From contig CP082845.1 in the NCBI GenBank assembly GCA_019930625.1, positions 1 through 58,137 of the forward strand: 58,137 nucleotides of DNA, read 5' to 3'. The DNA comes from Nocardia asteroides. GTDB lineage: Bacteria; Actinomycetota; Actinomycetes; Mycobacteriales; Mycobacteriaceae. The notes below the pieces were generated by a model. That model had not been told where the DNA came from and searched no databases. It was given only the letters and a program-made list of their open reading frames with translations. The translations under genes were made by a program, and so were the position numbers. This document shows, in pieces, positions 1 through 58,137 of this stretch (within the stretch, counting starts at the first letter, position 1; each line of letters begins with the position of its first letter).

Positions 1-409
1 GAGCTTCGACATCATCGCGCAGGCAGATGGGTCCAAGGGCATCCGCAACTCGTACCACGGTGTTGCGCTGGGTGCTACCGCCGCTCATGGCGTGAGTGTC
101 AGGCCGTATGACGGCATGCAGGATCAGAGCTTCTCCTTCAATGCTGCGGTTGAAGGCAAGTTCATCCGTCTGTTCTACGACAGGACATACGGAATGTTCA
201 TCGAAGTGAGCTGCTGGAGCCATTCGTCGCATTCGTGCAGGGTCATCACCGATCGGACGAACAGCTACAGGGGTGAGATGTGGTTATTCGTCGACCAGGC
301 CGATGGATCCACGGGACTCCGCAAGTGGGAGTACGGCGGCGCCGCGCTGGGAGCGAGCACACCGGCTGCCATGGGCCTGCAGGACGTCGTTGAATCCAGT
401 CTCGAATGA
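1..409 (+). CDS. beta-trefoil (ricin-B-like) repeat protein, 3' part (continues from 58058)
   Basis: This is the C-terminal 136 residues of a 162-aa protein whose first codons lie at 58058-58137. The last two bases of the window plus base 1 form one Gln codon and the frame stays open across the join. The protein contains two similar blocks, VRRYDGSQDQSF and VRPYDGMQDQSF. Each follows or precedes a block of the type QADGS.G(I/L)R...G.ALGA. Such repeats, with a G-x-Q-D-Q-x-F turn, resemble ricin-type beta-trefoil carbohydrate-binding modules, where the usual motif is QxW. No signal peptide is visible. A role in carbohydrate or protein binding is inferred from the fold only. Confidence 0.6.
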   Translation, partial: SFDIIAQADGSKGIRNSYHGVALGATAAHGVSVRPYDGMQDQSFSFNAAVEGKFIRLFYDRTYGMFIEVSCWSHSSHSCRVITDRTNSYRGEMWLFVDQADGSTGLRKWEYGGAALGASTPAAMGLQDVVESSLE

Positions 410-412
410 GGT

Positions 413-518
413 TGTCGTAAAACGTTCGGTTCTCCGACACCCAGCCGTCCTGGGGCGGTGTGGTTCGGAAGCCCAGGTCGACCGAACCGGACATGTGTCG
501 ATAAAACGTGTCGAAAAG
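413..518 (+). promoter_or_regulatory. probable res site of the adjacent serine recombinase
   Basis: Four half-sites beginning TGTCG lie just upstream of the recombinase. TGTCGTAAAACG at 413-424 and TGTCGGAGAACCG on the minus strand from 439 form a 27-bp dyad. TGTCGATAAAACG at 496-508 and TGTCGAAAAG at 509-518 follow as direct copies. They resemble the TGTCYRTTA half-site consensus of Tn3/gamma-delta resolvases. A further single half-site, TGTCGGAGAATCG, sits at 57953-57965. Confidence 0.5.
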
Positions 519-567
519 TATTGATGTCCAACAATTCTTGTCGGCCCTTTCTCCTACAGTTCGGGGT

Positions 568-1239
568 ATGGCTACGCCGACACGCGATCTCGACATCCCC
601 GCACCGCTCACCCTCGACGGCGACGCACTGGATCCGATCGGCGGAGGCGGCGCGCTCATCGGCTACGGCCGCGTCTCCACCAAGGACCAGAACCTGGACC
701 GACAGATCCACGCGCTCACCGCGGCGGGATGCCAGAAGATCTACGCCGACAAGAAGAGCGGCAAGGACGCCGAACGCGAGCAGCTGTGGAAGTGCCTGGA
801 GTACATGCGCCCCGGCGACACGCTCGTGGTGCCGTCGCTGGACCGGCTCGGCCGATCCCTGCAAGACCTGATCTCGATCGTCGCCGGACTCCGTAAACGC
901 GGCATCGGATTCCGGTCGCTGCACGAAGCCCTCGACACCACCACCCCCGGCGGGCGCCTGGTGTTCCACGTGTTCGCTGCCCTGGCGGAGTTCATCCGCG
1001 AGTTGATCGTCCAGGGCACCCATGAGGGCCTGGACGCTGCGCGGGCCCGCGGGCAGCGTCTCGGCCGGCCACCGGCCATGACCGCCGAGCAGATCCGCCA
1101 GGCCCGCGCCATCCTCACCCGACCGGAGGAAACCGTCTCCTCAGTGGCCCGGCTGCTGGGAGTCTCCCGGTCGACGATCTACAAGTACCTGCCCGAACTC
1201 ACCACCCAAGCCCAGCCCGTGCTTGAGGAAAGCGCCTGA
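568..1239 (+). CDS. serine recombinase (resolvase/invertase family)
   Basis: This is a small serine recombinase of 223 aa. The N-terminal catalytic domain starts at IGYGRVSTKDQNLDRQ, with the nucleophile Ser at about residue 37. It continues through the LDRLGRS motif and the long E helix near FIRELIVQGTHEGL. A C-terminal helix-turn-helix (TVSSVARLLGVSRSTIYKYL) binds the recombination site. I chose ATG 568, because the longer GTG start at 508 would put the coding region over the TGTCG repeats at 496-518. The 30-odd residues before the catalytic domain are longer than in Tn3 resolvases. No transposase is adjacent, so plasmid multimer resolution or a small inversion are both possible roles. Confidence 0.9.
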   Translation: MATPTRDLDIPAPLTLDGDALDPIGGGGALIGYGRVSTKDQNLDRQIHALTAAGCQKIYADKKSGKDAEREQLWKCLEYMRPGDTLVVPSLDRLGRSLQDLISIVAGLRKRGIGFRSLHEALDTTTPGGRLVFHVFAALAEFIRELIVQGTHEGLDAARARGQRLGRPPAMTAEQIRQARAILTRPEETVSSVARLLGVSRSTIYKYLPELTTQAQPVLEESA

Positions 1240-1355
1240 CCGCCGGGAAGCCTGGGACGCAGAGGTTACCGGCGGGAAGAAGGTGATCCGCGGTCGGCCG
1301 CAGGCATGACGGAAACGCCATATTCGTGCGACCGACACGCAGCCTGACGCGGTGT

Positions 1356-1667
1356 TTACAGCTGCTCCAGGTGCTCGTAGGTGAGGTAGTGGACAGTCAC
1401 CTGCTCACCGAGAGGGTAGGTACGTGGCGCAAGACCCGGGTGCGCGAAGACGACCTCGATCGTGCGCTGCGGATTCGCCGCCCGGTCGAATTTGCTCGTA
1501 ATGGTCTTCACCAGCGCGCTCCGAACGCAGGAAGCACCAGCTCGATCTATGACGTCGATCTCGATGATCAGCGTCTCGTCGCGCTTGTCGTAGCTAGCGA
1601 GCTCTTCGATGGGCGCCTTGCGGGTCAGGATCGTTGTCGGCGCGGGGATCGAGATCGGAAATCCCAT
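1356..1667 (-). CDS. hypothetical protein
   Basis: I do not recognise this 103-aa protein. Its composition is that of a real globular protein, with alternating charged and hydrophobic residues through LIIEIDVIDRAG and TIEVVFAHPG. The ATG at 1667 is preceded by AAAGG at a suitable distance, so it is preferred over an in-frame ATG at 1715. It is convergent with the recombinase gene and stands alone. No domain or membrane segment is evident. Confidence 0.5.
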   Translation of the reverse strand: MGFPISIPAPTTILTRKAPIEELASYDKRDETLIIEIDVIDRAGASCVRSALVKTITSKFDRAANPQRTIEVVFAHPGLAPRTYPLGEQVTVHYLTYEHLEQL

Positions 1668-1813
1668 CTTCGGGACCTTTCGATAGATGTGAACTGCGCA
1701 GGCGATGTGAAGCAACGCATGACGCTACGCGCGGCCTCCGACAATCACGAACACCGCCAGACTGGACGTAGGCGGTGCGACTTCGGGTGGAGTGGGTAGG
1801 GCCGACAACCACA

Positions 1814-2002
1814 ATGGCCCCCATGCCAATCAACTTTGGAAGTCCTGCGGACCAGACCGACGACGAACTGCTCGACGGAATCAAGTTCTGGGAAGAACGC
1901 GCCCAGGCCTTCACGAACAAGCGCGAACGCACCGCGACCGCAGAAGCCCGTGACCGCATCGAGCAACTCCAGACCGAAGCCAAGATCCGCGGACTGCTCT
2001 AA
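1814..2002 (+). CDS. small charged helical protein
   Basis: This 62-aa protein is rich in Asp, Glu, Arg and Lys and is predicted mostly helical (DDELLDGIKFWEERAQAF, then TATAEARDRIEQLQTEAKIRGLL). ATG 1814 or 1823 could start it, and neither has a strong ribosome site. It converges with the next gene and the two stop codons overlap. I do not recognise the family. A small DNA-associated or regulatory protein is a guess from charge and size only. Confidence 0.4.
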   Translation: MAPMPINFGSPADQTDDELLDGIKFWEERAQAFTNKRERTATAEARDRIEQLQTEAKIRGLL

Positions 2003-2376
2003 GAGAACCGCTCGACCGGCACGCCGATGTCGCGAGGGCGCAGCGCGTAGGCGGGTACCAACTGGTCGCGCATCTGCAACGGTGCCCGGCCATCGGCGTA
2101 ACAGACGGTATAGCTGACCCGGCCGATCCAATCGCCATCCACTGTCGGGATCCAGTGTGTGAGAGTGCCGGCGACTTCACCGTGCATCTCTACTCCGGCG
2201 CCGTTGGCGTGCCGAGGCATCTCGGGATCGCGGAGCAGGATTGCGTCCAGACGCACCCAGACCGGCCGCGGCGGGTAGGTGCCCGGCCGGTAGTGGTACC
2301 CGGTCGCGCTCGGGAACTCCAGCTCCCCCAGCTCAGCGTTCACGCCGCGCGATTCGGGCTCGTTCATCGAACCCAT
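1999..2376 (-). CDS. hypothetical protein
   Basis: This protein of 125 aa (122 aa if started at the fourth codon, Met) has no recognised domain. It is soluble in character. It has aromatic-rich stretches such as ATGYHYRPGTYPPRPVWVRLDAILLRD and a C-terminal half with GEVAGTLTHW and DGDWIGRVSYTV that suggests beta structure. It ends tail-to-tail with the preceding small gene. No clear ribosome site precedes either Met, so the start is uncertain. Confidence 0.4.
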   Translation of the reverse strand: MGSMNEPESRGVNAELGELEFPSATGYHYRPGTYPPRPVWVRLDAILLRDPEMPRHANGAGVEMHGEVAGTLTHWIPTVDGDWIGRVSYTVCYADGRAPLQMRDQLVPAYALRPRDIGVPVERFS

Positions 2377-3026
2377 GTGCGAATCGTAGCGCGCAGCCCT
2401 TACACCCCTCGCTATCCGACATCACCGGATAGCTACCAACGCGAAGCGTAGACGTCATTGCTGCAGAACAAGCTCCGCAATCCCGTGGAAATCACCCATG
2501 TGATGACCGGGCAATGATCCATAAATACAGATTTGAGACTCAGATCACATTGTTGCGTGTTTTGTATCAACGATTGCGGCACGGCGACCCAAAGTAGCCA
2601 AATCGCACGTCGGGCGTGTCCTCGTAGCGTGACGAGCGGCACCCCGGTCCATTTCATGCCATCGCCCACGTATCGGAGCCGCGCGAGCTGGACACATAGG
2701 TCGAACCTGCCGGTGAGGGCGAGTTCGGCGCTCCAACGATCGCGGTAGCTATTGGGTTGCTCGCAGCGGTTTCGCTGCCGTTATCTTTCCGAGTTTCGCG
2801 GGGACGTATCTCACACTGATTCGCCGCCAAAATTGTTGAGCATGCGCATTTCTCATCGTGGCGGCTAGGTGCACATCAGCGGCGGATGTAGCGTCTGATC
2901 CGGTTCGGCGGAGAGCTCGAAACGTGAAGCCGCCCCGGGGAATCCAGGCAAGGACCGGGGCGGCTCGCAGAGCCCGATTCCGAGCTGAATAACCATGTCT
3001 CAGCTATCTCAGGAGGTAAGGGCTCT
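2377..3026. other. 650-bp stretch without a convincing gene; contains a strong hairpin at 2928-2965
   Basis: Open frames here are short and have unlikely composition. The part near 2450-2570 is lower in GC than its surroundings and may hold promoters. An 11-bp perfect stem (AGCCGCCCCGG at 2928-2938 pairing with 2955-2965) lies about 60 bases before the next start codon. It could be a terminator or a leader structure. Confidence 0.4.
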
Positions 3027-3230
3027 ATGCCCAACGTAACGGAACCCCTGCGCACGAACAATTCCGTCATGGGATTGATCGACCGCCTCATCACCATTGG
3101 AGGAGGGTGCGCCTCGGCGGTTCTGATCACCAGTACCGAGCATCCGGGCATTGGCGCGTGCATCATGGCAGCTTGTGTTGGTACCCAGATCCCCAAGGCC
3201 GTTCTGGATATCTTCCGCACCCAGGCCTAA
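3027..3230 (+). CDS. small membrane protein
   Basis: This is a 67-aa protein with an excellent ribosome site (AGGAGGT, 3011-3017). Most of its length is hydrophobic and glycine/alanine-rich, from VMGLIDRLITIGGG through the Cys-containing stretch CIMAACVG. This suggests one or two membrane segments. It ends just before a long hairpin terminator. Its size and topology would suit a holin-like or small accessory membrane protein, but nothing in the sequence fixes the function. A protein of similar type is encoded at 56380. Confidence 0.6.
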   Translation: MPNVTEPLRTNNSVMGLIDRLITIGGGCASAVLITSTEHPGIGACIMAACVGTQIPKAVLDIFRTQA

Positions 3231-3269
3231 GGACTGCCCGACCAAGAACGCCAATCACGCAACCTTCCG

Positions 3270-3313
3270 GACACCCCCGGCACTGCACGGACAGCGAGCA
3301 GTGCCGGGGTGCT
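3270..3313. terminator. bidirectional hairpin terminator
   Basis: The stem CACCCC(C)GGCACTGC pairs with GCAGTGCCGGGGTG at 3298-3311 across a 12-base loop, with one bulged C. It lies between two convergent genes and can serve both. Confidence 0.7.
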
Positions 3314-3322
3314 TGCGGGCTC

Positions 3323-3835
3323 CTATTTCGGAGCGGTGGAGGTGGCGGGCGCACTGGCGTCGGGCGTAGCGGGTGCGACAGCCGCGTTGATAGTGATTTC
3401 CGGGACCGGAGCCCCCGGTGCCGGAGGGGTCTGAATCTGGTCGATGACTGGCGCCAGTGTGTCGTAGACGGCTGTGGCCAAAGGATCGTCACGGCCGCCC
3501 GCGCTGCGATGGGCGTTGTAGTCCAGAATCTGCAAGTAGTCGACCATTTGCGGGCCGGTCAGTTCGATGGTCGCCATCCCGTTCGGCTCTTCGGTCAGGT
3601 TTTTTGGCTTGTCGATCTCTCGAGGCTTCGGACTCCTCTGATCACTGTTGGTTCGGGTCCACAGATCCTTCGTCATGTGGAGCTTGAACACCGGAACGCT
3701 GGCTGCCCTACGTTCGCGGTCGCCCTGCTCTTTCGGCGAGTCCGTGCATGCCACCGTCAAAGCCAGAATGCTGGCAGTGGCTGCAACAGCGAGTATCCGG
3801 CTGAACGACTTTCCCCGACAGACCATCCCCGACAT
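3323..3835 (-). CDS. putative secreted lipoprotein
   Basis: This 170-aa protein has a clear type II signal peptide. A basic start (MSGMVCRGKSFSR) is followed by a hydrophobic core (ILAVAATASILALTVAC) ending in a lipobox, L-T-V-A-C, with Cys30 as the lipidated residue. The mature part is charged and ends in a Pro/Ala-rich tail (ATPDASAPATSTAPK). It should be anchored on the outer face of the membrane. A surface-exclusion or transfer-accessory role is possible for a plasmid lipoprotein, but no domain identifies it. Confidence 0.65.
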   Translation of the reverse strand: MSGMVCRGKSFSRILAVAATASILALTVACTDSPKEQGDRERRAASVPVFKLHMTKDLWTRTNSDQRSPKPREIDKPKNLTEEPNGMATIELTGPQMVDYLQILDYNAHRSAGGRDDPLATAVYDTLAPVIDQIQTPPAPGAPVPEITINAAVAPATPDASAPATSTAPK

Positions 3836-4020
3836 CCCCTTAGCTCGCAGATCTACGCTGCCTTGCCCTACTCAGGGTAAGCAACCGCGCCGACGTTTCG
3901 GGCCGGTATCAAGACGAAACACCTTGGCGCACGGGGCATTCAGTGTGATCACACGTACGGCGAGACCATTCGATCAGGTGACGACCCTGAGCCGCAGGCG
4001 GGCGCCGTCGTCACGCCCGT

Positions 4021-4296
4021 CTAGCCATCCGAGAGCAAGTACGGGATCGTCAACTGCTCCGCGGCGGAGATGTCGAACAGGGTCAGTTCGTGGAGCTGCC
4101 GTGCCGCTGCGGCGCGCTGTTCGGCCTGCTCCCGGACCGCACAGGTCGGCCCGATGCCCTGAGCAACCGATTGCGGTGACAGCAGCCAGCCGTGACAACG
4201 GCGGCAGTGCGCGACAAGTCGCACGGTGGGCTGATCGCCGGTCTCGGCCACGTTCTTCCTCCTCCGGCCGGGCAGAAACGTTCGCAAGCCTGACAT
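4021..4296 (-). CDS. DUF6011-type zinc-binding protein
   Basis: This is a 91-aa protein with the pattern CRRCHGWLLSPQSVAQGIGPTC (Cys31, Cys34, Cys52). That is the signature of the actinobacterial DUF6011 domain, a small treble-clef-like zinc-binding module common on phages and plasmids. It lies 36 bases downstream of the SANT-like gene on the same strand, so the two are probably co-transcribed. Its function is unknown. The zinc site is inferred from the Cys/His pattern (His30 precedes the first Cys). Confidence 0.6.
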   Translation of the reverse strand: MSGLRTFLPGRRRKNVAETGDQPTVRLVAHCRRCHGWLLSPQSVAQGIGPTCAVREQAEQRAAAARQLHELTLFDISAAEQLTIPYLLSDG

Positions 4297-4332
4297 GACC
4301 GGCCGACAACGCGCCGAGATCCAGAAGTCGTT

Positions 4333-5136
4333 TCAGCGGCTCCGTGGCTTCAGCAGCCGCCGCCACCGGGCAACCGCCTGGGCCGGGGCTGGGTCGCTGG
4401 CTGCGTCGGGGTGCTGTTCGGTGGCCGGCCGTTCGGCCCAGGACCCGGTCTTGGTGGCACGGGTGGAGCCTTCGCCGAGGACCCGGGTCGCGATCGTCCA
4501 CACCGCGGGCAGATCCTCCAGTGTGGTCTCGTCGACCTCACCGCAGGCCTGCGCAGCGGCGTCGATGTCGGTGTGCAGCGACAGGTGCAGCACCGCACCG
4601 GTCGCGGAGGTGATGACCAGGACACCGACCGCGGTGTTGGCCTTGTCGCGTCCCAGCCGGGCGTGGTACTCCAGCTCACCGCCGGGTTCGGCGCCGAGGT
4701 GATCGACGACCTCGACCCGGTTCTCCGCCAACTTGAGCGCCATACAGCGGCGCGCGATGTCCTGCTCGCCCACACCGAATTCCTCGACCAGGGCGGCCAT
4801 GGTCGGCGCCGGATTCCGCGCCCACGCCAGGATCAGCCGTTCGTCGGTGCTCGCATCCCAGTACGGCAGATTCCGGAACGTGTGCGCGTCACGAGCGAGA
4901 CTCTCCCCGTCGAAACCCGGCTCCGAGGCCATCTGCCGCAGCTTGCGCAGCGCCAGCGCGGGCGTGTAGCCGTCCAGCAGCAGGAACTTCGCCCGACCGC
5001 GCAACCCGTCGAGTGACCGGCCCAGTTGTGCCGCGATCTCGCTATCGGGGGCGGAGGTCGCCAACGCGGCGAACAGAGCCTGGTAGTCGTCCCCGGTCCA
5101 CAAACTGCCGCGCCGATCCTGTGCCCCCGTCGTCAT
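4333..5136 (-). CDS. protein with two SANT/Myb-like DNA-binding repeats
   Basis: This is a 267-aa protein. Residues about 13-55 (W-T-GDDYQALFAALATSAPDSEIAAQLGRSLDGLRGRAKFL) and about 92-150 (W-D-ASTDERLILAW...MAALVEEFGVGEQDIARRCMALKL) both show the tryptophan-plus-three-helix pattern of SANT/Myb-like DNA-binding domains. The C-terminal 110 residues are less structured and basic at the end. A DNA-binding regulator or nucleoid-associated role follows from this, but the target is unknown. It is likely transcribed with the DUF6011 gene. Confidence 0.55.
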   Translation of the reverse strand: MTTGAQDRRGSLWTGDDYQALFAALATSAPDSEIAAQLGRSLDGLRGRAKFLLLDGYTPALALRKLRQMASEPGFDGESLARDAHTFRNLPYWDASTDERLILAWARNPAPTMAALVEEFGVGEQDIARRCMALKLAENRVEVVDHLGAEPGGELEYHARLGRDKANTAVGVLVITSATGAVLHLSLHTDIDAAAQACGEVDETTLEDLPAVWTIATRVLGEGSTRATKTGSWAERPATEQHPDAASDPAPAQAVARWRRLLKPRSR

Positions 5137-5202
5137 GTATCGAATATGCCAGATACCGCTGACACCAACAGATTTCGCTCACAGCGCTCACCGAAGCAGC
5201 GC

Positions 5203-5245
5203 AACGGCCCCGGAGCCCGCCTGGGAGACGGATTCCGGGGCCGTT
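5203..5245 (-). terminator. terminator of the methyltransferase operon
   Basis: A 12-bp perfect stem (AACGGCCCCGGA at 5203-5214 with TCCGGGGCCGTT at 5234-5245) lies just past the stop of the last cassette gene. Confidence 0.65.
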
Positions 5246-5256
5246 GTCGTGCCTGG

Positions 5257-5601
5257 TCAGTCGAGGTAGCGCCAGTGGATCCGGGTGACGACCGTGTCCG
5301 GGGTGCAGCCGCTGTGGCTGCGGCAGAAGAACTCCACAAACGCCTCCGGAGTCATGTCCGGAAACCCTTCGGCCTCGACATCCTCGGGGGAGATGAGGGC
5401 CAGGCGCTCGCGGCGGACGTCGAGGACTTCGACGTCGACGATGCGGACCAGCGGCTCGCCGGGCTTGCGGCCCATGACCTTGCGGCACAGGGTCAGCCGG
5501 GTACCGGGGGTGAGGTGCAGCCAGCCCATGCGGCGGGTGACGGTCTTGCGGCGCTCGCGTACTGCGTCTTCGGTCAGCGACACCGACATCAGCCTCGGCA
5601 T
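5257..5601 (-). CDS. ASCH-domain protein
   Basis: This 114-aa protein has the ASCH/PUA-like pattern. An N-terminal MSVSLTEDAVRERRKTVTRRMGW is followed by a strand with GTRLTLCRKVMG, the segment IVDVEVLDVRRERLALISPEDVEAEGF, and a C-terminal HWRYLD. ASCH proteins bind RNA or modified nucleic acid bases, and some act as hydrolases of modified nucleosides. It overlaps the DUF5131 gene by 13 bases and closes a four-gene cassette. This placement suggests it acts on, or reads, bases made by the upstream methyltransferases. That link is an inference. Confidence 0.75.
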   Translation of the reverse strand: MPRLMSVSLTEDAVRERRKTVTRRMGWLHLTPGTRLTLCRKVMGRKPGEPLVRIVDVEVLDVRRERLALISPEDVEAEGFPDMTPEAFVEFFCRSHSGCTPDTVVTRIHWRYLD

Positions 5602-6446
5602 GAGCTGCTCCTGCTCGTAGGGAATTCGTTCCAGATCCGGCCGTCGAGTTCACGGCCGGCCGACTTCGGGGTGCGCCCGCCCCACTGCTTGAAGAAGAAC
5701 GCCGTCCCGGCCGCCACGCACTGGTCACGCAGGTCGCGTACCCAGTCCGCGTGCATCGGCCGCGCCTTCGGTCCGGACTCGCCGCCGACGATGACCCAGT
5801 CGATCTCCGGCGTGGGTCGCCAGTCGGCGCATTCGCCGCCGCAGGCGCATTCGAACCGGTCCGCGTCGTCAGGCCAGCGGCAACCGCAGCCGCCGGGGCA
5901 GGTGCGGGTGAACAGGAACCGGTCGAGGTCGATCGGCCCGAGTAGCGGCTCCAGCGACAGGAACCGCACCGCGGCGGGTGTGGCGAGCAGGTCGGTGATG
6001 CGGTGGGTGACCGCGCCGTTCTCGACGCTGGTGCCCAGCCACAGGTTCGGCGGGAACACCAGACCGCGTTCGGCCAGCCGCCGCGCCCGCGACGGGCGTT
6101 TGGTCAGCACCTGATAGGTGTGCTGCGGGGTGGCGGCGATGACGTCGAGCACCGCACGGACGAAGTCCTCGCTGACTCGGGCATGGAACAGATCCGACAT
6201 GGAGTTCACGAACACCATCCGCGGGTCGCGCCACCGGTAGGGGATCTGCAGGGCGTCGGGGTGTTCGGTGACGGCGAATCCGGGCCCGGAAGTGCGGGGG
6301 TCGCCGTCGTGCTGGTACTTCGCCGAGCCCATCGACTTCAGCCTGCGTGCCATGGTGAGGGCGTAGCAGTGGTCGCAGCCAGCACTGATGCGGTCGCAGC
6401 CGGTGACGGGGTTCCAGGTGGTGTCGGTCCATTCGATCCCGGTCAT
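5589..6446 (-). CDS. DUF5131 three-Cys-motif protein (phage Gp37/Gp68 family)
   Basis: This 285-aa protein starts at the ATG that overlaps the Dam stop (ATGA). It opens with IEWTDTTWNPVTGC and carries the three-Cys cluster Cys17, Cys24, Cys27 (GCDRISAGCDHCYA), then VLTKRP, LWLGTSVEN and LSLEPLLG. These are signatures of the Gp37/Gp68 (DUF5131) family, a probable radical-SAM-type TIM barrel. An inserted Cys-rich loop between LFTRTC and ECADW has at least six cysteines and may bind a second metal. The reaction is unknown. The family is often found beside methyltransferases in phages and mobile elements, as here. Confidence 0.85.
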   Translation of the reverse strand: MTGIEWTDTTWNPVTGCDRISAGCDHCYALTMARRLKSMGSAKYQHDGDPRTSGPGFAVTEHPDALQIPYRWRDPRMVFVNSMSDLFHARVSEDFVRAVLDVIAATPQHTYQVLTKRPSRARRLAERGLVFPPNLWLGTSVENGAVTHRITDLLATPAAVRFLSLEPLLGPIDLDRFLFTRTCPGGCGCRWPDDADRFECACGGECADWRPTPEIDWVIVGGESGPKARPMHADWVRDLRDQCVAAGTAFFFKQWGGRTPKSAGRELDGRIWNEFPTSRSSSCRG

Positions 6447-6952
6447 GCGGTGATCGTCCTTTCGATTCGCTCGCACCCGCTCAGGGGCACGTATTTGCCG
6501 TGCAGACCGGCGGTCTGCAGGAGTTCGGCGTCGTGCTGGCCGTAGGCGACCAGGCACGACGGTGCCCCGGCGTTGCCGATGGCGCGGGAGCCGTCGGGGA
6601 GGTGGAAATGCAGCCGCCCGTAGAGGAACAGCACCGCTGTTGCCCGCTCCCACACGTGCCGGATGAACCAGCGGGTCTCGGTGCGGGCGAACGTGATCGC
6701 GGTGCCGTGGCCGTGCTCGGCGAGTTTGTCCAGCCAGCGCCCGAGGTTGGAGTACGGCGGATTCAGCCAGACCCGGCCTGCCCAGTCGGCGGCCAGGCCG
6801 TCTTCAGGCGGGGCGATGTGTGTGCGGGCGGTGTCCCACGGCCGCGGGTCGGCCGCACACGGATCCAGGTCGAAGACACCGAGCGCAGCGATCAGACCGG
6901 GCGGGGTCAGCCAGATGTTCGACCCCGCCCTCGCCGAGTGCGGCCCGCTCAC
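6443..6952 (-). CDS. DNA N6-adenine methyltransferase (phage Dam family)
   Basis: This 169-aa protein is of the short phage Dam type. The GTG at 6952 overlaps the stop of the cytosine methyltransferase gene (GTGA), which fixes the start. The N-terminus SNIWLTPPGLI, then FDLDPCAAD, and the catalytic NPPYSN (residues 64-69) match the family's SAM and active-site motifs. GRWLDKLAEHGHGTAITFARTETRWF follows. It transfers methyl groups to adenine in DNA; the recognised site cannot be read from sequence. It has no cognate endonuclease nearby, so it is an orphan modification enzyme. Confidence 0.88.
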   Translation of the reverse strand: MSGPHSARAGSNIWLTPPGLIAALGVFDLDPCAADPRPWDTARTHIAPPEDGLAADWAGRVWLNPPYSNLGRWLDKLAEHGHGTAITFARTETRWFIRHVWERATAVLFLYGRLHFHLPDGSRAIGNAGAPSCLVAYGQHDAELLQTAGLHGKYVPLSGCERIERTITA

Positions 6953-8517
6953 GCCACCGACCTTTCGATGTCCTCGCCGGTGATCGCTTCGACCAGGGCG
7001 CAGCCGATGACTTCGGATGCGGCGGGGGTGACGGCGTTGCCGTAGCCGCGGGCCTGGGTGCGCTTGTCGCCCAACGCCTTGAAAGTGGCCGGGAACGCCA
7101 TCCCGGCCCGGATCTCGACCGGTTCGAGCATCCGGAACGTGCACTGTTCGAGCAGCTGTTCGCGGTCGGCGCCCAGCAGCCCGAACCGGTCGCGGGTGGT
7201 CAGGGTGCCCATCGGCTCGCCGACCGGGTGCGCGCGGCCGGTGCGGTAGTAAGGCACCAGCAGATGCCGCACGTCGTCCGGCGGCTGCACCAGGCCGTGG
7301 TGAAACCCGGACGCGGCGAAGGTCGCAAGCGGTTCGGTGACCGCCCGCGCGGACTTCTTCGACCCGCCGCCGCGCAGCTCGGCGATGAACGGCGGGATCG
7401 CCACCGCCAGCTCGCGGCGGCAGGTCTGCGTCGGCAACGGCTGCCCCGCGGTGTTGGCGGTCAGGGCGGCGCGGCCGCTGGTCTGCACCACCAGCGGCGG
7501 CACCACCACCGCGTCGGTTTCGCGGGTGGTGCGCGCGGGCATCGGCGCATTCAGGCTGGTCGCCTCGGTGCGCCAGGTCCCGCCGGCCGGGGTGAGCATC
7601 GGTGCGCCCGCGAACTTCTCCAGCCCGATCCGGATCCGCTCCAGGGTGTTGTCCGCGAGGGGTTCGTCGCGGTCGGCGATCTTCGCCCCGGGCGGCAGTG
7701 TCCAGTCGATCGCGACCGCCGCCGGTGTCGTGATCGGCTCCACGAGCGCGAACCCGCACGCTTTCGACGGGCACCGGTAGACGTACTGGCCGGACCGTAT
7801 GCCGTAGCGGCCCATGTCGACGCCGGGGCGTTTCCACACCTGCAATGCGTCCACCACGCGATCACAGCTGGAGCACCAGGCTTTCGGCCGCAGCCACTTG
7901 TCCCAATCCGGCTGGCGACCGAGGGCTTTCCACCAGTAGGCGAGATACAGCCGGTCGCGCGACTGCGGGACCGGCAGGCACCGCCGTGGCAGCACGTGCG
8001 CGGAGTTCAGCGCGATGAGGCGCGTTTCGTAGCCGATCTCCTCGATCTCCCCGACCCAGCGGCGCCAGTCGTCCCAGCGGCGGCACTGGATGACGTTCTC
8101 CATCGCCCCGGCCAACACCGGTTTGCCGCGGGCGGCCATCGCCCGCAGATAGCGTGGGATCTGCTCCACCAGCGCCCGCGACCGCGCCGCCGCCGGGTCC
8201 TCCACCACGCCGAGTTCCTCGTCGAACATGCTGTATTGGTTGGACTGGTCGAAATAGCGTTTGACGCCCGCGGCGTCGGTCCAGGCCGGGCACGCCGGGC
8301 TCGCCCAGAACAACTCCGTCGAGGGCAGATCCTCCAGCACGATGTCCTTCACATCCCCCGGCGGAAGATGCTCCGCGCCGGGGAAGTTCAGCTCGTGCAC
8401 CGCCACCGCGACCGGGTTGTGGTTGGCGGCCAGGCGCAGCTCGATCCCGGGAACCTGCTCCCAGCCCAGCGAATCCCCACCCCAGCCCGCGAAATACACC
8501 GTCGACTGCAACGACAT
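6949..8517 (-). CDS. C5-cytosine DNA methyltransferase
   Basis: This is a 522-aa enzyme starting at ATG 8517, preceded by AAGGGGA. SAM-binding motif I is YFAGWGGDSLG. ENV (residues 140-142), QSRDR (185-189) and the C-terminal GNAVTPAASEVIG are all present. The catalytic loop reads SPACPAW with Cys76, so the usual Pro-Cys-Gln is Ala-Cys-Pro. The long target-recognition part includes a CSSC...CPSKAC zinc-like knuckle (about residues 219-265) and several phrases of the PTxTxR type found in phage enzymes. It is the first gene of the four-gene cassette and likely methylates a cytosine in plasmid or host DNA. Confidence 0.88.
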   Translation of the reverse strand: MSLQSTVYFAGWGGDSLGWEQVPGIELRLAANHNPVAVAVHELNFPGAEHLPPGDVKDIVLEDLPSTELFWASPACPAWTDAAGVKRYFDQSNQYSMFDEELGVVEDPAAARSRALVEQIPRYLRAMAARGKPVLAGAMENVIQCRRWDDWRRWVGEIEEIGYETRLIALNSAHVLPRRCLPVPQSRDRLYLAYWWKALGRQPDWDKWLRPKAWCSSCDRVVDALQVWKRPGVDMGRYGIRSGQYVYRCPSKACGFALVEPITTPAAVAIDWTLPPGAKIADRDEPLADNTLERIRIGLEKFAGAPMLTPAGGTWRTEATSLNAPMPARTTRETDAVVVPPLVVQTSGRAALTANTAGQPLPTQTCRRELAVAIPPFIAELRGGGSKKSARAVTEPLATFAASGFHHGLVQPPDDVRHLLVPYYRTGRAHPVGEPMGTLTTRDRFGLLGADREQLLEQCTFRMLEPVEIRAGMAFPATFKALGDKRTQARGYGNAVTPAASEVIGCALVEAITGEDIERSVA

Positions 8518-8583
8518 ACCAATCCCCTTATGTGAATAAAGTAGGCCAACTAAATTCACAGTGAGGGATAGCCTGTTGGATGT

Positions 8584-8607
8584 CAACTATGTTGGCTAAC
8601 AAAGTTG
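8584..8607. promoter_or_regulatory. operator-like palindrome between methyltransferase and HTH genes
   Basis: The arms CAACTATGTT and AACAAAGTTG flank GGCT and are inverted repeats with one mismatch. Related pieces (GGCCAACTA near 8544, GTTGGA near 8576) lie closer to the methyltransferase start. The site ends 15 bases before the HTH gene and sits in the shared promoter region, so autoregulation by the small HTH protein is likely. Confidence 0.5.
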
Positions 8608-8622
8608 TGGCATGCTGGCCCC

Positions 8623-8823
8623 ATGACCGAAGGGACTGATCATGGGGCCGCGATCCGCGCCGCCCGTGCGGCCTTTGACGAGGCTCGCGCCAAGCTGTTC
8701 GCCGCGATCCGCGCCGCCCTCGATGACGGCGTGGGGCCGAACGCGATCGCCCGTGAAAGTCAGTTCAGCCGCGAGTACATCGCCCGGATACGGGACGGCA
8801 AGGGGCCGAAGCACGCCCAGTAG
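8623..8823 (+). CDS. small helix-turn-helix protein
   Basis: This 66-aa protein has an N-terminal amphipathic helix (IRAARAAFDEARAKLFAAIRAALDDG) and a C-terminal helix-turn-helix, VGPNAIARESQFSREYIARIRDG. The ATG at 8623 is preferred to one at 8611. The gene is divergent from the methyltransferase cassette and the palindrome at 8584-8607 lies at its promoter. It is likely the local repressor or activator of both genes. Proteins of this short type are common in actinobacterial plasmids and phages. Confidence 0.7.
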   Translation: MTEGTDHGAAIRAARAAFDEARAKLFAAIRAALDDGVGPNAIARESQFSREYIARIRDGKGPKHAQ

Positions 8824-8924
8824 GCGAGGCCGCTATATGGCTCGGGATTCCTACTGCATCACGACGAAGCGGTCCGCCGCCGCGGTGCGGGCCATTCGAG
8901 CGGCGCCGTGGTTTGAGCTGGCGG

Positions 8925-9176
8925 CTACAGGAGCACGATCAGCGCGAAGATGACCACGGCTGGCGGCACCAGCCAGATCCACCGCATGTCCAGAGGTTTG
9001 ACGTACGGCAGCTGCGGAGCGTTGCGGATCTCGCTCGGCGTCGGCGGGAGGGGCGGCTCGGGTCGCCGGTACGGGCACATCGGGGTCGCGTGGACCGCCG
9101 CGTAGCACCGCGGGTTGTTGCAGGGATAGCCCAGGTCGTAGCGGAACTGGTCGAAGCGGTCCATGCAGCCCATCAT
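8925..9176 (-). CDS. tail-anchored membrane protein
   Basis: This is an 83-aa protein. The N-terminal half carries four cysteines (GYPCNNPRCYA...MCPY plus Cys near the start) in a pattern that could bind a metal. A proline-rich linker (RRPEPPLPPTPSE) leads to one C-terminal membrane segment, WIWLVPPAVVIFALIVLL, which ends the protein. It would sit in the membrane with a cytoplasmic head. Three adjacent Met codons make the exact start uncertain. The function is unknown. It lies on the outer side of the Tn7-like left end. Confidence 0.5.
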   Translation of the reverse strand: MMGCMDRFDQFRYDLGYPCNNPRCYAAVHATPMCPYRRPEPPLPPTPSEIRNAPQLPYVKPLDMRWIWLVPPAVVIFALIVLL

Positions 9177-9402
9177 CACCCGCGGCACCGACGTCTGCCG
9201 AGAAGAGTCCGGGGCCGGAACCGGACACGTCGCGCAGCGCCCGCCAGTGGCGGACACCGTCTCGGTGTGGTGTGAGCGTCGCGGTGAGGATCCAGAGCTG
9301 CCGGTAACTCACACAACCGGTGCCTCCATCCAAACTCCACATCCCCACAACCCACATCCGGATTCCGTACCCAAACCCACTCCGAACAGCGCACTTCCAC
9401 CC

Positions 9403-9504
9403 TGTCCGGTTCGGGGAAACCTTGCGGGTCGCCACCTTCCTGACCTGCGGGCCGCAGGGTGGCTCTCACCGCTTCCTAGCCGGTTGTTCGACTCTAGGTT
9501 GCGG
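9403..9504. repeat. left end of the Tn7-like transposon: two transposase-binding repeats
   Basis: Repeat L1 is GTTCGGGGAAACCTTGCGG at 9409-9427, six bases inside the terminus. Repeat L2 is GTTCGACTCTAGGTTGCGG at 9486-9504. L2 matches the outermost right-end repeat at 16 of 19 positions. The repeats are direct at this end. Confidence 0.85.
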
Positions 9505-9570
9505 ATTATGCGATCGGTATGGCATCTCAGCGCCGTGCGGATCAGCAGTGCGCCCAGGGGGAAGAACCGC

Positions 9571-10014
9571 CTAGCTGGCTGCCTCGACCTCCTTGCGCGC
9601 CGCGTGGCGGAACTTCGGCCATGAGTTCTGGAGGTGCTGCCATGCAGGTTGTCCGTTGGAACCACCGTTCCAGTAGACGTGGTGCAATTGTCCGGCTATC
9701 TCAGCCAGCGGTTCCTGGAGTTCGTCGGAGCCTATAAGCGCAAGCTTGTTGTGCAGGAACCACATTCGGTGGGTCAGTTCGGCTGGCCGGGCAGGATCGC
9801 CGCTGTCGACAGCCGCCTCGATCTTCTGATAGATGTCGAAGAACTCTTCGACCGCAGCCCTCTTCTCCGCCCGCAGGGTGGCTGCGTATGCTCGGATTTC
9901 GCGCTGCTCAGCGGCCCGATTGGATTGTTTCTGGACCTCCCATGTCGCGAATGCGCCGATGCCGGTCCCGAGGAGCGTGCCGACGATGCCCAGTATGCCG
10001 AGGAGTAGTTCCAT
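9571..10014 (-). CDS. cargo membrane protein with coiled-coil tail
   Basis: This 147-aa protein starts at ATG 10014 (MELLLG). Residues 2-25 form one membrane segment (LLLGILGIVGTLLGTGIGAFATWEV), followed by a charged helical stretch with QKQSNRAAEQREIRAYAATLRAEKR split over two helices. The C-terminal domain has MWFLHNKLALIGSDELQEPLAEIAGQLHHVYW. It resembles small membrane-anchored proteins found as cargo in many bacteria, of unknown function. It is the only gene in the element not needed for transposition, so a host-protection or fitness role is plausible but unproven. Confidence 0.65.
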   Translation of the reverse strand: MELLLGILGIVGTLLGTGIGAFATWEVQKQSNRAAEQREIRAYAATLRAEKRAAVEEFFDIYQKIEAAVDSGDPARPAELTHRMWFLHNKLALIGSDELQEPLAEIAGQLHHVYWNGGSNGQPAWQHLQNSWPKFRHAARKEVEAAS

Positions 10015-10127
10015 GGTTGTATTTTCACCTCGAGGCAACTGGAGGGCACCCGGACTCAGAGAACGGCGGGATCAATTCGCCTGCATCGCCGTCTATTCCG
10101 ACCGTGTGGTCTGAAGAGCCTGACTGG

Positions 10128-11426
10128 CTATCGGTTTCGGAATTTTCGTAGCTGTCGCGGGCGGGGTGTGAAGTAGGGGCGTTCGCTGGCTGACCAGGGT
10201 CGTGGTGGAGGGTCTTGTCGTGGTTGCGGGGGTGGCCAGGGTGCTGGTTCGGTGGCGTCGGTGAGGTAGTCCTGCGGTGCGGGTTGGGGGCGGTGGTAGG
10301 CGAGACGTGCTGTTATGGGCTGGGTTTCGCGGGCGGTGTGTTCTTGACGGGTGAGGCTGACGGTGGCGGTGGCTCTGATCGCGGTCTCGAACAGGGTGTT
10401 GGGTTCGGCCCATTGGCGGGTGATGACGGGGGCGAGGCTGCGGTGGTGGAGCATGGCGTCGCCGCCGCAGCGGTGTTGGGCGAACCAGGCGGCGCTGGTG
10501 AGTTGGGCGTCCTCGTTGCGGGCCTGGGGTTTCCGGTAGCTGGGTCCGCCGTAGGTGCGTTGGCTGCGGTAGTCGTGGATGGGGCGGCTCGGTGGCCGCC
10601 AGCAGTCCTGGTCGATCCAGTGCGCGATCGCGTCGCGGGCGATCTTCGGCTGGTAGTCGGGTCGCCCGAGTCGCCGCCCGATCTCGGTGGTGAAGCGTTG
10701 TTGCATGTCCGGGTCGCCTGCTGCCAGGCGCCGCCAGCGCAGTGTGCCGAGGATTTCGGCGAGGTCGACCGCTTCGGGGTAGGTCGCGGCGAACAACTTC
10801 GACGGGGTGAAGGTGCCCAGTTCGCTGCCTGCCGGGATGAGCTGCTGTGCCCGCTTGTCCCAGTGGTGTCGTGCGTCGCCGCGGGGTGGTGGTTCTCGTT
10901 CGCTCCAGCGGTGGGCGCAGATGAGGAATCCGGTGAGGACCGCGTCGAAGGTCGCGGCCGGTCCGAGGCGACGCAGCAGTCGCAGGTGGGATCGTTGGGC
11001 GGCAACGACTTCCGGCAGCCGACCGAGGTCGGGCTGCTGGAACCCGGTCAGGTCGGGTGGGCCGATCCAGATGCGGTGGCGTAGGCAGAGCATGTGGTGG
11101 TGGCCCAGCAGTTGCAGGGGCGGGCCGGGGTGGGTGGCGGCGCAGCGGTGGCAGCCGTGCTGGGGTTCGTGGCGCAGGGCGAGCCAGTCGGGTTCGGGGT
11201 CGTGGAGTTCGATGATCGCGCGGGCCAGGCGGTGGCGTGGTTGGTCGACGACGGCGGCGTAGCGGTCGGGGTCGAGTCGCCGGGTGCTGGTGCCGTCGCG
11301 GGCTCGGCTGACCTGGGTCCAGAGTTCGGGCAACGGCATCTGGTGCAGGGTCGCGAGCCGGGTGAGGTAGGAGACGGCGATCTCGTTGGTGGCGGGCCGG
11401 ATTCGGATCGGCAGCCGTGAGCCCAT
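10128..11426 (-). CDS. tniQ: TniQ/TnsD-family target-selection protein
   Basis: This is a 432-aa TniQ-family protein. The N-terminus LPIRIRPATNEIAVSYLTRLA matches the family opening. A zinc motif Cys92-x2-Cys95...Cys114-x2-His117 follows, and the C-terminal part is Arg/Trp/Pro-rich. Its ATG overlaps the tniB stop by one base (TGATG). TniQ/TnsD proteins bind the target or an adaptor and recruit the AAA+ regulator. This is a long TniQ with its own C-terminal region, so it may bind DNA directly. The insertion site upstream of traA has no obvious attachment gene. Confidence 0.88.
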   Translation of the reverse strand: MGSRLPIRIRPATNEIAVSYLTRLATLHQMPLPELWTQVSRARDGTSTRRLDPDRYAAVVDQPRHRLARAIIELHDPEPDWLALRHEPQHGCHRCAATHPGPPLQLLGHHHMLCLRHRIWIGPPDLTGFQQPDLGRLPEVVAAQRSHLRLLRRLGPAATFDAVLTGFLICAHRWSEREPPPRGDARHHWDKRAQQLIPAGSELGTFTPSKLFAATYPEAVDLAEILGTLRWRRLAAGDPDMQQRFTTEIGRRLGRPDYQPKIARDAIAHWIDQDCWRPPSRPIHDYRSQRTYGGPSYRKPQARNEDAQLTSAAWFAQHRCGGDAMLHHRSLAPVITRQWAEPNTLFETAIRATATVSLTRQEHTARETQPITARLAYHRPQPAPQDYLTDATEPAPWPPPQPRQDPPPRPWSASERPYFTPRPRQLRKFRNR

Positions 11427-12496
11427 CAGGCGCTCGCCTCGCCGCGACCGGACTTCGGGCGGCGTCGGGGTGGTTCGCTGCGGGTGGCGGCGTAGTCGAC
11501 GGGGATCTCGTCGAGCAGGTCCCGGGTGATCTTCTCGCTGCCGTCGTCGATGGCGAGGATGGCCGCGCCGCGGATCAGTTGGGACAGGGTGCCGATCATG
11601 CCGCCGGTGCGTTGGTAGAGGTATTCGGCCAGCCCGACCAGGGTGCCGGGTTTGTGCCGGTCCAACTCCAGCATGTTCTCGAGGGAGGCGACCAGGGCGC
11701 GCCAGGTGTCGCGTTGGTCGCTGGTGCCGTAGGCGAAGGCGGTCGAGGCGATGAGGGTGAACCGTCCGGCGATCTGGCGTCCGCGGACCCCGGCGAACAA
11801 GCCTTGGGCTTCGACCTCGATCCCGGCGTAGGCGAAGGTCGCGGGCAGGCGTTCGGCGAAGTACTTGAGCTGGTCGGAGACCTCGGCTCCCGATCGGGTG
11901 GCCAGGTTCAGGTTGTGGATCTCATCGACCAGCACCAGCTCGACGTTGGTGCGGGCGGCGGTGGCGCAGACGGCGTTGACGATGTCGGGCATGTTCGCGC
12001 GGCTGCCGAACTCCAGCCCGAAGAACCGCGCGAACTCGACCGCCAGCATCCGAGCGGTCGCCGCCGGTGGGACGGTGACATAGACGACCGGGATCCGGTT
12101 GTGCCCGGCCGGGCCGAGATGGCGTTTGCGGGTCGCGCGTTCGTGGGTCCGGCCGAGCTGGGTCAGGGCGGTGGTCTTGCCGGTGCCCGAGGCTCCCGAC
12201 AGGATCAACCCGCGCCGCGCGGAGACCTGACCGCGGTTGAGCTGGATCAGCATCCGGCCGGTGCGCAGCACTTGCCGGATGGTCGGGGTGTTCACCAGCG
12301 GCAGTTGCCCGTGGTAGTCACGGCGCAGTTCGGCGATCGCGGCCTTGTGCCGCGGCGAGAGGGGCGTGGCCGCAGCCGGCTCCGAGGGTGTCGGGGGTTC
12401 GGGGTCGAACTCGACGAATCGTCGCCAGCCTTCCTTGGTCGTCAACGGTTCATCGGCGGGCAGAGCGTCGATGTCCTGGCCGTTCCGGCTGCTCAT
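11426..12496 (-). CDS. tniB: TniB/TnsC-family AAA+ transposition regulator
   Basis: This 356-aa ATPase carries Walker A GASGTGKTT (residues 101-109) and Walker B VELVLVDEIH (185-194), and the TniB-type HNLN that follows. ATG 12496 overlaps the tniA stop (ATGA) and is preferred over ATG 12502. TniB/TnsC proteins form ATP-dependent filaments on target DNA and connect the target selector to the transposase. The gene lies between tniA and tniQ in a tightly coupled operon, the canonical order for this group. Confidence 0.92.
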   Translation of the reverse strand: MSSRNGQDIDALPADEPLTTKEGWRRFVEFDPEPPTPSEPAAATPLSPRHKAAIAELRRDYHGQLPLVNTPTIRQVLRTGRMLIQLNRGQVSARRGLILSGASGTGKTTALTQLGRTHERATRKRHLGPAGHNRIPVVYVTVPPAATARMLAVEFARFFGLEFGSRANMPDIVNAVCATAARTNVELVLVDEIHNLNLATRSGAEVSDQLKYFAERLPATFAYAGIEVEAQGLFAGVRGRQIAGRFTLIASTAFAYGTSDQRDTWRALVASLENMLELDRHKPGTLVGLAEYLYQRTGGMIGTLSQLIRGAAILAIDDGSEKITRDLLDEIPVDYAATRSEPPRRRPKSGRGEASA

Positions 12497-14514
12497 ATCC
12501 ATCTTTCTGCTTCGGCGTCGGCGTCGAAGACCCCGAACGCGACGACATCGGCGACGGTTTCGGATCGCCGGACCGGGTCCGTGCCCGGTGGTTCGGCGGT
12601 GTCGGGGATCGGCCGTGAGGCTCGATCCGTGGTCGCGGCCCGGGTGCGGGCGGCGATTCTGCGGCTGGCGGTGTCGGGGCCGTGTTCGGCGCGGGTCAGC
12701 AATGCGTCCAGGGCGAGGGCGATTTCGGTTTCGGTGACCTCGCGCCCGGATTCGGCGACCAACCGGCGGGCGTGGCGCCAGGTGAAGTCCGCGAACGGTG
12801 CGGCGACCATCGGCAGATGCGTCCAGGGCGCGGTGATCCAGCCGCCGTCGAGGTGGTTGCGGACGAACACCCGCGACAGGTCGTAAGGGTCGTAGTGGAT
12901 CTCCCACAACCCTCGCTTGCTCGTGAGCCCGGACGGTTGACGCCGGTAGTGGCCGAGTTCGGGGCAGTCGTAGATCCTGTTGTCGACGCGGATGCCGTAG
13001 TCGTTGATCTGGCGCCACTTCACCGGCAGCAGCTCCAGATAGTCCTGCCCCGACAACGTCAGCGGCAGATAGCCCGCCGCCGCGACCAGCGCCGCGTACT
13101 TCTCGTTCGGCGTCAGCTTCCGCCGCGGCGCGCCGGGATCGCGCAACGCGTCATGGCCGCGGTGCTGCCAGCCGACGATCACCCACTCGTCGAACAGGTC
13201 CTGCAACTCTCCGATGGTCCAGGCCGCTTCGACTCCCCGCCCGCGCAGGGTCGGGTTCGCTCCCTTGAACCCCGCGACGTGTTGGGCGAACAAGGTTTTG
13301 ATCGCCGAGAACGTCGCCTCGACCACGGCCTTGTCGGTCGGGGTGTCCTTGCGGGCGGGCTGGACCGAGATCCCCAGCCGATCACAGGCCCGGTCGAAGA
13401 CCTCCGAGACGAACACCCGGCCGTGATCGATCACCACCTGATCCGGGACGATCACCGGCCGCGCCGCCGCCTCCCGCATCCGTGCGTCGACCGCCAGCAG
13501 CCGGTCGTGCGGCAGCACCGACGCCGACATCCGCAAGGCCGACGCCCAGCCCGGCCGCATCGGCTCGGGGACGGTCATCCTCGCCAGCAGCAGCGAGGCG
13601 TCGACCGCTTTCGTCCCGACCGGGCGCAGCACCGCCGCGCAGATGCTGCGGGTCGCGACGTCGACCGCGATCGTCAGATCGGCGCGGACCGGGACACCGT
13701 CCTCGGCCAGCACCATCACATCGATCGGTGTCGAGTCGATCTGGACCTGCTCGCCAGGGCGCATCGCGAAGGTCGGGGTGAACATTGCCTGCGGCCGGTT
13801 GGCGAGCTGGCGGCGGGTGACCGCCGAACCGAAACTGTGCCGCCCGACCGACAACCGATCGATGAGCGCATAGAACGCGGTCTTGCCCGGCAACGCCACC
13901 ACGCCCGGACCGTGGAGTTCCTCCACTCGCTTGCCCACCCGGCGCATCAACCGCGACCGCGTCCCCGTCGACTGCCCGGTCTCGGCATCCAGAACCTCCC
14001 GGATCACCTCCACCAACCGAGGATCCGCGCGACCGGCGATGTCGAAAGTCCGGGTCACCCGCTGATCGACCAGCCCCCACAACCCCTGCGCGGCGAACCG
14101 GGCTCGTTTGCCCTCGATCGTGCGGTAGCCGACGCCCAACTCCGCAGCCTTCGCCCGCTGCCGCTGCGCCAGCGATGTCACCGCCGGGTCGTAACCATCC
14201 CGCGGCGCCTGGGCGTCGGGCCGCAGTCCGGTCTCGACCTCCATCAGATGCTCTCGCCACCACTGCGCGGCGGCGAGCGCCTCCGCGGGCAACGCGTCGA
14301 GCAGACCGTGCGGCTCCACCGCCGCCACCGGCTCGCCGCCGATCACCTGGAAGTCCGACGCGCCCATCAGATAGCTGGCGAGCAGCACTTGCTCGCTGCC
14401 CGCATCCGAGCGCAGCCGCACCGACGTGCCCGACAGGCCGACCACCACGTGCTCGTCACCGTCGAACACCACCCGGTCCCCCACCCGCACCACAGCACGA
14501 CCAGATCCGCTCAC
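12493..14514 (-). CDS. tniA: TniA/TnsB-type DDE transposase
   Basis: This 673-aa transposase starts at the GTG that overlaps the stop of the tnsA-like gene (GTGA). Helix-turn-helix domains lie at about residues 95-240. The RNase H-like catalytic core has Asp260 (QIDSTPIDV), Asp363 (VIDHGRVF) and Glu399 (VVEATFSAIK), the DDE triad. A Mu-transposase-type C-terminal barrel (about 500-580, LELLPVKWRQINDYGIRVDN) follows. It cuts the 3' ends and joins them to the target. It should bind the 19-bp end repeats. Confidence 0.93.
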   Translation of the reverse strand: MSGSGRAVVRVGDRVVFDGDEHVVVGLSGTSVRLRSDAGSEQVLLASYLMGASDFQVIGGEPVAAVEPHGLLDALPAEALAAAQWWREHLMEVETGLRPDAQAPRDGYDPAVTSLAQRQRAKAAELGVGYRTIEGKRARFAAQGLWGLVDQRVTRTFDIAGRADPRLVEVIREVLDAETGQSTGTRSRLMRRVGKRVEELHGPGVVALPGKTAFYALIDRLSVGRHSFGSAVTRRQLANRPQAMFTPTFAMRPGEQVQIDSTPIDVMVLAEDGVPVRADLTIAVDVATRSICAAVLRPVGTKAVDASLLLARMTVPEPMRPGWASALRMSASVLPHDRLLAVDARMREAAARPVIVPDQVVIDHGRVFVSEVFDRACDRLGISVQPARKDTPTDKAVVEATFSAIKTLFAQHVAGFKGANPTLRGRGVEAAWTIGELQDLFDEWVIVGWQHRGHDALRDPGAPRRKLTPNEKYAALVAAAGYLPLTLSGQDYLELLPVKWRQINDYGIRVDNRIYDCPELGHYRRQPSGLTSKRGLWEIHYDPYDLSRVFVRNHLDGGWITAPWTHLPMVAAPFADFTWRHARRLVAESGREVTETEIALALDALLTRAEHGPDTASRRIAARTRAATTDRASRPIPDTAEPPGTDPVRRSETVADVVAFGVFDADAEAERWI

Positions 14515-15317
14515 CGCGCCGCCGAGCATCCGACCGGACCCGCCACGACGACTTCGGAGACCGGCGACAACGGTATCGACAGATCGGCGACCAGCCGCCC
14601 GCACCACAGCAGATGAAACAGCACCGGCAGCACCGCGATCGGATCCCCGGCCGACTCCGCGACCGCCGACAATTCCGCGCCGCCGCCGGACGCCGCCTCG
14701 ACCGCCTCAGCCACCTCCGGGCGATAGTGACGCGGGTGTCGATATCCCGACAACCAGCGAACGTTCGCCATCCTCACCGGATCCGGTGCGCCCGCCACCT
14801 CATACCCCCACCCCACCTCAGCACACGCCCTCCGCGTCGCCGCGAACGCGTCCGCGTCTCGCGGTTGGATCCGATCCAGCGGGCGGCAATCGAGCACCAG
14901 CCCGGAGCCGTCGGCCAACCGAGCGAAGTAATCCGGCGCGTGCGAGCGCCGCTTGCCCTCCGCCGTCTCCCAGAACAACCAGAAGGGTTGCGCCGCGACA
15001 CCGACCACCTCCGGGTCGAAGTCCAACAGCATCAGCCGATCGCGTTCCAGCCACGACTCGTACCCGACATGACAGCCCGTGGTCGAGGTCCACCACCGAC
15101 CCACCAGATTGCGTTGCCCCTTGTACGAGGGAAACCCGCGCACCGGCAGACACGCTTCGAACGGCACACCCCACACCGCCGCCAGCGCCGCACGCTGCTC
15201 ACCGGAATCGACCTCGACGTAGCCGATCTCGAACTCCCCGCCCTCCGACGGACGCGCTGCGCCTCCGCGGGCGGGACTCACACTCCGCACAGGCTCGCAG
15301 TCTGCCCGTGCGGCCAC
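14511..15317 (-). CDS. tnsA: TnsA-like heteromeric transposase endonuclease subunit
   Basis: This protein of up to 268 aa has a TnsA-like endonuclease core. Glu87 lies in YESWLERDRLMLLDFDP, Asp129 in HAPDYFARL, and a strand VLDCRPLDRI follows where TnsA carries its third catalytic position. It would nick the 5' ends so that the element leaves by cut-and-paste rather than forming cointegrates. The start is uncertain: GTG 15317 is the longest, and an in-frame GTG near 15281 is possible. It is the first gene of the operon and reads inward from the right end. Confidence 0.8.
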   Translation of the reverse strand: MAARADCEPVRSVSPARGGAARPSEGGEFEIGYVEVDSGEQRAALAAVWGVPFEACLPVRGFPSYKGQRNLVGRWWTSTTGCHVGYESWLERDRLMLLDFDPEVVGVAAQPFWLFWETAEGKRRSHAPDYFARLADGSGLVLDCRPLDRIQPRDADAFAATRRACAEVGWGYEVAGAPDPVRMANVRWLSGYRHPRHYRPEVAEAVEAASGGGAELSAVAESAGDPIAVLPVLFHLLWCGRLVADLSIPLSPVSEVVVAGPVGCSAAR

Positions 15318-15334
15318 CCTTACGCCCCCGAAAC

Positions 15335-15411
15335 CCGCAAACTACACCCGAACTCCGCAACGCTCCCCGCAAGCTAACCCCGAACACCGCAACCTACATC
15401 CGAACAGGACA
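15335..15411. repeat. right end of the Tn7-like transposon: three transposase-binding repeats
   Basis: Three 19-bp copies of CCGCAAnCTAnnnCCGAAC lie at 15335-15353, 15367-15385 and 15387-15405, followed by AGGACA, the inverted terminus. They are inverted relative to the left-end repeats. Asymmetry between two and three sites is typical of Tn7-like ends. Confidence 0.88.
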
Positions 15412-15539
15412 CACCCCTCTGCGCTACGCTCTACCTACATCCCTTCGAACAGATGTTCACACCTTTTGCATTCATGGGCACACCGGCTGTGTGTGGTCTG
15501 ACCTGCAACGTCCGATTCGTCCGTACCGTCGGATATGTG

Positions 15540-18500
15540 ATGTCTCCGCACAGGCTCAGCGCGGACGCTGGTGTCGACTACTACACGCGATGCGTTGCGG
15601 TGCACGACGGCCACGAACGGGGCCGCGCCAGCCTGTCGGACTACTACTCCGATCGCGGTGAAGCACCGGGGATCTGGCTGGGTTCGGGCCTGGTGGCGTT
15701 CGACGACATCACCGCCGGAGACACAGTCGACGAGAAGCAGATGACTGCCCTGTACCGGGAAGGGCTGCACCCGAACGCGGAGGCGATCATCGCCGCCCGC
15801 ATCGCGGCCGGCGACACCGCGAAGGCTGCCCGCGCAGCCGCCCGGCTGGGGCGTCCGTTCTACCGATTCAAGGTGCCCGAGGGAAGTTTCCGCCACGTCG
15901 TCGCTCAGCAACTGGAGGCATGGAATCTCGCGGCGGGCCAGCCTGAGGACGCGCCCGTGCCGAAAGAAGTGCGCGAGGAGATCCGCACCCGGGTGGGCCG
16001 GGAGATGTTCACCCAGGAGCACGGCCGGGAACCGCGGGACGGCCAGGAGCTGACCGACTGGATCTCGCGGCATTCTCGTCCGGAGCGCCGGGCCGTCGCC
16101 GGTTTCGACCTGACGTTTTCGGCGGCGAAGTCGGTGTCGGCGGTGTGGGCGTTGGCGCCGCGGGAGATCGCGGAGAAGATCGAGGCCGCTCACGCCGCCG
16201 CGATCGCGGACGCGTTGGCCTACCTCGAAAAGCACGGCTGCTACACCCGGTTGGGCACCGACGGGGTCCGCCAGGTCGACACCGAGGGCATGATCGCGAC
16301 CGCGTTCCTGCATCGTGATTCCCGCGCGGGTGACCCGAACCTGCACACCCACGTCGTGGTGTCCAACAAGGTCAGGACGTTGGATGGGCGCTGGCGGGCA
16401 CTGGATGGCCGCATGGTCTACCTGCATGCGGTCACCGCCAGTGAGATCTACAACGCCCGCCTCGAGCAGCACCTGGGCGACGCGATCGGCGTCCGGTTCA
16501 CAGACCGTCCCGCCCGCGACGCCAGCAAGCGCCCGGTCCGCGAGATCGCCGGTGTCGCCGCCGAACTCATAGAGCTGTGGTCGCAGCGCTCGACGAAGAT
16601 CCGCGCCGAACTCGCGACCTTGACCAGCCAATTCCAGGCCAAGCACGGGCGGGCTCCGATCCCTGCCGAGGTGTGGAAACTCGCCCAAGTCGCCACGCTC
16701 TCCACCCGGGCCCGCAAGCACGAACCCCGCGCCCTGGCCGAGCAGCGCACCACCTGGGAGCAGGAAGCGATCGGGCTGCTCGGCTCTCGTCGCGCGGTCG
16801 AGGAGCTGCTCACCGAGACCCTCGCGGCTGGCAGTCTCCAGCTGCCGGATGTCGATGAGGCGTGGATCGAGCAGACCGCGCGGCGCGTGGTCAATACCGT
16901 CGCCGGTCACCGGGCCACCTGGCGGCTCAATCACATTCGCGCCGAGGCCGAGCGCCAGCTGCGCGGCCGGGTGAGCACCCGGCAGTGGGCGCAGGTGGCT
17001 GAGCGGGTCGTCGCGGTCGCGCTGGCCGAGCCGTGTTCGATCCCACGTGGTGTCCCGGATCCGGCGCCCGCGGTCGGGGTGCTGCGGCGCCGTGACGGCA
17101 CCAGCGTCTACACCACCGCCGACTCCACCCTCTACACCGCCCGCGCGATCGTGGACGCCGAACAGCGGCTGATCGCCGCCGCCCAGCTCGACGGCGGTCG
17201 CAGCATCCCGGCCGCGGCGGTGCAGCTGGCGCTGGTGGAGTTCGCCGCCAACAACCACGGCCGCACCCTCAACCCCGGACAGCGCGCGCTCGTCGAGGGA
17301 TTCGCTACCTCCGGTGCGCGCCTGCAGGTCGCGATCGCCCCGGCCGGAACAGGGAAGACCACCGCCATGCAGGTGCTCACCCGCGCCTGGACCAGCGAGG
17401 GCGGCATCGTGCTCGGTCTGGCACCGACCGCTGCGGCGGCCGCGGTGCTGGGTGAGGAGATCAACGCCCCGACCGCGACGATCGACATGCTCACCACCCT
17501 CATCGACGACCCCGGCGCGATCTTCGACCCGGATAGCCCTGTCTGGCTGCGGCGCATCGATCACCGCACGTTGGTGATCATCGACGAGGCCGCGAAAGCC
17601 TCCACCCGCCAACTCGATACCGCGGTGCGGTTCCTGCTCGCACGTGGCGCCAGCGTCCGCGCGATCGGCGACGACCAGCAGCTGGCGGCCGTCGCCGCCG
17701 GTGGCGTGATCCGCGACATCGCCCACACCACCGGCGCCCTCACCCTGACCCAGGTCATGCGGTTCGCCGACCCTGGTGAGCGCGCCGCCAGTCTCGCGCT
17801 GCGCGAGGGCGATCCGGCCGCGATCGCGCACTACGTCGACCACGACCGTGTCCACGTCGGCACCATCGGCGCCGTCGCCGAGGAAGCGTTCCAGGCGTGG
17901 GCCGCCGACATCGCCGCCGGCCGCGACGCGGTGCTGCTGGCACCCACCCGCGACCTGGTCACCGAGTTGAACACCCGGGCCCGCGACGCCCGGCTGGCCG
18001 CAGACCCTGCCGCCGACACCAGGATGGAGGTCGTGCTCGGTGACGGGCTGGCCGCCAGCGTCGGTGACGTGATCACCACTCGCAAGAACGCCTACCGGAT
18101 GCGGATCTCCGCTACCGACCATGTCCGCAACGGCTACCGCTGGACCGTGCGGGCCGTGCACGCCGACGGGCGGGTCACTGCCGCGCACATCGGATCCGGG
18201 CGGCTGATCACCCTGCCCGAGGACTACGTCGCCGCCCACACCACCCTGGGTTACGCCTCCACCATCGACGCCGCCCAGGGCTTGACCGTCGACGCCGCGC
18301 ACACCGTGCTCACCGGTAGCGAGTCCCGTCAGCAGGCCTACGTCGCGCTCACCCGCGGCCGCCACGAAAACCACCTGTACGTCGCGACCGCCCACGACGG
18401 CGAGGACACCGCACCCGAAACCCTGGACGCGATCCACCCGCCGACCGCCCTCGACGTGCTCACCGGCATCCTGGGCCGCGACGGCGCCCAGGTCTCCGCC

Positions 18501-20243
18501 ACCACCGCCCAACGGCAAGCCGAAGACCCCCGCACCCGGCTCGCCCACGCCGCACGCGCCTACACCGACGCCATCAATGTGGTCACCCAACAGCGCACCG
18601 ACCCGGCCGTCCTGGACCGCATCGACACCGCCGCCGAACAACTCGCGCCAGGGCTCACCGGCGAGCCCGGCTACCCGACACTGCGCCGACAGCTCTCGAC
18701 CCTCGCCGTGGCCGGAAAGAACCCCGTCGCCGTCCTCACCGAAGCTGTCACGCGCCACCAACTCGACACCGCCGACGACCGCGCCGCCGTCCTGAGCTGG
18801 CGCATCGACCTGACCAGCAGCCGCGACGGGGCCGCCGACCCGCTGCCGTGGCTGCCCACCGTGCCCGCCGGCCTACTGGCCGACCCGGAATACGGCGAGC
18901 ACCTGCGCACGCGCGCCCAGCAGATCACCGACCTGGTCGCCGAGCTCGACACCACCGCACGGGCCTGGACCACCACTACTGCGCCGATGTGGGCCAAACC
19001 CCTCATCGGCACCAACCCGGAACTGCTGTCCTCGCTCACCATCTGGCGCGCCGTCCGCGACATCCCCGACAACGACCGCCGCCTCACCGGCCCCGAACAA
19101 CTACCCGGCACCCTCGCGCATCAATCCCAAGCGGGGTTCCACCACGACATCGCCCGCGTCCTGGGCGACCGCGACGCCGACACCCGGCGCTGGCACGCGA
19201 CCGCGACCACGCTGGATCCACGGCTGACCGAAGACCCGTACTGGCCGGTGCTGGCCACAGAGCTGACCCGCGCCGCCGCAACCGGTCTCGACGTCCCCAC
19301 CGCCCTGCGCACCGCCCACGAACAACGACCGCTGCCTCTCGAGCAGCCCGCGGCCGCGCTGCGCTGGCGCATGGCTGAGCACCTCGACGGCCACGACCGC
19401 GAATTCGTCGACCTCATCGGCGAACTCCGCAGCCAGGAACTGCGGGCACTGCGTGACGCGGATCTCGCCCGTGAGGTCACCAGGCGCCGCAACCAGCTGC
19501 GGTACACCGACGTGCGGATCGGGCCCGACCGGCTCACCCGTGCTCTCGAACGTCGCGAGCAGCTGCTCGAGGACCATCGCCGCCGCGACGCCCAGGCCGT
19601 CGACATCCGCACCGCCCAAGCCGTCGAACGTCAGAACACCGAACACGCTCGCGACGAAGCCGCCGCGCGTGCCGCCTGGCGAGCAGCACGCGACGATGTC
19701 GCAGCCCTGCGGTGGTGGCACAGCCGCCAAACCCGCCTCCAGCGTGAACAGGCTGCCGCCGACACTGAAGAAGCGCTCACCCAGGCCACCGACCGCCGCG
19801 CCGCCTCCCGCGCCCAACTCAGCGAACTGCGCGCCCGCATCGGCGCGCACGAATCCCTCTGGCCTCGCCTGCTCACCGAAGCCGCCGACACCGCCGCACG
19901 CGACCAGGCCCTCGCCGAGGCCGACCGCGAAATCGCCGCAGGCCAACAAGACCGCGCCCGCGACGACGCACGCCGCGCACAACAACGCGCACGGGCTCAA
20001 GCCCCCGTCGACGAACAACAGCGCCGCGCCGCGCTTCCACCCGACCAGCTCGAACGGGAAAACCGCGCCCGCGACGAGATCCACGCCCAAGACAACCCCC
20101 TGCCTTCCCGCGAGGAAATCGCCCAGCAGCGCGCCGAACAACAACGCCAGTACAAGCTCGAAGCCAAGCAACGCCAGCGCGAGCGATGGGACACCCCGAT
20201 CTTCGACCAAAGCCCTTCTCAGGACACCGGGTACAGCCTGTAA
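15540..20243 (+). CDS. traA: MobF-family conjugative relaxase-helicase TraA
   Basis: This is a very large relaxase, 1,567 aa from ATG 15540. The N-terminal MobF/TrwC domain has the catalytic tyrosine pair in VDYYTR (residues 14-15) and the metal-binding histidines His258, His269 and His271 (LHTHVVVSN). A RecD/TraI-like helicase follows with Walker A APAGTGKTT (about 600-609) and Walker B LVIIDEA (about 678-684). The last 250 residues are Arg/Glu/Ala-rich coiled coil. It nicks the transfer strand and unwinds it. The frame is open upstream to ATG 15453, so a longer start is possible. The transposon lies directly upstream and may have replaced its promoter. Confidence 0.93.
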   Translation: MSPHRLSADAGVDYYTRCVAVHDGHERGRASLSDYYSDRGEAPGIWLGSGLVAFDDITAGDTVDEKQMTALYREGLHPNAEAIIAARIAAGDTAKAARAAARLGRPFYRFKVPEGSFRHVVAQQLEAWNLAAGQPEDAPVPKEVREEIRTRVGREMFTQEHGREPRDGQELTDWISRHSRPERRAVAGFDLTFSAAKSVSAVWALAPREIAEKIEAAHAAAIADALAYLEKHGCYTRLGTDGVRQVDTEGMIATAFLHRDSRAGDPNLHTHVVVSNKVRTLDGRWRALDGRMVYLHAVTASEIYNARLEQHLGDAIGVRFTDRPARDASKRPVREIAGVAAELIELWSQRSTKIRAELATLTSQFQAKHGRAPIPAEVWKLAQVATLSTRARKHEPRALAEQRTTWEQEAIGLLGSRRAVEELLTETLAAGSLQLPDVDEAWIEQTARRVVNTVAGHRATWRLNHIRAEAERQLRGRVSTRQWAQVAERVVAVALAEPCSIPRGVPDPAPAVGVLRRRDGTSVYTTADSTLYTARAIVDAEQRLIAAAQLDGGRSIPAAAVQLALVEFAANNHGRTLNPGQRALVEGFATSGARLQVAIAPAGTGKTTAMQVLTRAWTSEGGIVLGLAPTAAAAAVLGEEINAPTATIDMLTTLIDDPGAIFDPDSPVWLRRIDHRTLVIIDEAAKASTRQLDTAVRFLLARGASVRAIGDDQQLAAVAAGGVIRDIAHTTGALTLTQVMRFADPGERAASLALREGDPAAIAHYVDHDRVHVGTIGAVAEEAFQAWAADIAAGRDAVLLAPTRDLVTELNTRARDARLAADPAADTRMEVVLGDGLAASVGDVITTRKNAYRMRISATDHVRNGYRWTVRAVHADGRVTAAHIGSGRLITLPEDYVAAHTTLGYASTIDAAQGLTVDAAHTVLTGSESRQQAYVALTRGRHENHLYVATAHDGEDTAPETLDAIHPPTALDVLTGILGRDGAQVSATTAQRQAEDPRTRLAHAARAYTDAINVVTQQRTDPAVLDRIDTAAEQLAPGLTGEPGYPTLRRQLSTLAVAGKNPVAVLTEAVTRHQLDTADDRAAVLSWRIDLTSSRDGAADPLPWLPTVPAGLLADPEYGEHLRTRAQQITDLVAELDTTARAWTTTTAPMWAKPLIGTNPELLSSLTIWRAVRDIPDNDRRLTGPEQLPGTLAHQSQAGFHHDIARVLGDRDADTRRWHATATTLDPRLTEDPYWPVLATELTRAAATGLDVPTALRTAHEQRPLPLEQPAAALRWRMAEHLDGHDREFVDLIGELRSQELRALRDADLAREVTRRRNQLRYTDVRIGPDRLTRALERREQLLEDHRRRDAQAVDIRTAQAVERQNTEHARDEAAARAAWRAARDDVAALRWWHSRQTRLQREQAAADTEEALTQATDRRAASRAQLSELRARIGAHESLWPRLLTEAADTAARDQALAEADREIAAGQQDRARDDARRAQQRARAQAPVDEQQRRAALPPDQLERENRARDEIHAQDNPLPSREEIAQQRAEQQRQYKLEAKQRQRERWDTPIFDQSPSQDTGYSL

Positions 20244-20274
20244 GACGTCGCTCGCCCCCCACCCAGGCTGCCGC

Positions 20275-20294
20275 GCCCTCCCTCGCGGGAGGGC
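20275..20294 (+). terminator. terminator after traA
   Basis: The stem GCCCTCCC/GGGAGGGC with a TCGC loop lies 30 bases after the traA stop and is followed by TT. Confidence 0.65.
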
Positions 20295-20341
20295 TTGCCA
20301 CACAACCCCGCTTCGCCGTAGGTCAAAACGGGATGATCCGG

Positions 20342-20432
20342 GAGCAAGTTATAGAGATCGATTATCTAAGTGGTGACGACGGTGCGATGCCGACTCCGGT
20401 GGCAAGCGAGCGGAGCTCGCGCGGCAGCACCT
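20342..20432. other. oriT-like repeated sequence, copy A
   Basis: The sequence starts GAGCAAGTTAT (20342-20352), has TATCTAAGTG at 20363-20372 and ends with GCGCGGCAGCACCT (20419-20432). The same three blocks in the same order occur at 53906-54012. TAAGTG followed by G/C-rich DNA recalls nick regions of some mobilizable plasmids. It lies between two relaxase genes, where an origin of transfer would be expected. Confidence 0.4.
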
Positions 20433-20528
20433 TCCAAAGCGACCAGCACGCCCAACCGCAGCATCCGCACCCGCACCGTGGCCGCCGCCATTCCTCCCCC
20501 ATTCCTCCCCGAATCCGATGCCAATCTC

Positions 20529-20649
20529 CGGTGTTTCCGTCCCGGCCCGAACCGGTTTCTCGACCACCCTTGAACCAGGTACGCAGATCGAGGGTGGTCG
20601 GGAAATCGGGAGCCTGCGGACGAAGGTGCGGGCCGGGACGGAAACACCG
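20529..20649. repeat. 121-bp nested inverted repeat (cruciform-capable)
   Basis: A perfect 21-bp outer arm (20529-20549, starting CGGTGTTTCC) pairs with 20629-20649. A perfect 10-bp inner arm, CGACCACCCT (20561-20570), pairs with AGGGTGGTCG (20591-20600). The bases around the inner arm pair almost fully. It is non-coding and lies between traA and the second relaxase. Confidence 0.8.
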
Positions 20650-20664
20650 CAGCTCACCGAGCTG

Positions 20665-20786
20665 ACCAGGGGTGGACTAGCCCCTGGATTACCCCCTGGC
20701 CTAGGCCCTGGATTACCCCCTGGACCCAAACCCTGCGCTAATCCAGGGGCTGGTCTAGGGGGTAATCCACCCCCTAGACCAGCCCC
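20665..20786. repeat. cluster of GGGGTAATCC-type repeats
   Basis: CCCTGGATTACCCCCTGG occurs twice in direct orientation (20682-20699 and 20706-20723). Inverted and partial forms, AATCCAGGGGC and GGGGGTAATCC, follow up to the end of the second relaxase gene. Iteron-like protein binding or strand-specific folding are both possible. Confidence 0.6.
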
Positions 20787-20791
20787 AGCGG

Positions 20792-22654
20792 TCAGCGGCC
20801 TCGGCCTGTGTCGCGGGTCTGGCTGATGTCAGGCGCGGTGCTGGGCCGCGGGGTCTCCGACGCCGACCCGGTAACGGCTGAACCTGGCTCGGTGCCGAAA
20901 GCACGAGCGGTGGTGCGCCAGGCACGGATGTATTCCTCATCGACCCCGGCCGCGCGCATCTGCTCTGCCTGCTGGTCGATGCGTTCCTGCCGAGATATCC
21001 CCGAAGTCCGAGCCTCGTGTTGCGCGTGCTGGTGTTGGCGCTGGTGCAGTATCTGCAAGGGTTCCAGCGCCCGGTCCCGTAGTTGCTGGGCACGCAACAA
21101 CTCTTGGCGGGCGGTGTGTGCATCAGCGATCGCGACGAGGGTACGCATCAGCTGCTCGACCAGCCGTACCGTCTCCGACGCCGGGTCGTTCCGATCGGCG
21201 TACTTGGCGAGCTGGATGAGGATCACCGCTACCGCCCCCAGCCCCGGCGGCCGCTGTCCCGCTGCGGGTGGGCGCCACCGCAGATGGGCGGGTACCTGTG
21301 CGGAGCGGGTCAGCTCTGTCGCCGCGGCCGCGAACACACCAGGTTTGGATTCCACGCGCCGCGACCAGGCCGCGAACACTCCCGCCGCTCGCCCGGCCGC
21401 ACGCGCCCACTCGCCGTGATTCTCCGGCGGGATGCTCGCGAGATAGTCGTTCCACTTCTGCAGATCCTGGTGCGCCCGCGCCCACAGTTGCGGATCGTCG
21501 AGGGCTTGCGCTTCACGCCCACGCTGCCCACCGCTGCGGCGGCCGGCCTTCCACGTCTTCAACGCCTCCGCCCGCGCCTCCGGGGAGTCGTCCCACTGAT
21601 CCCGCAGTGCAGGCAGCGCCAGATCCTTCGACAACAGACCCCCACTGCACCACGGCCCGGTGTGGGTGAGTTCTTCCAGCGTCAACGGCTTTCCGCCGCT
21701 CGCCAACCGCGCGGCCTCGGTCTTGCGGTCGGCGGCGATGTCGGCGGGGCTGCGCCACCGCACCGCGTACCCGGTCACATCCTCGCCGCCCTTGCTGTAG
21801 CGGGGGCGGATCGAGATCCCCGCGTCCCGCACCCGACGCACGAACTCCGCCTCGGTCGCGCTCGCCGACGCCAACGCCCGCACCTCCAGCCGCAACCGCT
21901 CCCGCTCGGTCAGATCCCCACCAGAGCGGTCACGACGTTCGGTCTCCGCCCGCGAGTTCCCCCGCAGCGCGCCGCCGTCCTCCCGAGACGCCAGCACCTC
22001 CAACCCGTAACGGTGCTCCAGAAGGTTGACCACCTTCTGAGAGCGCGCGTAATCACCCATCGGCCGCCCCGTGACCGGGTCACGCATGAACGTGTCCACC
22101 ACGCTGCCGTCCTCACGGATGAGGGACGCGGCGATGTGGATATGGTCCCCTCCGGAGCGGTCCGCACCCGCGCGGCCGTGGCGCACCGCCACCCACCGCA
22201 CCCCGGCCTGGGTGGGGTCGACGAACCCCATCTCCTTCATGAAGTCTTCCGCGATCGCCTTCCACGTCTCGTCCGACAGATCGCCCTCTTCGGCACGCAA
22301 CGCCAACGAGCAGTGCCACACCGGCGCATCCCGCAACACACCCTTCTCACCCTTCTCCGGGCGCTCGATCACCTCCACCGCACCGGTGTTCGCACTCGCA
22401 GCGCGGGCCCGCATCCGAGCACGGGTGCCGTGCAGCTTGCGCGGCAGATCCATCTCCCGCGCGATCTCCAACGCCACATCGCGCGCAGCCCGGTTGGACT
22501 CCGGGCCGTCGAACCGGCCCAACCATGCCGCGCGCATCACCGACGCCGACCCAGCGACCACGTGCCGATCGGTGTGCTCGTTGGCCTTCCCTGGCCCGAG
22601 CAGATACACCATCAGCCCGCCGAGCTTGGCGCCGCGATTGATGTTCGGATTCAC
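20792..22654 (-). CDS. second relaxase (MobP-like mobilization nuclease)
   Basis: This is a 620-aa relaxase unrelated to TraA. The start MNPNINRGAKLGGLMVYLLG carries Tyr17 as probable nucleophile, followed by GPGKANEHTDRHVV, a typical actinobacterial relaxase opening. The metal site is HIHIAASLI (His171, His173), with WHCSLALR before it. The C-terminal half is helical and Gln/Arg-rich. It would nick its own oriT and covalently hold the 5' end. The mobC-like gene ends 11 bases upstream of its start, so the two form a mobilization operon on the minus strand. Confidence 0.85.
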   Translation of the reverse strand: MNPNINRGAKLGGLMVYLLGPGKANEHTDRHVVAGSASVMRAAWLGRFDGPESNRAARDVALEIAREMDLPRKLHGTRARMRARAASANTGAVEVIERPEKGEKGVLRDAPVWHCSLALRAEEGDLSDETWKAIAEDFMKEMGFVDPTQAGVRWVAVRHGRAGADRSGGDHIHIAASLIREDGSVVDTFMRDPVTGRPMGDYARSQKVVNLLEHRYGLEVLASREDGGALRGNSRAETERRDRSGGDLTERERLRLEVRALASASATEAEFVRRVRDAGISIRPRYSKGGEDVTGYAVRWRSPADIAADRKTEAARLASGGKPLTLEELTHTGPWCSGGLLSKDLALPALRDQWDDSPEARAEALKTWKAGRRSGGQRGREAQALDDPQLWARAHQDLQKWNDYLASIPPENHGEWARAAGRAAGVFAAWSRRVESKPGVFAAAATELTRSAQVPAHLRWRPPAAGQRPPGLGAVAVILIQLAKYADRNDPASETVRLVEQLMRTLVAIADAHTARQELLRAQQLRDRALEPLQILHQRQHQHAQHEARTSGISRQERIDQQAEQMRAAGVDEEYIRAWRTTARAFGTEPGSAVTGSASETPRPSTAPDISQTRDTGRGR

Positions 22655-22664
22655 GACCCCGCCC

Positions 22665-23132
22665 TCACCGTCGCGTCACTTCGCGCGCCAGCTCATCCAG
22701 CCGCGCCGCCCGCGCCGCCAAGTCATCGAGCACCGTGCGCAACTGGGCGAGGGTGTCGTCGATGTCCTCGGCCAAGGTGCCGGTCACGTGCGCGGCGTGC
22801 GCGATCTGATTCAGATTGCCGCCGATCTTCGCCAGGTGCTCCACCCGGACCTCATCCATCGCCCCCGCCGCCGACAACAGCACTCCGGCCAACGTCTTGC
22901 GCTTCGGCCACGGCAGCCACAGCCCCGCCTCATCGGTCTCGCCCGCCGCACGGCCACCGGTCGGGTTCAACGCCGACTCCGCCAGATACCGCGGCACCGT
23001 CATGTTCGCCTCCGCAGCGGCCTCCTCCAGCGCCGCGGCATCAGCCGCCGACACCGTCACCCGGAACCGCTTCGCCCCCTCACCGATGTTCTCCTGCCGC
23101 TTCCGATTTCGCATCCGCGCCACAGACTGCAT
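22665..23132 (-). CDS. mobC: MobC-like relaxosome accessory protein
   Basis: This 155-aa protein (149 aa from the second Met) has an N-terminal ribbon-helix-helix region (KRFRVTVSAADAAALEEAAAEANMTVPRYLAESAL). It also has the MobC signature KIGGNLNQIAHAAH, then a C-terminal helical tail. MobC proteins bind oriT and help the relaxase open the nick site. The frame is open to ATG 23309, which would add about 59 residues of low conservation-like composition; I prefer the shorter form. It is directly upstream of the relaxase gene. Confidence 0.8.
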   Translation of the reverse strand: MQSVARMRNRKRQENIGEGAKRFRVTVSAADAAALEEAAAEANMTVPRYLAESALNPTGGRAAGETDEAGLWLPWPKRKTLAGVLLSAAGAMDEVRVEHLAKIGGNLNQIAHAAHVTGTLAEDIDDTLAQLRTVLDDLAARAARLDELAREVTRR

Positions 23133-23294
23133 CCGCCGCTTCGACGGCACCCCCGCATGGACCGTTGCAGCCTCACCGACGGCCGAATCCGGCCGCTCCG
23201 GCACCTGGGTGACCACCTCGGAATCCGCCTCTCTCTCCTGGCTCAGCGCAGCGACACCCGGCACCCGGGTGGACCTCGCCCCGCGAGGCGACAC

Positions 23295-23315
23295 ACACTT
23301 ATGGAACATAAGTGT
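23295..23315. promoter_or_regulatory. 9-bp perfect inverted repeat upstream of mobC
   Basis: ACACTTATG and CATAAGTGT flank GAA. The site lies about 160 bases upstream of the mobC start and is followed by TAGCTTGCTCCGCC. It could be the relaxase hairpin of this module's oriT or an operator. Confidence 0.4.
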
Positions 23316-23520
23316 TAGCTTGCTCCGCCGGGGCCCGCGCTCTGAGCGTACCGGAGCGCGATCAGCCGGACCAGCATCAAACGCGACCGAACAGGGCCCG
23401 GTAGTGCTCCGCGCTGGACCGCAACGGCCCAACCGGGGAGCGTCGCCGCAGCGGTGGCCGGCGCGGTGACAAACGGTCCCTACGCGGTGCTGGCTGGAGC
23501 GACCGGTAAGGTCCAGACGC

Positions 23521-23559
23521 GACGAGACCCCGGCGGCTTCGCCCCGCCGGGGTCTCGTC
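23521..23559. terminator. strong hairpin terminator
   Basis: A 16-bp perfect stem (GACGAGACCCCGGCGG at 23521-23536 with its complement at 23544-23559) and a 7-base loop lie between the membrane-protein gene and mobC. Confidence 0.7.
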
Positions 23560-23575
23560 TCTGTATTCAGGGAAT

Positions 23576-23600
23576 CGCGTGGAAAGACTCTTTCCACGCG
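23576..23600. promoter_or_regulatory. parS-like palindrome 1
   Basis: This 25-bp palindrome has arms CGCGTGGAAAGA and TCTTTCCACGCG around a central C. Its 17-bp core is shared with sites at 27152-27168 and 28731-28747. It lies just past the 3' end of the membrane-protein gene. Confidence 0.6.
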
Positions 23601-23624
23601 TGACTCAACTGGGAGTCACGTTCT

Positions 23625-25430
23625 TCACTTCCGCAGTTCGATCACCTGGGCGCCGTTGCCCGAGTGGCGCTGCGCGTCGTCTTCCAGCCAGTTGCGCACC
23701 GAGGTGAAGCCGACCTTGAGATCCCGCGCGATCCGGCTCGCCCCGTGCTCGGGGTGCTCGTCGTGACGGGCCAGCACGTGGGCGATCTGCTCGACCGAGG
23801 AACGCGCTCCGGTCGACCGGCGCACCTGGTGCGCCCGGGTCCACACCGATGCCGTGATCCCAGCGGGCGGTGCTCCGTGGGCGTCTGCTGCGTGGTGCTC
23901 CGCAGCGGAGCGGGTACGCGGGGTGCTCCGTTCGGCGCGAGCGTGCTCCGTAGCAACCTTGCGGTGCTCCGTGGGGTGCTCCGCAAGCTGCTCCGCAGCA
24001 GCGGAAGTGCTCCGCAGGGTGCTACGCGCGGATGCCGGGGTGCTCCGCTGGCTGCTCCGGAGACGGGCCGGACTGCTCGGTTCGTGCTCCGCACCCTGCT
24101 CCGTAGCAGTCGCTGAGTGCTCCGTAGCAGGGTGCTCCGCAGCGGTGCTCCGCTGCTCAGTGACCCGCGTAGCAGGGTGCTGTGCAGGCTGGCGGACCGG
24201 CGCGGTCTCCTCGGTGCCCGACTGGCCTGTCACCGGCTCTACCAGCCCGTCAGCAGGCACAGGCGTGGTCTGCGAGTCGTCCGGCTCGGTCGGGTGGGAC
24301 GCGGTCTCCGTCGCGCCCGCTGTGGCGCTCCGCAGACTGCTCAGTTCGTGCTCCGCAAGGTGCTCCGCAGACTGCTCCGTGGCGGTGCTCCGTTGCGCCG
24401 CAGGGTGCTCCATAGCGGCCAGGGTGCTCCACTCAGCAGGCAAGGTGCTCCGCACGGATACCGGGGTGCTCTGTTCGTGCTCCGTAGCAGCAACCATCGG
24501 GCGCGGCGTAGCAGGTGCTCCGTGAGGGTGCTCCACAGCGGTGCTCCGCTGGACGGGGCGCTCTGCTCCGGACTGCTCCGCAGCGGGCTTGGTGGTCGGT
24601 TGTGCGACGCGGCTGAGTTCGGCCAGGCGGTCGGTGATGTCGTCGTCGGCGGGCACCTCGGTGGAGGCGACCGCGATGGCGGCGCCGAGTCGCTTGGACA
24701 CCGCGTCCTGGGCGACCAGGGCCACGCCGATCATGATCGGCGCGACGGCGTGCACCGCGGCGTCGAACCAGGCGTGGGTGCGCAGGTATGGGTAGGTGTT
24801 CAACGTGATGGTCGCCGCCAGCAGTACCGCCTCGGTCCACCGGATCAGGGTCTCGCCTTCGGTGATCTTCCAGCGGGCCACCGCGTTGCCGGAGACCATG
24901 AACACCACCAGCACGGTGGAGATGAGTCCTTCGAGCAGGTAGCTGGCCCAGTACAGCGGGTCGGTGGGGCCGCCGGGTGCGACGTTGTGCTGGACGTTGA
25001 CTGCTGACCACACCATCGCGGCGGCCACGACGCCGGCCAGGGCGCGGCCGGACCACTTCTTGATGCGGTACAGGTTCGCCAGCTGCGCGTGCGGGCTGGC
25101 CTGGCGGCGCTGCTCAGCCAACGCCCGGCGGGCGGTCACCAAGTCCTGGGCGTCCGCGCGCAGGATCTCCGCGTGCGCGCGGCGCACCTGCTCCGCGGTC
25201 GACTCGGCGGTCTCGACCTGAGCGATCTGTTCGAGCCGTTCGTGCTCGCGGATCCGCTCCGCCACCGCACGATTGGCAGCGAGCTCCGCCTCCGACAGTG
25301 CTGCGGTCAGCGCCGGGTCGGCCTGGTGCGCCAGCCGTTCCCGCGCGGTGCGCACCCGGTCGGGCAGGGCGCCGACGACCAGGCTGTCGCCATCCGGTGG
25401 TGTGGTTCGGGGTTTCAATCGGGAGAACAT
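23625..25430 (-). CDS. repeat-rich membrane protein with C-terminal helix-turn-helix
   Basis: This is a 601-aa protein. Residues 20-110 are a charged coiled coil. About four membrane segments lie at 128-146, 161-181, 198-213 and 222-241. Residues about 270-500 are low complexity, built from EHP, RST and TEH units. At the DNA level this is an array with at least 19 exact copies of GTGCTCCG (plus-strand reading). The last 60 residues look like a helix-turn-helix (VEQIAHVLARHDEHPEHGASRIARDLKVGFTSVRNWL). The layout recalls DUF2637/Spd-like plasmid membrane proteins. It overlaps the coiled-coil gene by one base (TGATG). Confidence 0.7.
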   Translation of the reverse strand: MFSRLKPRTTPPDGDSLVVGALPDRVRTARERLAHQADPALTAALSEAELAANRAVAERIREHERLEQIAQVETAESTAEQVRRAHAEILRADAQDLVTARRALAEQRRQASPHAQLANLYRIKKWSGRALAGVVAAAMVWSAVNVQHNVAPGGPTDPLYWASYLLEGLISTVLVVFMVSGNAVARWKITEGETLIRWTEAVLLAATITLNTYPYLRTHAWFDAAVHAVAPIMIGVALVAQDAVSKRLGAAIAVASTEVPADDDITDRLAELSRVAQPTTKPAAEQSGAERPVQRSTAVEHPHGAPATPRPMVAATEHEQSTPVSVRSTLPAEWSTLAAMEHPAAQRSTATEQSAEHLAEHELSSLRSATAGATETASHPTEPDDSQTTPVPADGLVEPVTGQSGTEETAPVRQPAQHPATRVTEQRSTAAEHPATEHSATATEQGAEHEPSSPARLRSSQRSTPASARSTLRSTSAAAEQLAEHPTEHRKVATEHARAERSTPRTRSAAEHHAADAHGAPPAGITASVWTRAHQVRRSTGARSSVEQIAHVLARHDEHPEHGASRIARDLKVGFTSVRNWLEDDAQRHSGNGAQVIELRK

Positions 25431-26833
25431 CAGCGGGAACCTTTCTCGGTGGCGGCCGCGGCGTCGAGGGCTCGTTGCAGGGCCTGGATCTGGGTCTCGT
25501 GGGTGGCTTGGATGCGGGCGATCTCGGCGGCGTGGTCGGTGCGCAGCTGCTCGCGGTCGGCGCGGGCCTCGGCGCGGGCGCTGATCAGTTCCTCACGCAG
25601 GCGCCCGATTTCGGTGCGATCGGCGGCGGCCTGAGCCTTCGCCTCCTCGCGGATGGTGTCGACCTGGGCGCGCAGGTCTTCTCGTTCGCTGCGGGCCTGC
25701 TCGCGAACCTGGGCGAGATCGGTACGCAACCGATCGGCCTCGGCGCGGGCGTCGGCGGCGGCCTGCTCGGCGACGGCCTGGGCGGACTCGGCGCGGACGC
25801 GGGCCTGCTCGGCTTCCTCGCGGGTGTCGTTGGCTTGGGTGATCTGGAGGGCCGCATCGTGCTCGACGCGGTCGACACGCTCAGCTGCCGCGCGGTCGAC
25901 GGCGGCGATGCGTTCGGCTGATTCTGCCTCTACCGCAGCGATCCGGGAAGCCGATTCCCTGCGCACCTGCTCGACCTCGTCGCGCGCGGCGTCGACGAGA
26001 GCCTGATACTCGGCGATCCGCGCGTCCCGCTCGGCCAGCGCCGCGGCGACCCGGTCGGCGGCATCGCGCTCGGCCTGCTCGGCGCGATCGTTCGCGGCTT
26101 GCTCGGCTGCCACGATTCGGGCGTCGGCATCGCTGCGCGCCTGCTCGACCTCGCCGCGGGCGGTATCGACCGCGGCCTGATGCTCAGCGATACGGGCGTC
26201 AGCCTCGGCCAGGCGTTCGTCTCGCTCAGCGAGGGCGTCCAGCGCTGCACCCTCGGCCAGCTCCTTGTCCTCCAAGGCGCGGTCACGTTCGCGGCGGGCG
26301 GCGATGGCCTCGGCTTCAACCTCGGCCGCTGCGGCGCGAGCGGCGTCGACCTCGGCTTGGGACTCGGCACGGATACGGGTCACCTCCGCAACCGCAGCGT
26401 CCGGATCCCCGGCGGTGGCGACGATCTCGGCGACGCGGTCGACCAGCTCGGTCTGCTGGCGGCGGTGGGCGGTAGTGATCATCTCCCACTGCGCCAACAG
26501 TTCGGACAGGCTGGCCCGCGCCGAAGTCACCGGCCGCGGCGCCGGACGCTGGACCTTCGGCGTGGCACCGCCGGCGGCCTCGAGCTGCAGCTCACGGCGG
26601 CGCTGGAACGCCGTCGCACGGTCGTGACGCCGCCGCTCCCCGTCCGGATCGATATGGAACTCCCCGCAATATTCCGACCTCCGGCCCCGGCCCGGCGCCG
26701 GGGGTGGCAGCGGGTGCCCCGCCGCCACCCAATCCCCAGTCGCGGTGTCGTAGGCGACCGGGAACTGGCATACACGCTGCTCAGCGGCAGCATCGCCCCC
26801 GGTTTCCCCCGGGGCGGTCTCTGAATTCGTCAC
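25430..26833 (-). CDS. KfrA-like long coiled-coil protein with N-terminal Cys motif
   Basis: This is a 467-aa protein starting at GTG 26833. An N-terminal segment with CQFPVAYD and YCGEFHIDPDGERRRHDRATAFQRRREL suggests a small zinc- or DNA-binding head. From about residue 110 to the end it is an uninterrupted Ala/Glu/Arg/Asp coiled coil. This shape matches KfrA-type plasmid proteins that polymerise and help partition or local DNA organisation. It is divergent from parA and shares the 366-bp control region with it, which supports a role in plasmid stability. Family assignment rests on shape, not on a motif. Confidence 0.65.
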   Translation of the reverse strand: MTNSETAPGETGGDAAAEQRVCQFPVAYDTATGDWVAAGHPLPPPAPGRGRRSEYCGEFHIDPDGERRRHDRATAFQRRRELQLEAAGGATPKVQRPAPRPVTSARASLSELLAQWEMITTAHRRQQTELVDRVAEIVATAGDPDAAVAEVTRIRAESQAEVDAARAAAAEVEAEAIAARRERDRALEDKELAEGAALDALAERDERLAEADARIAEHQAAVDTARGEVEQARSDADARIVAAEQAANDRAEQAERDAADRVAAALAERDARIAEYQALVDAARDEVEQVRRESASRIAAVEAESAERIAAVDRAAAERVDRVEHDAALQITQANDTREEAEQARVRAESAQAVAEQAAADARAEADRLRTDLAQVREQARSEREDLRAQVDTIREEAKAQAAADRTEIGRLREELISARAEARADREQLRTDHAAEIARIQATHETQIQALQRALDAAAATEKGSR

Positions 26834-26910
26834 TCACCGATTCTATCATATATGTTTTCGTTCATTGTTTTAACGTTGAAGATTTACGTTTTAAAAGAAC
26901 GTTATTCAGC
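26834..26910. promoter_or_regulatory. AT-rich divergent control region
   Basis: This stretch is far more AT-rich than the surroundings and contains repeated AACGTT/GTTTTAA words (GTTTTAACGTT, CGTTTTAAAAG, AACGTT). It lies in the gap between the coiled-coil gene and parA, and probably holds the promoters and operators of both. No gene was found in the rest of the 26834-27199 gap. Confidence 0.5.
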
Positions 26911-27142
26911 TCACCGGGCGGCGACCGGCGGTGGCTCGTTCGGCCGGTCGCGCCGCGGGAAGAGCTCGATGACCAGGACTTCGCCGAGAGGCGGGGGTTG
27001 CGCAGGGGGAGAAGCGCCTCGTGGGTCGGTGTCGTCGTTCTCCTCGCCGCCCACAGCGCGGTATCGTCTCGGCTGAATCGAGCCAGGTCGCAGCCCTGTC
27101 CGATAGGGCGCGAGACGAAGTGCTCGCTTCCCATTCGCCGCA

Positions 27143-27177
27143 CCCGGCCCGTGGAAAGACTCTTTCCACGGGCCGGG
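27143..27177. promoter_or_regulatory. parS-like palindrome 2
   Basis: This is a perfect palindrome with 17-bp arms (CCCGGCCCGTGGAAAGA and its complement) around a central C. It shares the TGGAAAGA-TCTTTCCA core with two other sites. It ends 22 bases before the parA start, so it could also autoregulate parAB. Confidence 0.7.
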
Positions 27178-27199
27178 GCTTAGCTAGGAGTCACAGCCC

Positions 27200-27919
27200 A
27201 TGACGACGGCAGACACACGCCGAGTCCTGCGAGTCCTGTTCTCGACGTTGAAGGGCGGCCCCGGTAAGACGACCAGCGCGATCCTGACGGCCGTCGCACT
27301 GGTGCGCCGGGGCCTGAAGGTGGTCGTCATTTGCGCCGATACCCGCACGCGCGGCGCGACCGACTGGGTGCAGGAGGCGGAGCGGGTCGGGGACCGGGTG
27401 CCGTTCCAGCTCGCGATCTGGCATGAGAGCGACGGGCCACTGTCGCAGTACGCCAGGACGACCGAGCGCTCGACTGGCGCCGATGTGGTGATCATCGATA
27501 CCGGCGGCGAACAGCCGGAGAACTTCACCCACGGCTGCCTGTACGCGGACTGGCTGATCTGCCCGGTCGGCCCGTTCCGTGCCGAGCTGCGGCGGCTGGT
27601 GCCGACCTATCAGAGCGCGGTCGCGGTGAACGACTCCGGTTCCCCGCTCGAGGTCAGTGTCCTGCTGACCCGCTGCCCGGCCGCGCACAAGGGCAAGGCC
27701 AAGGAAGCCCGCGAAGTGCTCACCTCGAACCTGGTCAGCGACGCCGGCGAGCTGGATCCCGACACCCCGTACGCGCTGGGCTTGGACGTGATGAACACCG
27801 AGATCTCGCGCGGCGTCGCCTACGACGAGTTCTACGGCCTCATCCCCGAAGACGTCGGCGAGTACGACGACCTGGCGGAGGAGATCCTGGCCCGCCAGCG
27901 CGCAGACGAGGCGGCCTGA
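27200..27919 (+). CDS. parA: ParA-family partition ATPase
   Basis: This is a 239-aa ATPase. The deviant Walker A, KGGPGKTT, is at residues 18-25, followed by VVVICADTRTRGATDW. ADVVIIDTGGE is the Walker B region. The lack of an N-terminal DNA-binding domain makes it a small, type Ib-like ParA. AGGAG lies 9 bases before the ATG. Its stop overlaps the parB start (TGATG). It would form ATP-dependent patches on the nucleoid that move ParB-bound plasmid copies apart. Confidence 0.9.
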   Translation: MTTADTRRVLRVLFSTLKGGPGKTTSAILTAVALVRRGLKVVVICADTRTRGATDWVQEAERVGDRVPFQLAIWHESDGPLSQYARTTERSTGADVVIIDTGGEQPENFTHGCLYADWLICPVGPFRAELRRLVPTYQSAVAVNDSGSPLEVSVLLTRCPAAHKGKAKEAREVLTSNLVSDAGELDPDTPYALGLDVMNTEISRGVAYDEFYGLIPEDVGEYDDLAEEILARQRADEAA

Positions 27920-28899
27920 TGCCCGCGCCGAGCCGACCGAAGAGGAACCGCGGCGGATCCGGTGGTTTACCGTCTACGGCGCACAGCGATACCGCGGAGA
28001 TCGTCTCGGCTGTGCTGACCACCGCGCGAGCCGAGGTCTCGACCAACGGTGCGTCCGCCACTCCCCCGCCGGCCTCCCCGGCGGACGCGCTGCTGGCGGA
28101 GTTCGCGCACAGGCCGGACAACCCGCGGTGGGCGCGTGAGTACGACCCGGAAGCCGATCCGGAGCTGGCGGCCTTCGCCGCGACGGTCGACGAGTTCGGC
28201 ATCCTGCAGGCGGTGACAGTGTGCTCGCGGGAGGCGTGGCTGGAACACCATCCCGGCGACAAGTTCGACGACGAGGTCCGCTTCGTCGTCATCATGGGCA
28301 ACCGCAGGCTCGCCACCGCCCGGCACAAGAAGGTCGCCAGGCTGCCGTTCCACCGCAATGACGCGCTCGCCGATCCGAGGCTGAGCAAGGAAAGCGGGAT
28401 CATCGAGAACTACCACCGCAAGCCCTACGACCCGATCCGTGAGGGCGGCGAGATGGCCGCGGTGCTCGCATTGACCGGCGAGAGTAAGCGGGCCTTCGCC
28501 GAGCGAATGGGAATCTCCCACACCCAGGTGAACCAGCGCCTGCAGCTGCTCGAGTTGATCCCCGAGTTCCAGGGCATGGTGTCGGACCTGGCGATGCCGG
28601 TGCAGAAAGCGCTCAAACTCGCCGTGCTCACCGCTGAGGACCAGCGTGCGCTGCTGGACCTCGGCCAGCCCTACGACCCCGGCTGGCTCATCACCGAGCC
28701 GGAGTCCGGCGCCGAAGCTGACGGCGAGGATGGAAAGAGTCTTTCCACGACTGCGGCAGTGAAGATTCCCAAGAGCAGCACACCCGACGACGTCGCCCAG
28801 GTGCTGCGCGACAAGCTCGACCCAGCTCTTCTCGATGCAGTCCTGAACATCCTTACCGGGGATGCGTCACTGCGCGACTACACCGCACACGCTGACTAG
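27919..28899 (+). CDS. parB: ParB-family partition protein
   Basis: This is a 326-aa protein. The ParB/Srx-type core has VVIMGNRRLATARH (residues 123-136, the nucleotide-binding motif) and IIENYHRKPYDPIREG (161-176). A helix-turn-helix follows (SKRAFAERMGISHTQVNQRLQLLELI, 189-214). A short C-terminal domain ends the protein. It is translationally coupled to parA. A parS-like palindrome (28731-28747) lies inside the 3' part of the gene, and the two others flank the region. This makes ParB the likely binder of these sites. Confidence 0.88.
   Translation: MPAPSRPKRNRGGSGGLPSTAHSDTAEIVSAVLTTARAEVSTNGASATPPPASPADALLAEFAHRPDNPRWAREYDPEADPELAAFAATVDEFGILQAVTVCSREAWLEHHPGDKFDDEVRFVVIMGNRRLATARHKKVARLPFHRNDALADPRLSKESGIIENYHRKPYDPIREGGEMAAVLALTGESKRAFAERMGISHTQVNQRLQLLELIPEFQGMVSDLAMPVQKALKLAVLTAEDQRALLDLGQPYDPGWLITEPESGAEADGEDGKSLSTTAAVKIPKSSTPDDVAQVLRDKLDPALLDAVLNILTGDASLRDYTAHAD
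28731..28747. promoter_or_regulatory. parS-like palindrome 3, inside parB
   Basis: TGGAAAGA-G-TCTTTCCA is identical to the core of the other two sites read on the opposite strand. It lies within the coding sequence for the linker before the ParB C-terminal domain. Confidence 0.6.
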
Positions 28900-29045
28900 G
28901 TGCGCTGTCCCAGGACATCGCTCCACGACACTCACAACACTGTCCAGCCGGGCGGTCAGGGCGCGCGGACTGAGCAGCGACGCGAAGCTTCGACTGTCCA
29001 GTTCCTCGGGTTCGTAGGCCATCCGGTGGATTACTTGCGGCAGCG

Positions 29046-30992
29046 TCACTCTGGTGGTCCAGCGGCTATCTGGGCGGCCCAGATAGCCTCGTCCAGGCCG
29101 GAGTCCAGGTCCCAGGGCGCGAGCTGCACGGTCGGCTCAGCGCCGCTGTCGTGGTCGGCGGGGATGTGGTGGCGTAGCTCGAGCCAGGCGTGCCATTCGG
29201 CGCGCTGGCGTTGGATCCGGGCGAGGAATTCGGTGCGTACGTCGTGCAGGCCGTGGGCGGCGGCGATGTCGTCGAGCGTGGTCTCGCCGGGGGAGACGGT
29301 GCCGCGGCCGCGTGTGATGAGCCCTGCTTGGGCGAGAACGGCGAGGGTGTCGTAGCCGGTGCTGCGACCGACGCCCGCGGCCGCGAGTACGTCGGCGACG
29401 TTGGTGAGGCCGGTGTCGACGATCAGCTGGTAGACCGCGCGGTGGTGCAGCCCGAGCACTTTCCAGGCGTCATGGACCGGCCGTAGCTGCACCCGGTCGG
29501 CCGGCACCGGTGCCACGGCCTGGTCCAGTTCCGGGCCGCTGTAGGCGGTGACCAGGCTGTAGCAGTCCGCGTCCCGGTGCACCGCGCGGCGGATCCGCAG
29601 GATCGGGCTGCCTGGCCGCTCCCGCAGGTCCGCCAGCACATCAGCGACCGTCCCGACCGACAGCAGTCCCGCGAAACCGGCTAAGGCGCGCACACCAACG
29701 GCGACCAGTGGTGTGCCATCCCGGCCTGTCTTGCCCGCGACCAGCGCGGCGTAGGCCAGTGCGTCGAGCACGGCGAGCACTGCCCAGCGGTGTGGTTGAC
29801 CGGGCCAGGTCTGGTGGACCCAGGCGTGTGCTGTGGCAAGCCAGCGGGAGTGGGTATCGCTGTGCAGCGGAGCAGATTTCGAGCCGTAGGTAGCTGTGGG
29901 GGGTGTGAGAGTTCCTAACCTGTGTTCGGGAGACCGGACTAATGCGCTGGCTGTGATCCAACGGGTACAGATGCGCTCCCAGTCAGCGGTCAACGCCTCG
30001 TCGGGGCGGCGGTAGTGCGCGTACGCGCCCGCCAACCCTTGCCAGGTGCCGTCGCGGCGGGCGCGCACGTCATCAAGGCTCCAGCCGCGTTTCGCGCACG
30101 CGGCCAGGACGCTGGCGCGCGCCTCCGACCGGGAGGGCCAGCGGCCATCGGCGGGCATGACGCCGATGGTGGCGAAAGCTTCTACGGGGCTTGGGATGGG
30201 GCTTCTCCAGCGCCAGGGCGCGCGCAGCCGCGCCGAGCTGCCCGCGCCCTCCCACAGGTCCGCAGACAGCTCCACAGGGGCGGCAGACGTCTGCCCGGGG
30301 GTGGTGTGGTCGGGGCCGACACCCAAGTACTCCCGCAGCCGCGCGAGCAGACCAGGCTCCGCGCCCTGGCATAGTGCGGCCGCCGCCTCGTCGACGGCGC
30401 CGTCCAGCTCACGAACCGCGCCGTCGCGGGTCGCCGACCCGGGCGGGGTGATCGCACCCGTTTTCGGGTTGAGCATCAGGCCGATATCCAGCGTCGGCAA
30501 CCGCGAGCCCAGCAGGCGCATGACCGGCTCGATCTCGTCGCGACTGTGGGTCTCACCAGCAGCGAAGGCCGCGATGACGTGGCGGCCGCGGTTATTCGGG
30601 TTGAGATCGGACACCGGGACCGCGCCACAGGCCCGCAGCCACGCTTTCGCGTAGGCCACGTCCTGGGCCACCTGCACCGGACCATGGCGTTTGGTGTCGA
30701 AATCCAGCGCCAGCAACCGGGTGCGGTGCGCGGCGTCGTAGACCGGCACCGCGGCCGGGCCCGCCGGCGGGCGCCGAGTCAGCCGCCGAGTCGACACCGT
30801 GGTGTTCGTGTCCGGGTCGATCAGCCGCATCGACGGCCGCGCCGCGATCAGCGGGGCGAGAGTCGCCCAGGCCAGCTCACGAGCCACATCGGCGGGAGCT
30901 GGAACGTCCGTGTCTGTGTCAGGTAGCGGGAAGAGCGCTGGACGCAAATTGTGACCTGCGGCCTCGGCCGCATCACTTGGTCGCGTCCTCAC
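29046..30992 (-). CDS. plasmid replication initiator with primase-like N-terminus
   Basis: This is a 648-aa protein. The N-terminal region resembles archaeo-eukaryotic primase domains: LLALDFDTKRHG supplies the two acidic residues (Asp97, Asp99) and NNRGRHVIAAF the histidine motif. The middle has helicase-loader-like, Trp-rich helices. The C-terminal 150 residues contain a winged helix (VADVLAAAGVGRSTGYDTLAVLAQAGLITRG). Primase-type Rep proteins drive replication of several actinobacterial plasmids. With no other Rep candidate and a neighbouring par locus, this is the likely initiator. The origin is not located. Confidence 0.72.
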   Translation of the reverse strand: MRTRPSDAAEAAGHNLRPALFPLPDTDTDVPAPADVARELAWATLAPLIAARPSMRLIDPDTNTTVSTRRLTRRPPAGPAAVPVYDAAHRTRLLALDFDTKRHGPVQVAQDVAYAKAWLRACGAVPVSDLNPNNRGRHVIAAFAAGETHSRDEIEPVMRLLGSRLPTLDIGLMLNPKTGAITPPGSATRDGAVRELDGAVDEAAAALCQGAEPGLLARLREYLGVGPDHTTPGQTSAAPVELSADLWEGAGSSARLRAPWRWRSPIPSPVEAFATIGVMPADGRWPSRSEARASVLAACAKRGWSLDDVRARRDGTWQGLAGAYAHYRRPDEALTADWERICTRWITASALVRSPEHRLGTLTPPTATYGSKSAPLHSDTHSRWLATAHAWVHQTWPGQPHRWAVLAVLDALAYAALVAGKTGRDGTPLVAVGVRALAGFAGLLSVGTVADVLADLRERPGSPILRIRRAVHRDADCYSLVTAYSGPELDQAVAPVPADRVQLRPVHDAWKVLGLHHRAVYQLIVDTGLTNVADVLAAAGVGRSTGYDTLAVLAQAGLITRGRGTVSPGETTLDDIAAAHGLHDVRTEFLARIQRQRAEWHAWLELRHHIPADHDSGAEPTVQLAPWDLDSGLDEAIWAAQIAAGPPE

Positions 30993-31050
30993 GAGCTTGC
31001 TACCCTTGGATCGCTTCGCAACAAGCGTGGTCCTAAGGGGCCTTTGAAGA

Positions 31051-31074
31051 GCCTCCCAGCGCCAACTGGGAGGC
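31051..31074 (-). terminator. hairpin between RHH regulator and rep genes
   Basis: GCCTCCCAG pairs with CTGGGAGGC around a 6-base loop. A second, 7-bp inverted repeat (CTAGCCC/GGGCTAG) lies near 31098-31119. Either could limit read-through into rep or act in copy control. Confidence 0.55.
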
Positions 31075-31128
31075 CTTCGTCATTTATGGGGTCTTCCTAG
31101 CCCGATGCGATGGGCTAGAACTCCGGCA

Positions 31129-31335
31129 TTAGGCCGGGCGCTTCAAATCCTCCTGTTGCTCGTCGGGAACACCGGGGTACGGGGGCAAGCCAAGTTCGCG
31201 CCTCAAAGCGATCTCATAGATCGCCCGCTTGTTGATCCCACGTGCGGTGACCGCCTCGTCGATGGCGTTGGCGACTTCACGTGAGATGTCCAATCCGATC
31301 TTTTTCGTGGGCGGAAGCGTTCTCGGTCGACCCAT
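31129..31335 (-). CDS. ribbon-helix-helix regulator
   Basis: This 68-aa protein starts at ATG 31335. MGRPRTLPPTKKIGLDISREVANAIDEAVTARGINKRAIYEIALRREL is a CopG/Arc-type ribbon-helix-helix pattern: a short strand followed by two helices. It lies directly upstream of rep on the same strand and has an inverted repeat in its own leader. By analogy with CopG-type proteins it could repress its own gene and rep to hold copy number. An in-frame start at 31398 is less likely. Confidence 0.7.
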   Translation of the reverse strand: MGRPRTLPPTKKIGLDISREVANAIDEAVTARGINKRAIYEIALRRELGLPPYPGVPDEQQEDLKRPA

Positions 31336-31346
31336 GCGCTTATTCC

Positions 31347-31363
31347 TAGGGGAAACAACCCTA
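31347..31363. promoter_or_regulatory. possible operator of the RHH regulator
   Basis: TAGGG (31347-31351) and CCCTA (31359-31363) form an inverted repeat 12 bases upstream of the RHH start codon. IS21 inserted 45 bases further out. Confidence 0.35.
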
Positions 31364-31538
31364 ATGGTGGGGGAGGCGCGCCGGTACGCGATCCACACGC
31401 CTGGTGTTGGCTATGTCAATCTGAAGCGGCCCCGGTGTGACGGGTTGAGTTGGCCCCGGCTGTTCGGTTCGGGGGTGTTCAACTGGCCTCCCAGGCGTGG
31501 GGATCGCGGGATGTAGTGGACTCTTAGGGTTTCTCCTC

Positions 31539-31991
31539 ATGGGCTGGAACATCGAGGTCGTCGGTGTGCGGACGGGTGAGTTCGCCGCCGCAATACCGGA
31601 TGTGTTTGTTCCGACGAGCACCACGATGGGCTTCGAGGACGCGATCTCTGGAGCCCGTGCGCCGCATCTGTGCGCGGCCAGGGTCGGCGACTGGGTCTTC
31701 GTGGTCGACGTCGCCTGCCGGCTGTCGGGGAGCGTCGGTTACCTGGTCGAGGCATCGGCGACGACCGACCTTCACCTTGTGCGGATCGCTGATGAGCCGA
31801 TCGCCGCGCACTACCGCAACGGCCGGCAGGTCAGGGAGGCGCAGGGGCGCACTGCGTGTCTGGAGCTGGCGCCTCGCGATGACCGAGACGGTGAGCTGTG
31901 TGCGATGGATCTGTTTGCCGGGAGTACCGGCGTGGACTTTCGCCAGGACCTGTGGAGCGCAGAGTTCACGCTCTTCGAACTCGATCTTTGA
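31539..31991 (+). CDS. IS21 passenger protein, unknown function
   Basis: I do not recognise this 150-aa protein. It is acidic and probably beta-rich (HLCAARVGDWVFVVDVACRL, VGYLVEASATTDLHLVRIADEP, FTLFELDL). No membrane segment is present. It starts at ATG 31539 with a weak upstream site and lies inside the IS21 ends, convergent with istB. IS21 elements normally carry only istA and istB, so it was picked up. A defence, toxin or immunity function is possible for such cargo, but no motif supports one. Confidence 0.6.
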   Translation: MGWNIEVVGVRTGEFAAAIPDVFVPTSTTMGFEDAISGARAPHLCAARVGDWVFVVDVACRLSGSVGYLVEASATTDLHLVRIADEPIAAHYRNGRQVREAQGRTACLELAPRDDRDGELCAMDLFAGSTGVDFRQDLWSAEFTLFELDL

Positions 31992-32055
31992 GGAATCGCG
32001 AATTACTCCTGCGACTGAAATTGATGTCGGGCCGGATGTGGGCGACGAATGTCGG

Positions 32056-32868
32056 TTAATGGTTGGCGGCGCGGCTGCGGGCGAGTCGATAGCTGTCGGT
32101 GCCGGTGTGGATGATGGTGCCGCCGTAGGTGAGTCTGTCTACTATTGCGGCGCACAGGCGTGGGTCGGTGAAGGTTTTCGTCCATCCGGAGAAGGCTTCG
32201 TTGGATGCGATGGCGACACTGTTCTTTTCCTCGCGCTCGGTCAATACCTGGAACAGCAGTTCGGCGCCGCGTTTGTCCAACTCCATATAGCCGAGTTCGT
32301 CGATGCATAGAAGGTCGACGCGCCCGTAGCGGTTGATGGTTTTGGCGAGTTGTTTCTCGTCGGCGGCTTCGACGAGCTCGTTGACCAGTTTCGTGGCCAG
32401 GGTGTAGCGGACTCGGTAGCCTTTCTCGGCGGCGGCGGTGCCGAGCGCGATGAGTAGGTGTGATTTGCCGGTGCCGGAGTCGCCGATGAGGCACAGGGGT
32501 TCGCCTTTGCGGATCCAGTCGCCGGTGGCGAGGGTGTGGATGGTGGCGGCGTTGATGGCGGGGTTGGCGTCGAAGTCGAAGTCGCCGAGCCATTTCTGGC
32601 GGGGAAACCCGGCGGCTTTGACTCGGCGCAGGGTGGAGCGCCGGTCGCGGTCGTCGCATTCGGCCAGCAGCAACTCGGCCAGGAACCCCTGGTAGGTGAG
32701 CTGTTCGCGGCCCGCGGCGGTCAACGCTTCGTCCAGGACGGCGCGGATCGTCGGCAGCCGCAGCCGTCGGCAGGCTTGGTCGACGGCCGCTGCGGCGGCT
32801 TCTTCGGTGAGCCCGCGCCGCCGTCGCAGGGTGGTGGTGATCTGGGAGGGCGGGGTGGCTGGACTCAT
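32056..32868 (-). CDS. istB: IstB-family transposition ATPase
   Basis: This is a 270-aa AAA+ protein of the IstB/DnaC type. Walker A is GDSGTGKSH (residues 129-137), Walker B VDLLCIDELGYM (about 172-183), and SNEAFSGW and IVDRLTYGGTII follow. IstB loads onto target DNA and activates the IstA transposase. Its ATG overlaps the istA stop (ATGA). The length is usual for the family and no lesion is visible. Confidence 0.93.
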   Translation of the reverse strand: MSPATPPSQITTTLRRRRGLTEEAAAAAVDQACRRLRLPTIRAVLDEALTAAGREQLTYQGFLAELLLAECDDRDRRSTLRRVKAAGFPRQKWLGDFDFDANPAINAATIHTLATGDWIRKGEPLCLIGDSGTGKSHLLIALGTAAAEKGYRVRYTLATKLVNELVEAADEKQLAKTINRYGRVDLLCIDELGYMELDKRGAELLFQVLTEREEKNSVAIASNEAFSGWTKTFTDPRLCAAIVDRLTYGGTIIHTGTDSYRLARSRAANH

Positions 32869-34547
32869 GACGCGGTGCTCTTTTCGGTATCGTCCGGATC
32901 GGTGGGTGTCACGGCGGGGGTGCGGCGGACCAAGAGTCCGTCGTAGGCGGTGACGGTCGGCAGCGGTCTGGGGTCCGGGGGCAGGCCGGCGATGATCGCG
33001 GCCGGATCCATCAGCCGCCGTTGGGTGAGGCTGACAACCCGCTGCTCACGCCGAACGCCGTGACCGATGCGGTGACGGTCGGTTTCGGCCCCACCAGCGC
33101 TGGCGGCGTGGCGGCGGGCCTCGACCGCGACGACGTCGGCGTTGACCGCGCCGACCTCGAGAGCGGCGATGATTCCGGCGACGACATCGGTTTCGGCGAG
33201 GCTGCGGTGCAGTAGCAGCACCTCGATCAGCTCGCGGGTGCCTTCGGCGTCGCCGTTGACGCGGCGGGCCGCGGCCCAGAACGCCTCGTGCGCCGCGGTG
33301 AACACTCCCGTGCCGCGGGCCTGGGCGAGTGCGGTCGAGCCGGGGAACGCGCCCGGCTTGATCTTCAGCACCTCGAGGTAGTGGTCGAGCTGGACCGAGC
33401 AGCCGGTGCGGGCAGCGATGCGACGATGGCGGGCAACGATTTTCGCGCCGTCGTAGATCACCAGCTGGGAGGCCTGCAGCGATACCCGCACCTTGCGGCC
33501 GATCAACCGGGCCGGGACCGAGTACTTCACCATCCGCACTGTCACCAGCGCCGAGCGATCCACTCGCGGATGCAGGATCAGGCCCGGATCGAACTCCTCG
33601 ACCGGCAACGGCGCCAGAAGCGGCGCCTCGACCGTGAAGTCCTCGGCGATGGTGTTCACCCGCCCATCGATCCGCCGCTGCTGGTCGGCGATCTCCCACT
33701 GCCGGATCAGGTCGTTGAGCTCATCGAGGGAATCGACCACCGGCATCGGGGTCAACCTGTTGCGTCGGAATCTGCCGACCTCGCCCTCGACGCCACCTTT
33801 CTCATGCGCACCGGCCAAACCCGGCTGGCAATAGAAAGGATCGATTCCGAAATGCGAACAGAACAACACCCAACGCGGGTTCTCCGCACGCCTCCGGTCA
33901 CTGCCATGCAACACCAGACGTACCGCGCTGGTCAGATTGTCATAACGGATATGACGGGTCGGGACACCACCGATCGCATCGAATGCTGCGATATGGCCTT
34001 CCAGGAACGCTTCCTGCCCCGCGGTCGGATACACACGATGAACCGCCCGCCCTGAATAGGCCAGCCAGAACACGAACATCTGACAGCGGGTTTTCACCCC
34101 GCTCAGCATCACCCACACCTCACCGAAATCGACCTCGGCTTCCTGACCGGGTAGTCGCTGCTGCGGAACGAACGCCTCGATCCGCCGCCCGGCCTCGAGG
34201 TCGATCTGCGCGCGCCGGATCCGCACATAGTCACGCACCGTCGAATACGACAACTGCCTGGCCCCGTGTTCCTCGACCAGCCTGGCCAGAACCCGCCGGG
34301 CGGTATGGCGCTGTTTACGCGGAGCGGTGGTGTCTGCGATGAGCATCGCGTCGATCGCGGGTTTGAACGCATCCAGCTTCGGCGCCCGCCGCGCCGGCAC
34401 CTTCCGGGGCGGCGGCGCCGCATCTGCCAATGCTCGACGTACCGTCCGCCGATGCACCTGATGCCGACGAGCCAGCTCACGAATAGAAAGACCCTCGACA
34501 CGAGCATCACGCCGAATGGCAGCAAACAACTCCACCCGACACTCCAT
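32865..34547 (-). CDS. istA: IS21-family transposase IstA
   Basis: This is a 560-aa transposase. The N-terminal helix-turn-helix (LSIRELARRHQVHRRTVRRAL, 20-40) is followed by the DDE core with Asp140 (EVDFGEV), Asp203 (RYDNL) and Glu254 (GVEGEVGRFRR). The C-terminal beta-barrel region VRMVKYSVPARLIGRKVRVSL follows. It cuts and joins the IS ends together with IstB. The frame is intact. The right-end repeats lie just upstream of its start. Confidence 0.93.
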   Translation of the reverse strand: MECRVELFAAIRRDARVEGLSIRELARRHQVHRRTVRRALADAAPPPRKVPARRAPKLDAFKPAIDAMLIADTTAPRKQRHTARRVLARLVEEHGARQLSYSTVRDYVRIRRAQIDLEAGRRIEAFVPQQRLPGQEAEVDFGEVWVMLSGVKTRCQMFVFWLAYSGRAVHRVYPTAGQEAFLEGHIAAFDAIGGVPTRHIRYDNLTSAVRLVLHGSDRRRAENPRWVLFCSHFGIDPFYCQPGLAGAHEKGGVEGEVGRFRRNRLTPMPVVDSLDELNDLIRQWEIADQQRRIDGRVNTIAEDFTVEAPLLAPLPVEEFDPGLILHPRVDRSALVTVRMVKYSVPARLIGRKVRVSLQASQLVIYDGAKIVARHRRIAARTGCSVQLDHYLEVLKIKPGAFPGSTALAQARGTGVFTAAHEAFWAAARRVNGDAEGTRELIEVLLLHRSLAETDVVAGIIAALEVGAVNADVVAVEARRHAASAGGAETDRHRIGHGVRREQRVVSLTQRRLMDPAAIIAGLPPDPRPLPTVTAYDGLLVRRTPAVTPTDPDDTEKSTAS

Positions 34548-34713
34548 CCCGGACCCCTTCCACCAGCTCGAAAACGACCATGTCGAAATCGAGCCTGAGG
34601 TGGGGCCAGATCAAACCGTCACAACCCGCCCGGCGCGCCGCAAGTGGGGCCCACTCAAACCGTCACACCGGGGCCAGATCAGGCTGTCACAGCCATGGTG
34701 TGGATCGCGTTGG

Positions 34714-35361
34714 TCACGGCATCTGCGCGGCAGCCTCGACGAGGGCATGTAGCTCCTCGGGGTCCCAGCGTCCCTCCACACCAGGCAATTTCGAGAGATA
34801 GGTGAGGATCACGGAGACCTCCCACTTGTGCGACTCGTAAAGGCCGGCAGCGAGCATCCCGAGGTAGCGCGCCGATGGCTTTTGGATCTGGACAGTGGCC
34901 GTGTCCCACGGGGACGTGAAGGTCACGACGGGGAACCCGTCGACGTCGTTGACGTGGACGAGGGTTTCGTATCGGCCGGGGCCGATCTGGAGCTTGCCGT
35001 TGGCCACGATCTCTTCCACATCGAGATCTGGTGTCTCTCCTGGTATCCGATACATCTCCTGGGTGGCCAGGTCAGAGAACTGTTGGTAAGTCAGCAGATA
35101 GCCCCGGGCTGCTGCGCCCTTCACCCAGCTATCTTGTGGCCGGTCCGCGTAGAACGCCACGCCTCCGGTCCAGACCGGAGACTGCCAGGCGAAGTAGATG
35201 CTGCCGGGCAAGGTCAGGGGTGTGGTCTTCAGCGGAGGTGTGCGGTCACGGAAGCCGGGGTAGGTGTGCCCGGTTCCCGGTGGTGTTCCTCCCTCGATGT
35301 AGTACGCCAGCCTTCGGGCGTGAAGGTTCGAGCCGTAGGCGGCGTACCACACGTGGGTCAC
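34714..35361 (-). CDS. gamma-glutamylcyclotransferase-fold protein
   Basis: This is a 215-aa protein starting at GTG 35361, preceded by GAAAGG. It opens with THVWYAAYGSNLHARRLAYYIEGG, the YGSNL loop of the GGCT-like fold. HTYPGFRDRTPP, GSIYFAWQSPVWTGGVAFY, TQEMYR and GRYETLVHV follow. Relatives in actinomycetes are often mislabelled as histone deacetylases. Their substrate is unknown. It lies 18 bases outside the IS21 right end and is the last gene of the GntR cluster on this strand. Confidence 0.7.
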   Translation of the reverse strand: MTHVWYAAYGSNLHARRLAYYIEGGTPPGTGHTYPGFRDRTPPLKTTPLTLPGSIYFAWQSPVWTGGVAFYADRPQDSWVKGAAARGYLLTYQQFSDLATQEMYRIPGETPDLDVEEIVANGKLQIGPGRYETLVHVNDVDGFPVVTFTSPWDTATVQIQKPSARYLGMLAAGLYESHKWEVSVILTYLSKLPGVEGRWDPEELHALVEAAAQMP

Positions 35362-35402
35362 AGGAGGGCCTTTCGTCGTTGAGGGGAAGAAACTCGCGCG
35401 AA

Positions 35403-35633
35403 TCAGTCGCGTAGTGGCTGGTGGTTGCTGCCGGTGATGGACCGGTAGTACATGCCGCCAGGGCCTTGGCGGATGCCGCGGGCTTCGTTGTCCAAGGCGC
35501 GGGCGGCCTGGTCGAGTGCGGTATTCCAGTCCTCGCTCAACGCGGGGTCTTTCATGCCCGCGACCAGGCTGGAGGCGGCCTGCCAGATGGCGGCTTCCCC
35601 GGTGGGGTCGTAGCGATCGGCGTTGTCGTTCAT
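35403..35633 (-). CDS. small hypothetical protein
   Basis: This is a 76-aa protein with a good ribosome site (GGAAAGGG before the ATG at 35633). It is helical and charged (GEAAIWQAASSLVAGMKDPALSEDWNTALDQAARALDNEARG) with a Gly/Tyr-rich tail. It sits 17 bases after the GntR gene stop and 41 bases before the GGCT-like gene, so the three form one transcription unit. I do not recognise the family. Confidence 0.55.
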   Translation of the reverse strand: MNDNADRYDPTGEAAIWQAASSLVAGMKDPALSEDWNTALDQAARALDNEARGIRQGPGGMYYRSITGSNHQPLRD

Positions 35634-35650
35634 AGGAATCCCTTTCCTGG

Positions 35651-36484
35651 TTAGGTCGTCGCACCGTTGCTGGCGGGGCGATTCTCTGGAACGCGAAGGT
35701 CGTAGTGGAGGCGTAGGGCATCGCCGCTGAAGACGCTGAGGAGGACCCGTACGCGGCGGCCGGTGGCGTCGATGCCGACGCGGGCGTGCTGCCCGACGGG
35801 TGTACCTGGCTGCTGCTCGAGCAGCGCGGCTTCTTCGGGCTCGGGCATCCGGACGGTGATTTCGTCGGAGAACTGAACTTGGCGGAAGCCCAGCGCGCGA
35901 TAGATGCCGCCGGGGTAGACGACGTTCTCGACAGCTCGCAGCGGGGCGATGCCGTCGATCTCCATATTGGCGATATCCAGCGGAGTCCAGGTGTCAGCGA
36001 TCATGGCCAGCTGCTCGGGTACCTGAGGCTTCTGGACGTACCGCAGCCGCCTGCGGCGCAAGAGCAGTGTTCCAGGTCGGCATTGCATATAGCGCGCTAC
36101 TTCTGAGGTAGCGGGCAGCTCCAAAACGCTGTCGACGAGCTGTCGAGTCTCCCATCCTTCCGAGTGAGCGTCGGCCTCCCACTGGTCGATTCGATTGACC
36201 GGGTCGTCGCTGTAGGCACCCAGCTCGAATTTCGTCAGGTGCCAGGTGATGAGGTCGCGACTGCGCACGGTCCGGCCGATTCCTGCGACCGCTGCGGTAA
36301 GCAACCCCTCTTGCTCAAGTCGCCGGATCGCCTCTCGGATCGTTGGACGACTGAAGTCGTACCGCTCCGCGAGATCCAGCTCCGCCGGGATCTTTTCACC
36401 GGGCTGGAGCTGACCTCGGGTGATCTGCTCGCGGAGATCGTCGTAAACGATCTTCCATCTCGGTCGCCTGCTCATGGTCTCCAT
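35651..36484 (-). CDS. GntR/HutC-family transcriptional regulator
   Basis: This is a 277-aa regulator. The N-terminal winged helix-turn-helix (WKIVYDDLREQITRGQLQPGEKIPAELDLAERYDFSRPTIREAIRRLEQEGLL) is split over residues 10-63. A UTRA-type effector domain follows (CRPGTLLLRRRRLRYV, GIYRALGF, GTPVGQHARVGIDATGRRVRVLLSVF). On actinobacterial transfer plasmids such proteins (KorA/KorSA type) repress transfer genes. It is divergent from the long transfer operon, with repeats between them. ATG 36484 or 36475 could be the start. Confidence 0.85.
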   Translation of the reverse strand: METMSRRPRWKIVYDDLREQITRGQLQPGEKIPAELDLAERYDFSRPTIREAIRRLEQEGLLTAAVAGIGRTVRSRDLITWHLTKFELGAYSDDPVNRIDQWEADAHSEGWETRQLVDSVLELPATSEVARYMQCRPGTLLLRRRRLRYVQKPQVPEQLAMIADTWTPLDIANMEIDGIAPLRAVENVVYPGGIYRALGFRQVQFSDEITVRMPEPEEAALLEQQPGTPVGQHARVGIDATGRRVRVLLSVFSGDALRLHYDLRVPENRPASNGATT

Positions 36485-36534
36485 CTTCTCTGTAAGGACA
36501 GACAGGACAAGGGTATTGCCCTGTCACAGACTTT

Positions 36535-36570
36535 GTCATTACAGTCATTACATACCTGACAGACATTACA
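36535..36570. promoter_or_regulatory. operator-like repeats before the transfer operon
   Basis: GTCATTACA occurs at 36535-36543 and 36544-36552, and GACATTACA at 36562-36570. A nearby inverted repeat (ACAAGGG...CCCTGT, 36507-36524) lies closer to the GntR gene. This is the only intergenic space between the regulator and the transfer operon, so these are the likely GntR binding sites. Confidence 0.5.
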
Positions 36571-36594
36571 AGATCAGGGGTCGGAAGGGGAGTA

Positions 36595-36921
36595 ATGGCA
36601 ATCCAGCGAGAGGGGCGGTGGTTGACCGCGACGCGGTCGGACCACGTGGCCTATGAGATGTCGGAGGGGGTGTTCCGGCTCTCGTTCGCGCCGGATCGCC
36701 TGGTCAACGGGGTGCAGGCGGTGGCTGGCCTGACGTTGGCCGAGATCGTGGCCGAGTGGGATCAGCTGCTGTGGGTCGATAGCCCGAATACCGCGATGGT
36801 GTGGAAGCTGCTGGCTGGTCAGGCGCGTCCGCTGGGGCTGGATGTGCTGGACGCGGTGGTCCGCTGTCAGCAGTCGGAGTGGCCGACGACGGCGGCCGAG
36901 TGGGCTGTGTGGTCGCGATGA
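36595..36921 (+). CDS. first gene of transfer operon, hypothetical
   Basis: This is a 108-aa protein with a strong ribosome site (AAGGGGAG). It has TRSDHVAYEMSEGVFRLSFAPDRL and a Trp-rich helical C-terminus (EIVAEWDQLLWVDSPNTAMVWKLL, WPTTAAEWAVW). No membrane segment is present. It overlaps the next gene by the ATGA quartet, which links it to the transfer operon. I do not recognise the family. Confidence 0.6.
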   Translation: MAIQREGRWLTATRSDHVAYEMSEGVFRLSFAPDRLVNGVQAVAGLTLAEIVAEWDQLLWVDSPNTAMVWKLLAGQARPLGLDVLDAVVRCQQSEWPTTAAEWAVWSR

Positions 36922-37253
36922 ACGCTACGCAGCTGCTCGCGCGGTCGGTGTCGACTCCTGCGGTGGCGATGGTGCATGTGGGTCGGCACGTCATGTCCAG
37001 CGAGCAGACCGGCCACATGGCCCGCTATGTCGGCGACGGCCGGTGGACCGTGGATTATCTGCCGGGCCGTCAGCTGACCAAGGATCAGGCGCTCGCGGCA
37101 ATGAAGGTCGCGGCCGTGAACTCCGCGACGGGCCAGGAGCGTGAGGTCGGCCGGTGGGCCGCCGCGCTGGGACTGACCACAGCGGAAGCGGTCGGTCTGG
37201 CGGCGATGCGGGCTGGCGCTGCGGCGGAGCGGGCGATGGGGCTGGACCGGTGA
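36918..37253 (+). CDS. hypothetical protein of the transfer operon
   Basis: This is a 111-aa soluble protein that starts at the ATG overlapping the previous stop. The middle, YVGDGRWTVDYLPGRQLTKDQALAAM, looks like a small beta hairpin and helix. The C-terminal half is Ala-rich helix (WAAALGLTTAEAVGLAAMRAGAAAERAMGL). It is followed by TGATG coupling to the next gene. No family is recognised. Confidence 0.6.
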   Translation: MNATQLLARSVSTPAVAMVHVGRHVMSSEQTGHMARYVGDGRWTVDYLPGRQLTKDQALAAMKVAAVNSATGQEREVGRWAAALGLTTAEAVGLAAMRAGAAAERAMGLDR

Positions 37254-37453
37254 TGCGTTCCGGGATCGGCCACATGGTCGGCGCTCTCGCGACGGTACTG
37301 ACGGTCGCGGTGCTGACACTGCTGCTGGTCGTGGCCGCATTCCCCGGCCATGACGGTTCGACACCGGCGACGCCGCGCCCGCTGGGTCCGTGTGAGCCGT
37401 TCTGCAGCCTGCGCACCACCGCCCCGGCGGTTCCGGACGGGGGCGCGCGGTGA
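37253..37453 (+). CDS. small single-pass membrane protein
   Basis: This 66-aa protein has one membrane segment near the start (IGHMVGALATVLTVAVLTLLLVVAAFP). The tail after it is Pro/Thr-rich with two cysteines (GPCEPFCSLR). The tail is probably outside the cell, where the cysteines could pair. It overlaps its neighbours at both ends (TGATG and GTGA), which marks it as an integral part of the transfer operon. A small mating-pore or accessory subunit is possible. Confidence 0.6.
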   Translation: MRSGIGHMVGALATVLTVAVLTLLLVVAAFPGHDGSTPATPRPLGPCEPFCSLRTTAPAVPDGGAR

Positions 37454-37707
37454 CGAACACCGAAATCACCACTGGGGTGCGGGTTTTCCAGCTGCACCGC
37501 GACGTCGACGTGACCGGGTTCTCCGGCACGGGCGTGGTCGCTGACGGCGTGATCTGGCCCGACGGCGCGGTGTCGATGCGCTGGCGCGGCGCGATCCGCA
37601 CGACCGTCGAGGCGGCCTGCCTCGACGACATCCAAACCATTCACGGCCACGACGGCGCGACTCGCGTCGTCGTCGGCCGCTTTTTCGACGTGGAAAGGCA
37701 GGGCTGA
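37450..37707 (+). CDS. conserved actinobacterial small protein
   Basis: This is an 85-aa protein. The pattern VFQLHRDVDVTGFSGTGVVADGVIWPDGAVSMRWRG...IHGHDGATRVV belongs to a small beta-rich family seen in actinobacterial genomes and phages, with unknown function. It starts at the GTG overlapping the previous stop, and its stop lies three bases before the coupling-protein gene. No cofactor motif is evident beyond the HGHDG turn. Confidence 0.65.
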   Translation: MTNTEITTGVRVFQLHRDVDVTGFSGTGVVADGVIWPDGAVSMRWRGAIRTTVEAACLDDIQTIHGHDGATRVVVGRFFDVERQG

Positions 37708-37710
37708 TCA

Positions 37711-39708
37711 GTGGATCGCCGCATCAAGGACCCGGCTCAAGGCGCGGGCGCTGCGGGGGAGTGGAAGGAGCTGATCGCTGTCTCCGCGATCGGCACCACC
37801 TCGTTGGGGGCGTCGCTGTCGTTGCGGATGGCGCCGTTCTTCGGCGGCCCCGAGCAGGACGTTCCGTGGAATCCGCTCTCGCTGGCCGCGCACATGACGG
37901 TGATGGGCGATGTGGTCTGGTCGGGTGCGGCGACCGCGTCGGCGTGCTGCCTGGTCGGCGGATCGTTCGCGGCGCTGGGCTTCTCGGCGGTGTGCACCCG
38001 CTTTGTGCGCACGAAGGGCTGGCAGCGCATCGGCACTGGCCGCCGGCCGAAGCTCAAGCGGCTGCCGATCGATGACCGCGCCCGCTTCATGGGCCGCGGT
38101 GCCGCGCTGGCCCCGTTGATGGCTCGCGCGGCCGCGGATGCCGCCAAACGGCTGAAGGTGGCGTTCCCGAACGCCGACGCTGCGGCTGAGCAGCGGATCC
38201 CGTCCCGGCCTGGGGTGTCGATCGGTGTGTCGATCGAGGGTCGGCAGTGGTTGTTCGGGTCGTTCGAAGACCTGCACGTCGACATCTGGGGACCCCGTCA
38301 GGGCAAGTCGACCTCGCGTGTGATTCCGGCGGTGCTGGAGGCAGCGGGGACGGTGATCACTACCAGCAACAAGAACGACGTGGTCACCGCGACGATCCGG
38401 ATGCGTGAGGAGATCGGTGACTGTTTCGTGTTCGATCCCCAGCGCATCAACGGTGCGACGGAGCCGTTCAGCTGGGATCCGCTGTCGTACGTGATCCCGC
38501 CCGAGCAGCGCCCGGAGCTGCCGAAACCGTCCGCCGGACTGCATGTTGTCGAGGACGGCCCGGTGTTCGTCGACGAGCCCGACGGCATCGGTGACCGCGA
38601 CGCCGAGCCGCAGCTGGTGTGGGGTGCCGAGGAGCGCGCCGCGCGGCTGGCGGGGCATTTCGCCGACGGCGACGATGGCCAGGACGCCAAGCGTGATGCG
38701 TTTTTCGACCCGGCTGGTGAGGATCTGCTGGCGCAGCTGCTGCTGGCGGCGGCGCTGGCGGATCGCCCGATCTCGCAGGTGTGGGAGTGGCTGACCGCCG
38801 AGACCAACACCGAGCCCGCCCGGATCCTCGACCTCGCGGGCCACCACCTGGCCGCCAAGGGCCTGTTCGCGATGTACAACGAGGACCCCAAACAGCGCAG
38901 CGGTGTGTTCGGTACCGCGCGGAAGATGGCGCGGATCCTCAAGTCCCCGGATCTGCGGCCGTGGATCGAGCACGGCCAGGGTCGCCGTAGCTTCGATCAC
39001 CGCGCGTTCGCGTGGTCGGACTCCAACACCCTGTACCTGCTGAGCATGGAGGGCGCCGGGTCGGCGGGGCCGATTCTCAACGCCTTGACCGCTGGGGTGC
39101 TGGAGGCGTCCGTGCAGCGCGGTGTCGCGCACGGTGGCCGGTTGCCGACGCCGGTGACTGCGGTGCTGGACGAGGCCGCCAACGTGGTGCGCTGGCGTGA
39201 TCTGCCGAAGCTCTACAGCCACTTCGGTTCACGCGGGATCGTCGTGCTGACGGTGTTGCAGTCCTGGGCTCAGGGCGAGCGCTGCTGGGGCCCTGGCGGC
39301 ATGAAAGCGCTGTGGGGCGCGGCGAACGTGCGCGTGCTGGGCTCCGGTCTGGACGACGTGCCGTTCCTGCGGGAGCGCGCCGAGGCGGTCGGCTCCCACC
39401 ACGAGCTGACCGGCTCGGTGTCGGTCTCAGCTTCTGGTCGCAGTGTGTCGCGCAGTCTCACCGAGCGCCAGACCCTCACCGTCTCCGACATTCAGGCGCT
39501 GCCGCGCGGCCGGATGGTCGTGTTCGGCAGCGGTTTCCCCGCCACCTTGTGCGCGTCGGTCCCGTTCTGGGATCGCCCCTACGGCGCTCGGGTGAAGGCC
39601 GACATCAAAGCCGCCGCCGCTGAGACCGCCAAGGCTGCGGCCGCGCTGTTTTCCGTCCAGCAGCCGCCCGTGCTCGGCGGCGAGCAGCGAGAGGAGGGAG
39701 CGGCGTGA
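37711..39708 (+). CDS. type IV coupling protein (TraD/TraG/VirD4-like ATPase)
   Basis: This is a 665-aa ATPase. Two membrane segments lie near residues 19-43 and 62-95. Walker A is GPRQGKSTS (194-202), Walker B TAVLDEAAN (about 483-491). The region after it (GSRGIVVLTVLQSWAQGERCWGPGGMKALWGAANVRVLGSG) is typical of TraG/TraD-type coupling proteins. It would sit in the membrane and feed relaxase-bound DNA into the transfer channel. It is encoded far from both relaxases. No VirB4-like ATPase accompanies it. Confidence 0.88.
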   Translation: MDRRIKDPAQGAGAAGEWKELIAVSAIGTTSLGASLSLRMAPFFGGPEQDVPWNPLSLAAHMTVMGDVVWSGAATASACCLVGGSFAALGFSAVCTRFVRTKGWQRIGTGRRPKLKRLPIDDRARFMGRGAALAPLMARAAADAAKRLKVAFPNADAAAEQRIPSRPGVSIGVSIEGRQWLFGSFEDLHVDIWGPRQGKSTSRVIPAVLEAAGTVITTSNKNDVVTATIRMREEIGDCFVFDPQRINGATEPFSWDPLSYVIPPEQRPELPKPSAGLHVVEDGPVFVDEPDGIGDRDAEPQLVWGAEERAARLAGHFADGDDGQDAKRDAFFDPAGEDLLAQLLLAAALADRPISQVWEWLTAETNTEPARILDLAGHHLAAKGLFAMYNEDPKQRSGVFGTARKMARILKSPDLRPWIEHGQGRRSFDHRAFAWSDSNTLYLLSMEGAGSAGPILNALTAGVLEASVQRGVAHGGRLPTPVTAVLDEAANVVRWRDLPKLYSHFGSRGIVVLTVLQSWAQGERCWGPGGMKALWGAANVRVLGSGLDDVPFLRERAEAVGSHHELTGSVSVSASGRSVSRSLTERQTLTVSDIQALPRGRMVVFGSGFPATLCASVPFWDRPYGARVKADIKAAAAETAKAAAALFSVQQPPVLGGEQREEGAA

Positions 39709-40274
39709 GCCAGTTCCCCGACGACGGCGAGGACCTGTTCCAGGCGCAGGTGCTGGCGAAGGTCGACGAGATGGAAGCCGCCGACCCGGCCCCGGGCGGG
39801 CAGGCCGGCGCGGGCGGCAAGGGCGGCGACGAGCCGCCACCGCCGTTGTTCCCCAACTACATCGAGTGGGTCACCCATTGGCTGGCGCCGATGTACGCGC
39901 GGGATGTGGGCGATGACGTCACCTCCAACGCGTGGTGCCCGTGGTGGCTCAAGCATCCGGAGGCGTGCAGCACGTTCGAGGCCATGTGGCGGGCGTGGGA
40001 GCACTACCGCCTCGACGGCAAGACCGGCATCTCGGTGTGGTGGCGCGATCACTGCCACACGCACATGTCCCGGCTCATGGACCCCGCCGGGACCTTCAAG
40101 TTCTGCTCCGTACGCGGCCATTTCATCAACGGCCAGCTCAAGCCGCTGCCGCTGGCGTCGCCCGGCGCGGTCCTGTCGTCCCCGGCCTTCACCGAGGCCG
40201 GGGCTGTCTCCACCACAACAACCGGGAGGACAACCCATGTCGGACGCCTTTTCGCCCGCCTCACAGGCCGCTGA
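39705..40274 (+). CDS. DUF4913-domain protein
   Basis: This is a 189-aa protein. The acidic N-terminus leads to the DUF4913 core FPNYIEWVTHWLAPMYARD...WCPWWLKHPEACSTFEAMWRAWEHYRLDG, followed by WWRDHCHTHMSRLMDPAGTFKFC. The domain occurs in actinobacterial conjugative elements, usually next to coupling proteins, and is thought to be a transfer accessory. The start GTG overlaps the coupling protein stop. The last 38 bases overlap the next gene in another frame. Confidence 0.8.
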   Translation: MSQFPDDGEDLFQAQVLAKVDEMEAADPAPGGQAGAGGKGGDEPPPPLFPNYIEWVTHWLAPMYARDVGDDVTSNAWCPWWLKHPEACSTFEAMWRAWEHYRLDGKTGISVWWRDHCHTHMSRLMDPAGTFKFCSVRGHFINGQLKPLPLASPGAVLSSPAFTEAGAVSTTTTGRTTHVGRLFARLTGR

Positions 40275-41895
40275 GGCCATGCCGCCGATGCGTAGCAGGG
40301 CCGAGCTGATCGACGCCATCCACGACCTGTCGCGCCGGACCCGCGACGCGGTCGACGACACCGCGCTCGGGCTGGGCGAGCAGATCCTCGCCGCGGTGCG
40401 GGCCGGGCAGGGCCTGCACGCCGATGAGGCCGCTCGCGCCGAGGTCGTGGTCACCGAGCTGCTCGACGGCGCGGACTCGGCCTACGCCTGGGAGCGGGTC
40501 GCCGATGCCGAGCTGTACGAGGCGTGGATGAGCGCGCAAACCGAGAACCCCGCCGCGGACCCCGGCGCGTGGGTCGAGGACGTCGCGCCCGCCACGGATT
40601 TCCCCGACGCGATCTGGCTGCGGCCGGTCCAGACCAGCGGCCACGACTTCTCGCTGTCCCGGGAGGCGTTGCGGGCCACGGTCGCTGAGCTGGTCGAGCA
40701 CGTCGGCACCGACCCCGACCAGGCCGACGGCGGCGCGGCGCGCTGGGAAAGCCAGTTGCGGGAGATGGCTGATGCCGTCGTGTCCACGATCCGCACCGGT
40801 GACGTCGTCACCGCCGGTGAGGCGGCGCGGCTGGAGCGGCTGGTCGCGGCGGCGGTGAACTTCGAGGACGTGCGGGGTCCGGCGGGGGAGGACACCTGGT
40901 CGCTGGCCACCGACCCCGGCGCCTACCAGACGTGGTTGACCTCGCGGGCGGTGCGCATCGTGGGGCACCTGACCAGCGACCGCAGCGGCTGGACCAACGA
41001 GCGAGGTGAGTTCGTCGACGCCGCCGGGCTGCGCCCGTTCCGGCCCGACAGCCTGCACCCGGGCGACCACCAGCTGCTGGACCGCGCTGGGGTGGAGCAG
41101 GCCTTCGCTCAACTGTGCACGGCCGCTGACCCGTTCATGGAGCAGACGCTGCTCACCCGTCCCCGCGATCTGCTCGACCGTGGAGAGCTGCGGTTCGTGG
41201 AGGCGGCGGAGGCGATCCTGGTCACCGCCCGCGCTGCTGACGTGCTGACCGTCTCGGAGGCCGGCCGCGCCGAGCGTGTGGTCGCCAGCCTGGCCTCTGG
41301 TGAGTACGACGCCACCATCGTGCGCGACAACCGCGCATGGCAGCTGGTCACCGACCCGGGCGCCTACCGGGAGTGGGTGACCACCCGCAACCGCACCGTC
41401 GCGGCCGCGACCGGCCAGGAAGGCGACAGCGAGGCTGTCGAGCGGGACGTGATGGCCGAGCAGGTCGCCGCGCTGCGCGGCGAAGCGGTCACCCACACCG
41501 GACCAGCGGCGGAGGTGCCTGCGGCGGAGCGGTCCTCGCGGCGGCAGGCACAGGTGGAGCTCGCGGCCGGGTGGATCATCGAGAACCCGGCATTGGCGCC
41601 GCAGTTGCTGGCGGGCGAGGACCGCGAGGAGCTGGTCGCCGCGATCGTCGAGACCGCGCACGGGCAGCTGCGGGAGTGGCAGAGCCTGCGCCAGGACTAC
41701 ACCGATCTCCGGTCCGAACTCGCGCAGTTGCGCGCCACGGTCAACCGGTCGTCGTTCCAGCCGCCCAGTCACGGTGTGGCGCTGGAGTTCCCGGTGCCGG
41801 TGAACACCCAGGCCGTGGAGCCTTCGCAGCCGTGGTGGCGCCCGTGGACGCAGGTCCTCGGCGGCGGGCGAAGCGATCGAGGGGCGTCCCGGTGA
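40237..41895 (+). CDS. triple-repeat protein of the transfer operon
   Basis: This is a 552-aa acidic protein starting at ATG 40237 after a perfect GGGAGGA site. It is built from three divergent repeats of roughly 110-150 aa. Each holds a helix with ...VTAGEAARLERLV or SEAGRAERVV and ends in a W-x-L-ATDPGAYxTWLTSR type phrase (first copy less conserved, WERVADAELYEAWMSAQ). The C-terminal 140 residues form a coiled coil. It has no membrane segment. The repeats suggest a scaffold or DNA/protein array-binding role. The family is not recognised. Confidence 0.65.
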   Translation: MSDAFSPASQAAEAMPPMRSRAELIDAIHDLSRRTRDAVDDTALGLGEQILAAVRAGQGLHADEAARAEVVVTELLDGADSAYAWERVADAELYEAWMSAQTENPAADPGAWVEDVAPATDFPDAIWLRPVQTSGHDFSLSREALRATVAELVEHVGTDPDQADGGAARWESQLREMADAVVSTIRTGDVVTAGEAARLERLVAAAVNFEDVRGPAGEDTWSLATDPGAYQTWLTSRAVRIVGHLTSDRSGWTNERGEFVDAAGLRPFRPDSLHPGDHQLLDRAGVEQAFAQLCTAADPFMEQTLLTRPRDLLDRGELRFVEAAEAILVTARAADVLTVSEAGRAERVVASLASGEYDATIVRDNRAWQLVTDPGAYREWVTTRNRTVAAATGQEGDSEAVERDVMAEQVAALRGEAVTHTGPAAEVPAAERSSRRQAQVELAAGWIIENPALAPQLLAGEDREELVAAIVETAHGQLREWQSLRQDYTDLRSELAQLRATVNRSSFQPPSHGVALEFPVPVNTQAVEPSQPWWRPWTQVLGGGRSDRGASR

Positions 41896-44861
41896 GCAAG
41901 CCGGATCCGGGAATGACGGCCGCGGCTGCGCGGCCGTCGTTCGATCGCATCACCGCAGCCCTGGACGCTTTCGCCGTCGCGAACAACCGCAAGCCTGGTC
42001 CCGCGTCGTCGTACGGGGAGTGGACCAAGTACCGGTGCCCGTCGCATGACGACCACAACCCCAGCCTCGGGCTGATCTACGACGCCGCGAAGGGCCGCAC
42101 TACGGTGCGCTGCTTCACCGGTGAATGCACCGACGAGGAAGTTCTGCAGGCCATCGGCCTGGGTGTGCGGGACTTGTTCGACACCCCACGCAGAGGGTTC
42201 CGCCACCGCTCCCCGCAGCCTGGGCAGGCCCGCCAGCCCGGCCAGCGCCCCAACCGGCAGCAGGGCGGCCAAGACCATGAGGGCGGCAACGTCATCCCGT
42301 TCCAGTCCCGTCGTGACCGGCTCGGGAAGGTCACCGGTCCGCGCCGCCAAGCCGCGATCTACAGCTACACCGATGAGCGGGGCAACCCGCTGGGTGAGGT
42401 TGTGCGGATCCATATCCCGCACGAGAACGGCGTCGAGAAGCAGTTCCGGCAGCGCAAATGCGACGCCGGGGGCCGCTGGTCCGGCGGCGGGTTCGCGCCG
42501 GTGCTCTACCAGCTGCCCGAGGTGCGCCAGGGCGTCGCCGACGGCGAAACCATCTGGCTGGTCGAGGGCGAGAAAGACGCCGACCGCGCCCGCGCCGCGG
42601 GCTTGGTCGCGACCTGCAATGCGATGGGAGCCGGGAGCTTCCGGCCCGAGCACGCCCACCAACTGCGCGGCGCCAAGCGGGTCGTGATCGTGGCCGACAA
42701 GGACACCGCCGGGTACCGGCACGCCGCCCAGGTCGCGCAGATGCTGACCGGCCGCGTGCAGGAGCTGCTCGTCGTGGAGGCCGCGACCGGCAAGGACCTC
42801 TCCGAGCACATCGACGCCGGGCACGGCGTGGACTTGGACGAGTTCGTCCGCGTCGATGCCTCGGTGCTGGCTGGCGCGCTCAACGCCCCGCCCGCCGGCC
42901 ATCTGCACCACACAGCAGCGCAGCGCTCTCACGAGCCGCATCGGCAGCACGCCGCTGCCGACCCGGCCCCAGCTCCGGAACCCCAGGAGCCGGGCCACGA
43001 GCACGAGCCGCCGCCGGATCCGGCCGACGACGACATCACCCCGATGGAGGAGACCCCTGTGGACCACGCTTCGGATATCGACCACGCCGCCCGCGAGATG
43101 GCGTCATTCACGCGGATGTTGCTGACCATGATGACCCAGTGGGCGCAAGCCTCCGCCGCGCGGCGTCAGCGCGAGATGGAGTTGGCGGCGCGGCAGGCCG
43201 CCGCTGATGCGGAGCTGGCCGAGAAGCGGCACGAAGCCGAACGCAAGGCGATGCACGCCTCGCTGGATGGTGCCGGGTCGGACAACTGGTGGAAGACCGC
43301 GTCCGCCGACGACGTCGTCGAGGCCTGGTATGAGGCCACTTCGTGGAGCGTCCACGACGCGAAAGCCGAACAGATCCGCCAAACCTTGGCCGCTGGGCTA
43401 CGCGACCGCTGGAACGTCGATGTCGACGAGCTGTCTCGCGGCGGGGATCCCGAAGCGGTCGAGTGGATGGTGCACAACGCCTACTCCGACCAGGCGTCGA
43501 TGAATCGGGCCAGGTTGGCGCAGAAGTACGCGATCAACGCCACCGCCGAGATCCCCACTCTCGACCCCGATCAGCGCCAGGGCGTGTACGCCGCGATCGA
43601 GGAGTACACCCAGGCGTCGGCGAAATCGCTGGGCATGCGCCGTAACTCGACTCCACCGGCACCGGGTGTGGAGTCCACGCAGGAGGCCGCCCGGGCGCGG
43701 GTGCAGTTCCTGCTCGCGGAGGCCGACCAGGCTGCCCAGGACAAGGTGTTGTTCGCGCTGGACTACCTGACCGCCGACCCGCGTGCGGCGATCGGGCAGG
43801 CCAACTGGGGTGCCGACGCCGACACCCGCGCGAAGATGGACGCCGCGCTGATGGAGTACCAGGCCCGTCTGGCGCGCGGCGCCGACACCAGCCAGATCGT
43901 CTCCGAGCTGACCCGACTGGTCGCTGATCTGCCCGAAGCCGACCGCGACACCGCCCGCGTCCGCGGCAAGGCGATCAAAGCCGCGCCCGGGCACGAGTTC
44001 CCGCCGCTGTGGCCGGACGCGGTCGACAAGGACCAGCTGGGGCAGAAGATCACCGACTACGTGCGCATCGCCCGCTCCCAGATCGAAGCCGACCAGGACA
44101 AGGCCGCCAAGCTGCGCGCGGAGATCGAGGCCGCCGCCAAAACCAAGGGCTCCGGTTTGGCCCCGATCGAACGCGACGCCATCAAGCTCGCGCTCGCTGA
44201 CGCCGATGCGCCCGGCACCGGCCCGAACCCGAAAACCGTGTGGGCGGACAAGGAATCGGAATACCGGATCAGCCGCAACGAAGCCCGCGAAGAAGCCCAA
44301 CGCCGCGCCGAGCAGACCCGCGCGGCGGTCGTGGCCGCGCTCGAGGCGGCCGGGCACCAGGTCGAGGACGGGCAGGCGGCGACCTACGACCCGGTGTGGA
44401 CCGCGATCAACCGTCTGACGCGCGATACCACCAATGCGTTCGTCAACGGCGAAGCCCAGCCGGATGCGCTGGCCTCGCATCGACGCACGTTGTCGGATGC
44501 GTTGGATCAGGTCGGGGTCACCGATCGTGAAGCGCGTCAGCAGATCATGGCGGTCACCCGCCGGTTGGAGACCGAGTCGATCACTGCGGCCGCGACCGTG
44601 CGCAGGCAGAAGGCTGATCAGGCCCGCGTGCGGGCGGATGTCCCGGGGTGGGACAGCCAGTCCCGGCGTGAGCAGCTGGTGGAGGAGCTGGCCGCGCTCG
44701 GTGTCGACCGTGAATCGGCGACCGCGCTGCTGCTGACCGACCTGGCCCAAGCCCGCCCCGGCGCCGCGGCCACCGCCCCTGGTGAGGCGCCCAAGGCACG
44801 GCGCACCACCCAGGGCGCGGGCGTGGATCTGGGGCGTAAACGCGGTCAGGGACGGTCGTGA
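41892..44861 (+). CDS. DnaG-like plasmid primase with long helical C-terminus
   Basis: This is a 989-aa protein starting at the GTG overlapping the previous stop. A CHC2-type zinc finger has Cys49, His52, Cys74 and Cys79 (YRCPSHDDHNPSL...VRCFTGECTDEE). A TOPRIM domain has Glu225 (WLVEGEKDADRA) and the DxD Asp269/Asp271 (VVIVADKDTAGY). The remaining 650 residues are helical and Ala/Arg/Glu-rich. The protein ends in the basic tail RRTTQGAGVDLGRKRGQGRS, which resembles the tail of the next protein. It may prime the transferred strand in the recipient and may itself be transferred. Confidence 0.82.
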   Translation: MSKPDPGMTAAAARPSFDRITAALDAFAVANNRKPGPASSYGEWTKYRCPSHDDHNPSLGLIYDAAKGRTTVRCFTGECTDEEVLQAIGLGVRDLFDTPRRGFRHRSPQPGQARQPGQRPNRQQGGQDHEGGNVIPFQSRRDRLGKVTGPRRQAAIYSYTDERGNPLGEVVRIHIPHENGVEKQFRQRKCDAGGRWSGGGFAPVLYQLPEVRQGVADGETIWLVEGEKDADRARAAGLVATCNAMGAGSFRPEHAHQLRGAKRVVIVADKDTAGYRHAAQVAQMLTGRVQELLVVEAATGKDLSEHIDAGHGVDLDEFVRVDASVLAGALNAPPAGHLHHTAAQRSHEPHRQHAAADPAPAPEPQEPGHEHEPPPDPADDDITPMEETPVDHASDIDHAAREMASFTRMLLTMMTQWAQASAARRQREMELAARQAAADAELAEKRHEAERKAMHASLDGAGSDNWWKTASADDVVEAWYEATSWSVHDAKAEQIRQTLAAGLRDRWNVDVDELSRGGDPEAVEWMVHNAYSDQASMNRARLAQKYAINATAEIPTLDPDQRQGVYAAIEEYTQASAKSLGMRRNSTPPAPGVESTQEAARARVQFLLAEADQAAQDKVLFALDYLTADPRAAIGQANWGADADTRAKMDAALMEYQARLARGADTSQIVSELTRLVADLPEADRDTARVRGKAIKAAPGHEFPPLWPDAVDKDQLGQKITDYVRIARSQIEADQDKAAKLRAEIEAAAKTKGSGLAPIERDAIKLALADADAPGTGPNPKTVWADKESEYRISRNEAREEAQRRAEQTRAAVVAALEAAGHQVEDGQAATYDPVWTAINRLTRDTTNAFVNGEAQPDALASHRRTLSDALDQVGVTDREARQQIMAVTRRLETESITAAATVRRQKADQARVRADVPGWDSQSRREQLVEELAALGVDRESATALLLTDLAQARPGAAATAPGEAPKARRTTQGAGVDLGRKRGQGRS

Positions 44862-44896
44862 AGCCACAGGGCTCGCGTCGTTGAACGAGGTGGGTT

Positions 44897-47401
44897 GTGA
44901 CCAAGGGGGACACCACCACCAGCAGTAACGCTGATGAGGCGGGTGTGCCGACCTACCCGTGGTTGGCCGCCCCGGCTCATCTGAAGACCCGCCGTCAGCT
45001 TCGGGCGGCGGGTCTTCGCCCCAACGGGCAAGACATCGCAGCATTCATGGTCCGCAAGCGCCGACGCGGCCGCAAACCGCTGGTAGCGCACCTGTTCGAC
45101 CTGTCCAAGGCCGCGCCGAAGCGCACCGCCAGCCCCGCGCAGCTGGACGCGATCCGCAAGGCCACCGCCGAACACCAGGCCCGCGCCGCCGAGCGGCACG
45201 GCGTCAGCCGCGGCGAGCTGCACCGAGAAGTAGATCCCGGCCCCGGATGGGCCGACCCAACCCCGACCCAGGGAGGAACAACCATGCCCGATGCTCACGA
45301 GTTCTACGCCGAGGTAGTCGCGAAGGAGATGACCGCCGCGTACCTCGACGCCGAGTCGGTGTGCGTCGCGGCGGCCGCTGGCGAGTACGCCGACCGCGCG
45401 AACATCTCCGACACCGCCCGTGCCGATGCGTTCGCGCAGTGGTGGGCCAGCGGCGGCGCCGAGCAGTACCGGCGCGAGAAGGCCGCCGCCGAGCGCGGGC
45501 GCGACGCCGAGCTGGCGGTGATCCGCGGCGAGGTCGCCGAGCTGCGCGAGTCCGGCCGGATCGATGCTGGTCTGGCCGACTACGTCACCTCGGTGACCTC
45601 TGAGGCCCCCGAGGAGCCTCCGCGGCTGACTGTGCCCGCCGGCCACAGTCAGAAGATGGCGTATCTGCTGGCTTCGGTGGCGTTGCGTCGAGCCGATGAG
45701 CAGGCATACGAGCTCGATCAGGCCGCCGTCGACGCCGCCATGGGTAACACCGACGCCCAGACCGACATCGACAGTGCGCGGGCGATGGCCGAAGCCCAGC
45801 TCACCCGTTTCAGCTGGGACTCCGGGCGCGAATCGACCATGGAGGTCTTGGCCGCCGCGATCGTGTGGGGCAGCGACCCGCAGCTGGCGGAGGTGGCCGC
45901 GCGGCGGGTGGATGAGCTGATCAGCCACTATCACGGGAGCTTCGGTGTGGTCGTCGACGTCGAGGAGGGCACCGTCAGCATCGACCCGGATTTCGACGCC
46001 GAGACCTGGCAGCGGTTCACCGAGGCCAGCGTCGTGTACGACCGCCAGGCCGCTGCCGTCGACGTGCTCTCGGCGCGGCCGCTGCCCGGCCGGGTGCTGG
46101 ATGCGGTGATGGCCTGGCACGGCCAACCACCCACCCCGGGCAGCGCCGAGATGTACCTGGCCACGGAAAAGACCCGCCGCGCGCAACTTTCGGCCGCGCT
46201 CGCCGACGCCGGAGCCTCCAACACGATGCGGTCCGGGGTGGAGTTCGTGGTGGACTATCTGCGGGGTGATGTCAGTGGCACCGATCTGACGAACACACCG
46301 GTCTTGGTCGATCCCGCTCACGAGGTTCGCGGCCGGGTCGGTGAGCTGCTGGAGCGATTCGCCGATCGCGGTGACAGCTTCGCCAGGATCATGGCCCGTG
46401 AGGTCGAGGTCATGACTCCCGAGGACCAGCTGCGGGTGCGTGAGATCGGTTTCGCGATCGGTGACGGTGGCGAGGATGCGGAGATGGAGCCGTGGCCGGA
46501 CTGGATCGACCGCGACGACCTGGTCGACCGCATCCGCGACTTCGCCCGCGACGCCCGCGATGTCGCCGCCTACGCCAACGACGCCACCGACGGCGGTCTC
46601 AGGCTCGATGACGACGTCCAGGAGATGCTGGCCGACATGGGGCGTGACCGCGCCGTCATCGGTGCGCTGCTCGCCAAAGAGGGGTTGCATCCGGCGGAGA
46701 AAGCCGCGCTGACCGCGCTGGTCGCGGACATCGACCTCGGGCGCGTCGACGACCGCAACCTGCCGGAGTTGCTGTTGCTCGACGAACGCAGCAAACGCGA
46801 GATCGACCTGCGGCGCCACGGCCACGCCGCTCACGAGATCGCCGCCCGCACGGCCGATTCGGTGAAGCAGCTCATCGGAGCGGGCGTGGACATGTCGCTG
46901 CACACGGATCCTGGCTGGACGCTGGAGGCGGTGCGCAACGACATCGACGCCCTCGCCCGCGGCGGCCTCACCCCCGCACAGCTCTCCAAACATCGCCAGG
47001 ACTTCGACATGGACATGAACCATTTCGGGCGGGCACTGCGCGGAGTCGGAGTCGATACACCGACCCGGGTGAAGATCCGCGCCGCCGTCGACCAGGGCGT
47101 CCACGCCGCCGGGAAACACGGCAAGACCCGCGCCGGACGCGAACAGCACTGGCATGAGCGGCTGCACTCGGCCACTGCCGCTGTTCAGCGTCAGGGCAAC
47201 CCCGGTCCGCGGCCGCTGCCCTCGACGTCCCGGACGAACGTCGACCGGGAGCAGGCCGCCGCGATGCGGCTGACCGCCCTCGCCCAAGCCCACCCGTGCG
47301 GAGCATCCACCGAACCCGCACAGGCCTCGGGTGGCCGGCGCACCACCCACGGCGCGGGCGTCGAATTGGTCAGCAAGCGCGAGCGGGAAGGACGAGCGTG
47401 A
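44897..47401 (+). CDS. large helical transfer-operon protein with shared C-terminal tail
   Basis: This is an 834-aa protein starting at GTG 44897. The N-terminal 90 residues (YPWLAAPAHLKTRRQLRAAGLRP, then RKPLVAHLFDLSKAAPKRTASPAQL) are a basic module seen in actinobacterial conjugative proteins. The rest is acidic and helical without catalytic motifs. The last 24 residues (SGGRRTTHGAGVELVSKREREG...) match the tail of the preceding primase. I do not recognise a function. The shared tail suggests both are handled by the same partner, for example the coupling protein. Confidence 0.6.
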   Translation: MTKGDTTTSSNADEAGVPTYPWLAAPAHLKTRRQLRAAGLRPNGQDIAAFMVRKRRRGRKPLVAHLFDLSKAAPKRTASPAQLDAIRKATAEHQARAAERHGVSRGELHREVDPGPGWADPTPTQGGTTMPDAHEFYAEVVAKEMTAAYLDAESVCVAAAAGEYADRANISDTARADAFAQWWASGGAEQYRREKAAAERGRDAELAVIRGEVAELRESGRIDAGLADYVTSVTSEAPEEPPRLTVPAGHSQKMAYLLASVALRRADEQAYELDQAAVDAAMGNTDAQTDIDSARAMAEAQLTRFSWDSGRESTMEVLAAAIVWGSDPQLAEVAARRVDELISHYHGSFGVVVDVEEGTVSIDPDFDAETWQRFTEASVVYDRQAAAVDVLSARPLPGRVLDAVMAWHGQPPTPGSAEMYLATEKTRRAQLSAALADAGASNTMRSGVEFVVDYLRGDVSGTDLTNTPVLVDPAHEVRGRVGELLERFADRGDSFARIMAREVEVMTPEDQLRVREIGFAIGDGGEDAEMEPWPDWIDRDDLVDRIRDFARDARDVAAYANDATDGGLRLDDDVQEMLADMGRDRAVIGALLAKEGLHPAEKAALTALVADIDLGRVDDRNLPELLLLDERSKREIDLRRHGHAAHEIAARTADSVKQLIGAGVDMSLHTDPGWTLEAVRNDIDALARGGLTPAQLSKHRQDFDMDMNHFGRALRGVGVDTPTRVKIRAAVDQGVHAAGKHGKTRAGREQHWHERLHSATAAVQRQGNPGPRPLPSTSRTNVDREQAAAMRLTALAQAHPCGASTEPAQASGGRRTTHGAGVELVSKREREGRA

Positions 47402-47517
47402 TGCGCCGCCTGCTACTCCCGTTGAGTCTCGTCACCGCCGCCACCGCGCTGCTACTCACCGGTGCCCCCGCTGCTGGCGACCCGCCCAGCTCCGGCACCG
47501 ACCAGTACTACGCCTGA
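47401..47517 (+). CDS. 38-aa exported peptide
   Basis: This tiny frame starts at the ATG overlapping the previous stop (TGATG). It is a complete signal peptide, MRRLLLPLSLVTAATALLLTGAPAAG, with a likely cleavage after Ala-Gly or Ala-Ala. Only about 12 residues remain (DPPSSGTDQYYA). It has no lipobox Cys. Position and coupling in the transfer operon support a real gene. It might be a pheromone-like peptide or a surface factor, but this rests on the signal peptide and size alone. Confidence 0.5.
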   Translation: MRRLLLPLSLVTAATALLLTGAPAAGDPPSSGTDQYYA

Positions 47518-47541
47518 CACCACACCCATCGAGGACACCTG

Positions 47542-47554
47542 ATGACTACAACCA
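47542..47554 (+). pseudogene. first codons of the gene split by the Tn3 transposon
   Basis: ATG ACT ACA ACC A, after a GAGGA site, is the original start of the gene that resumes at 52729. Joining the two parts without the transposon and one copy of AACCA restores an open frame. Confidence 0.85.
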
Positions 47555-47641
47555 GGGGTGTCGGTAAGAAACGTGTCACCAGGTACATGAAGCCTGCGTG
47601 AATCGGGGTTGCGGACCTGTTGGTGCGTGTAGCTTTCGCGC

Positions 47642-50599
47642 GTGATGAGGGAGCTGGACCAGGACGAGCTGATCGACCGGTGGACGTTGCTGGGCAAGGA
47701 ACCGGGCGTGGTCGCTACCAAGCGGGGTGCTGCGAAGCTCGGGTTCGGGCTGATGCTGCGGTTCTATACCGAACGAGGCCGGTTTCCGCGTGGGCGTGCC
47801 GAGATCCCTGACGCCGCGGTCGATTACGTTGCACGTCAAGTGGGTGTCGAGCGAACCGAGATCGCGTTCTACGACTTCACCGGCCGTACTAGCAAGGCAC
47901 ACCGGACGCAGATCCGCCAGGCGCTGGGATATCGGGAATGCAGCGTGAGCGACGCCGACGAGATCGTCGGATGGCTGGTCGAGCATGTGACCCAGCGTGA
48001 GCGTAGTGGCGAACGGGTGCGCGAGCACCTGTTGGCGCGCCTGCGTGAGGTGAAGGTGGAGCCACCCACGGCCGGGCGGATCGAGCGGATGGTGCGCTCG
48101 GCGCTGCACCGCGGTGAGGAACTGCTGTTCGCTCAGGTCAGTGCCAGACTGCCGGAGCCGGTCAGAGCGCGGCTGCTGGCGTTGATCGCACCGCCCGGCG
48201 GTGGCGAGGAAACCCTGGACCGTGACGCCGAGGATGGGTCGGCGGTGCTGGTGGCGATCCGGTCGGACCCGGGCAACGTCAGCCTGAACACGATGCTCAC
48301 CGAGATCGCCAAGCTGGAAGCGGTCCGCGCGGTCGGAGTACCAGCAGATGTATTCGCCGATGTCGGGCCGAAGATCGTGGTCGGCTGGCGGGGGCGCGCG
48401 GCGGTGGAGGCACCAAGCCATCTGCGGGAGCATCCGCTCGAAACGCAGCTGACGCTGCTGGCGGCGTTGCTGTACTGCCGGTGCCAGGAAATCACCGACA
48501 CACTGGTGGAGTTGCTGAATTCCACGGTGCACCGGATCAACGCCCGCGCGGAGGTGCGGGTCACCAACGAGCTGATCAAGGAGTTCAAGCGGGTCACCGG
48601 CAAGGAGAACCTCCTGTTCAAGGTGGCGGAGGCGACCGTCGACGCGGGCGACAAACTGGTGCGGGACACGGTGTTCCCGGTCGCACCGCCAGGGGTGTTG
48701 CGGGATCTGGTGGCCGAGTTCAAATCCTCGGGGCCGACGTATCAGCGCACGGTGAAGGCCACGCTGCGCTCCTCGTACACCAACCACTACCGGGCCGGGC
48801 TGATCAAGCTGCTGTCCGTGCTTCAGTTCCGCAGCAACAACACCACGCACCGCCCGGTGCTGGACGCGCTCGAACTGATCGGGAAGTACGCGGGAACGAG
48901 CTTGCGGTACTACCCGGCCGGTGACGAGGTGCCGGTGCATCGCGGGGTGTCAGGGGACTGGGCGGAGCTGGTGTACCAGAACGATCAGCACGGAGACCGC
49001 CGGGTGGTGCGGATGGTGTTCGAGATCGCCACGTTCCAGGCGTTGCGGGATCAGTTGCGGTGCAAGGAAATCTGGGTTATCGGCGCCGAGAAGTGGCGCA
49101 ACCCCGCCGAGGATCTGCCGGCCGACTTCGAGGAACGCCGCATCGAGCACTACGAGAAGCTGAGTAAACCCCTCGATGCAGGCGAGTTCATCGAGGGCCT
49201 GCAAGCCGAGATGCGCGCCGAGTTCAACGCCCTGCACACCGCCCTGCCGCACTGTCCCTGGCTGGAGATCAAGGAACGGCGCCACGGCGCGATCAAGCTG
49301 ACACCGCTGCCCAAGGCACCGGAGCCGCGGAACCTGCGCAAGCTGAAATCCCAGGTCGGAACCCGGTGGGGGGTGGTGCCGCTGATCGACATGCTCAAGG
49401 AAGCGGTGCTGCGGACCGGGTGCCTGCGGGCGGTCACCTCGGTCGCGGACCGCGGCAATCTGCCCGAAGACATTCTGGCCGAACGGCTTCTGCTTGCGAT
49501 CTATGCCTACGGCACGAACACCGGGATCAAGTCGGTGGCCGGCGGCACCGACCGCCACACCGAGGACGACATCCGCTACGTGCGTCGCCGCTACTTGAAC
49601 ACCGAGGCGGCGCGGCGGATCGCGATCGAGATCGCCAACGCCACCTTCGCTGCCCGCAAGCCATCCATCTGGGGTGAATCATCGACGGCCATCGCCAGCG
49701 ACTCAACGCATTTCGGCGCGTACGACCAGAACATCTTCACCGAACACCATTCCCGCTACGGCCGCCGCGGCGTGCTCATCTACTGGAGTGTCGAGCGCAA
49801 CGGGTCGGTGGTCATCCACTCCCAGCTGCTCAACTGTTCCGCATCCGAGGTTCATGCCATGGTCGACGGGGCTATGCACCACGGCACCGAGATGGACGTG
49901 GAATCCTCCTATGTCGATACCCATGGCCAGTCGGAAATCGGATTCGGCGTGACCAGGCTGCTGGGATTCGATCTGCTGCCCCGGATCAAGCGCATCAACA
50001 AGTGCCGGCTCTACCGTCCCGCCGCCGGGGAGCCGGACCTGTGGCCGGGACTGAAACCGGCCATGACCAGAACCATCCGGTGGGAGCTGATCTCCCAGCA
50101 GTACGACCAGATGATGAAGTACGCCACCGCGATCCGCACCCGCACCGCCTCCACCGAGGCGATCCTGCGCCGGTTCATGAAGGCCAACGCCGCCCACCCC
50201 ACCTACCAGGCGATGATCGAACTCGGCCGGGTCCAGAAGACCATCTTTCTATGCCGCTACCTGCGCAGTCGCGAATTGCAGAGGGAGATCAACAGCGGCC
50301 TGAACGTGGTCGAGTCCTGGAACGGCGCCAACTCGGTCATCTACTACGGCAAGACCTCCGAAATCGCGTCCAACCGGCGCGATGAACAGGAGATGTCGGT
50401 GTTGTGCCTGCGGATCTGCCAGGCCGCCCTCGTCTACGTCAACGTCCTGATGATCCAGGACATTCTCGCCGACCCCGAATGGGACGGTGTGCTCACCGCC
50501 GAGGACGAACGTGGCCTGACCCCGCTGTTCTGGTCCCACGTGCTGCCGTATGGGGAGGTCAAGCTGAACATGAACAGCCGCCTGGCTTTGGGGGACTGA
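47642..50599 (+). CDS. tnpA: Tn3-family transposase TnpA
   Basis: This is a 985-aa transposase, full length for the family. The N-terminal DUF4158-type region begins RELDQDELIDRWTLLGKE. The C-terminal DDE domain has Asp in ASDSTHFGAYDQN (about residue 687), Asp in SYVDTHGQSE (about 758) and Glu in GLNVVESWNGAN (about 891). It replicates the element into a cointegrate that TnpR resolves. GTG 47642 or ATG 47645 starts it, about 50 bases inside the left end. Confidence 0.96.
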   Translation: MMRELDQDELIDRWTLLGKEPGVVATKRGAAKLGFGLMLRFYTERGRFPRGRAEIPDAAVDYVARQVGVERTEIAFYDFTGRTSKAHRTQIRQALGYRECSVSDADEIVGWLVEHVTQRERSGERVREHLLARLREVKVEPPTAGRIERMVRSALHRGEELLFAQVSARLPEPVRARLLALIAPPGGGEETLDRDAEDGSAVLVAIRSDPGNVSLNTMLTEIAKLEAVRAVGVPADVFADVGPKIVVGWRGRAAVEAPSHLREHPLETQLTLLAALLYCRCQEITDTLVELLNSTVHRINARAEVRVTNELIKEFKRVTGKENLLFKVAEATVDAGDKLVRDTVFPVAPPGVLRDLVAEFKSSGPTYQRTVKATLRSSYTNHYRAGLIKLLSVLQFRSNNTTHRPVLDALELIGKYAGTSLRYYPAGDEVPVHRGVSGDWAELVYQNDQHGDRRVVRMVFEIATFQALRDQLRCKEIWVIGAEKWRNPAEDLPADFEERRIEHYEKLSKPLDAGEFIEGLQAEMRAEFNALHTALPHCPWLEIKERRHGAIKLTPLPKAPEPRNLRKLKSQVGTRWGVVPLIDMLKEAVLRTGCLRAVTSVADRGNLPEDILAERLLLAIYAYGTNTGIKSVAGGTDRHTEDDIRYVRRRYLNTEAARRIAIEIANATFAARKPSIWGESSTAIASDSTHFGAYDQNIFTEHHSRYGRRGVLIYWSVERNGSVVIHSQLLNCSASEVHAMVDGAMHHGTEMDVESSYVDTHGQSEIGFGVTRLLGFDLLPRIKRINKCRLYRPAAGEPDLWPGLKPAMTRTIRWELISQQYDQMMKYATAIRTRTASTEAILRRFMKANAAHPTYQAMIELGRVQKTIFLCRYLRSRELQREINSGLNVVESWNGANSVIYYGKTSEIASNRRDEQEMSVLCLRICQAALVYVNVLMIQDILADPEWDGVLTAEDERGLTPLFWSHVLPYGEVKLNMNSRLALGD

Positions 50600-50751
50600 A
50601 GCTTTCACAGTTGCTGATCAAGTCCCAGGGAATGGCCTGGTCGACGGGACTGACCCCGCAGTTATGGAGCAACTCCTGTCCTACGGGATGTCGAGCTGGA
50701 CCTCACCGGTCAGCCCTGGGAAGCTCGGGCGGAGGGCATACGCTCCGCGCT

Positions 50752-51810
50752 GTGACCGACACAAGGATGTCCTTTCGCGAGCAGCTGCTGCACCCTGATC
50801 CCGAGGTCAGGCACTGCGTTCTGCGCCCGCTGTACCACGACGCTGGTGAAGGCCACCGGCAGTGTCGCGAGCGGCTCACGGCGGTGCTGGACCTTCTCAA
50901 CGAAAAGGCCGGCGAATACCTCCATGAGTACCAGCGCGTGATCTCCTCGGTCACCCCCGACGATTTCTCGCTTGTCATTGACGCGCTCGCGCGCACCGAC
51001 ACCGAGCGCCTCGCCGAGTCACTCCGCATCACCGTCCACAATGAGCACGGCCTGCGGCCGCGCACGGCGGTGCTCGTCAGCATGTTGGCCAGCGGCTGGG
51101 CGAGCCAGGCCGCCAACCAGCTGCTTTCGGGCGGACCGGAGGTCCACGACGCGACACTCGATAGAACCCTCCTGCATCGTCGCGCGCAGGATCTCGACGC
51201 CGCTGAGCCGCTCGAATCCACCTTCGTCGACGAGTGCTCCTGGTACGCGGTCCCGACCAGCGACCAGGACGCGGTGCTCGACGCATTTCAGCTCACCGGC
51301 GCGGTGCCCGTCGGCTTCCGAGAGGCCGCCGGGCTCTTCGATGCACAAGGTGCCCTGCCGCCCGACAAGGCGGTTGTCGTCACCCCGGCGTTCGACGGCT
51401 GGACCCTGCTGGTGCACAGGCAAGCCCTGGACGCCGACCTCGAAGCGCTCAGCGCCCGCTTCGGAGCGGCACACTCTTATGGCCACGGGTACCAGAGCGG
51501 CTGCGGCGACTGGTCGGACTGGACCGTCGCGGAGCACGGCAAGGTACTGCAATCGTGCTATTACGATCTGTACGGCAACGACTCCATGGGTCCGGCAAGC
51601 CGCGACGAGATGCTCGCGTGGATCAACGAGCGGCGCCGACCGGCGACTCCAAGACTCCTAGCCGCAGACGATCCCGCCTTCGACAACTACAACGACTGGG
51701 AATTCGATGCAGAATCCGTCGCACACCGCCTGTCGGTCTCGCTACACAGGGTCGCATCCCACACCACAGTGAACGGAACCTCGCTGCTCGCCACGCCGAT
51801 CGCGTCATGA
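50752..51810 (+). CDS. Tn3 passenger protein, unknown function
   Basis: This is a 352-aa protein (347 aa from ATG 50767). The N-terminal half is helical and HEAT-like (HPDPEVRHCVLRPLYHDAG, LAESLRITVHNEHGLRPRTAVLVSMLASGWASQAANQLL). The C-terminal half has AFDGWTLLVHRQALDADLEALSARFG and AHSYGHGYQSGCGDWSDWTVAEHGKVLQSCYYDLYG. The latter resembles a family of actinobacterial proteins of unknown function that score a charge such as GDWSDW near Tyr/His turns. It is the only cargo of the transposon, which points to a benefit for the host or element. No resistance motif is recognised. Confidence 0.6.
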   Translation: MTDTRMSFREQLLHPDPEVRHCVLRPLYHDAGEGHRQCRERLTAVLDLLNEKAGEYLHEYQRVISSVTPDDFSLVIDALARTDTERLAESLRITVHNEHGLRPRTAVLVSMLASGWASQAANQLLSGGPEVHDATLDRTLLHRRAQDLDAAEPLESTFVDECSWYAVPTSDQDAVLDAFQLTGAVPVGFREAAGLFDAQGALPPDKAVVVTPAFDGWTLLVHRQALDADLEALSARFGAAHSYGHGYQSGCGDWSDWTVAEHGKVLQSCYYDLYGNDSMGPASRDEMLAWINERRRPATPRLLAADDPAFDNYNDWEFDAESVAHRLSVSLHRVASHTTVNGTSLLATPIAS

Positions 51811-51940
51811 CGACCAAACGATCTCAGCGCCGGGGACCCACCCATCAGGCGCCCACCCTCGACACGGTCCGCCTTCCGGCCCGGAACTCCTGAAACTGTC
51901 ATGAACTGCAAAGTGTACGACCGGTGCTGCTGACGTGGTG

Positions 51941-52060
51941 GTGTTCCGTAAGCCGAACGCTCAACGGAACAGCACGGCTGGAGGATTCCGACCCTGGTCA
52001 CGGTGTTCCGTAGAGGTGTTCCGCGAACTGTTCCATTGATCCCCCGTCATATGGAACGAT
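51941..52060 (+). promoter_or_regulatory. res site of the Tn3 transposon
   Basis: Half-sites of the GTTCCRTA type are arranged as dyads. GTGTTCCGTA (51941) faces CGGAACAGCAC, GTGTTCCGTAG and GTGTTCCGCG follow near 52002 and 52016, and GTTCCAT (52030) faces ATGGAAC (52051). Three subsites upstream of tnpR are the usual arrangement. Confidence 0.7.
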
Positions 52061-52066
52061 TCCGAC

Positions 52067-52684
52067 GTGATCGAGCCCTTCCGCGTCGGATACGTACGCT
52101 GCTCCACCGACGAACAAGACATCGAGATCCAAACCGACCAACTGATCGCCCTTGCAGTGCCACGCGAGCGGATCTTCATCGACAAAGGATTCTCCGGCAC
52201 TACCCGCCGCAACCGCACCGGCCTGGACAACGCGCTCACAGCGGTCACCTCCGCCGCCGCAGCGGTCACGGACCGGCAGGTGGTGCTGACCACGACGAAG
52301 TTCGACCGGTTCGCACGCAACATGGCCGAGGCCGGCGAAATCCTCACCAGCCTGCGCGAGCGCAACGTGTTGTTCGGGCTCGGCAGCCAGATCTACGACT
52401 GGGCCGACCCGTTCGGCAAGCTCTTTCTGCAAACCCTCGCCATGGTCGCCGAATTCGAAGCCCACCTCAACCACCTGCGCACCCGCGAGGGCATGGCCAA
52501 GGCCCGCGCAAAAGGCCGGCTCAAGGGCAAGCAGCCGAAACTACCTTTGGCAGCACGGAAAACGATCCACCGCCGCTACCACGACCCCGACGACAACGCG
52601 AGCCTGGCCGACCTCGCCCAGGAATACAGCGTCGGCCGCTCCACCATCCACCGCATTATCAGCGGCACCGCACCACGCGCGTAG
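52067..52684 (+). CDS. tnpR: Tn3-family resolvase TnpR
   Basis: This is a 205-aa serine recombinase starting at GTG 52067. The catalytic serine is Ser13 in VGYVRCSTDEQD. TTKFDRFARN and FLQTLAMVAEFEAHLNHLRTREGMAKARAKGRLKGKQPKL follow, and a C-terminal helix-turn-helix (ADLAQEYSVGRSTIHRII). It resolves cointegrates at the res site directly upstream. It ends three bases before the right terminal repeat. It is distinct from the recombinase at 568 and its half-sites differ. Confidence 0.94.
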   Translation: MIEPFRVGYVRCSTDEQDIEIQTDQLIALAVPRERIFIDKGFSGTTRRNRTGLDNALTAVTSAAAAVTDRQVVLTTTKFDRFARNMAEAGEILTSLRERNVLFGLGSQIYDWADPFGKLFLQTLAMVAEFEAHLNHLRTREGMAKARAKGRLKGKQPKLPLAARKTIHRRYHDPDDNASLADLAQEYSVGRSTIHRIISGTAPRA

Positions 52685-52728
52685 CGCTCATGTACCTGGT
52701 GACACGTTTCTTACGGTCACCCCAACCA

Positions 52729-53171
52729 CCGCCACCGTGCTCCCGGACTGGGAGCACCTGCTGGATCTCGGCATCCGCGCCGCAGAGATCCTCGGACCCA
52801 CCACCGAACCACTGGAGACGACGATCACCACGCTGGACAGCGCGTTTCGCCGCCCGCAGGTACTCGATCCCGCGTTCATGCGGCAATGGCTCGACATCGA
52901 CGCCCGCACCGCCTGCACCACGCTGCGGATCGGGTTGCGGTTCGCCCGCGTCCCGGACACCCGGGACGAGGCCCTGCGGTTGCTCGGACCGGGCTGCCGT
53001 GACCGCGGCGAGGATCACTTCGTGAAGATCGCCAACGCGACCCGCGAGATCGGCCGCACCGCCCTGTGGGAGGCCGCGACCTGCTGCGACTGCGGGCACC
53101 CGCTGCTGCGCTACGTCAGCCTGCCCTCGGGTGCGGACGTGCGATGGTCGTACTTTCCTGATCTGCTGTAG
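52729..53171 (+). pseudogene. gene split by Tn3 insertion at codon 5, 3' part
   Basis: With its first codons at 47542-47554 this was a 151-aa protein starting MTTTTATVLPDWEHLLDLG. It has helical segments, a central WLDIDARTACTTLRIGLRFARVPDTRDEALRLL and a C-terminal CCDCG knuckle that may bind metal. The remaining part could still be translated from GTG 52737 and would then lack only eight residues, so loss of function is not certain. It was the last gene of the transfer operon and is followed by a strong terminator. The family is not recognised. Confidence 0.8.
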
Positions 53172-53190
53172 TCGTCGCCCCGAGTAAGCC

Positions 53191-53218
53191 AAGAGGCCCC
53201 GCCACGGCGGGGCCTCTT
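53191..53218 (+). terminator. terminator of the transfer operon
   Basis: The stem AAGAGGCCCCGCC/GGCGGGGCCTCTT is followed by GTTGGT. It lies 19 bases after the split gene's stop. Confidence 0.8.
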
Positions 53219-53260
53219 GTTGGTCAACGGCGGCTCAGACCAGGTGAGATCCGAGAAGAG

Positions 53261-53500
53261 CTACTTTCGTCGCGGGTAGTGCATGGCGGCGACGGAAGTC
53301 GTCGGAAAATCGAGCACAACCAGGTTATGGTGGTCGTCCTTGTCACCGTCGGGCGGAGCGACCCGCACCTGGAGCCAACCGTTGTTGAGGCTGAGCTCCT
53401 GAGCCAAGATGCCTTTGCCGAGGGCCAGCTCGATACCTTCGATCTGGTCCGGCAGGGCCGCGAGGGCGGCCTCGGTCAGATAGACGAGTGTTTCGCTCAT
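53261..53500 (-). CDS. small hypothetical protein
   Basis: This is a 79-aa protein. It has an N-terminal helix (SETLVYLTEAALAALPDQIEGIELALGKG) and a beta-rich second half (WLQVRVAPPDGDKDDHHNLVVLDFPTTSVAAM). It is acidic with a basic C-terminus (YPRRK). It stands alone between two terminators. No family is recognised. Confidence 0.5.
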   Translation of the reverse strand: MSETLVYLTEAALAALPDQIEGIELALGKGILAQELSLNNGWLQVRVAPPDGDKDDHHNLVVLDFPTTSVAAMHYPRRK

Positions 53501-53543
53501 GCCGAGCAGAGTAGGCGCAAAGAGCGCTCTCTGTCCGAATCAT

Positions 53544-53575
53544 GAAGGGGCCCGGCCGAACTGGCGGGCCCCTTC
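53544..53575 (-). terminator. terminator of the SMP-like gene
   Basis: GAAGGGGCCCG (53544-53554) pairs perfectly with CGGGCCCCTTC (53565-53575). It lies 45 bases past the stop of the 53620-53799 gene. Confidence 0.7.
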
Positions 53576-53619
53576 GTGATTCGGGGTTGCTCACCCGCTG
53601 TAGGACAGCGGGCTCACAG

Positions 53620-53799
53620 CTACTTTTTCCCGCCGCTCTTACCGCTGCCGGACTTCGCCGCGCTCGACTGAGCACGCGAGGCGAAGCCGGACTTCGCTGA
53701 GCTGCTGCCCGGGTTCTTCGCCGCCGCGGACTGGACCCGGGACGCGGCCGCGGTGGTCATCTTGCCGCCGCCGTGGCCCTTCCCACCAGACTTCGACAT
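53620..53799 (-). CDS. SMP-like basic small protein
   Basis: This is a 59-aa protein, very rich in Ser, Gly, Lys and Ala. It has two repeats of the type ASRVQSAAAKNPGSSSAKSG and ASRAQSSAAKSGSGKSGG. This pattern is that of the seed-maturation-protein (SMP) motif, often seen in bacterial plasmid genes. AAGGAGTG precedes the ATG at 53799. The protein is likely disordered and may protect or bind nucleic acid. It is adjacent to the second oriT-like copy. Confidence 0.6.
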   Translation of the reverse strand: MSKSGGKGHGGGKMTTAAASRVQSAAAKNPGSSSAKSGFASRAQSSAAKSGSGKSGGKK

Positions 53800-53905
53800 G
53801 ACGCACTCCTTCCCGTACCTCGGCCCCTCCTCCGGGATACGCCCGCCGGGCCCGGCGCGCACCGATTGTCACTCGCCTTTGTGTGTCAGTTTGGGTATGT
53901 CGGGA

Positions 53906-54012
53906 GAGCAAGTTATGGACTTGGACCGTCTAAGTGAGGGACACCCGCGTCGGTGCGCCAGGACCGAAGGCAAGCTCTCCCACTGAGGAAGAGGAAGAGC
54001 GCGGCAGCACCT
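53906..54012. other. oriT-like repeated sequence, copy B
   Basis: GAGCAAGTTAT (53906-53916), TCTAAGTG (53929-53936) and GCGCGGCAGCACCT (53999-54012) match copy A at 20342-20432. A shared GGCAAGC block lies between the last two. The two copies are diverged, so the conserved blocks are probably protein-binding or cleavage sites. Confidence 0.4.
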
Positions 54013-54137
54013 CGAGACCCAACCACCAGGCTCATTTTCGTGCGCGAAACCGGACTCTGCCCTGATCAGGTCGTGCGGTACTTCGCTGGAGCGGGCCCCC
54101 GGATCGAAGACATCCGGTCACCACCCCGACACAGCAG

Positions 54138-54164
54138 AAAGGCCCCGCCTCGGCGGGGCCCTTC
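54138..54164 (-). terminator. terminator of the toxin-antitoxin-like pair
   Basis: The stem AAAGGCCCCGC/GGGGCCCTT lies just past the stop of the minus-strand gene at 54178. Confidence 0.6.
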
Positions 54165-54177
54165 GTCGTGTTGGTGG

Positions 54178-54519
54178 TCAGGCTGAGCGTCGGTGCCGGC
54201 GGGCGAGCAACGCCAGGATCTCGTCTCGGCTGATGGTGTCGTCGGCGGCGGCCTCGGCGGTCACCCATTCGGAGACCAGCTCGTCGACGCTGGCGTCAGC
54301 GGCCTCGGCGCGAGCGGTGAGCCGCTGCTCGATCGACAGCGGAATGCGCAGCTGCACGGTGCGGGTGACGATCAGCTCGCCGGGCTGCTCCGGACGCTCC
54401 ACCTCCACCGGCGCGGCGTCGGGGTCGGGTCGGAAGTCGTCGATGCTCCAGTCCTCGCCGAAGGCGTCGACGAGCTCGCGGTACACCGCATCAGCGGCGT
54501 CATCCCTCGTATGGCTCAT
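54178..54519 (-). CDS. candidate antitoxin (ribbon-helix-helix-like)
   Basis: This is a 113-aa acidic protein starting at ATG 54519 (MSHTRDDAADAVYREL). The C-terminal half has a strand and two helices in the ribbon-helix-helix order (LIVTRTVQLRIPLSIEQRLTARAEAADASVDELVSEWV), then a basic tail RRHRR. It overlaps the upstream gene by 20 bases. The pair has the toxin-first, RHH-second order of BrnT/BrnA-type modules. The assignment rests on size, order and overlap. Confidence 0.5.
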   Translation of the reverse strand: MSHTRDDAADAVYRELVDAFGEDWSIDDFRPDPDAAPVEVERPEQPGELIVTRTVQLRIPLSIEQRLTARAEAADASVDELVSEWVTAEAAADDTISRDEILALLARRHRRSA

Positions 54520-54790
54520 CTGCCTCAGCCTCCCACTTCTCGAACTCGGCCAGATCCGCACCGGCCAGCTCACCGGCCGCGACCACTAGCGACTCGAACG
54601 GAGCCACTTCCCTGACCGCGACCACAACGGGCCTGCCCGATGCGGTTCGTGCTGCTATCAGTGTGACCCTGATCGGGCCGCCCGTCGATGGACGTGGCCA
54701 CCGTCGGCGTGCCGTGAGCACCTGGTCGACTTCCTCGCGGGTCACACCCCGCAAATGCGATTCTGCCCAGTCAGGCAGCCAGTAGGGCAT
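54500..54790 (-). CDS. candidate toxin (BrnT/DUF4258-like)
   Basis: This is a 96-aa protein starting at ATG 54790 (MPYWLPDWAESHLRGVTREEVDQVLTARRRW). A compact beta part with GGPIRVTLIAARTASGRPVVVAVREV follows. Helix-then-sheet with a promoter-proximal position and an overlapping RHH gene suits a RelE-fold toxin such as BrnT or DUF4258. The usual catalytic residues cannot be assigned with confidence. It might instead be a plain nucleic-acid-binding protein. Confidence 0.45.
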   Translation of the reverse strand: MPYWLPDWAESHLRGVTREEVDQVLTARRRWPRPSTGGPIRVTLIAARTASGRPVVVAVREVAPFESLVVAAGELAGADLAEFEKWEAEADEPYEG

Positions 54791-54902
54791 GGTGGGGCAC
54801 CATACGCCCAACCACCGACACGTCGCAGTCCGATAGATGCCCTGGCCGTGATGTCCAGAAATCGGCCATGCACCGAGCAACCGACCGGGGAAGAATCGAA
54901 GA

Positions 54903-55271
54903 GTGGTCCGCCGGTCCCGGCCCCAGCCGCGCCGCTGCGCGAGTTGCCGGACCCCGTTGCCTCGCGACGCCAACCCCAGACGCCGCTACTGCTCTGCGGC
55001 CTGCGTCGCCCGCGCATACCGATTCCGCAAGAAGTTCGGCCGGACGTACGCGATGATGCTGACCGCCGCACAGCGCACCCTCGACGATCCCGATATGCCG
55101 GAGGTCGGGATCATCTGCCCGGGGTGCGGTTGGCGAATCTATCCCGGAGCCAACCGGCTGCGCGCCGATGCACGGCACTGCAGTCCGACATGTCGGCAGC
55201 GCGACTACAGGCAGCGGCACGGCGCCACCCCGGACCCACGCAAGCAGGGGGGTCGCCGGGCACGGCGATGA
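54903..55271 (+). CDS. protein with two Cys4 zinc fingers
   Basis: This is a 122-aa basic protein. The first finger is CASC...CSAAC (Cys12, 15, 30, 34) followed by VARAYRFRKKFG. The second is CPGC...CSPTC (Cys72, 75, 93, 97) followed by RQRDYRQRHG. Each ends in the arginine/tyrosine helix seen in actinobacterial C-x2-C-x14-17-C-x3-C fingers. The repeat probably arose by duplication. It should bind DNA or RNA. It is divergent from the toxin-antitoxin-like pair. Confidence 0.6.
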   Translation: MVRRSRPQPRRCASCRTPLPRDANPRRRYCSAACVARAYRFRKKFGRTYAMMLTAAQRTLDDPDMPEVGIICPGCGWRIYPGANRLRADARHCSPTCRQRDYRQRHGATPDPRKQGGRRARR

Positions 55272-55391
55272 CCATGACGGGTAGCCGTAACGGTGTCACG
55301 GCTGTCGTCATGATCAATCACGACCCCTGAACCGGGGATCAGCCCGAAATGGCTAAGCGCGACTCTTCCACGCCACGGGACCCCCATGCGC

Positions 55392-56018
55392 CTAGCTGGG
55401 GCGACCTAAGTGTCCGTCGTCAATGAGCTTCTGGATCAGCCGACAGGTCTGCTCAGCAAGCAGAATGCCGTCCTTCGCCCACAACACGGCCGCCTGCTCC
55501 ATCGTGGACTCGTTGAGGTACTCCAGTCGCTTCAAGCGTTGCGGATCGCGGTGCACGAGCTTGCCGTAGATGTAGTCCTCAGCAATCTGCCGGTCGGTTC
55601 GAAGGCCGGACTTGTGTTCTTTCGAAGGCACCGACACTCCGGCGGCCCAGTAGTGCGTTTGATCGAACGCGGTCCACTGTTTGCGTACCGGCCCTATGAC
55701 GCTGGATCTGACCGCGGTGTCGGTGACCCGCTTGCCGATGAAGTTGAGCACCTTCGGTGCATGTATCCACTCGTTCTGGAGCATCATCGGCCGTAGGGCG
55801 ACAGCCGCCTCTACTATCTCCGAACGATTGGGGCGCTCCCATCCAAGGCGCGCCAGACCGCTCGGGCCGAAGGCGAGATGTATCCGTGTGCCGAGAGTTG
55901 ATAGATCGAGACGTTGCGCGAAGGCGCAACGTCGGATATCGCGCCCGGCATCAAGGAAACCATCTATGGCTTCAAGTTCACTCGGCGCGACTGGCTGGCG
56001 CTGCCGTCTCCCGCTCAT
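55392..56018 (-). CDS. hypothetical protein
   Basis: I do not recognise this 208-aa protein. The N-terminus is basic (MSGRRQRQPV) and the body mostly helical, with HLAFGPSGLARLGWERPNRSEIVEAAVALRP, ALDQT-like and THYWAAGVSVPSKEHKSGL segments. The C-terminal part has NESTMEQAAVLWAKDGILLAEQTCRLIQKLIDDGHLG. No membrane segment or catalytic motif is evident. It stands alone on this strand. Confidence 0.5.
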   Translation of the reverse strand: MSGRRQRQPVAPSELEAIDGFLDAGRDIRRCAFAQRLDLSTLGTRIHLAFGPSGLARLGWERPNRSEIVEAAVALRPMMLQNEWIHAPKVLNFIGKRVTDTAVRSSVIGPVRKQWTAFDQTHYWAAGVSVPSKEHKSGLRTDRQIAEDYIYGKLVHRDPQRLKRLEYLNESTMEQAAVLWAKDGILLAEQTCRLIQKLIDDGHLGRPS

Positions 56019-56379
56019 GAACTAACGATATTTCGAGTCTCTGACAACGCCGGGCGCTCCTACAACCCGTCTCCGCCGACTCCACAAGAGTGTTGTAAAA
56101 CGATCACTTTTCGAACAGTTGTCGAGCCGGGCGAGCACGTAACACCCGATGCGCAGTCTCGATACACCTGTCAGCCGGTGCACATCGGCACAGCTAGCCA
56201 TGGCAACACGAGTCCATGAGCTCCTGGAGTCCTATCCCCGAGCACAACCCCATACCCTGCCGAACCCCGGTGCCGCACATCCGATGCGGTGCCCGGTGGG
56301 ATGCAGGGCGGGTTCGCGAAGGGCAGACACCGGTTGAGCCGCCCCGTCAGCGCGGAACTGCGTTGACGGAGGTACGAAG
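56019..56379. other. 361-bp gap without a supported gene
   Basis: Short frames here lack ribosome sites and plausible composition. The stretch around 56085-56125 (GTTGTAAAACGATC, TTTTCGAACAG) is less GC-rich and may hold a promoter. Confidence 0.4.
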
Positions 56380-56673
56380 GTGGACGCCTGGAAGTCTGCT
56401 GCGTTGGCTGGTTCCGGTATCACCGCCAGTTCGGTCCTGCTGCCACCGGCGGCGAGCATCACCCTGGTGGTCGGGATATTGGTGATCACCGCCCTGGTAT
56501 TGGTGCCCGCAGCGTGGCGTGCCACTTTCGCCGCCACTCCGGCCAAGCGCCGCGACGCGCTGGCCGTGGTGAAAGCACTTATGCGCGTGGACCTCCCGCC
56601 GGAGGAACCCAAGCAGCAGTTGGGTGAGAGAGCCGGAGAATCGCCGCGGGCCAACCCGGACGACCCAAACTGA
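56380..56673 (+). CDS. small membrane protein
   Basis: This is a 97-aa protein starting at GTG 56380 after ACGGAGG. Residues 8-45 are hydrophobic and make one or two membrane segments (ALAGSGITASSVLLPPAASITLVVGILVITALVLVPAAW). The C-terminal half is charged and cytoplasmic in character (TPAKRRDALAVVKALMRVDLPPEEPKQQLG). It resembles the 67-aa protein at 3027 in layout. The function is unknown. Confidence 0.55.
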   Translation: MDAWKSAALAGSGITASSVLLPPAASITLVVGILVITALVLVPAAWRATFAATPAKRRDALAVVKALMRVDLPPEEPKQQLGERAGESPRANPDDPN

Positions 56674-56973
56674 TCTGTCCGGGTTTTGAGAATCGATCGG
56701 TTCTTGGACACCTGACTGTGGCCGATCCGCGCGGGGCTCAAGGGGCGGCGGGCCCTCGTGGTGGGGCGTTTGTCCGGAATTGGCTGCGTGTGTGGCTGGT
56801 GTCCGGGAGAATCGTCGTTGGAGTTGGGGTGCCGGGCCGGTGGGTCCGGTGCGCGTTCTGATCGCTGTGTTGATCGTTTTCCGTAGCTGGTACCGGTGCC
56901 GTCGAGGGCGTGGTTTGGCGTGCGTTTTTCCGGGCTTCGGCGGTGTCGGCAGTCGAGGGAAGAGGGGAAAGCA
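56674..56973. other. 300-bp gap without a supported gene
   Basis: No frame here has a start signal and plausible product. The TTTTGAGAATCGATCGGTTCTTGG stretch near 56684 contains an imperfect inverted GAATCGATC word. A promoter for the 56974 gene is expected in this gap. Confidence 0.35.
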
Positions 56974-57627
56974 ATGTCCGATCCCGACTACGAGTACATG
57001 TGTTTCCGGCTGGCATCGGTCCACCGTGGCTGGCGCGACAGAATGGGCTACTGGAACGTGCAGCCCACCGATGACCAGCTCAAGCAGAAGATCCTGGATC
57101 TGGACCGGACGAACCCGAAGCTGAAAGCGGAACTGACCGCTGAGGCGGTCGACTGGTGCGCCCGCGACGACGCCGCCTACGCCAAGTACCTGCCGGTACC
57201 GCCACCGGCGCCCACCGGCCGATACGTCTACCACGAACCGTCCATTCGGTTGAGGTTTAACACGAGCGGGGGCAAGATCAAGGAGGGAATCAGGCAAGCA
57301 CTCGACAGCGGCGACACGGTAGTCGTGCCGCTCGAGGTCGTGGAAAACAACGCGAACTGGTTGTTCTTCATCGACGCGATCGATGTGGCGTGGGGCGGGA
57401 AACGTGTCGAGGAGTTCCTCGCCGAGGTGGGGGCCAATGGAACCGGTCAGCTGACCGCCGAGATCCTCTACTCCCGGGTGATCCAAGACGGCCTACGCCC
57501 GGCCTTCATGCGGAATACCTCCTGCCGCATCACCGCCCAATACAACGGGCGGAACAACCACAGCCGAAGTGACTCCCCGCAGTACTCCAATGATCCACAG
57601 GACACACTGGACGGGCGAGTGGATTAA
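56974..57627 (+). CDS. hypothetical protein
   Basis: This is a 217-aa protein starting at ATG 56974 after AGAGGGGAAA. The N-terminal half has Trp/Tyr-rich YEYMCFRLASVHRGWRDRMGYWNVQPT. A central IRLRFNTSGGKIKEGIRQALDSGDTVVVPLEVVENNANWLFFIDAIDVAWGGKRVEEFLAEVG follows. The C-terminus is disordered. I do not recognise the family. No membrane or catalytic motif is clear. Confidence 0.55.
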   Translation: MSDPDYEYMCFRLASVHRGWRDRMGYWNVQPTDDQLKQKILDLDRTNPKLKAELTAEAVDWCARDDAAYAKYLPVPPPAPTGRYVYHEPSIRLRFNTSGGKIKEGIRQALDSGDTVVVPLEVVENNANWLFFIDAIDVAWGGKRVEEFLAEVGANGTGQLTAEILYSRVIQDGLRPAFMRNTSCRITAQYNGRNNHSRSDSPQYSNDPQDTLDGRVD

Positions 57628-58057
57628 CGCTGATCCAGCACAGCCTGAAGTAACCGAGATTTCTCCGGCCCGGCCCCGCCCCGGACGTCGATCGGGGGGC
57701 AGGCCGATCGCCACTGGAGCCCGGCGACAACCGGCGCGGGCATCTCGGAGAACCAGCCTGGCGAAGCGCTTCCATGCGGGCCACGACGTCGGGATGCCGA
57801 GGCGGCGGCACCGTAGCATCGGCCGAGAACCGGGTGGATATGGCGTAGTTCGCTGTCGGTGCCGGGCAACTGCCCAACTCGACCGATGCCGCGGCCCAAA
57901 TTGCTGGGACCTACGCAATGCCCGCTAGTGCCGATGACGACCAAACAGGGAGTGTCGGAGAATCGTTCGGTTGCCCGAACCCCAGCGCTACGTCCAAGAC
58001 CGTCGGTAGCATTTAGCTATCGCGAGTTGATCTTGCGGAAGGGATGGAGGTGGGGAA
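57628..58057. other. 430-bp gap without a supported gene
   Basis: Frames on both strands look like shadow frames. A resolvase-like half-site, TGTCGGAGAATCG, lies at 57953-57965 and is followed by the 6-bp inverted repeat GTTCGG-TTGC-CCGAAC. GGATGGAGG just before 58058 is the ribosome site of the gene crossing the join. Confidence 0.4.
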
Positions 58058-58137
58058 GTGCCAGCATCAGATATCGCGCTGTCGGTGGATCGCGCCGGTT
58101 TCGTTCATGTCAGGCGATACGACGGCTCCCAGGATCA
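58058..58137 (+). CDS. beta-trefoil (ricin-B-like) repeat protein, 5' part (continues at 1)
   Basis: The first 26 codons (VPASDIALSVDRAGFVHVRRYDG, then SQD) and two bases of the next codon. A GGAGG site lies 7 bases before the GTG. The frame continues without break into base 1, giving a 162-aa protein described in the entry at 1-409. This is the main evidence that the replicon is circular. Confidence 0.65.
   Translation, partial: MPASDIALSVDRAGFVHVRRYDGSQD

Follow-up and report, generated by a model that had tools for sequence, protein, structure and literature searches.

What would bring a probable radical SAM protein and a small ASCH-fold protein together with two DNA methyltransferases on a Nocardia plasmid? 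The DNA analysed (the window, 58,137 nucleotides) is one whole contig, a plasmid of a Nocardia genome. On its minus strand, to which all coordinates refer unless stated, the genes for a C5-MTase (8517-6949), a Dam-type enzyme (6952-6443), a DUF5131 protein (6446-5589) and an ASCH-like protein (5601-5257) follow one another in a chain in which every junction is an overlap: GTGA between the C5-MTase and Dam genes (4 bp, 6949..6952), ATGA between the Dam and DUF5131 genes (4 bp, 6443..6446) and a 13-bp segment shared by the DUF5131 and ASCH genes (5589..5601). The four reading frames and three junctions are as described in an earlier note on this sequence. That note had also held that the four proteins are made together; the overlaps are real, 4-bp and 13-bp overlaps recur in relatives (see below), and the four genes are probably coupled. 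Upstream of the operon, a divergent gene on the plus strand (8605..8823) encodes a 72-aa HTH protein (phrog_686, 7.6e-7), a possible regulator. A scan for promoters returned no promoter-like sites.

The C5-cytosine DNA methyltransferase (6949..8517; 522 aa) is of phage/plasmid type (PF00145, 5.9e-12; phrog_116, 3e-36). In an alignment of 20 sequences (A5), residues C76, E140, R187, R189, G493 and N494 are invariant, and N141, V142 and Q185 are conserved in at least 90%. Cys76 (8290..8292), which lies in an SPAC variant of the PPC motif, is presumably the catalytic cysteine. The protein also contains a four-Cys knuckle (C215, C218, C249 and C254; 7756..7875), each cysteine being conserved in at least 90% of the A5 sequences, that may constitute a zinc site. 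The Dam-type N6-adenine DNA methyltransferase (6443..6952; 169 aa; PF05869, 3.7e-11; phrog_111, 4.2e-43) carries an NPPY motif (6752..6763), as read from the sequence. The catalytic motifs of both enzymes look intact and, judging from their families, the two proteins would produce 5mC and 6mA, respectively, on DNA. Searching PDB sequences gave no match for either one. The earlier note had stated that a restriction enzyme is absent; a Pfam scan of 38 window ORFs, a subset of the total in which a novel nuclease would escape detection, found no nuclease family. Orphan methyltransferases are a frequent feature of phages and plasmids. Under plain anti-restriction, 5mC and 6mA made by such enzymes would shield the plasmid, while DUF5131 and ASCH would be unrelated, phage-derived cargo of an early-gene operon. 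We regard this explanation as possible, if doubtful.

The conservation of the gene order bears directly on this point. Neighbours were called by custom HMMs within fixed distances; one of the C5 surveys was capped at 10 C5 candidates per genome. In 148 genomes, 11 of 48 DUF5131 rows had a C5-MTase gene, and 6 of 48 an ASCH gene, no farther than 2 kb away; rows are not all independent, since G020 and G054 contain identical sequences, and an absence at the genus loci carries little weight because the flanks there span only about 1.5 kb. Dam was found within 2 kb of DUF5131 in a single row out of the 48, that of the window, and on this ground we rejected a conserved four-gene module. The earlier note had proposed a neighbourhood survey and made its case for a single system depend on joint conservation of the four genes. 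Since Dam accompanies DUF5131 in this sample in the window alone and DUF5131 usually has other neighbours, the quartet is not conserved together; what stood was the C5-DUF5131-ASCH trio, kept within the Nocardia plasmid lineage. Dam is probably an addition of this lineage, placed between the C5-MTase and DUF5131 genes.

The overlaps are not mere chance, for they recur in relatives. The 13-bp DUF5131/ASCH overlap is kept in 5 of the 12 distinct loci examined (the same overlap is present at L002, L041, which is identical to L167, L071 and L072), and a 4-bp C5/DUF5131 overlap is found in 4 of 9. Relatives that keep the exact 4-bp and 13-bp overlaps share 76-89% protein identity, which argues against the cargo explanation. 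So does the DUF5131 tree, on which C5-linked proteins cluster: a supported clade comprises seven rows, including the window, all C5-linked (SH-aLRT 97, quick tree). Values of dN/dS relative to Nocardia relatives (0.16-0.31 for C5, DUF5131 and ASCH; 0.18-0.31 for C5 taken separately) indicate that nonsynonymous change is constrained in the three genes. On the side of plain anti-restriction, and against the trio as a unit, the operon genes are often found separately. C5-Dam pairs occur with no DUF5131 within 2 kb (G020:C2 and G096:C25) and also at L366; one genome (G133) has a C5-ASCH pair without DUF5131 and another (G023) has DUF5131 and ASCH without C5 and in reversed order. Gordonia is among these last two cases. 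DUF5131 is next to a DUF3307 gene on an N. farcinica plasmid and to WhiB and TraM genes on another Nocardia plasmid, in NBC_01388. Further afield, a C5-MTase gene lies near DUF5131 in the M. abscessus plasmid pGD21-2 and in Rhodobacter phage RcapNL; in pGD21-2 the DUF5131/ASCH overlap measures 1 bp and the C5 overlap is absent. Neither overlap is kept in G062 (L037), and several phage loci have gaps in their place. We tentatively take the trio, recurring on related plasmids, to be the functional unit.

The DUF5131 protein (Gp37/Gp68 family; 5589..6446; 285 aa; PF07505, 5.7e-98) had been called a probable radical SAM enzyme, and the call holds up. The three cysteines C17-x6-C24-x2-C27 (6366..6398), presumed to be the [4Fe-4S] ligands, are invariant in alignment A3 (n=76), and the CX6CX2C spacing is found in 158 of 160 DUF5131 loci (the best 80 of about 590 viral and the best 80 of about 590 genome stretches). 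The DUF5131 of Enterocloster phage L081 has CX3CX2C spacing. The predicted model forms a partial (beta/alpha) barrel, as in the radical SAM superfamily; its nearest fold is spore photoproduct lyase (SPL), followed by other radical SAM enzymes, the SPL match being at the level of the fold, with 10-11% identity (best Foldseek E 2.8e-3). By sequence, 76 of 76 DUF5131 members are linked to TIGR04471, the model for radical SAM mobile pair protein A; the window protein scores 43.7 bits against it, below the curated cut-off of 355. No PDB sequence matched DUF5131 at E 1. With SPL, which repairs spore photoproduct in DNA, as its nearest fold, DUF5131 might serve in DNA repair, undoing a pyrimidine photolesion or damage of a similar kind, its link with methyltransferases being incidental. 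However, the SPL motif is CX3CX2C, the SPL model is absent from the NCBIfam matches of the 76 members at E 1e-3, and DUF5131 is recurrently paired with TcmP or a C5-MTase. Membership of SPL was rejected on the first two counts, and we consider repair very improbable.

TcmP, which by its sequence looks like a SAM-dependent methyltransferase, is the commonest partner of DUF5131. In surveys covering the best 80 of about 590 confirmed stretches each, 69 of 80 genome loci and 27 of 80 viral loci had TcmP no more than 3 kb from DUF5131; a C5-MTase gene was within this distance in 2 and 5 loci, respectively, and none of TcmP, C5, ASCH and Dam was nearby in 9 and 45. One of the two C5 matches in genome loci is weak and lies beside TcmP. 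In the reverse survey, which took the best 80 of 529 viral C5-MTase loci, 5 had DUF5131 within 3 kb. That DUF5131 has a methyltransferase-like partner in other contexts is a further point against unrelated cargo. The two kinds of linkage tend to differ in a segment of DUF5131 itself. Between strands 5 and 6, the window protein carries a cysteine-rich insert, CX3CXC..CXCX3C (residues 183-206; 5829..5900), where the local confidence of the model is low. All 13 of the C5-linked tree rows measured had a long beta5-beta6 segment, against 0 of 107 TcmP-linked rows measured, the pattern having been measured in all but 12 of 202 rows. The corresponding Fisher value is strong (6e-21), but common ancestry of the rows confounds it, and a test on independent pairs, of which 4 were supported, was powerless. 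One viral C5-linked DUF5131 (L350) has a short segment. The insert-bearing kind was not found with TcmP here, and its insert is cysteine-rich in the Nocardia plasmids.

The association with TcmP raises the question of whether the operon serves phage defence, as a variant of the PADLOC candidates PDC-M30/M41 with the C5-MTase acting as TcmP. The window DUF5131 matches PDC-M41B (1.8e-96) and PDC-M30B (5.9e-92), the scanned TcmP proteins match PDC-M30A and some of them PDC-M41A too, and the frequency of TcmP in genome loci agrees with such a role. However, TcmP (TIGR04474) has no match in the window's genome, for which reason a complete PDC-M30/M41 system was rejected, and insert-bearing, C5-linked DUF5131s are found on phage contigs themselves (L095, L153 and L163). 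PDC-M30/M41 are, besides, themselves candidate systems; for two other PADLOC candidates, PDC-M63AB and PDC-S04, one study reportedly saw no sign of defence (PMC12409345). Phage defence of this kind appears unlikely.

The fourth protein (5257..5601; 114 aa) has no Pfam match; its predicted model bears out the ASCH assignment, adopting an ASCH fold like that of E. coli YqfB, with 99-100 residues aligned to a YqfB-type amidohydrolase (PDB 9kyf). The KxxTxR motif is general to ASCH domains, so that its presence does not prove hydrolysis. Here it reads K19-x2-T22-x-R24 (5530..5547), invariant in alignment A4 (n=41) and probably the counterpart of YqfB Lys21/Thr24/Arg26; hhalign paired these motifs in a weak, non-significant alignment (E 0.083, probability 0.7). 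E78 (5368..5370), also invariant in A4, possibly corresponds to YqfB Glu74, a pairing made by eye that hhalign did not align. The protein appears to keep the Lys, Thr and Arg of the YqfB active site, where Thr, Lys and Glu make up a triad joined by an Arg (roles described in PMC6972931). A PDB sequence search gave a single chance match (E 0.22), and an order-wide survey of 200 genomes with A4 gave two positives, the window's genome and a 26-residue fragment in a congener. In viral contigs, the commonest co-neighbour of this ASCH was DUF5131 (10 of 37), tied with a WhiB-like cluster (10 of 37); in some, it sits among RecT-like, RuvC-like, WhiB-like and integrase genes (names read from sequence), a setting in line with the cargo explanation. 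According to PMC9599836, free ac4C is a substrate of YqfB-type enzymes, for which nucleic-acid binding was not detected. This, the presence of RlmN and viperin among the fold neighbours of DUF5131 and the depositors' label "RNA methyltransferase" on two prophage DUF5131s would suit a chemistry of DUF5131 and ASCH on tRNA or free cytidine derivatives. We find this quite improbable, both methyltransferases of the operon being of DNA type.

Our tentative reading, whose chances we put a little under one half, is that of a phage-type DNA marking or anti-restriction operon that protects the plasmid, with the C5-MTase in the place of TcmP. DUF5131 would partner the C5-MTase in the role held elsewhere by TcmP and, by analogy with SPL, could use a 5'-deoxyadenosyl radical on a DNA pyrimidine, perhaps the methylated cytosine. 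The ASCH protein might bind or hydrolyse the modified cytosine, as YqfB does with N4-acylcytosine. A hypermodified base in the plasmid DNA, which the earlier note had suggested with a mark-and-read system as the alternative, is plausible, and the recurrence of the trio on related plasmids suggests DNA-base chemistry beyond plain methylation. A more specific version, which we deem unlikely, has the insert-bearing proteins as a second kind of DUF5131, recruited to C5-MTases, that uses radical SAM chemistry to convert 5-methylcytosine in DNA to a new base, an ASCH hydrolase serving as eraser or reader. If true, this would be the first case known to us in which the modification of cytosine in DNA involves a radical SAM enzyme. 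The predicted fold also assigns a likely chemistry to a large family (at least 7,999 DUF5131 homologues were scored). In the papers searched, the name DUF5131 was not found, and "Gp37Gp68" or "three-Cys-motif partner" occurred in few. The operon offers a small testable setting: because the C5-MTase partner has a known reaction type (5mC), nucleosides compared in the presence and absence of a single gene could indicate what DUF5131 pairs do.

Among known systems, the TcmP + DUF5131 pair (TIGR04474 + PF07505; PADLOC PDC-M30/PDC-M41) has a DUF5131 homologous over its full length with the same Cys motif and, like the window operon, resides on mobile DNA and joins it to a partner resembling a SAM-dependent enzyme; TcmP gave no match in a PDB sequence search. 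The operon differs in its C5-MTase partner, the added ASCH and Dam genes and the beta5-beta6 insert. SPL (PDB 4fhc and related entries) shares with DUF5131 the predicted partial barrel and an N-terminal three-Cys motif and is its best structural match, whereas Cys spacing, the low identity, the missing SPL model match and gene context set the two apart. The YqfB-type amidohydrolase is like the window ASCH in its fold and, it appears, in the active-site Lys, Thr and Arg, perhaps also in the Glu; unlike in YqfB, counterparts of Asp27 and His70 are not evident, and the sequence match is not significant. The CmoX/CmoA/CmoY system carries out a phage cytosine hypermodification to carboxymethylcytosine (PMC12783734). 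It resembles the operon in placing a C5-MTase homologue beside enzymes that might elaborate the base, but here a probable radical SAM protein and an ASCH protein are found instead of CmoA and an amide ligase. CmoX has Arg at the Cx-SAM site (Lys in engineered M.MpeI N374K), N374 of M.MpeI being, we assume, the motif-X Asn; the window C5-MTase has N494 in a GN motif. With this Asn kept and no match in the window's genome to CmoA (TIGR00740), the supplier of Cx-SAM, a carboxymethylcytosine route looks unlikely and was set aside. Finally, like orphan phage and plasmid methyltransferases, the C5-MTase and Dam of the operon have no nuclease partner among the ORFs scanned; the overlapping DUF5131 and ASCH genes distinguish the operon from them.

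The C5-MTase gene (8517-6949) is the first of four genes on the minus strand of the window, followed by those for the adenine methyltransferase Dam (6952-6443; PF05869, with an NPPY motif read from the sequence), the predicted radical SAM enzyme DUF5131 (6446-5589) and an ASCH-like protein (5601-5257). As the earlier note had described, the genes overlap at every junction (GTGA, ATGA and 13 bp). An alignment of 20 sequences showed the catalytic Cys76 and the ENV, QxRxR and GN motifs of the C5-MTase to be conserved and disclosed a four-Cys knuckle. Comparison of the window with Nocardia relatives yielded dN/dS values of 0.18-0.31 for C5, 0.16-0.28 for DUF5131 and 0.21-0.31 for ASCH; against the more distant Mycobacterium abscessus locus, DUF5131 gave 0.40 and ASCH 0.13. 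Hence the three genes covered by this comparison look maintained. Plain anti-restriction, with DUF5131 and ASCH as cargo, is a possible though rather doubtful account of such an operon.

A survey of 148 Nocardia genomes returned 48 DUF5131 match rows (fragments counted, two genes giving two rows each), with C5 within 2 kb in 11, ASCH in 6 and Dam in 1. The single row with Dam is the window itself, so that the four genes do not form the conserved unit that had been postulated; the trio C5-DUF5131-ASCH, unlike the quartet, recurs. These genomes supplied 30 DUF5131 loci with flanks of about 1.5 kb; TcmP adjoins 9 of them and C5 adjoins 7, including the window. The C5 gene of two genomes (G020 and G054) is the very gene of an N. 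farcinica plasmid; elsewhere C5 has decayed, being split (G095), truncated (G062) or reduced to lone remnants (G138). In Nocardia NBC_01388, WhiB and TraM genes flank DUF5131. With starts picked by script and distinct loci counted once, the 13-bp DUF5131/ASCH overlap is present at 5 of 12 loci examined: the window, NBC_01377, two loci of Nocardia sp. CY41 (L041, identical to L167, and L072) and G095. The overlap is 1 bp in M. abscessus pGD21-2 and L258; gaps separate the genes at L037 (in G062), L005, L256 and L257, and their order is reversed at L022. A 4-bp C5/DUF5131 overlap occurs at 4 of 9 distinct loci besides the window (NBC_01377, N. farcinica, CY41 and G095), the other five having a gap. 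Since, among these Nocardia rows, Dam lies near DUF5131 in the window alone while some relatives have C5 and DUF5131 overlapping, Dam was most likely inserted between them in the lineage leading to the window, where it overlaps each neighbour by 4 bp.

A quick tree built from 202 DUF5131 rows requires 9 changes of the C5 label (mean with shuffled labels, 14.7) and 23 of the TcmP label (shuffled mean, 67). A supported clade (97) of seven rows, all C5-linked (the window, NBC_01377, N. farcinica, G062, G095 and two CY41 loci), sits inside an 18-row Nocardia clade (99) with 8 C5-linked rows, 1 ASCH-linked and 9 without a partner inside their mostly short flanks. Thus, as far as this tree can tell, partners are passed down along parts of the tree, with several switches between them. 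The strand 5-6 segment, measured in all but 12 of the 202 rows, spans 25-26 residues in 107/107 measured TcmP-linked rows and 40-61 in 13/13 C5-linked ones (at least four cysteines in 8 of the 13). Because long and short segments both occur in rows where no TcmP was detected (45 and 38 rows, respectively) and an independent-pairs test of segment length against TcmP had no power, this is a between-clade difference and no proof of a partner link. At viral loci anchored on ASCH or C5, 5 of the 14 measured DUF5131s have a short segment, including the C5-linked L350; the insert is therefore dispensable in these contexts. An Enterocloster phage DUF5131 (L081, 3120-3866) has CX3CX2C, the spacing usual for radical SAM enzymes, and in L117 and L160 an insertion separates motif cysteines two and three.

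When neighbours were sought within 3 kb at 38 ASCH loci on viral contigs (the anchor being measurable at all but one), DUF5131 was present at 9, C5 at 2, Dam at 1 and TcmP at none; DUF5131 was the top co-neighbour (10/37), tied with a WhiB-like cluster (10/37). RNA or nucleotide chemistry is an improbable role for the operon, and DNA repair a very improbable one. DUF5131 lay within 3 kb of 5 of the best 80 of 529 viral C5 loci, and ASCH and Dam of none; C5 adjoined one of five viral Dam loci and DUF5131 none. A Streptomyces tendae plasmid (L374, 3073-5491) has overlapping genes for an annotated ASCH protein, for a related C5-MTase and for DUF4326; since this ASCH protein does not match the window's ASCH family profile (E 0.065), the case offers an analogy at most. 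DUF4326 is found in mycobacteriophage Panchino as well, there following DUF5131.

The window, which is contig C2, spans 58,137 bases and is one of two contigs in a 7.4-Mb genome. The annotated plasmids that match it best are from Nocardia; this, together with the N. farcinica C5 gene in G020 and G054, two genomes of its genus group, places that group in Nocardia. By its gene content the window is a plasmid, because it carries a MobA/VirD2-type relaxase with an adjoining MobC/NikA-like ORF (20792-23597, minus) and ParA- and ParB-like genes (27200-28899, plus; ParB HTH match just under cut-off). It also bears a Tn5053/Tn7-like transposition module of serial TniQ-like (match below cut-off), TniB and Mu-transposase-C ORFs (10128-14607, minus), an IS21-type element with IstB and a Mu-transpos_C_2 transposase (32056-34547, minus) and a GntR-UTRA regulator (35651-36484, minus).

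Beyond the survey of the 148 genomes, two sets of 80 DUF5131 loci were considered, each comprising the best-scoring of about 590 relatives rather than a random sample. Of the genome-contig loci, 69 had TcmP (identified as TIGR04474) no more than 3 kb away, 2 had C5 (one a weak match beside TcmP), 1 had ASCH, 1 had Dam and 9 had none of the four; for the viral loci the corresponding figures were 27, 5, 1, 2 and 45. TcmP has zero matches in the window's own genome. Gene order is C5-x-x-DUF5131-ASCH in pGD21-2, C5-x-x-DUF5131 in Rhodobacter phage RcapNL and DUF5131-x-ASCH in Gordonia pSMJS1.2. In pGD21-2, an XF1762 protein (Mom-family match weak, below cut-off) and then DUF1643 come 3' of DUF5131-ASCH (L077, 5966-6921); a metagenomic protein (P0277) fuses DUF1643 and C5-MTase domains. 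A prophage DUF5131 (L083, 3989-6102) overlaps a PAPS-reductase-like gene (Pfam match below cut-off) by 1 bp. The reading we favour, albeit tentatively, is a phage-type DNA-marking operon in which the C5-MTase would take TcmP's place and work beside the predicted radical SAM enzyme; we infer all the chemistry proposed for the operon. The five readings overlap, so their likelihoods need not total one. A phage-defence variant is unlikely. In PADLOC's phage-defence candidates PDC-M30 and PDC-M41, TcmP matches component A and DUF5131 component B.
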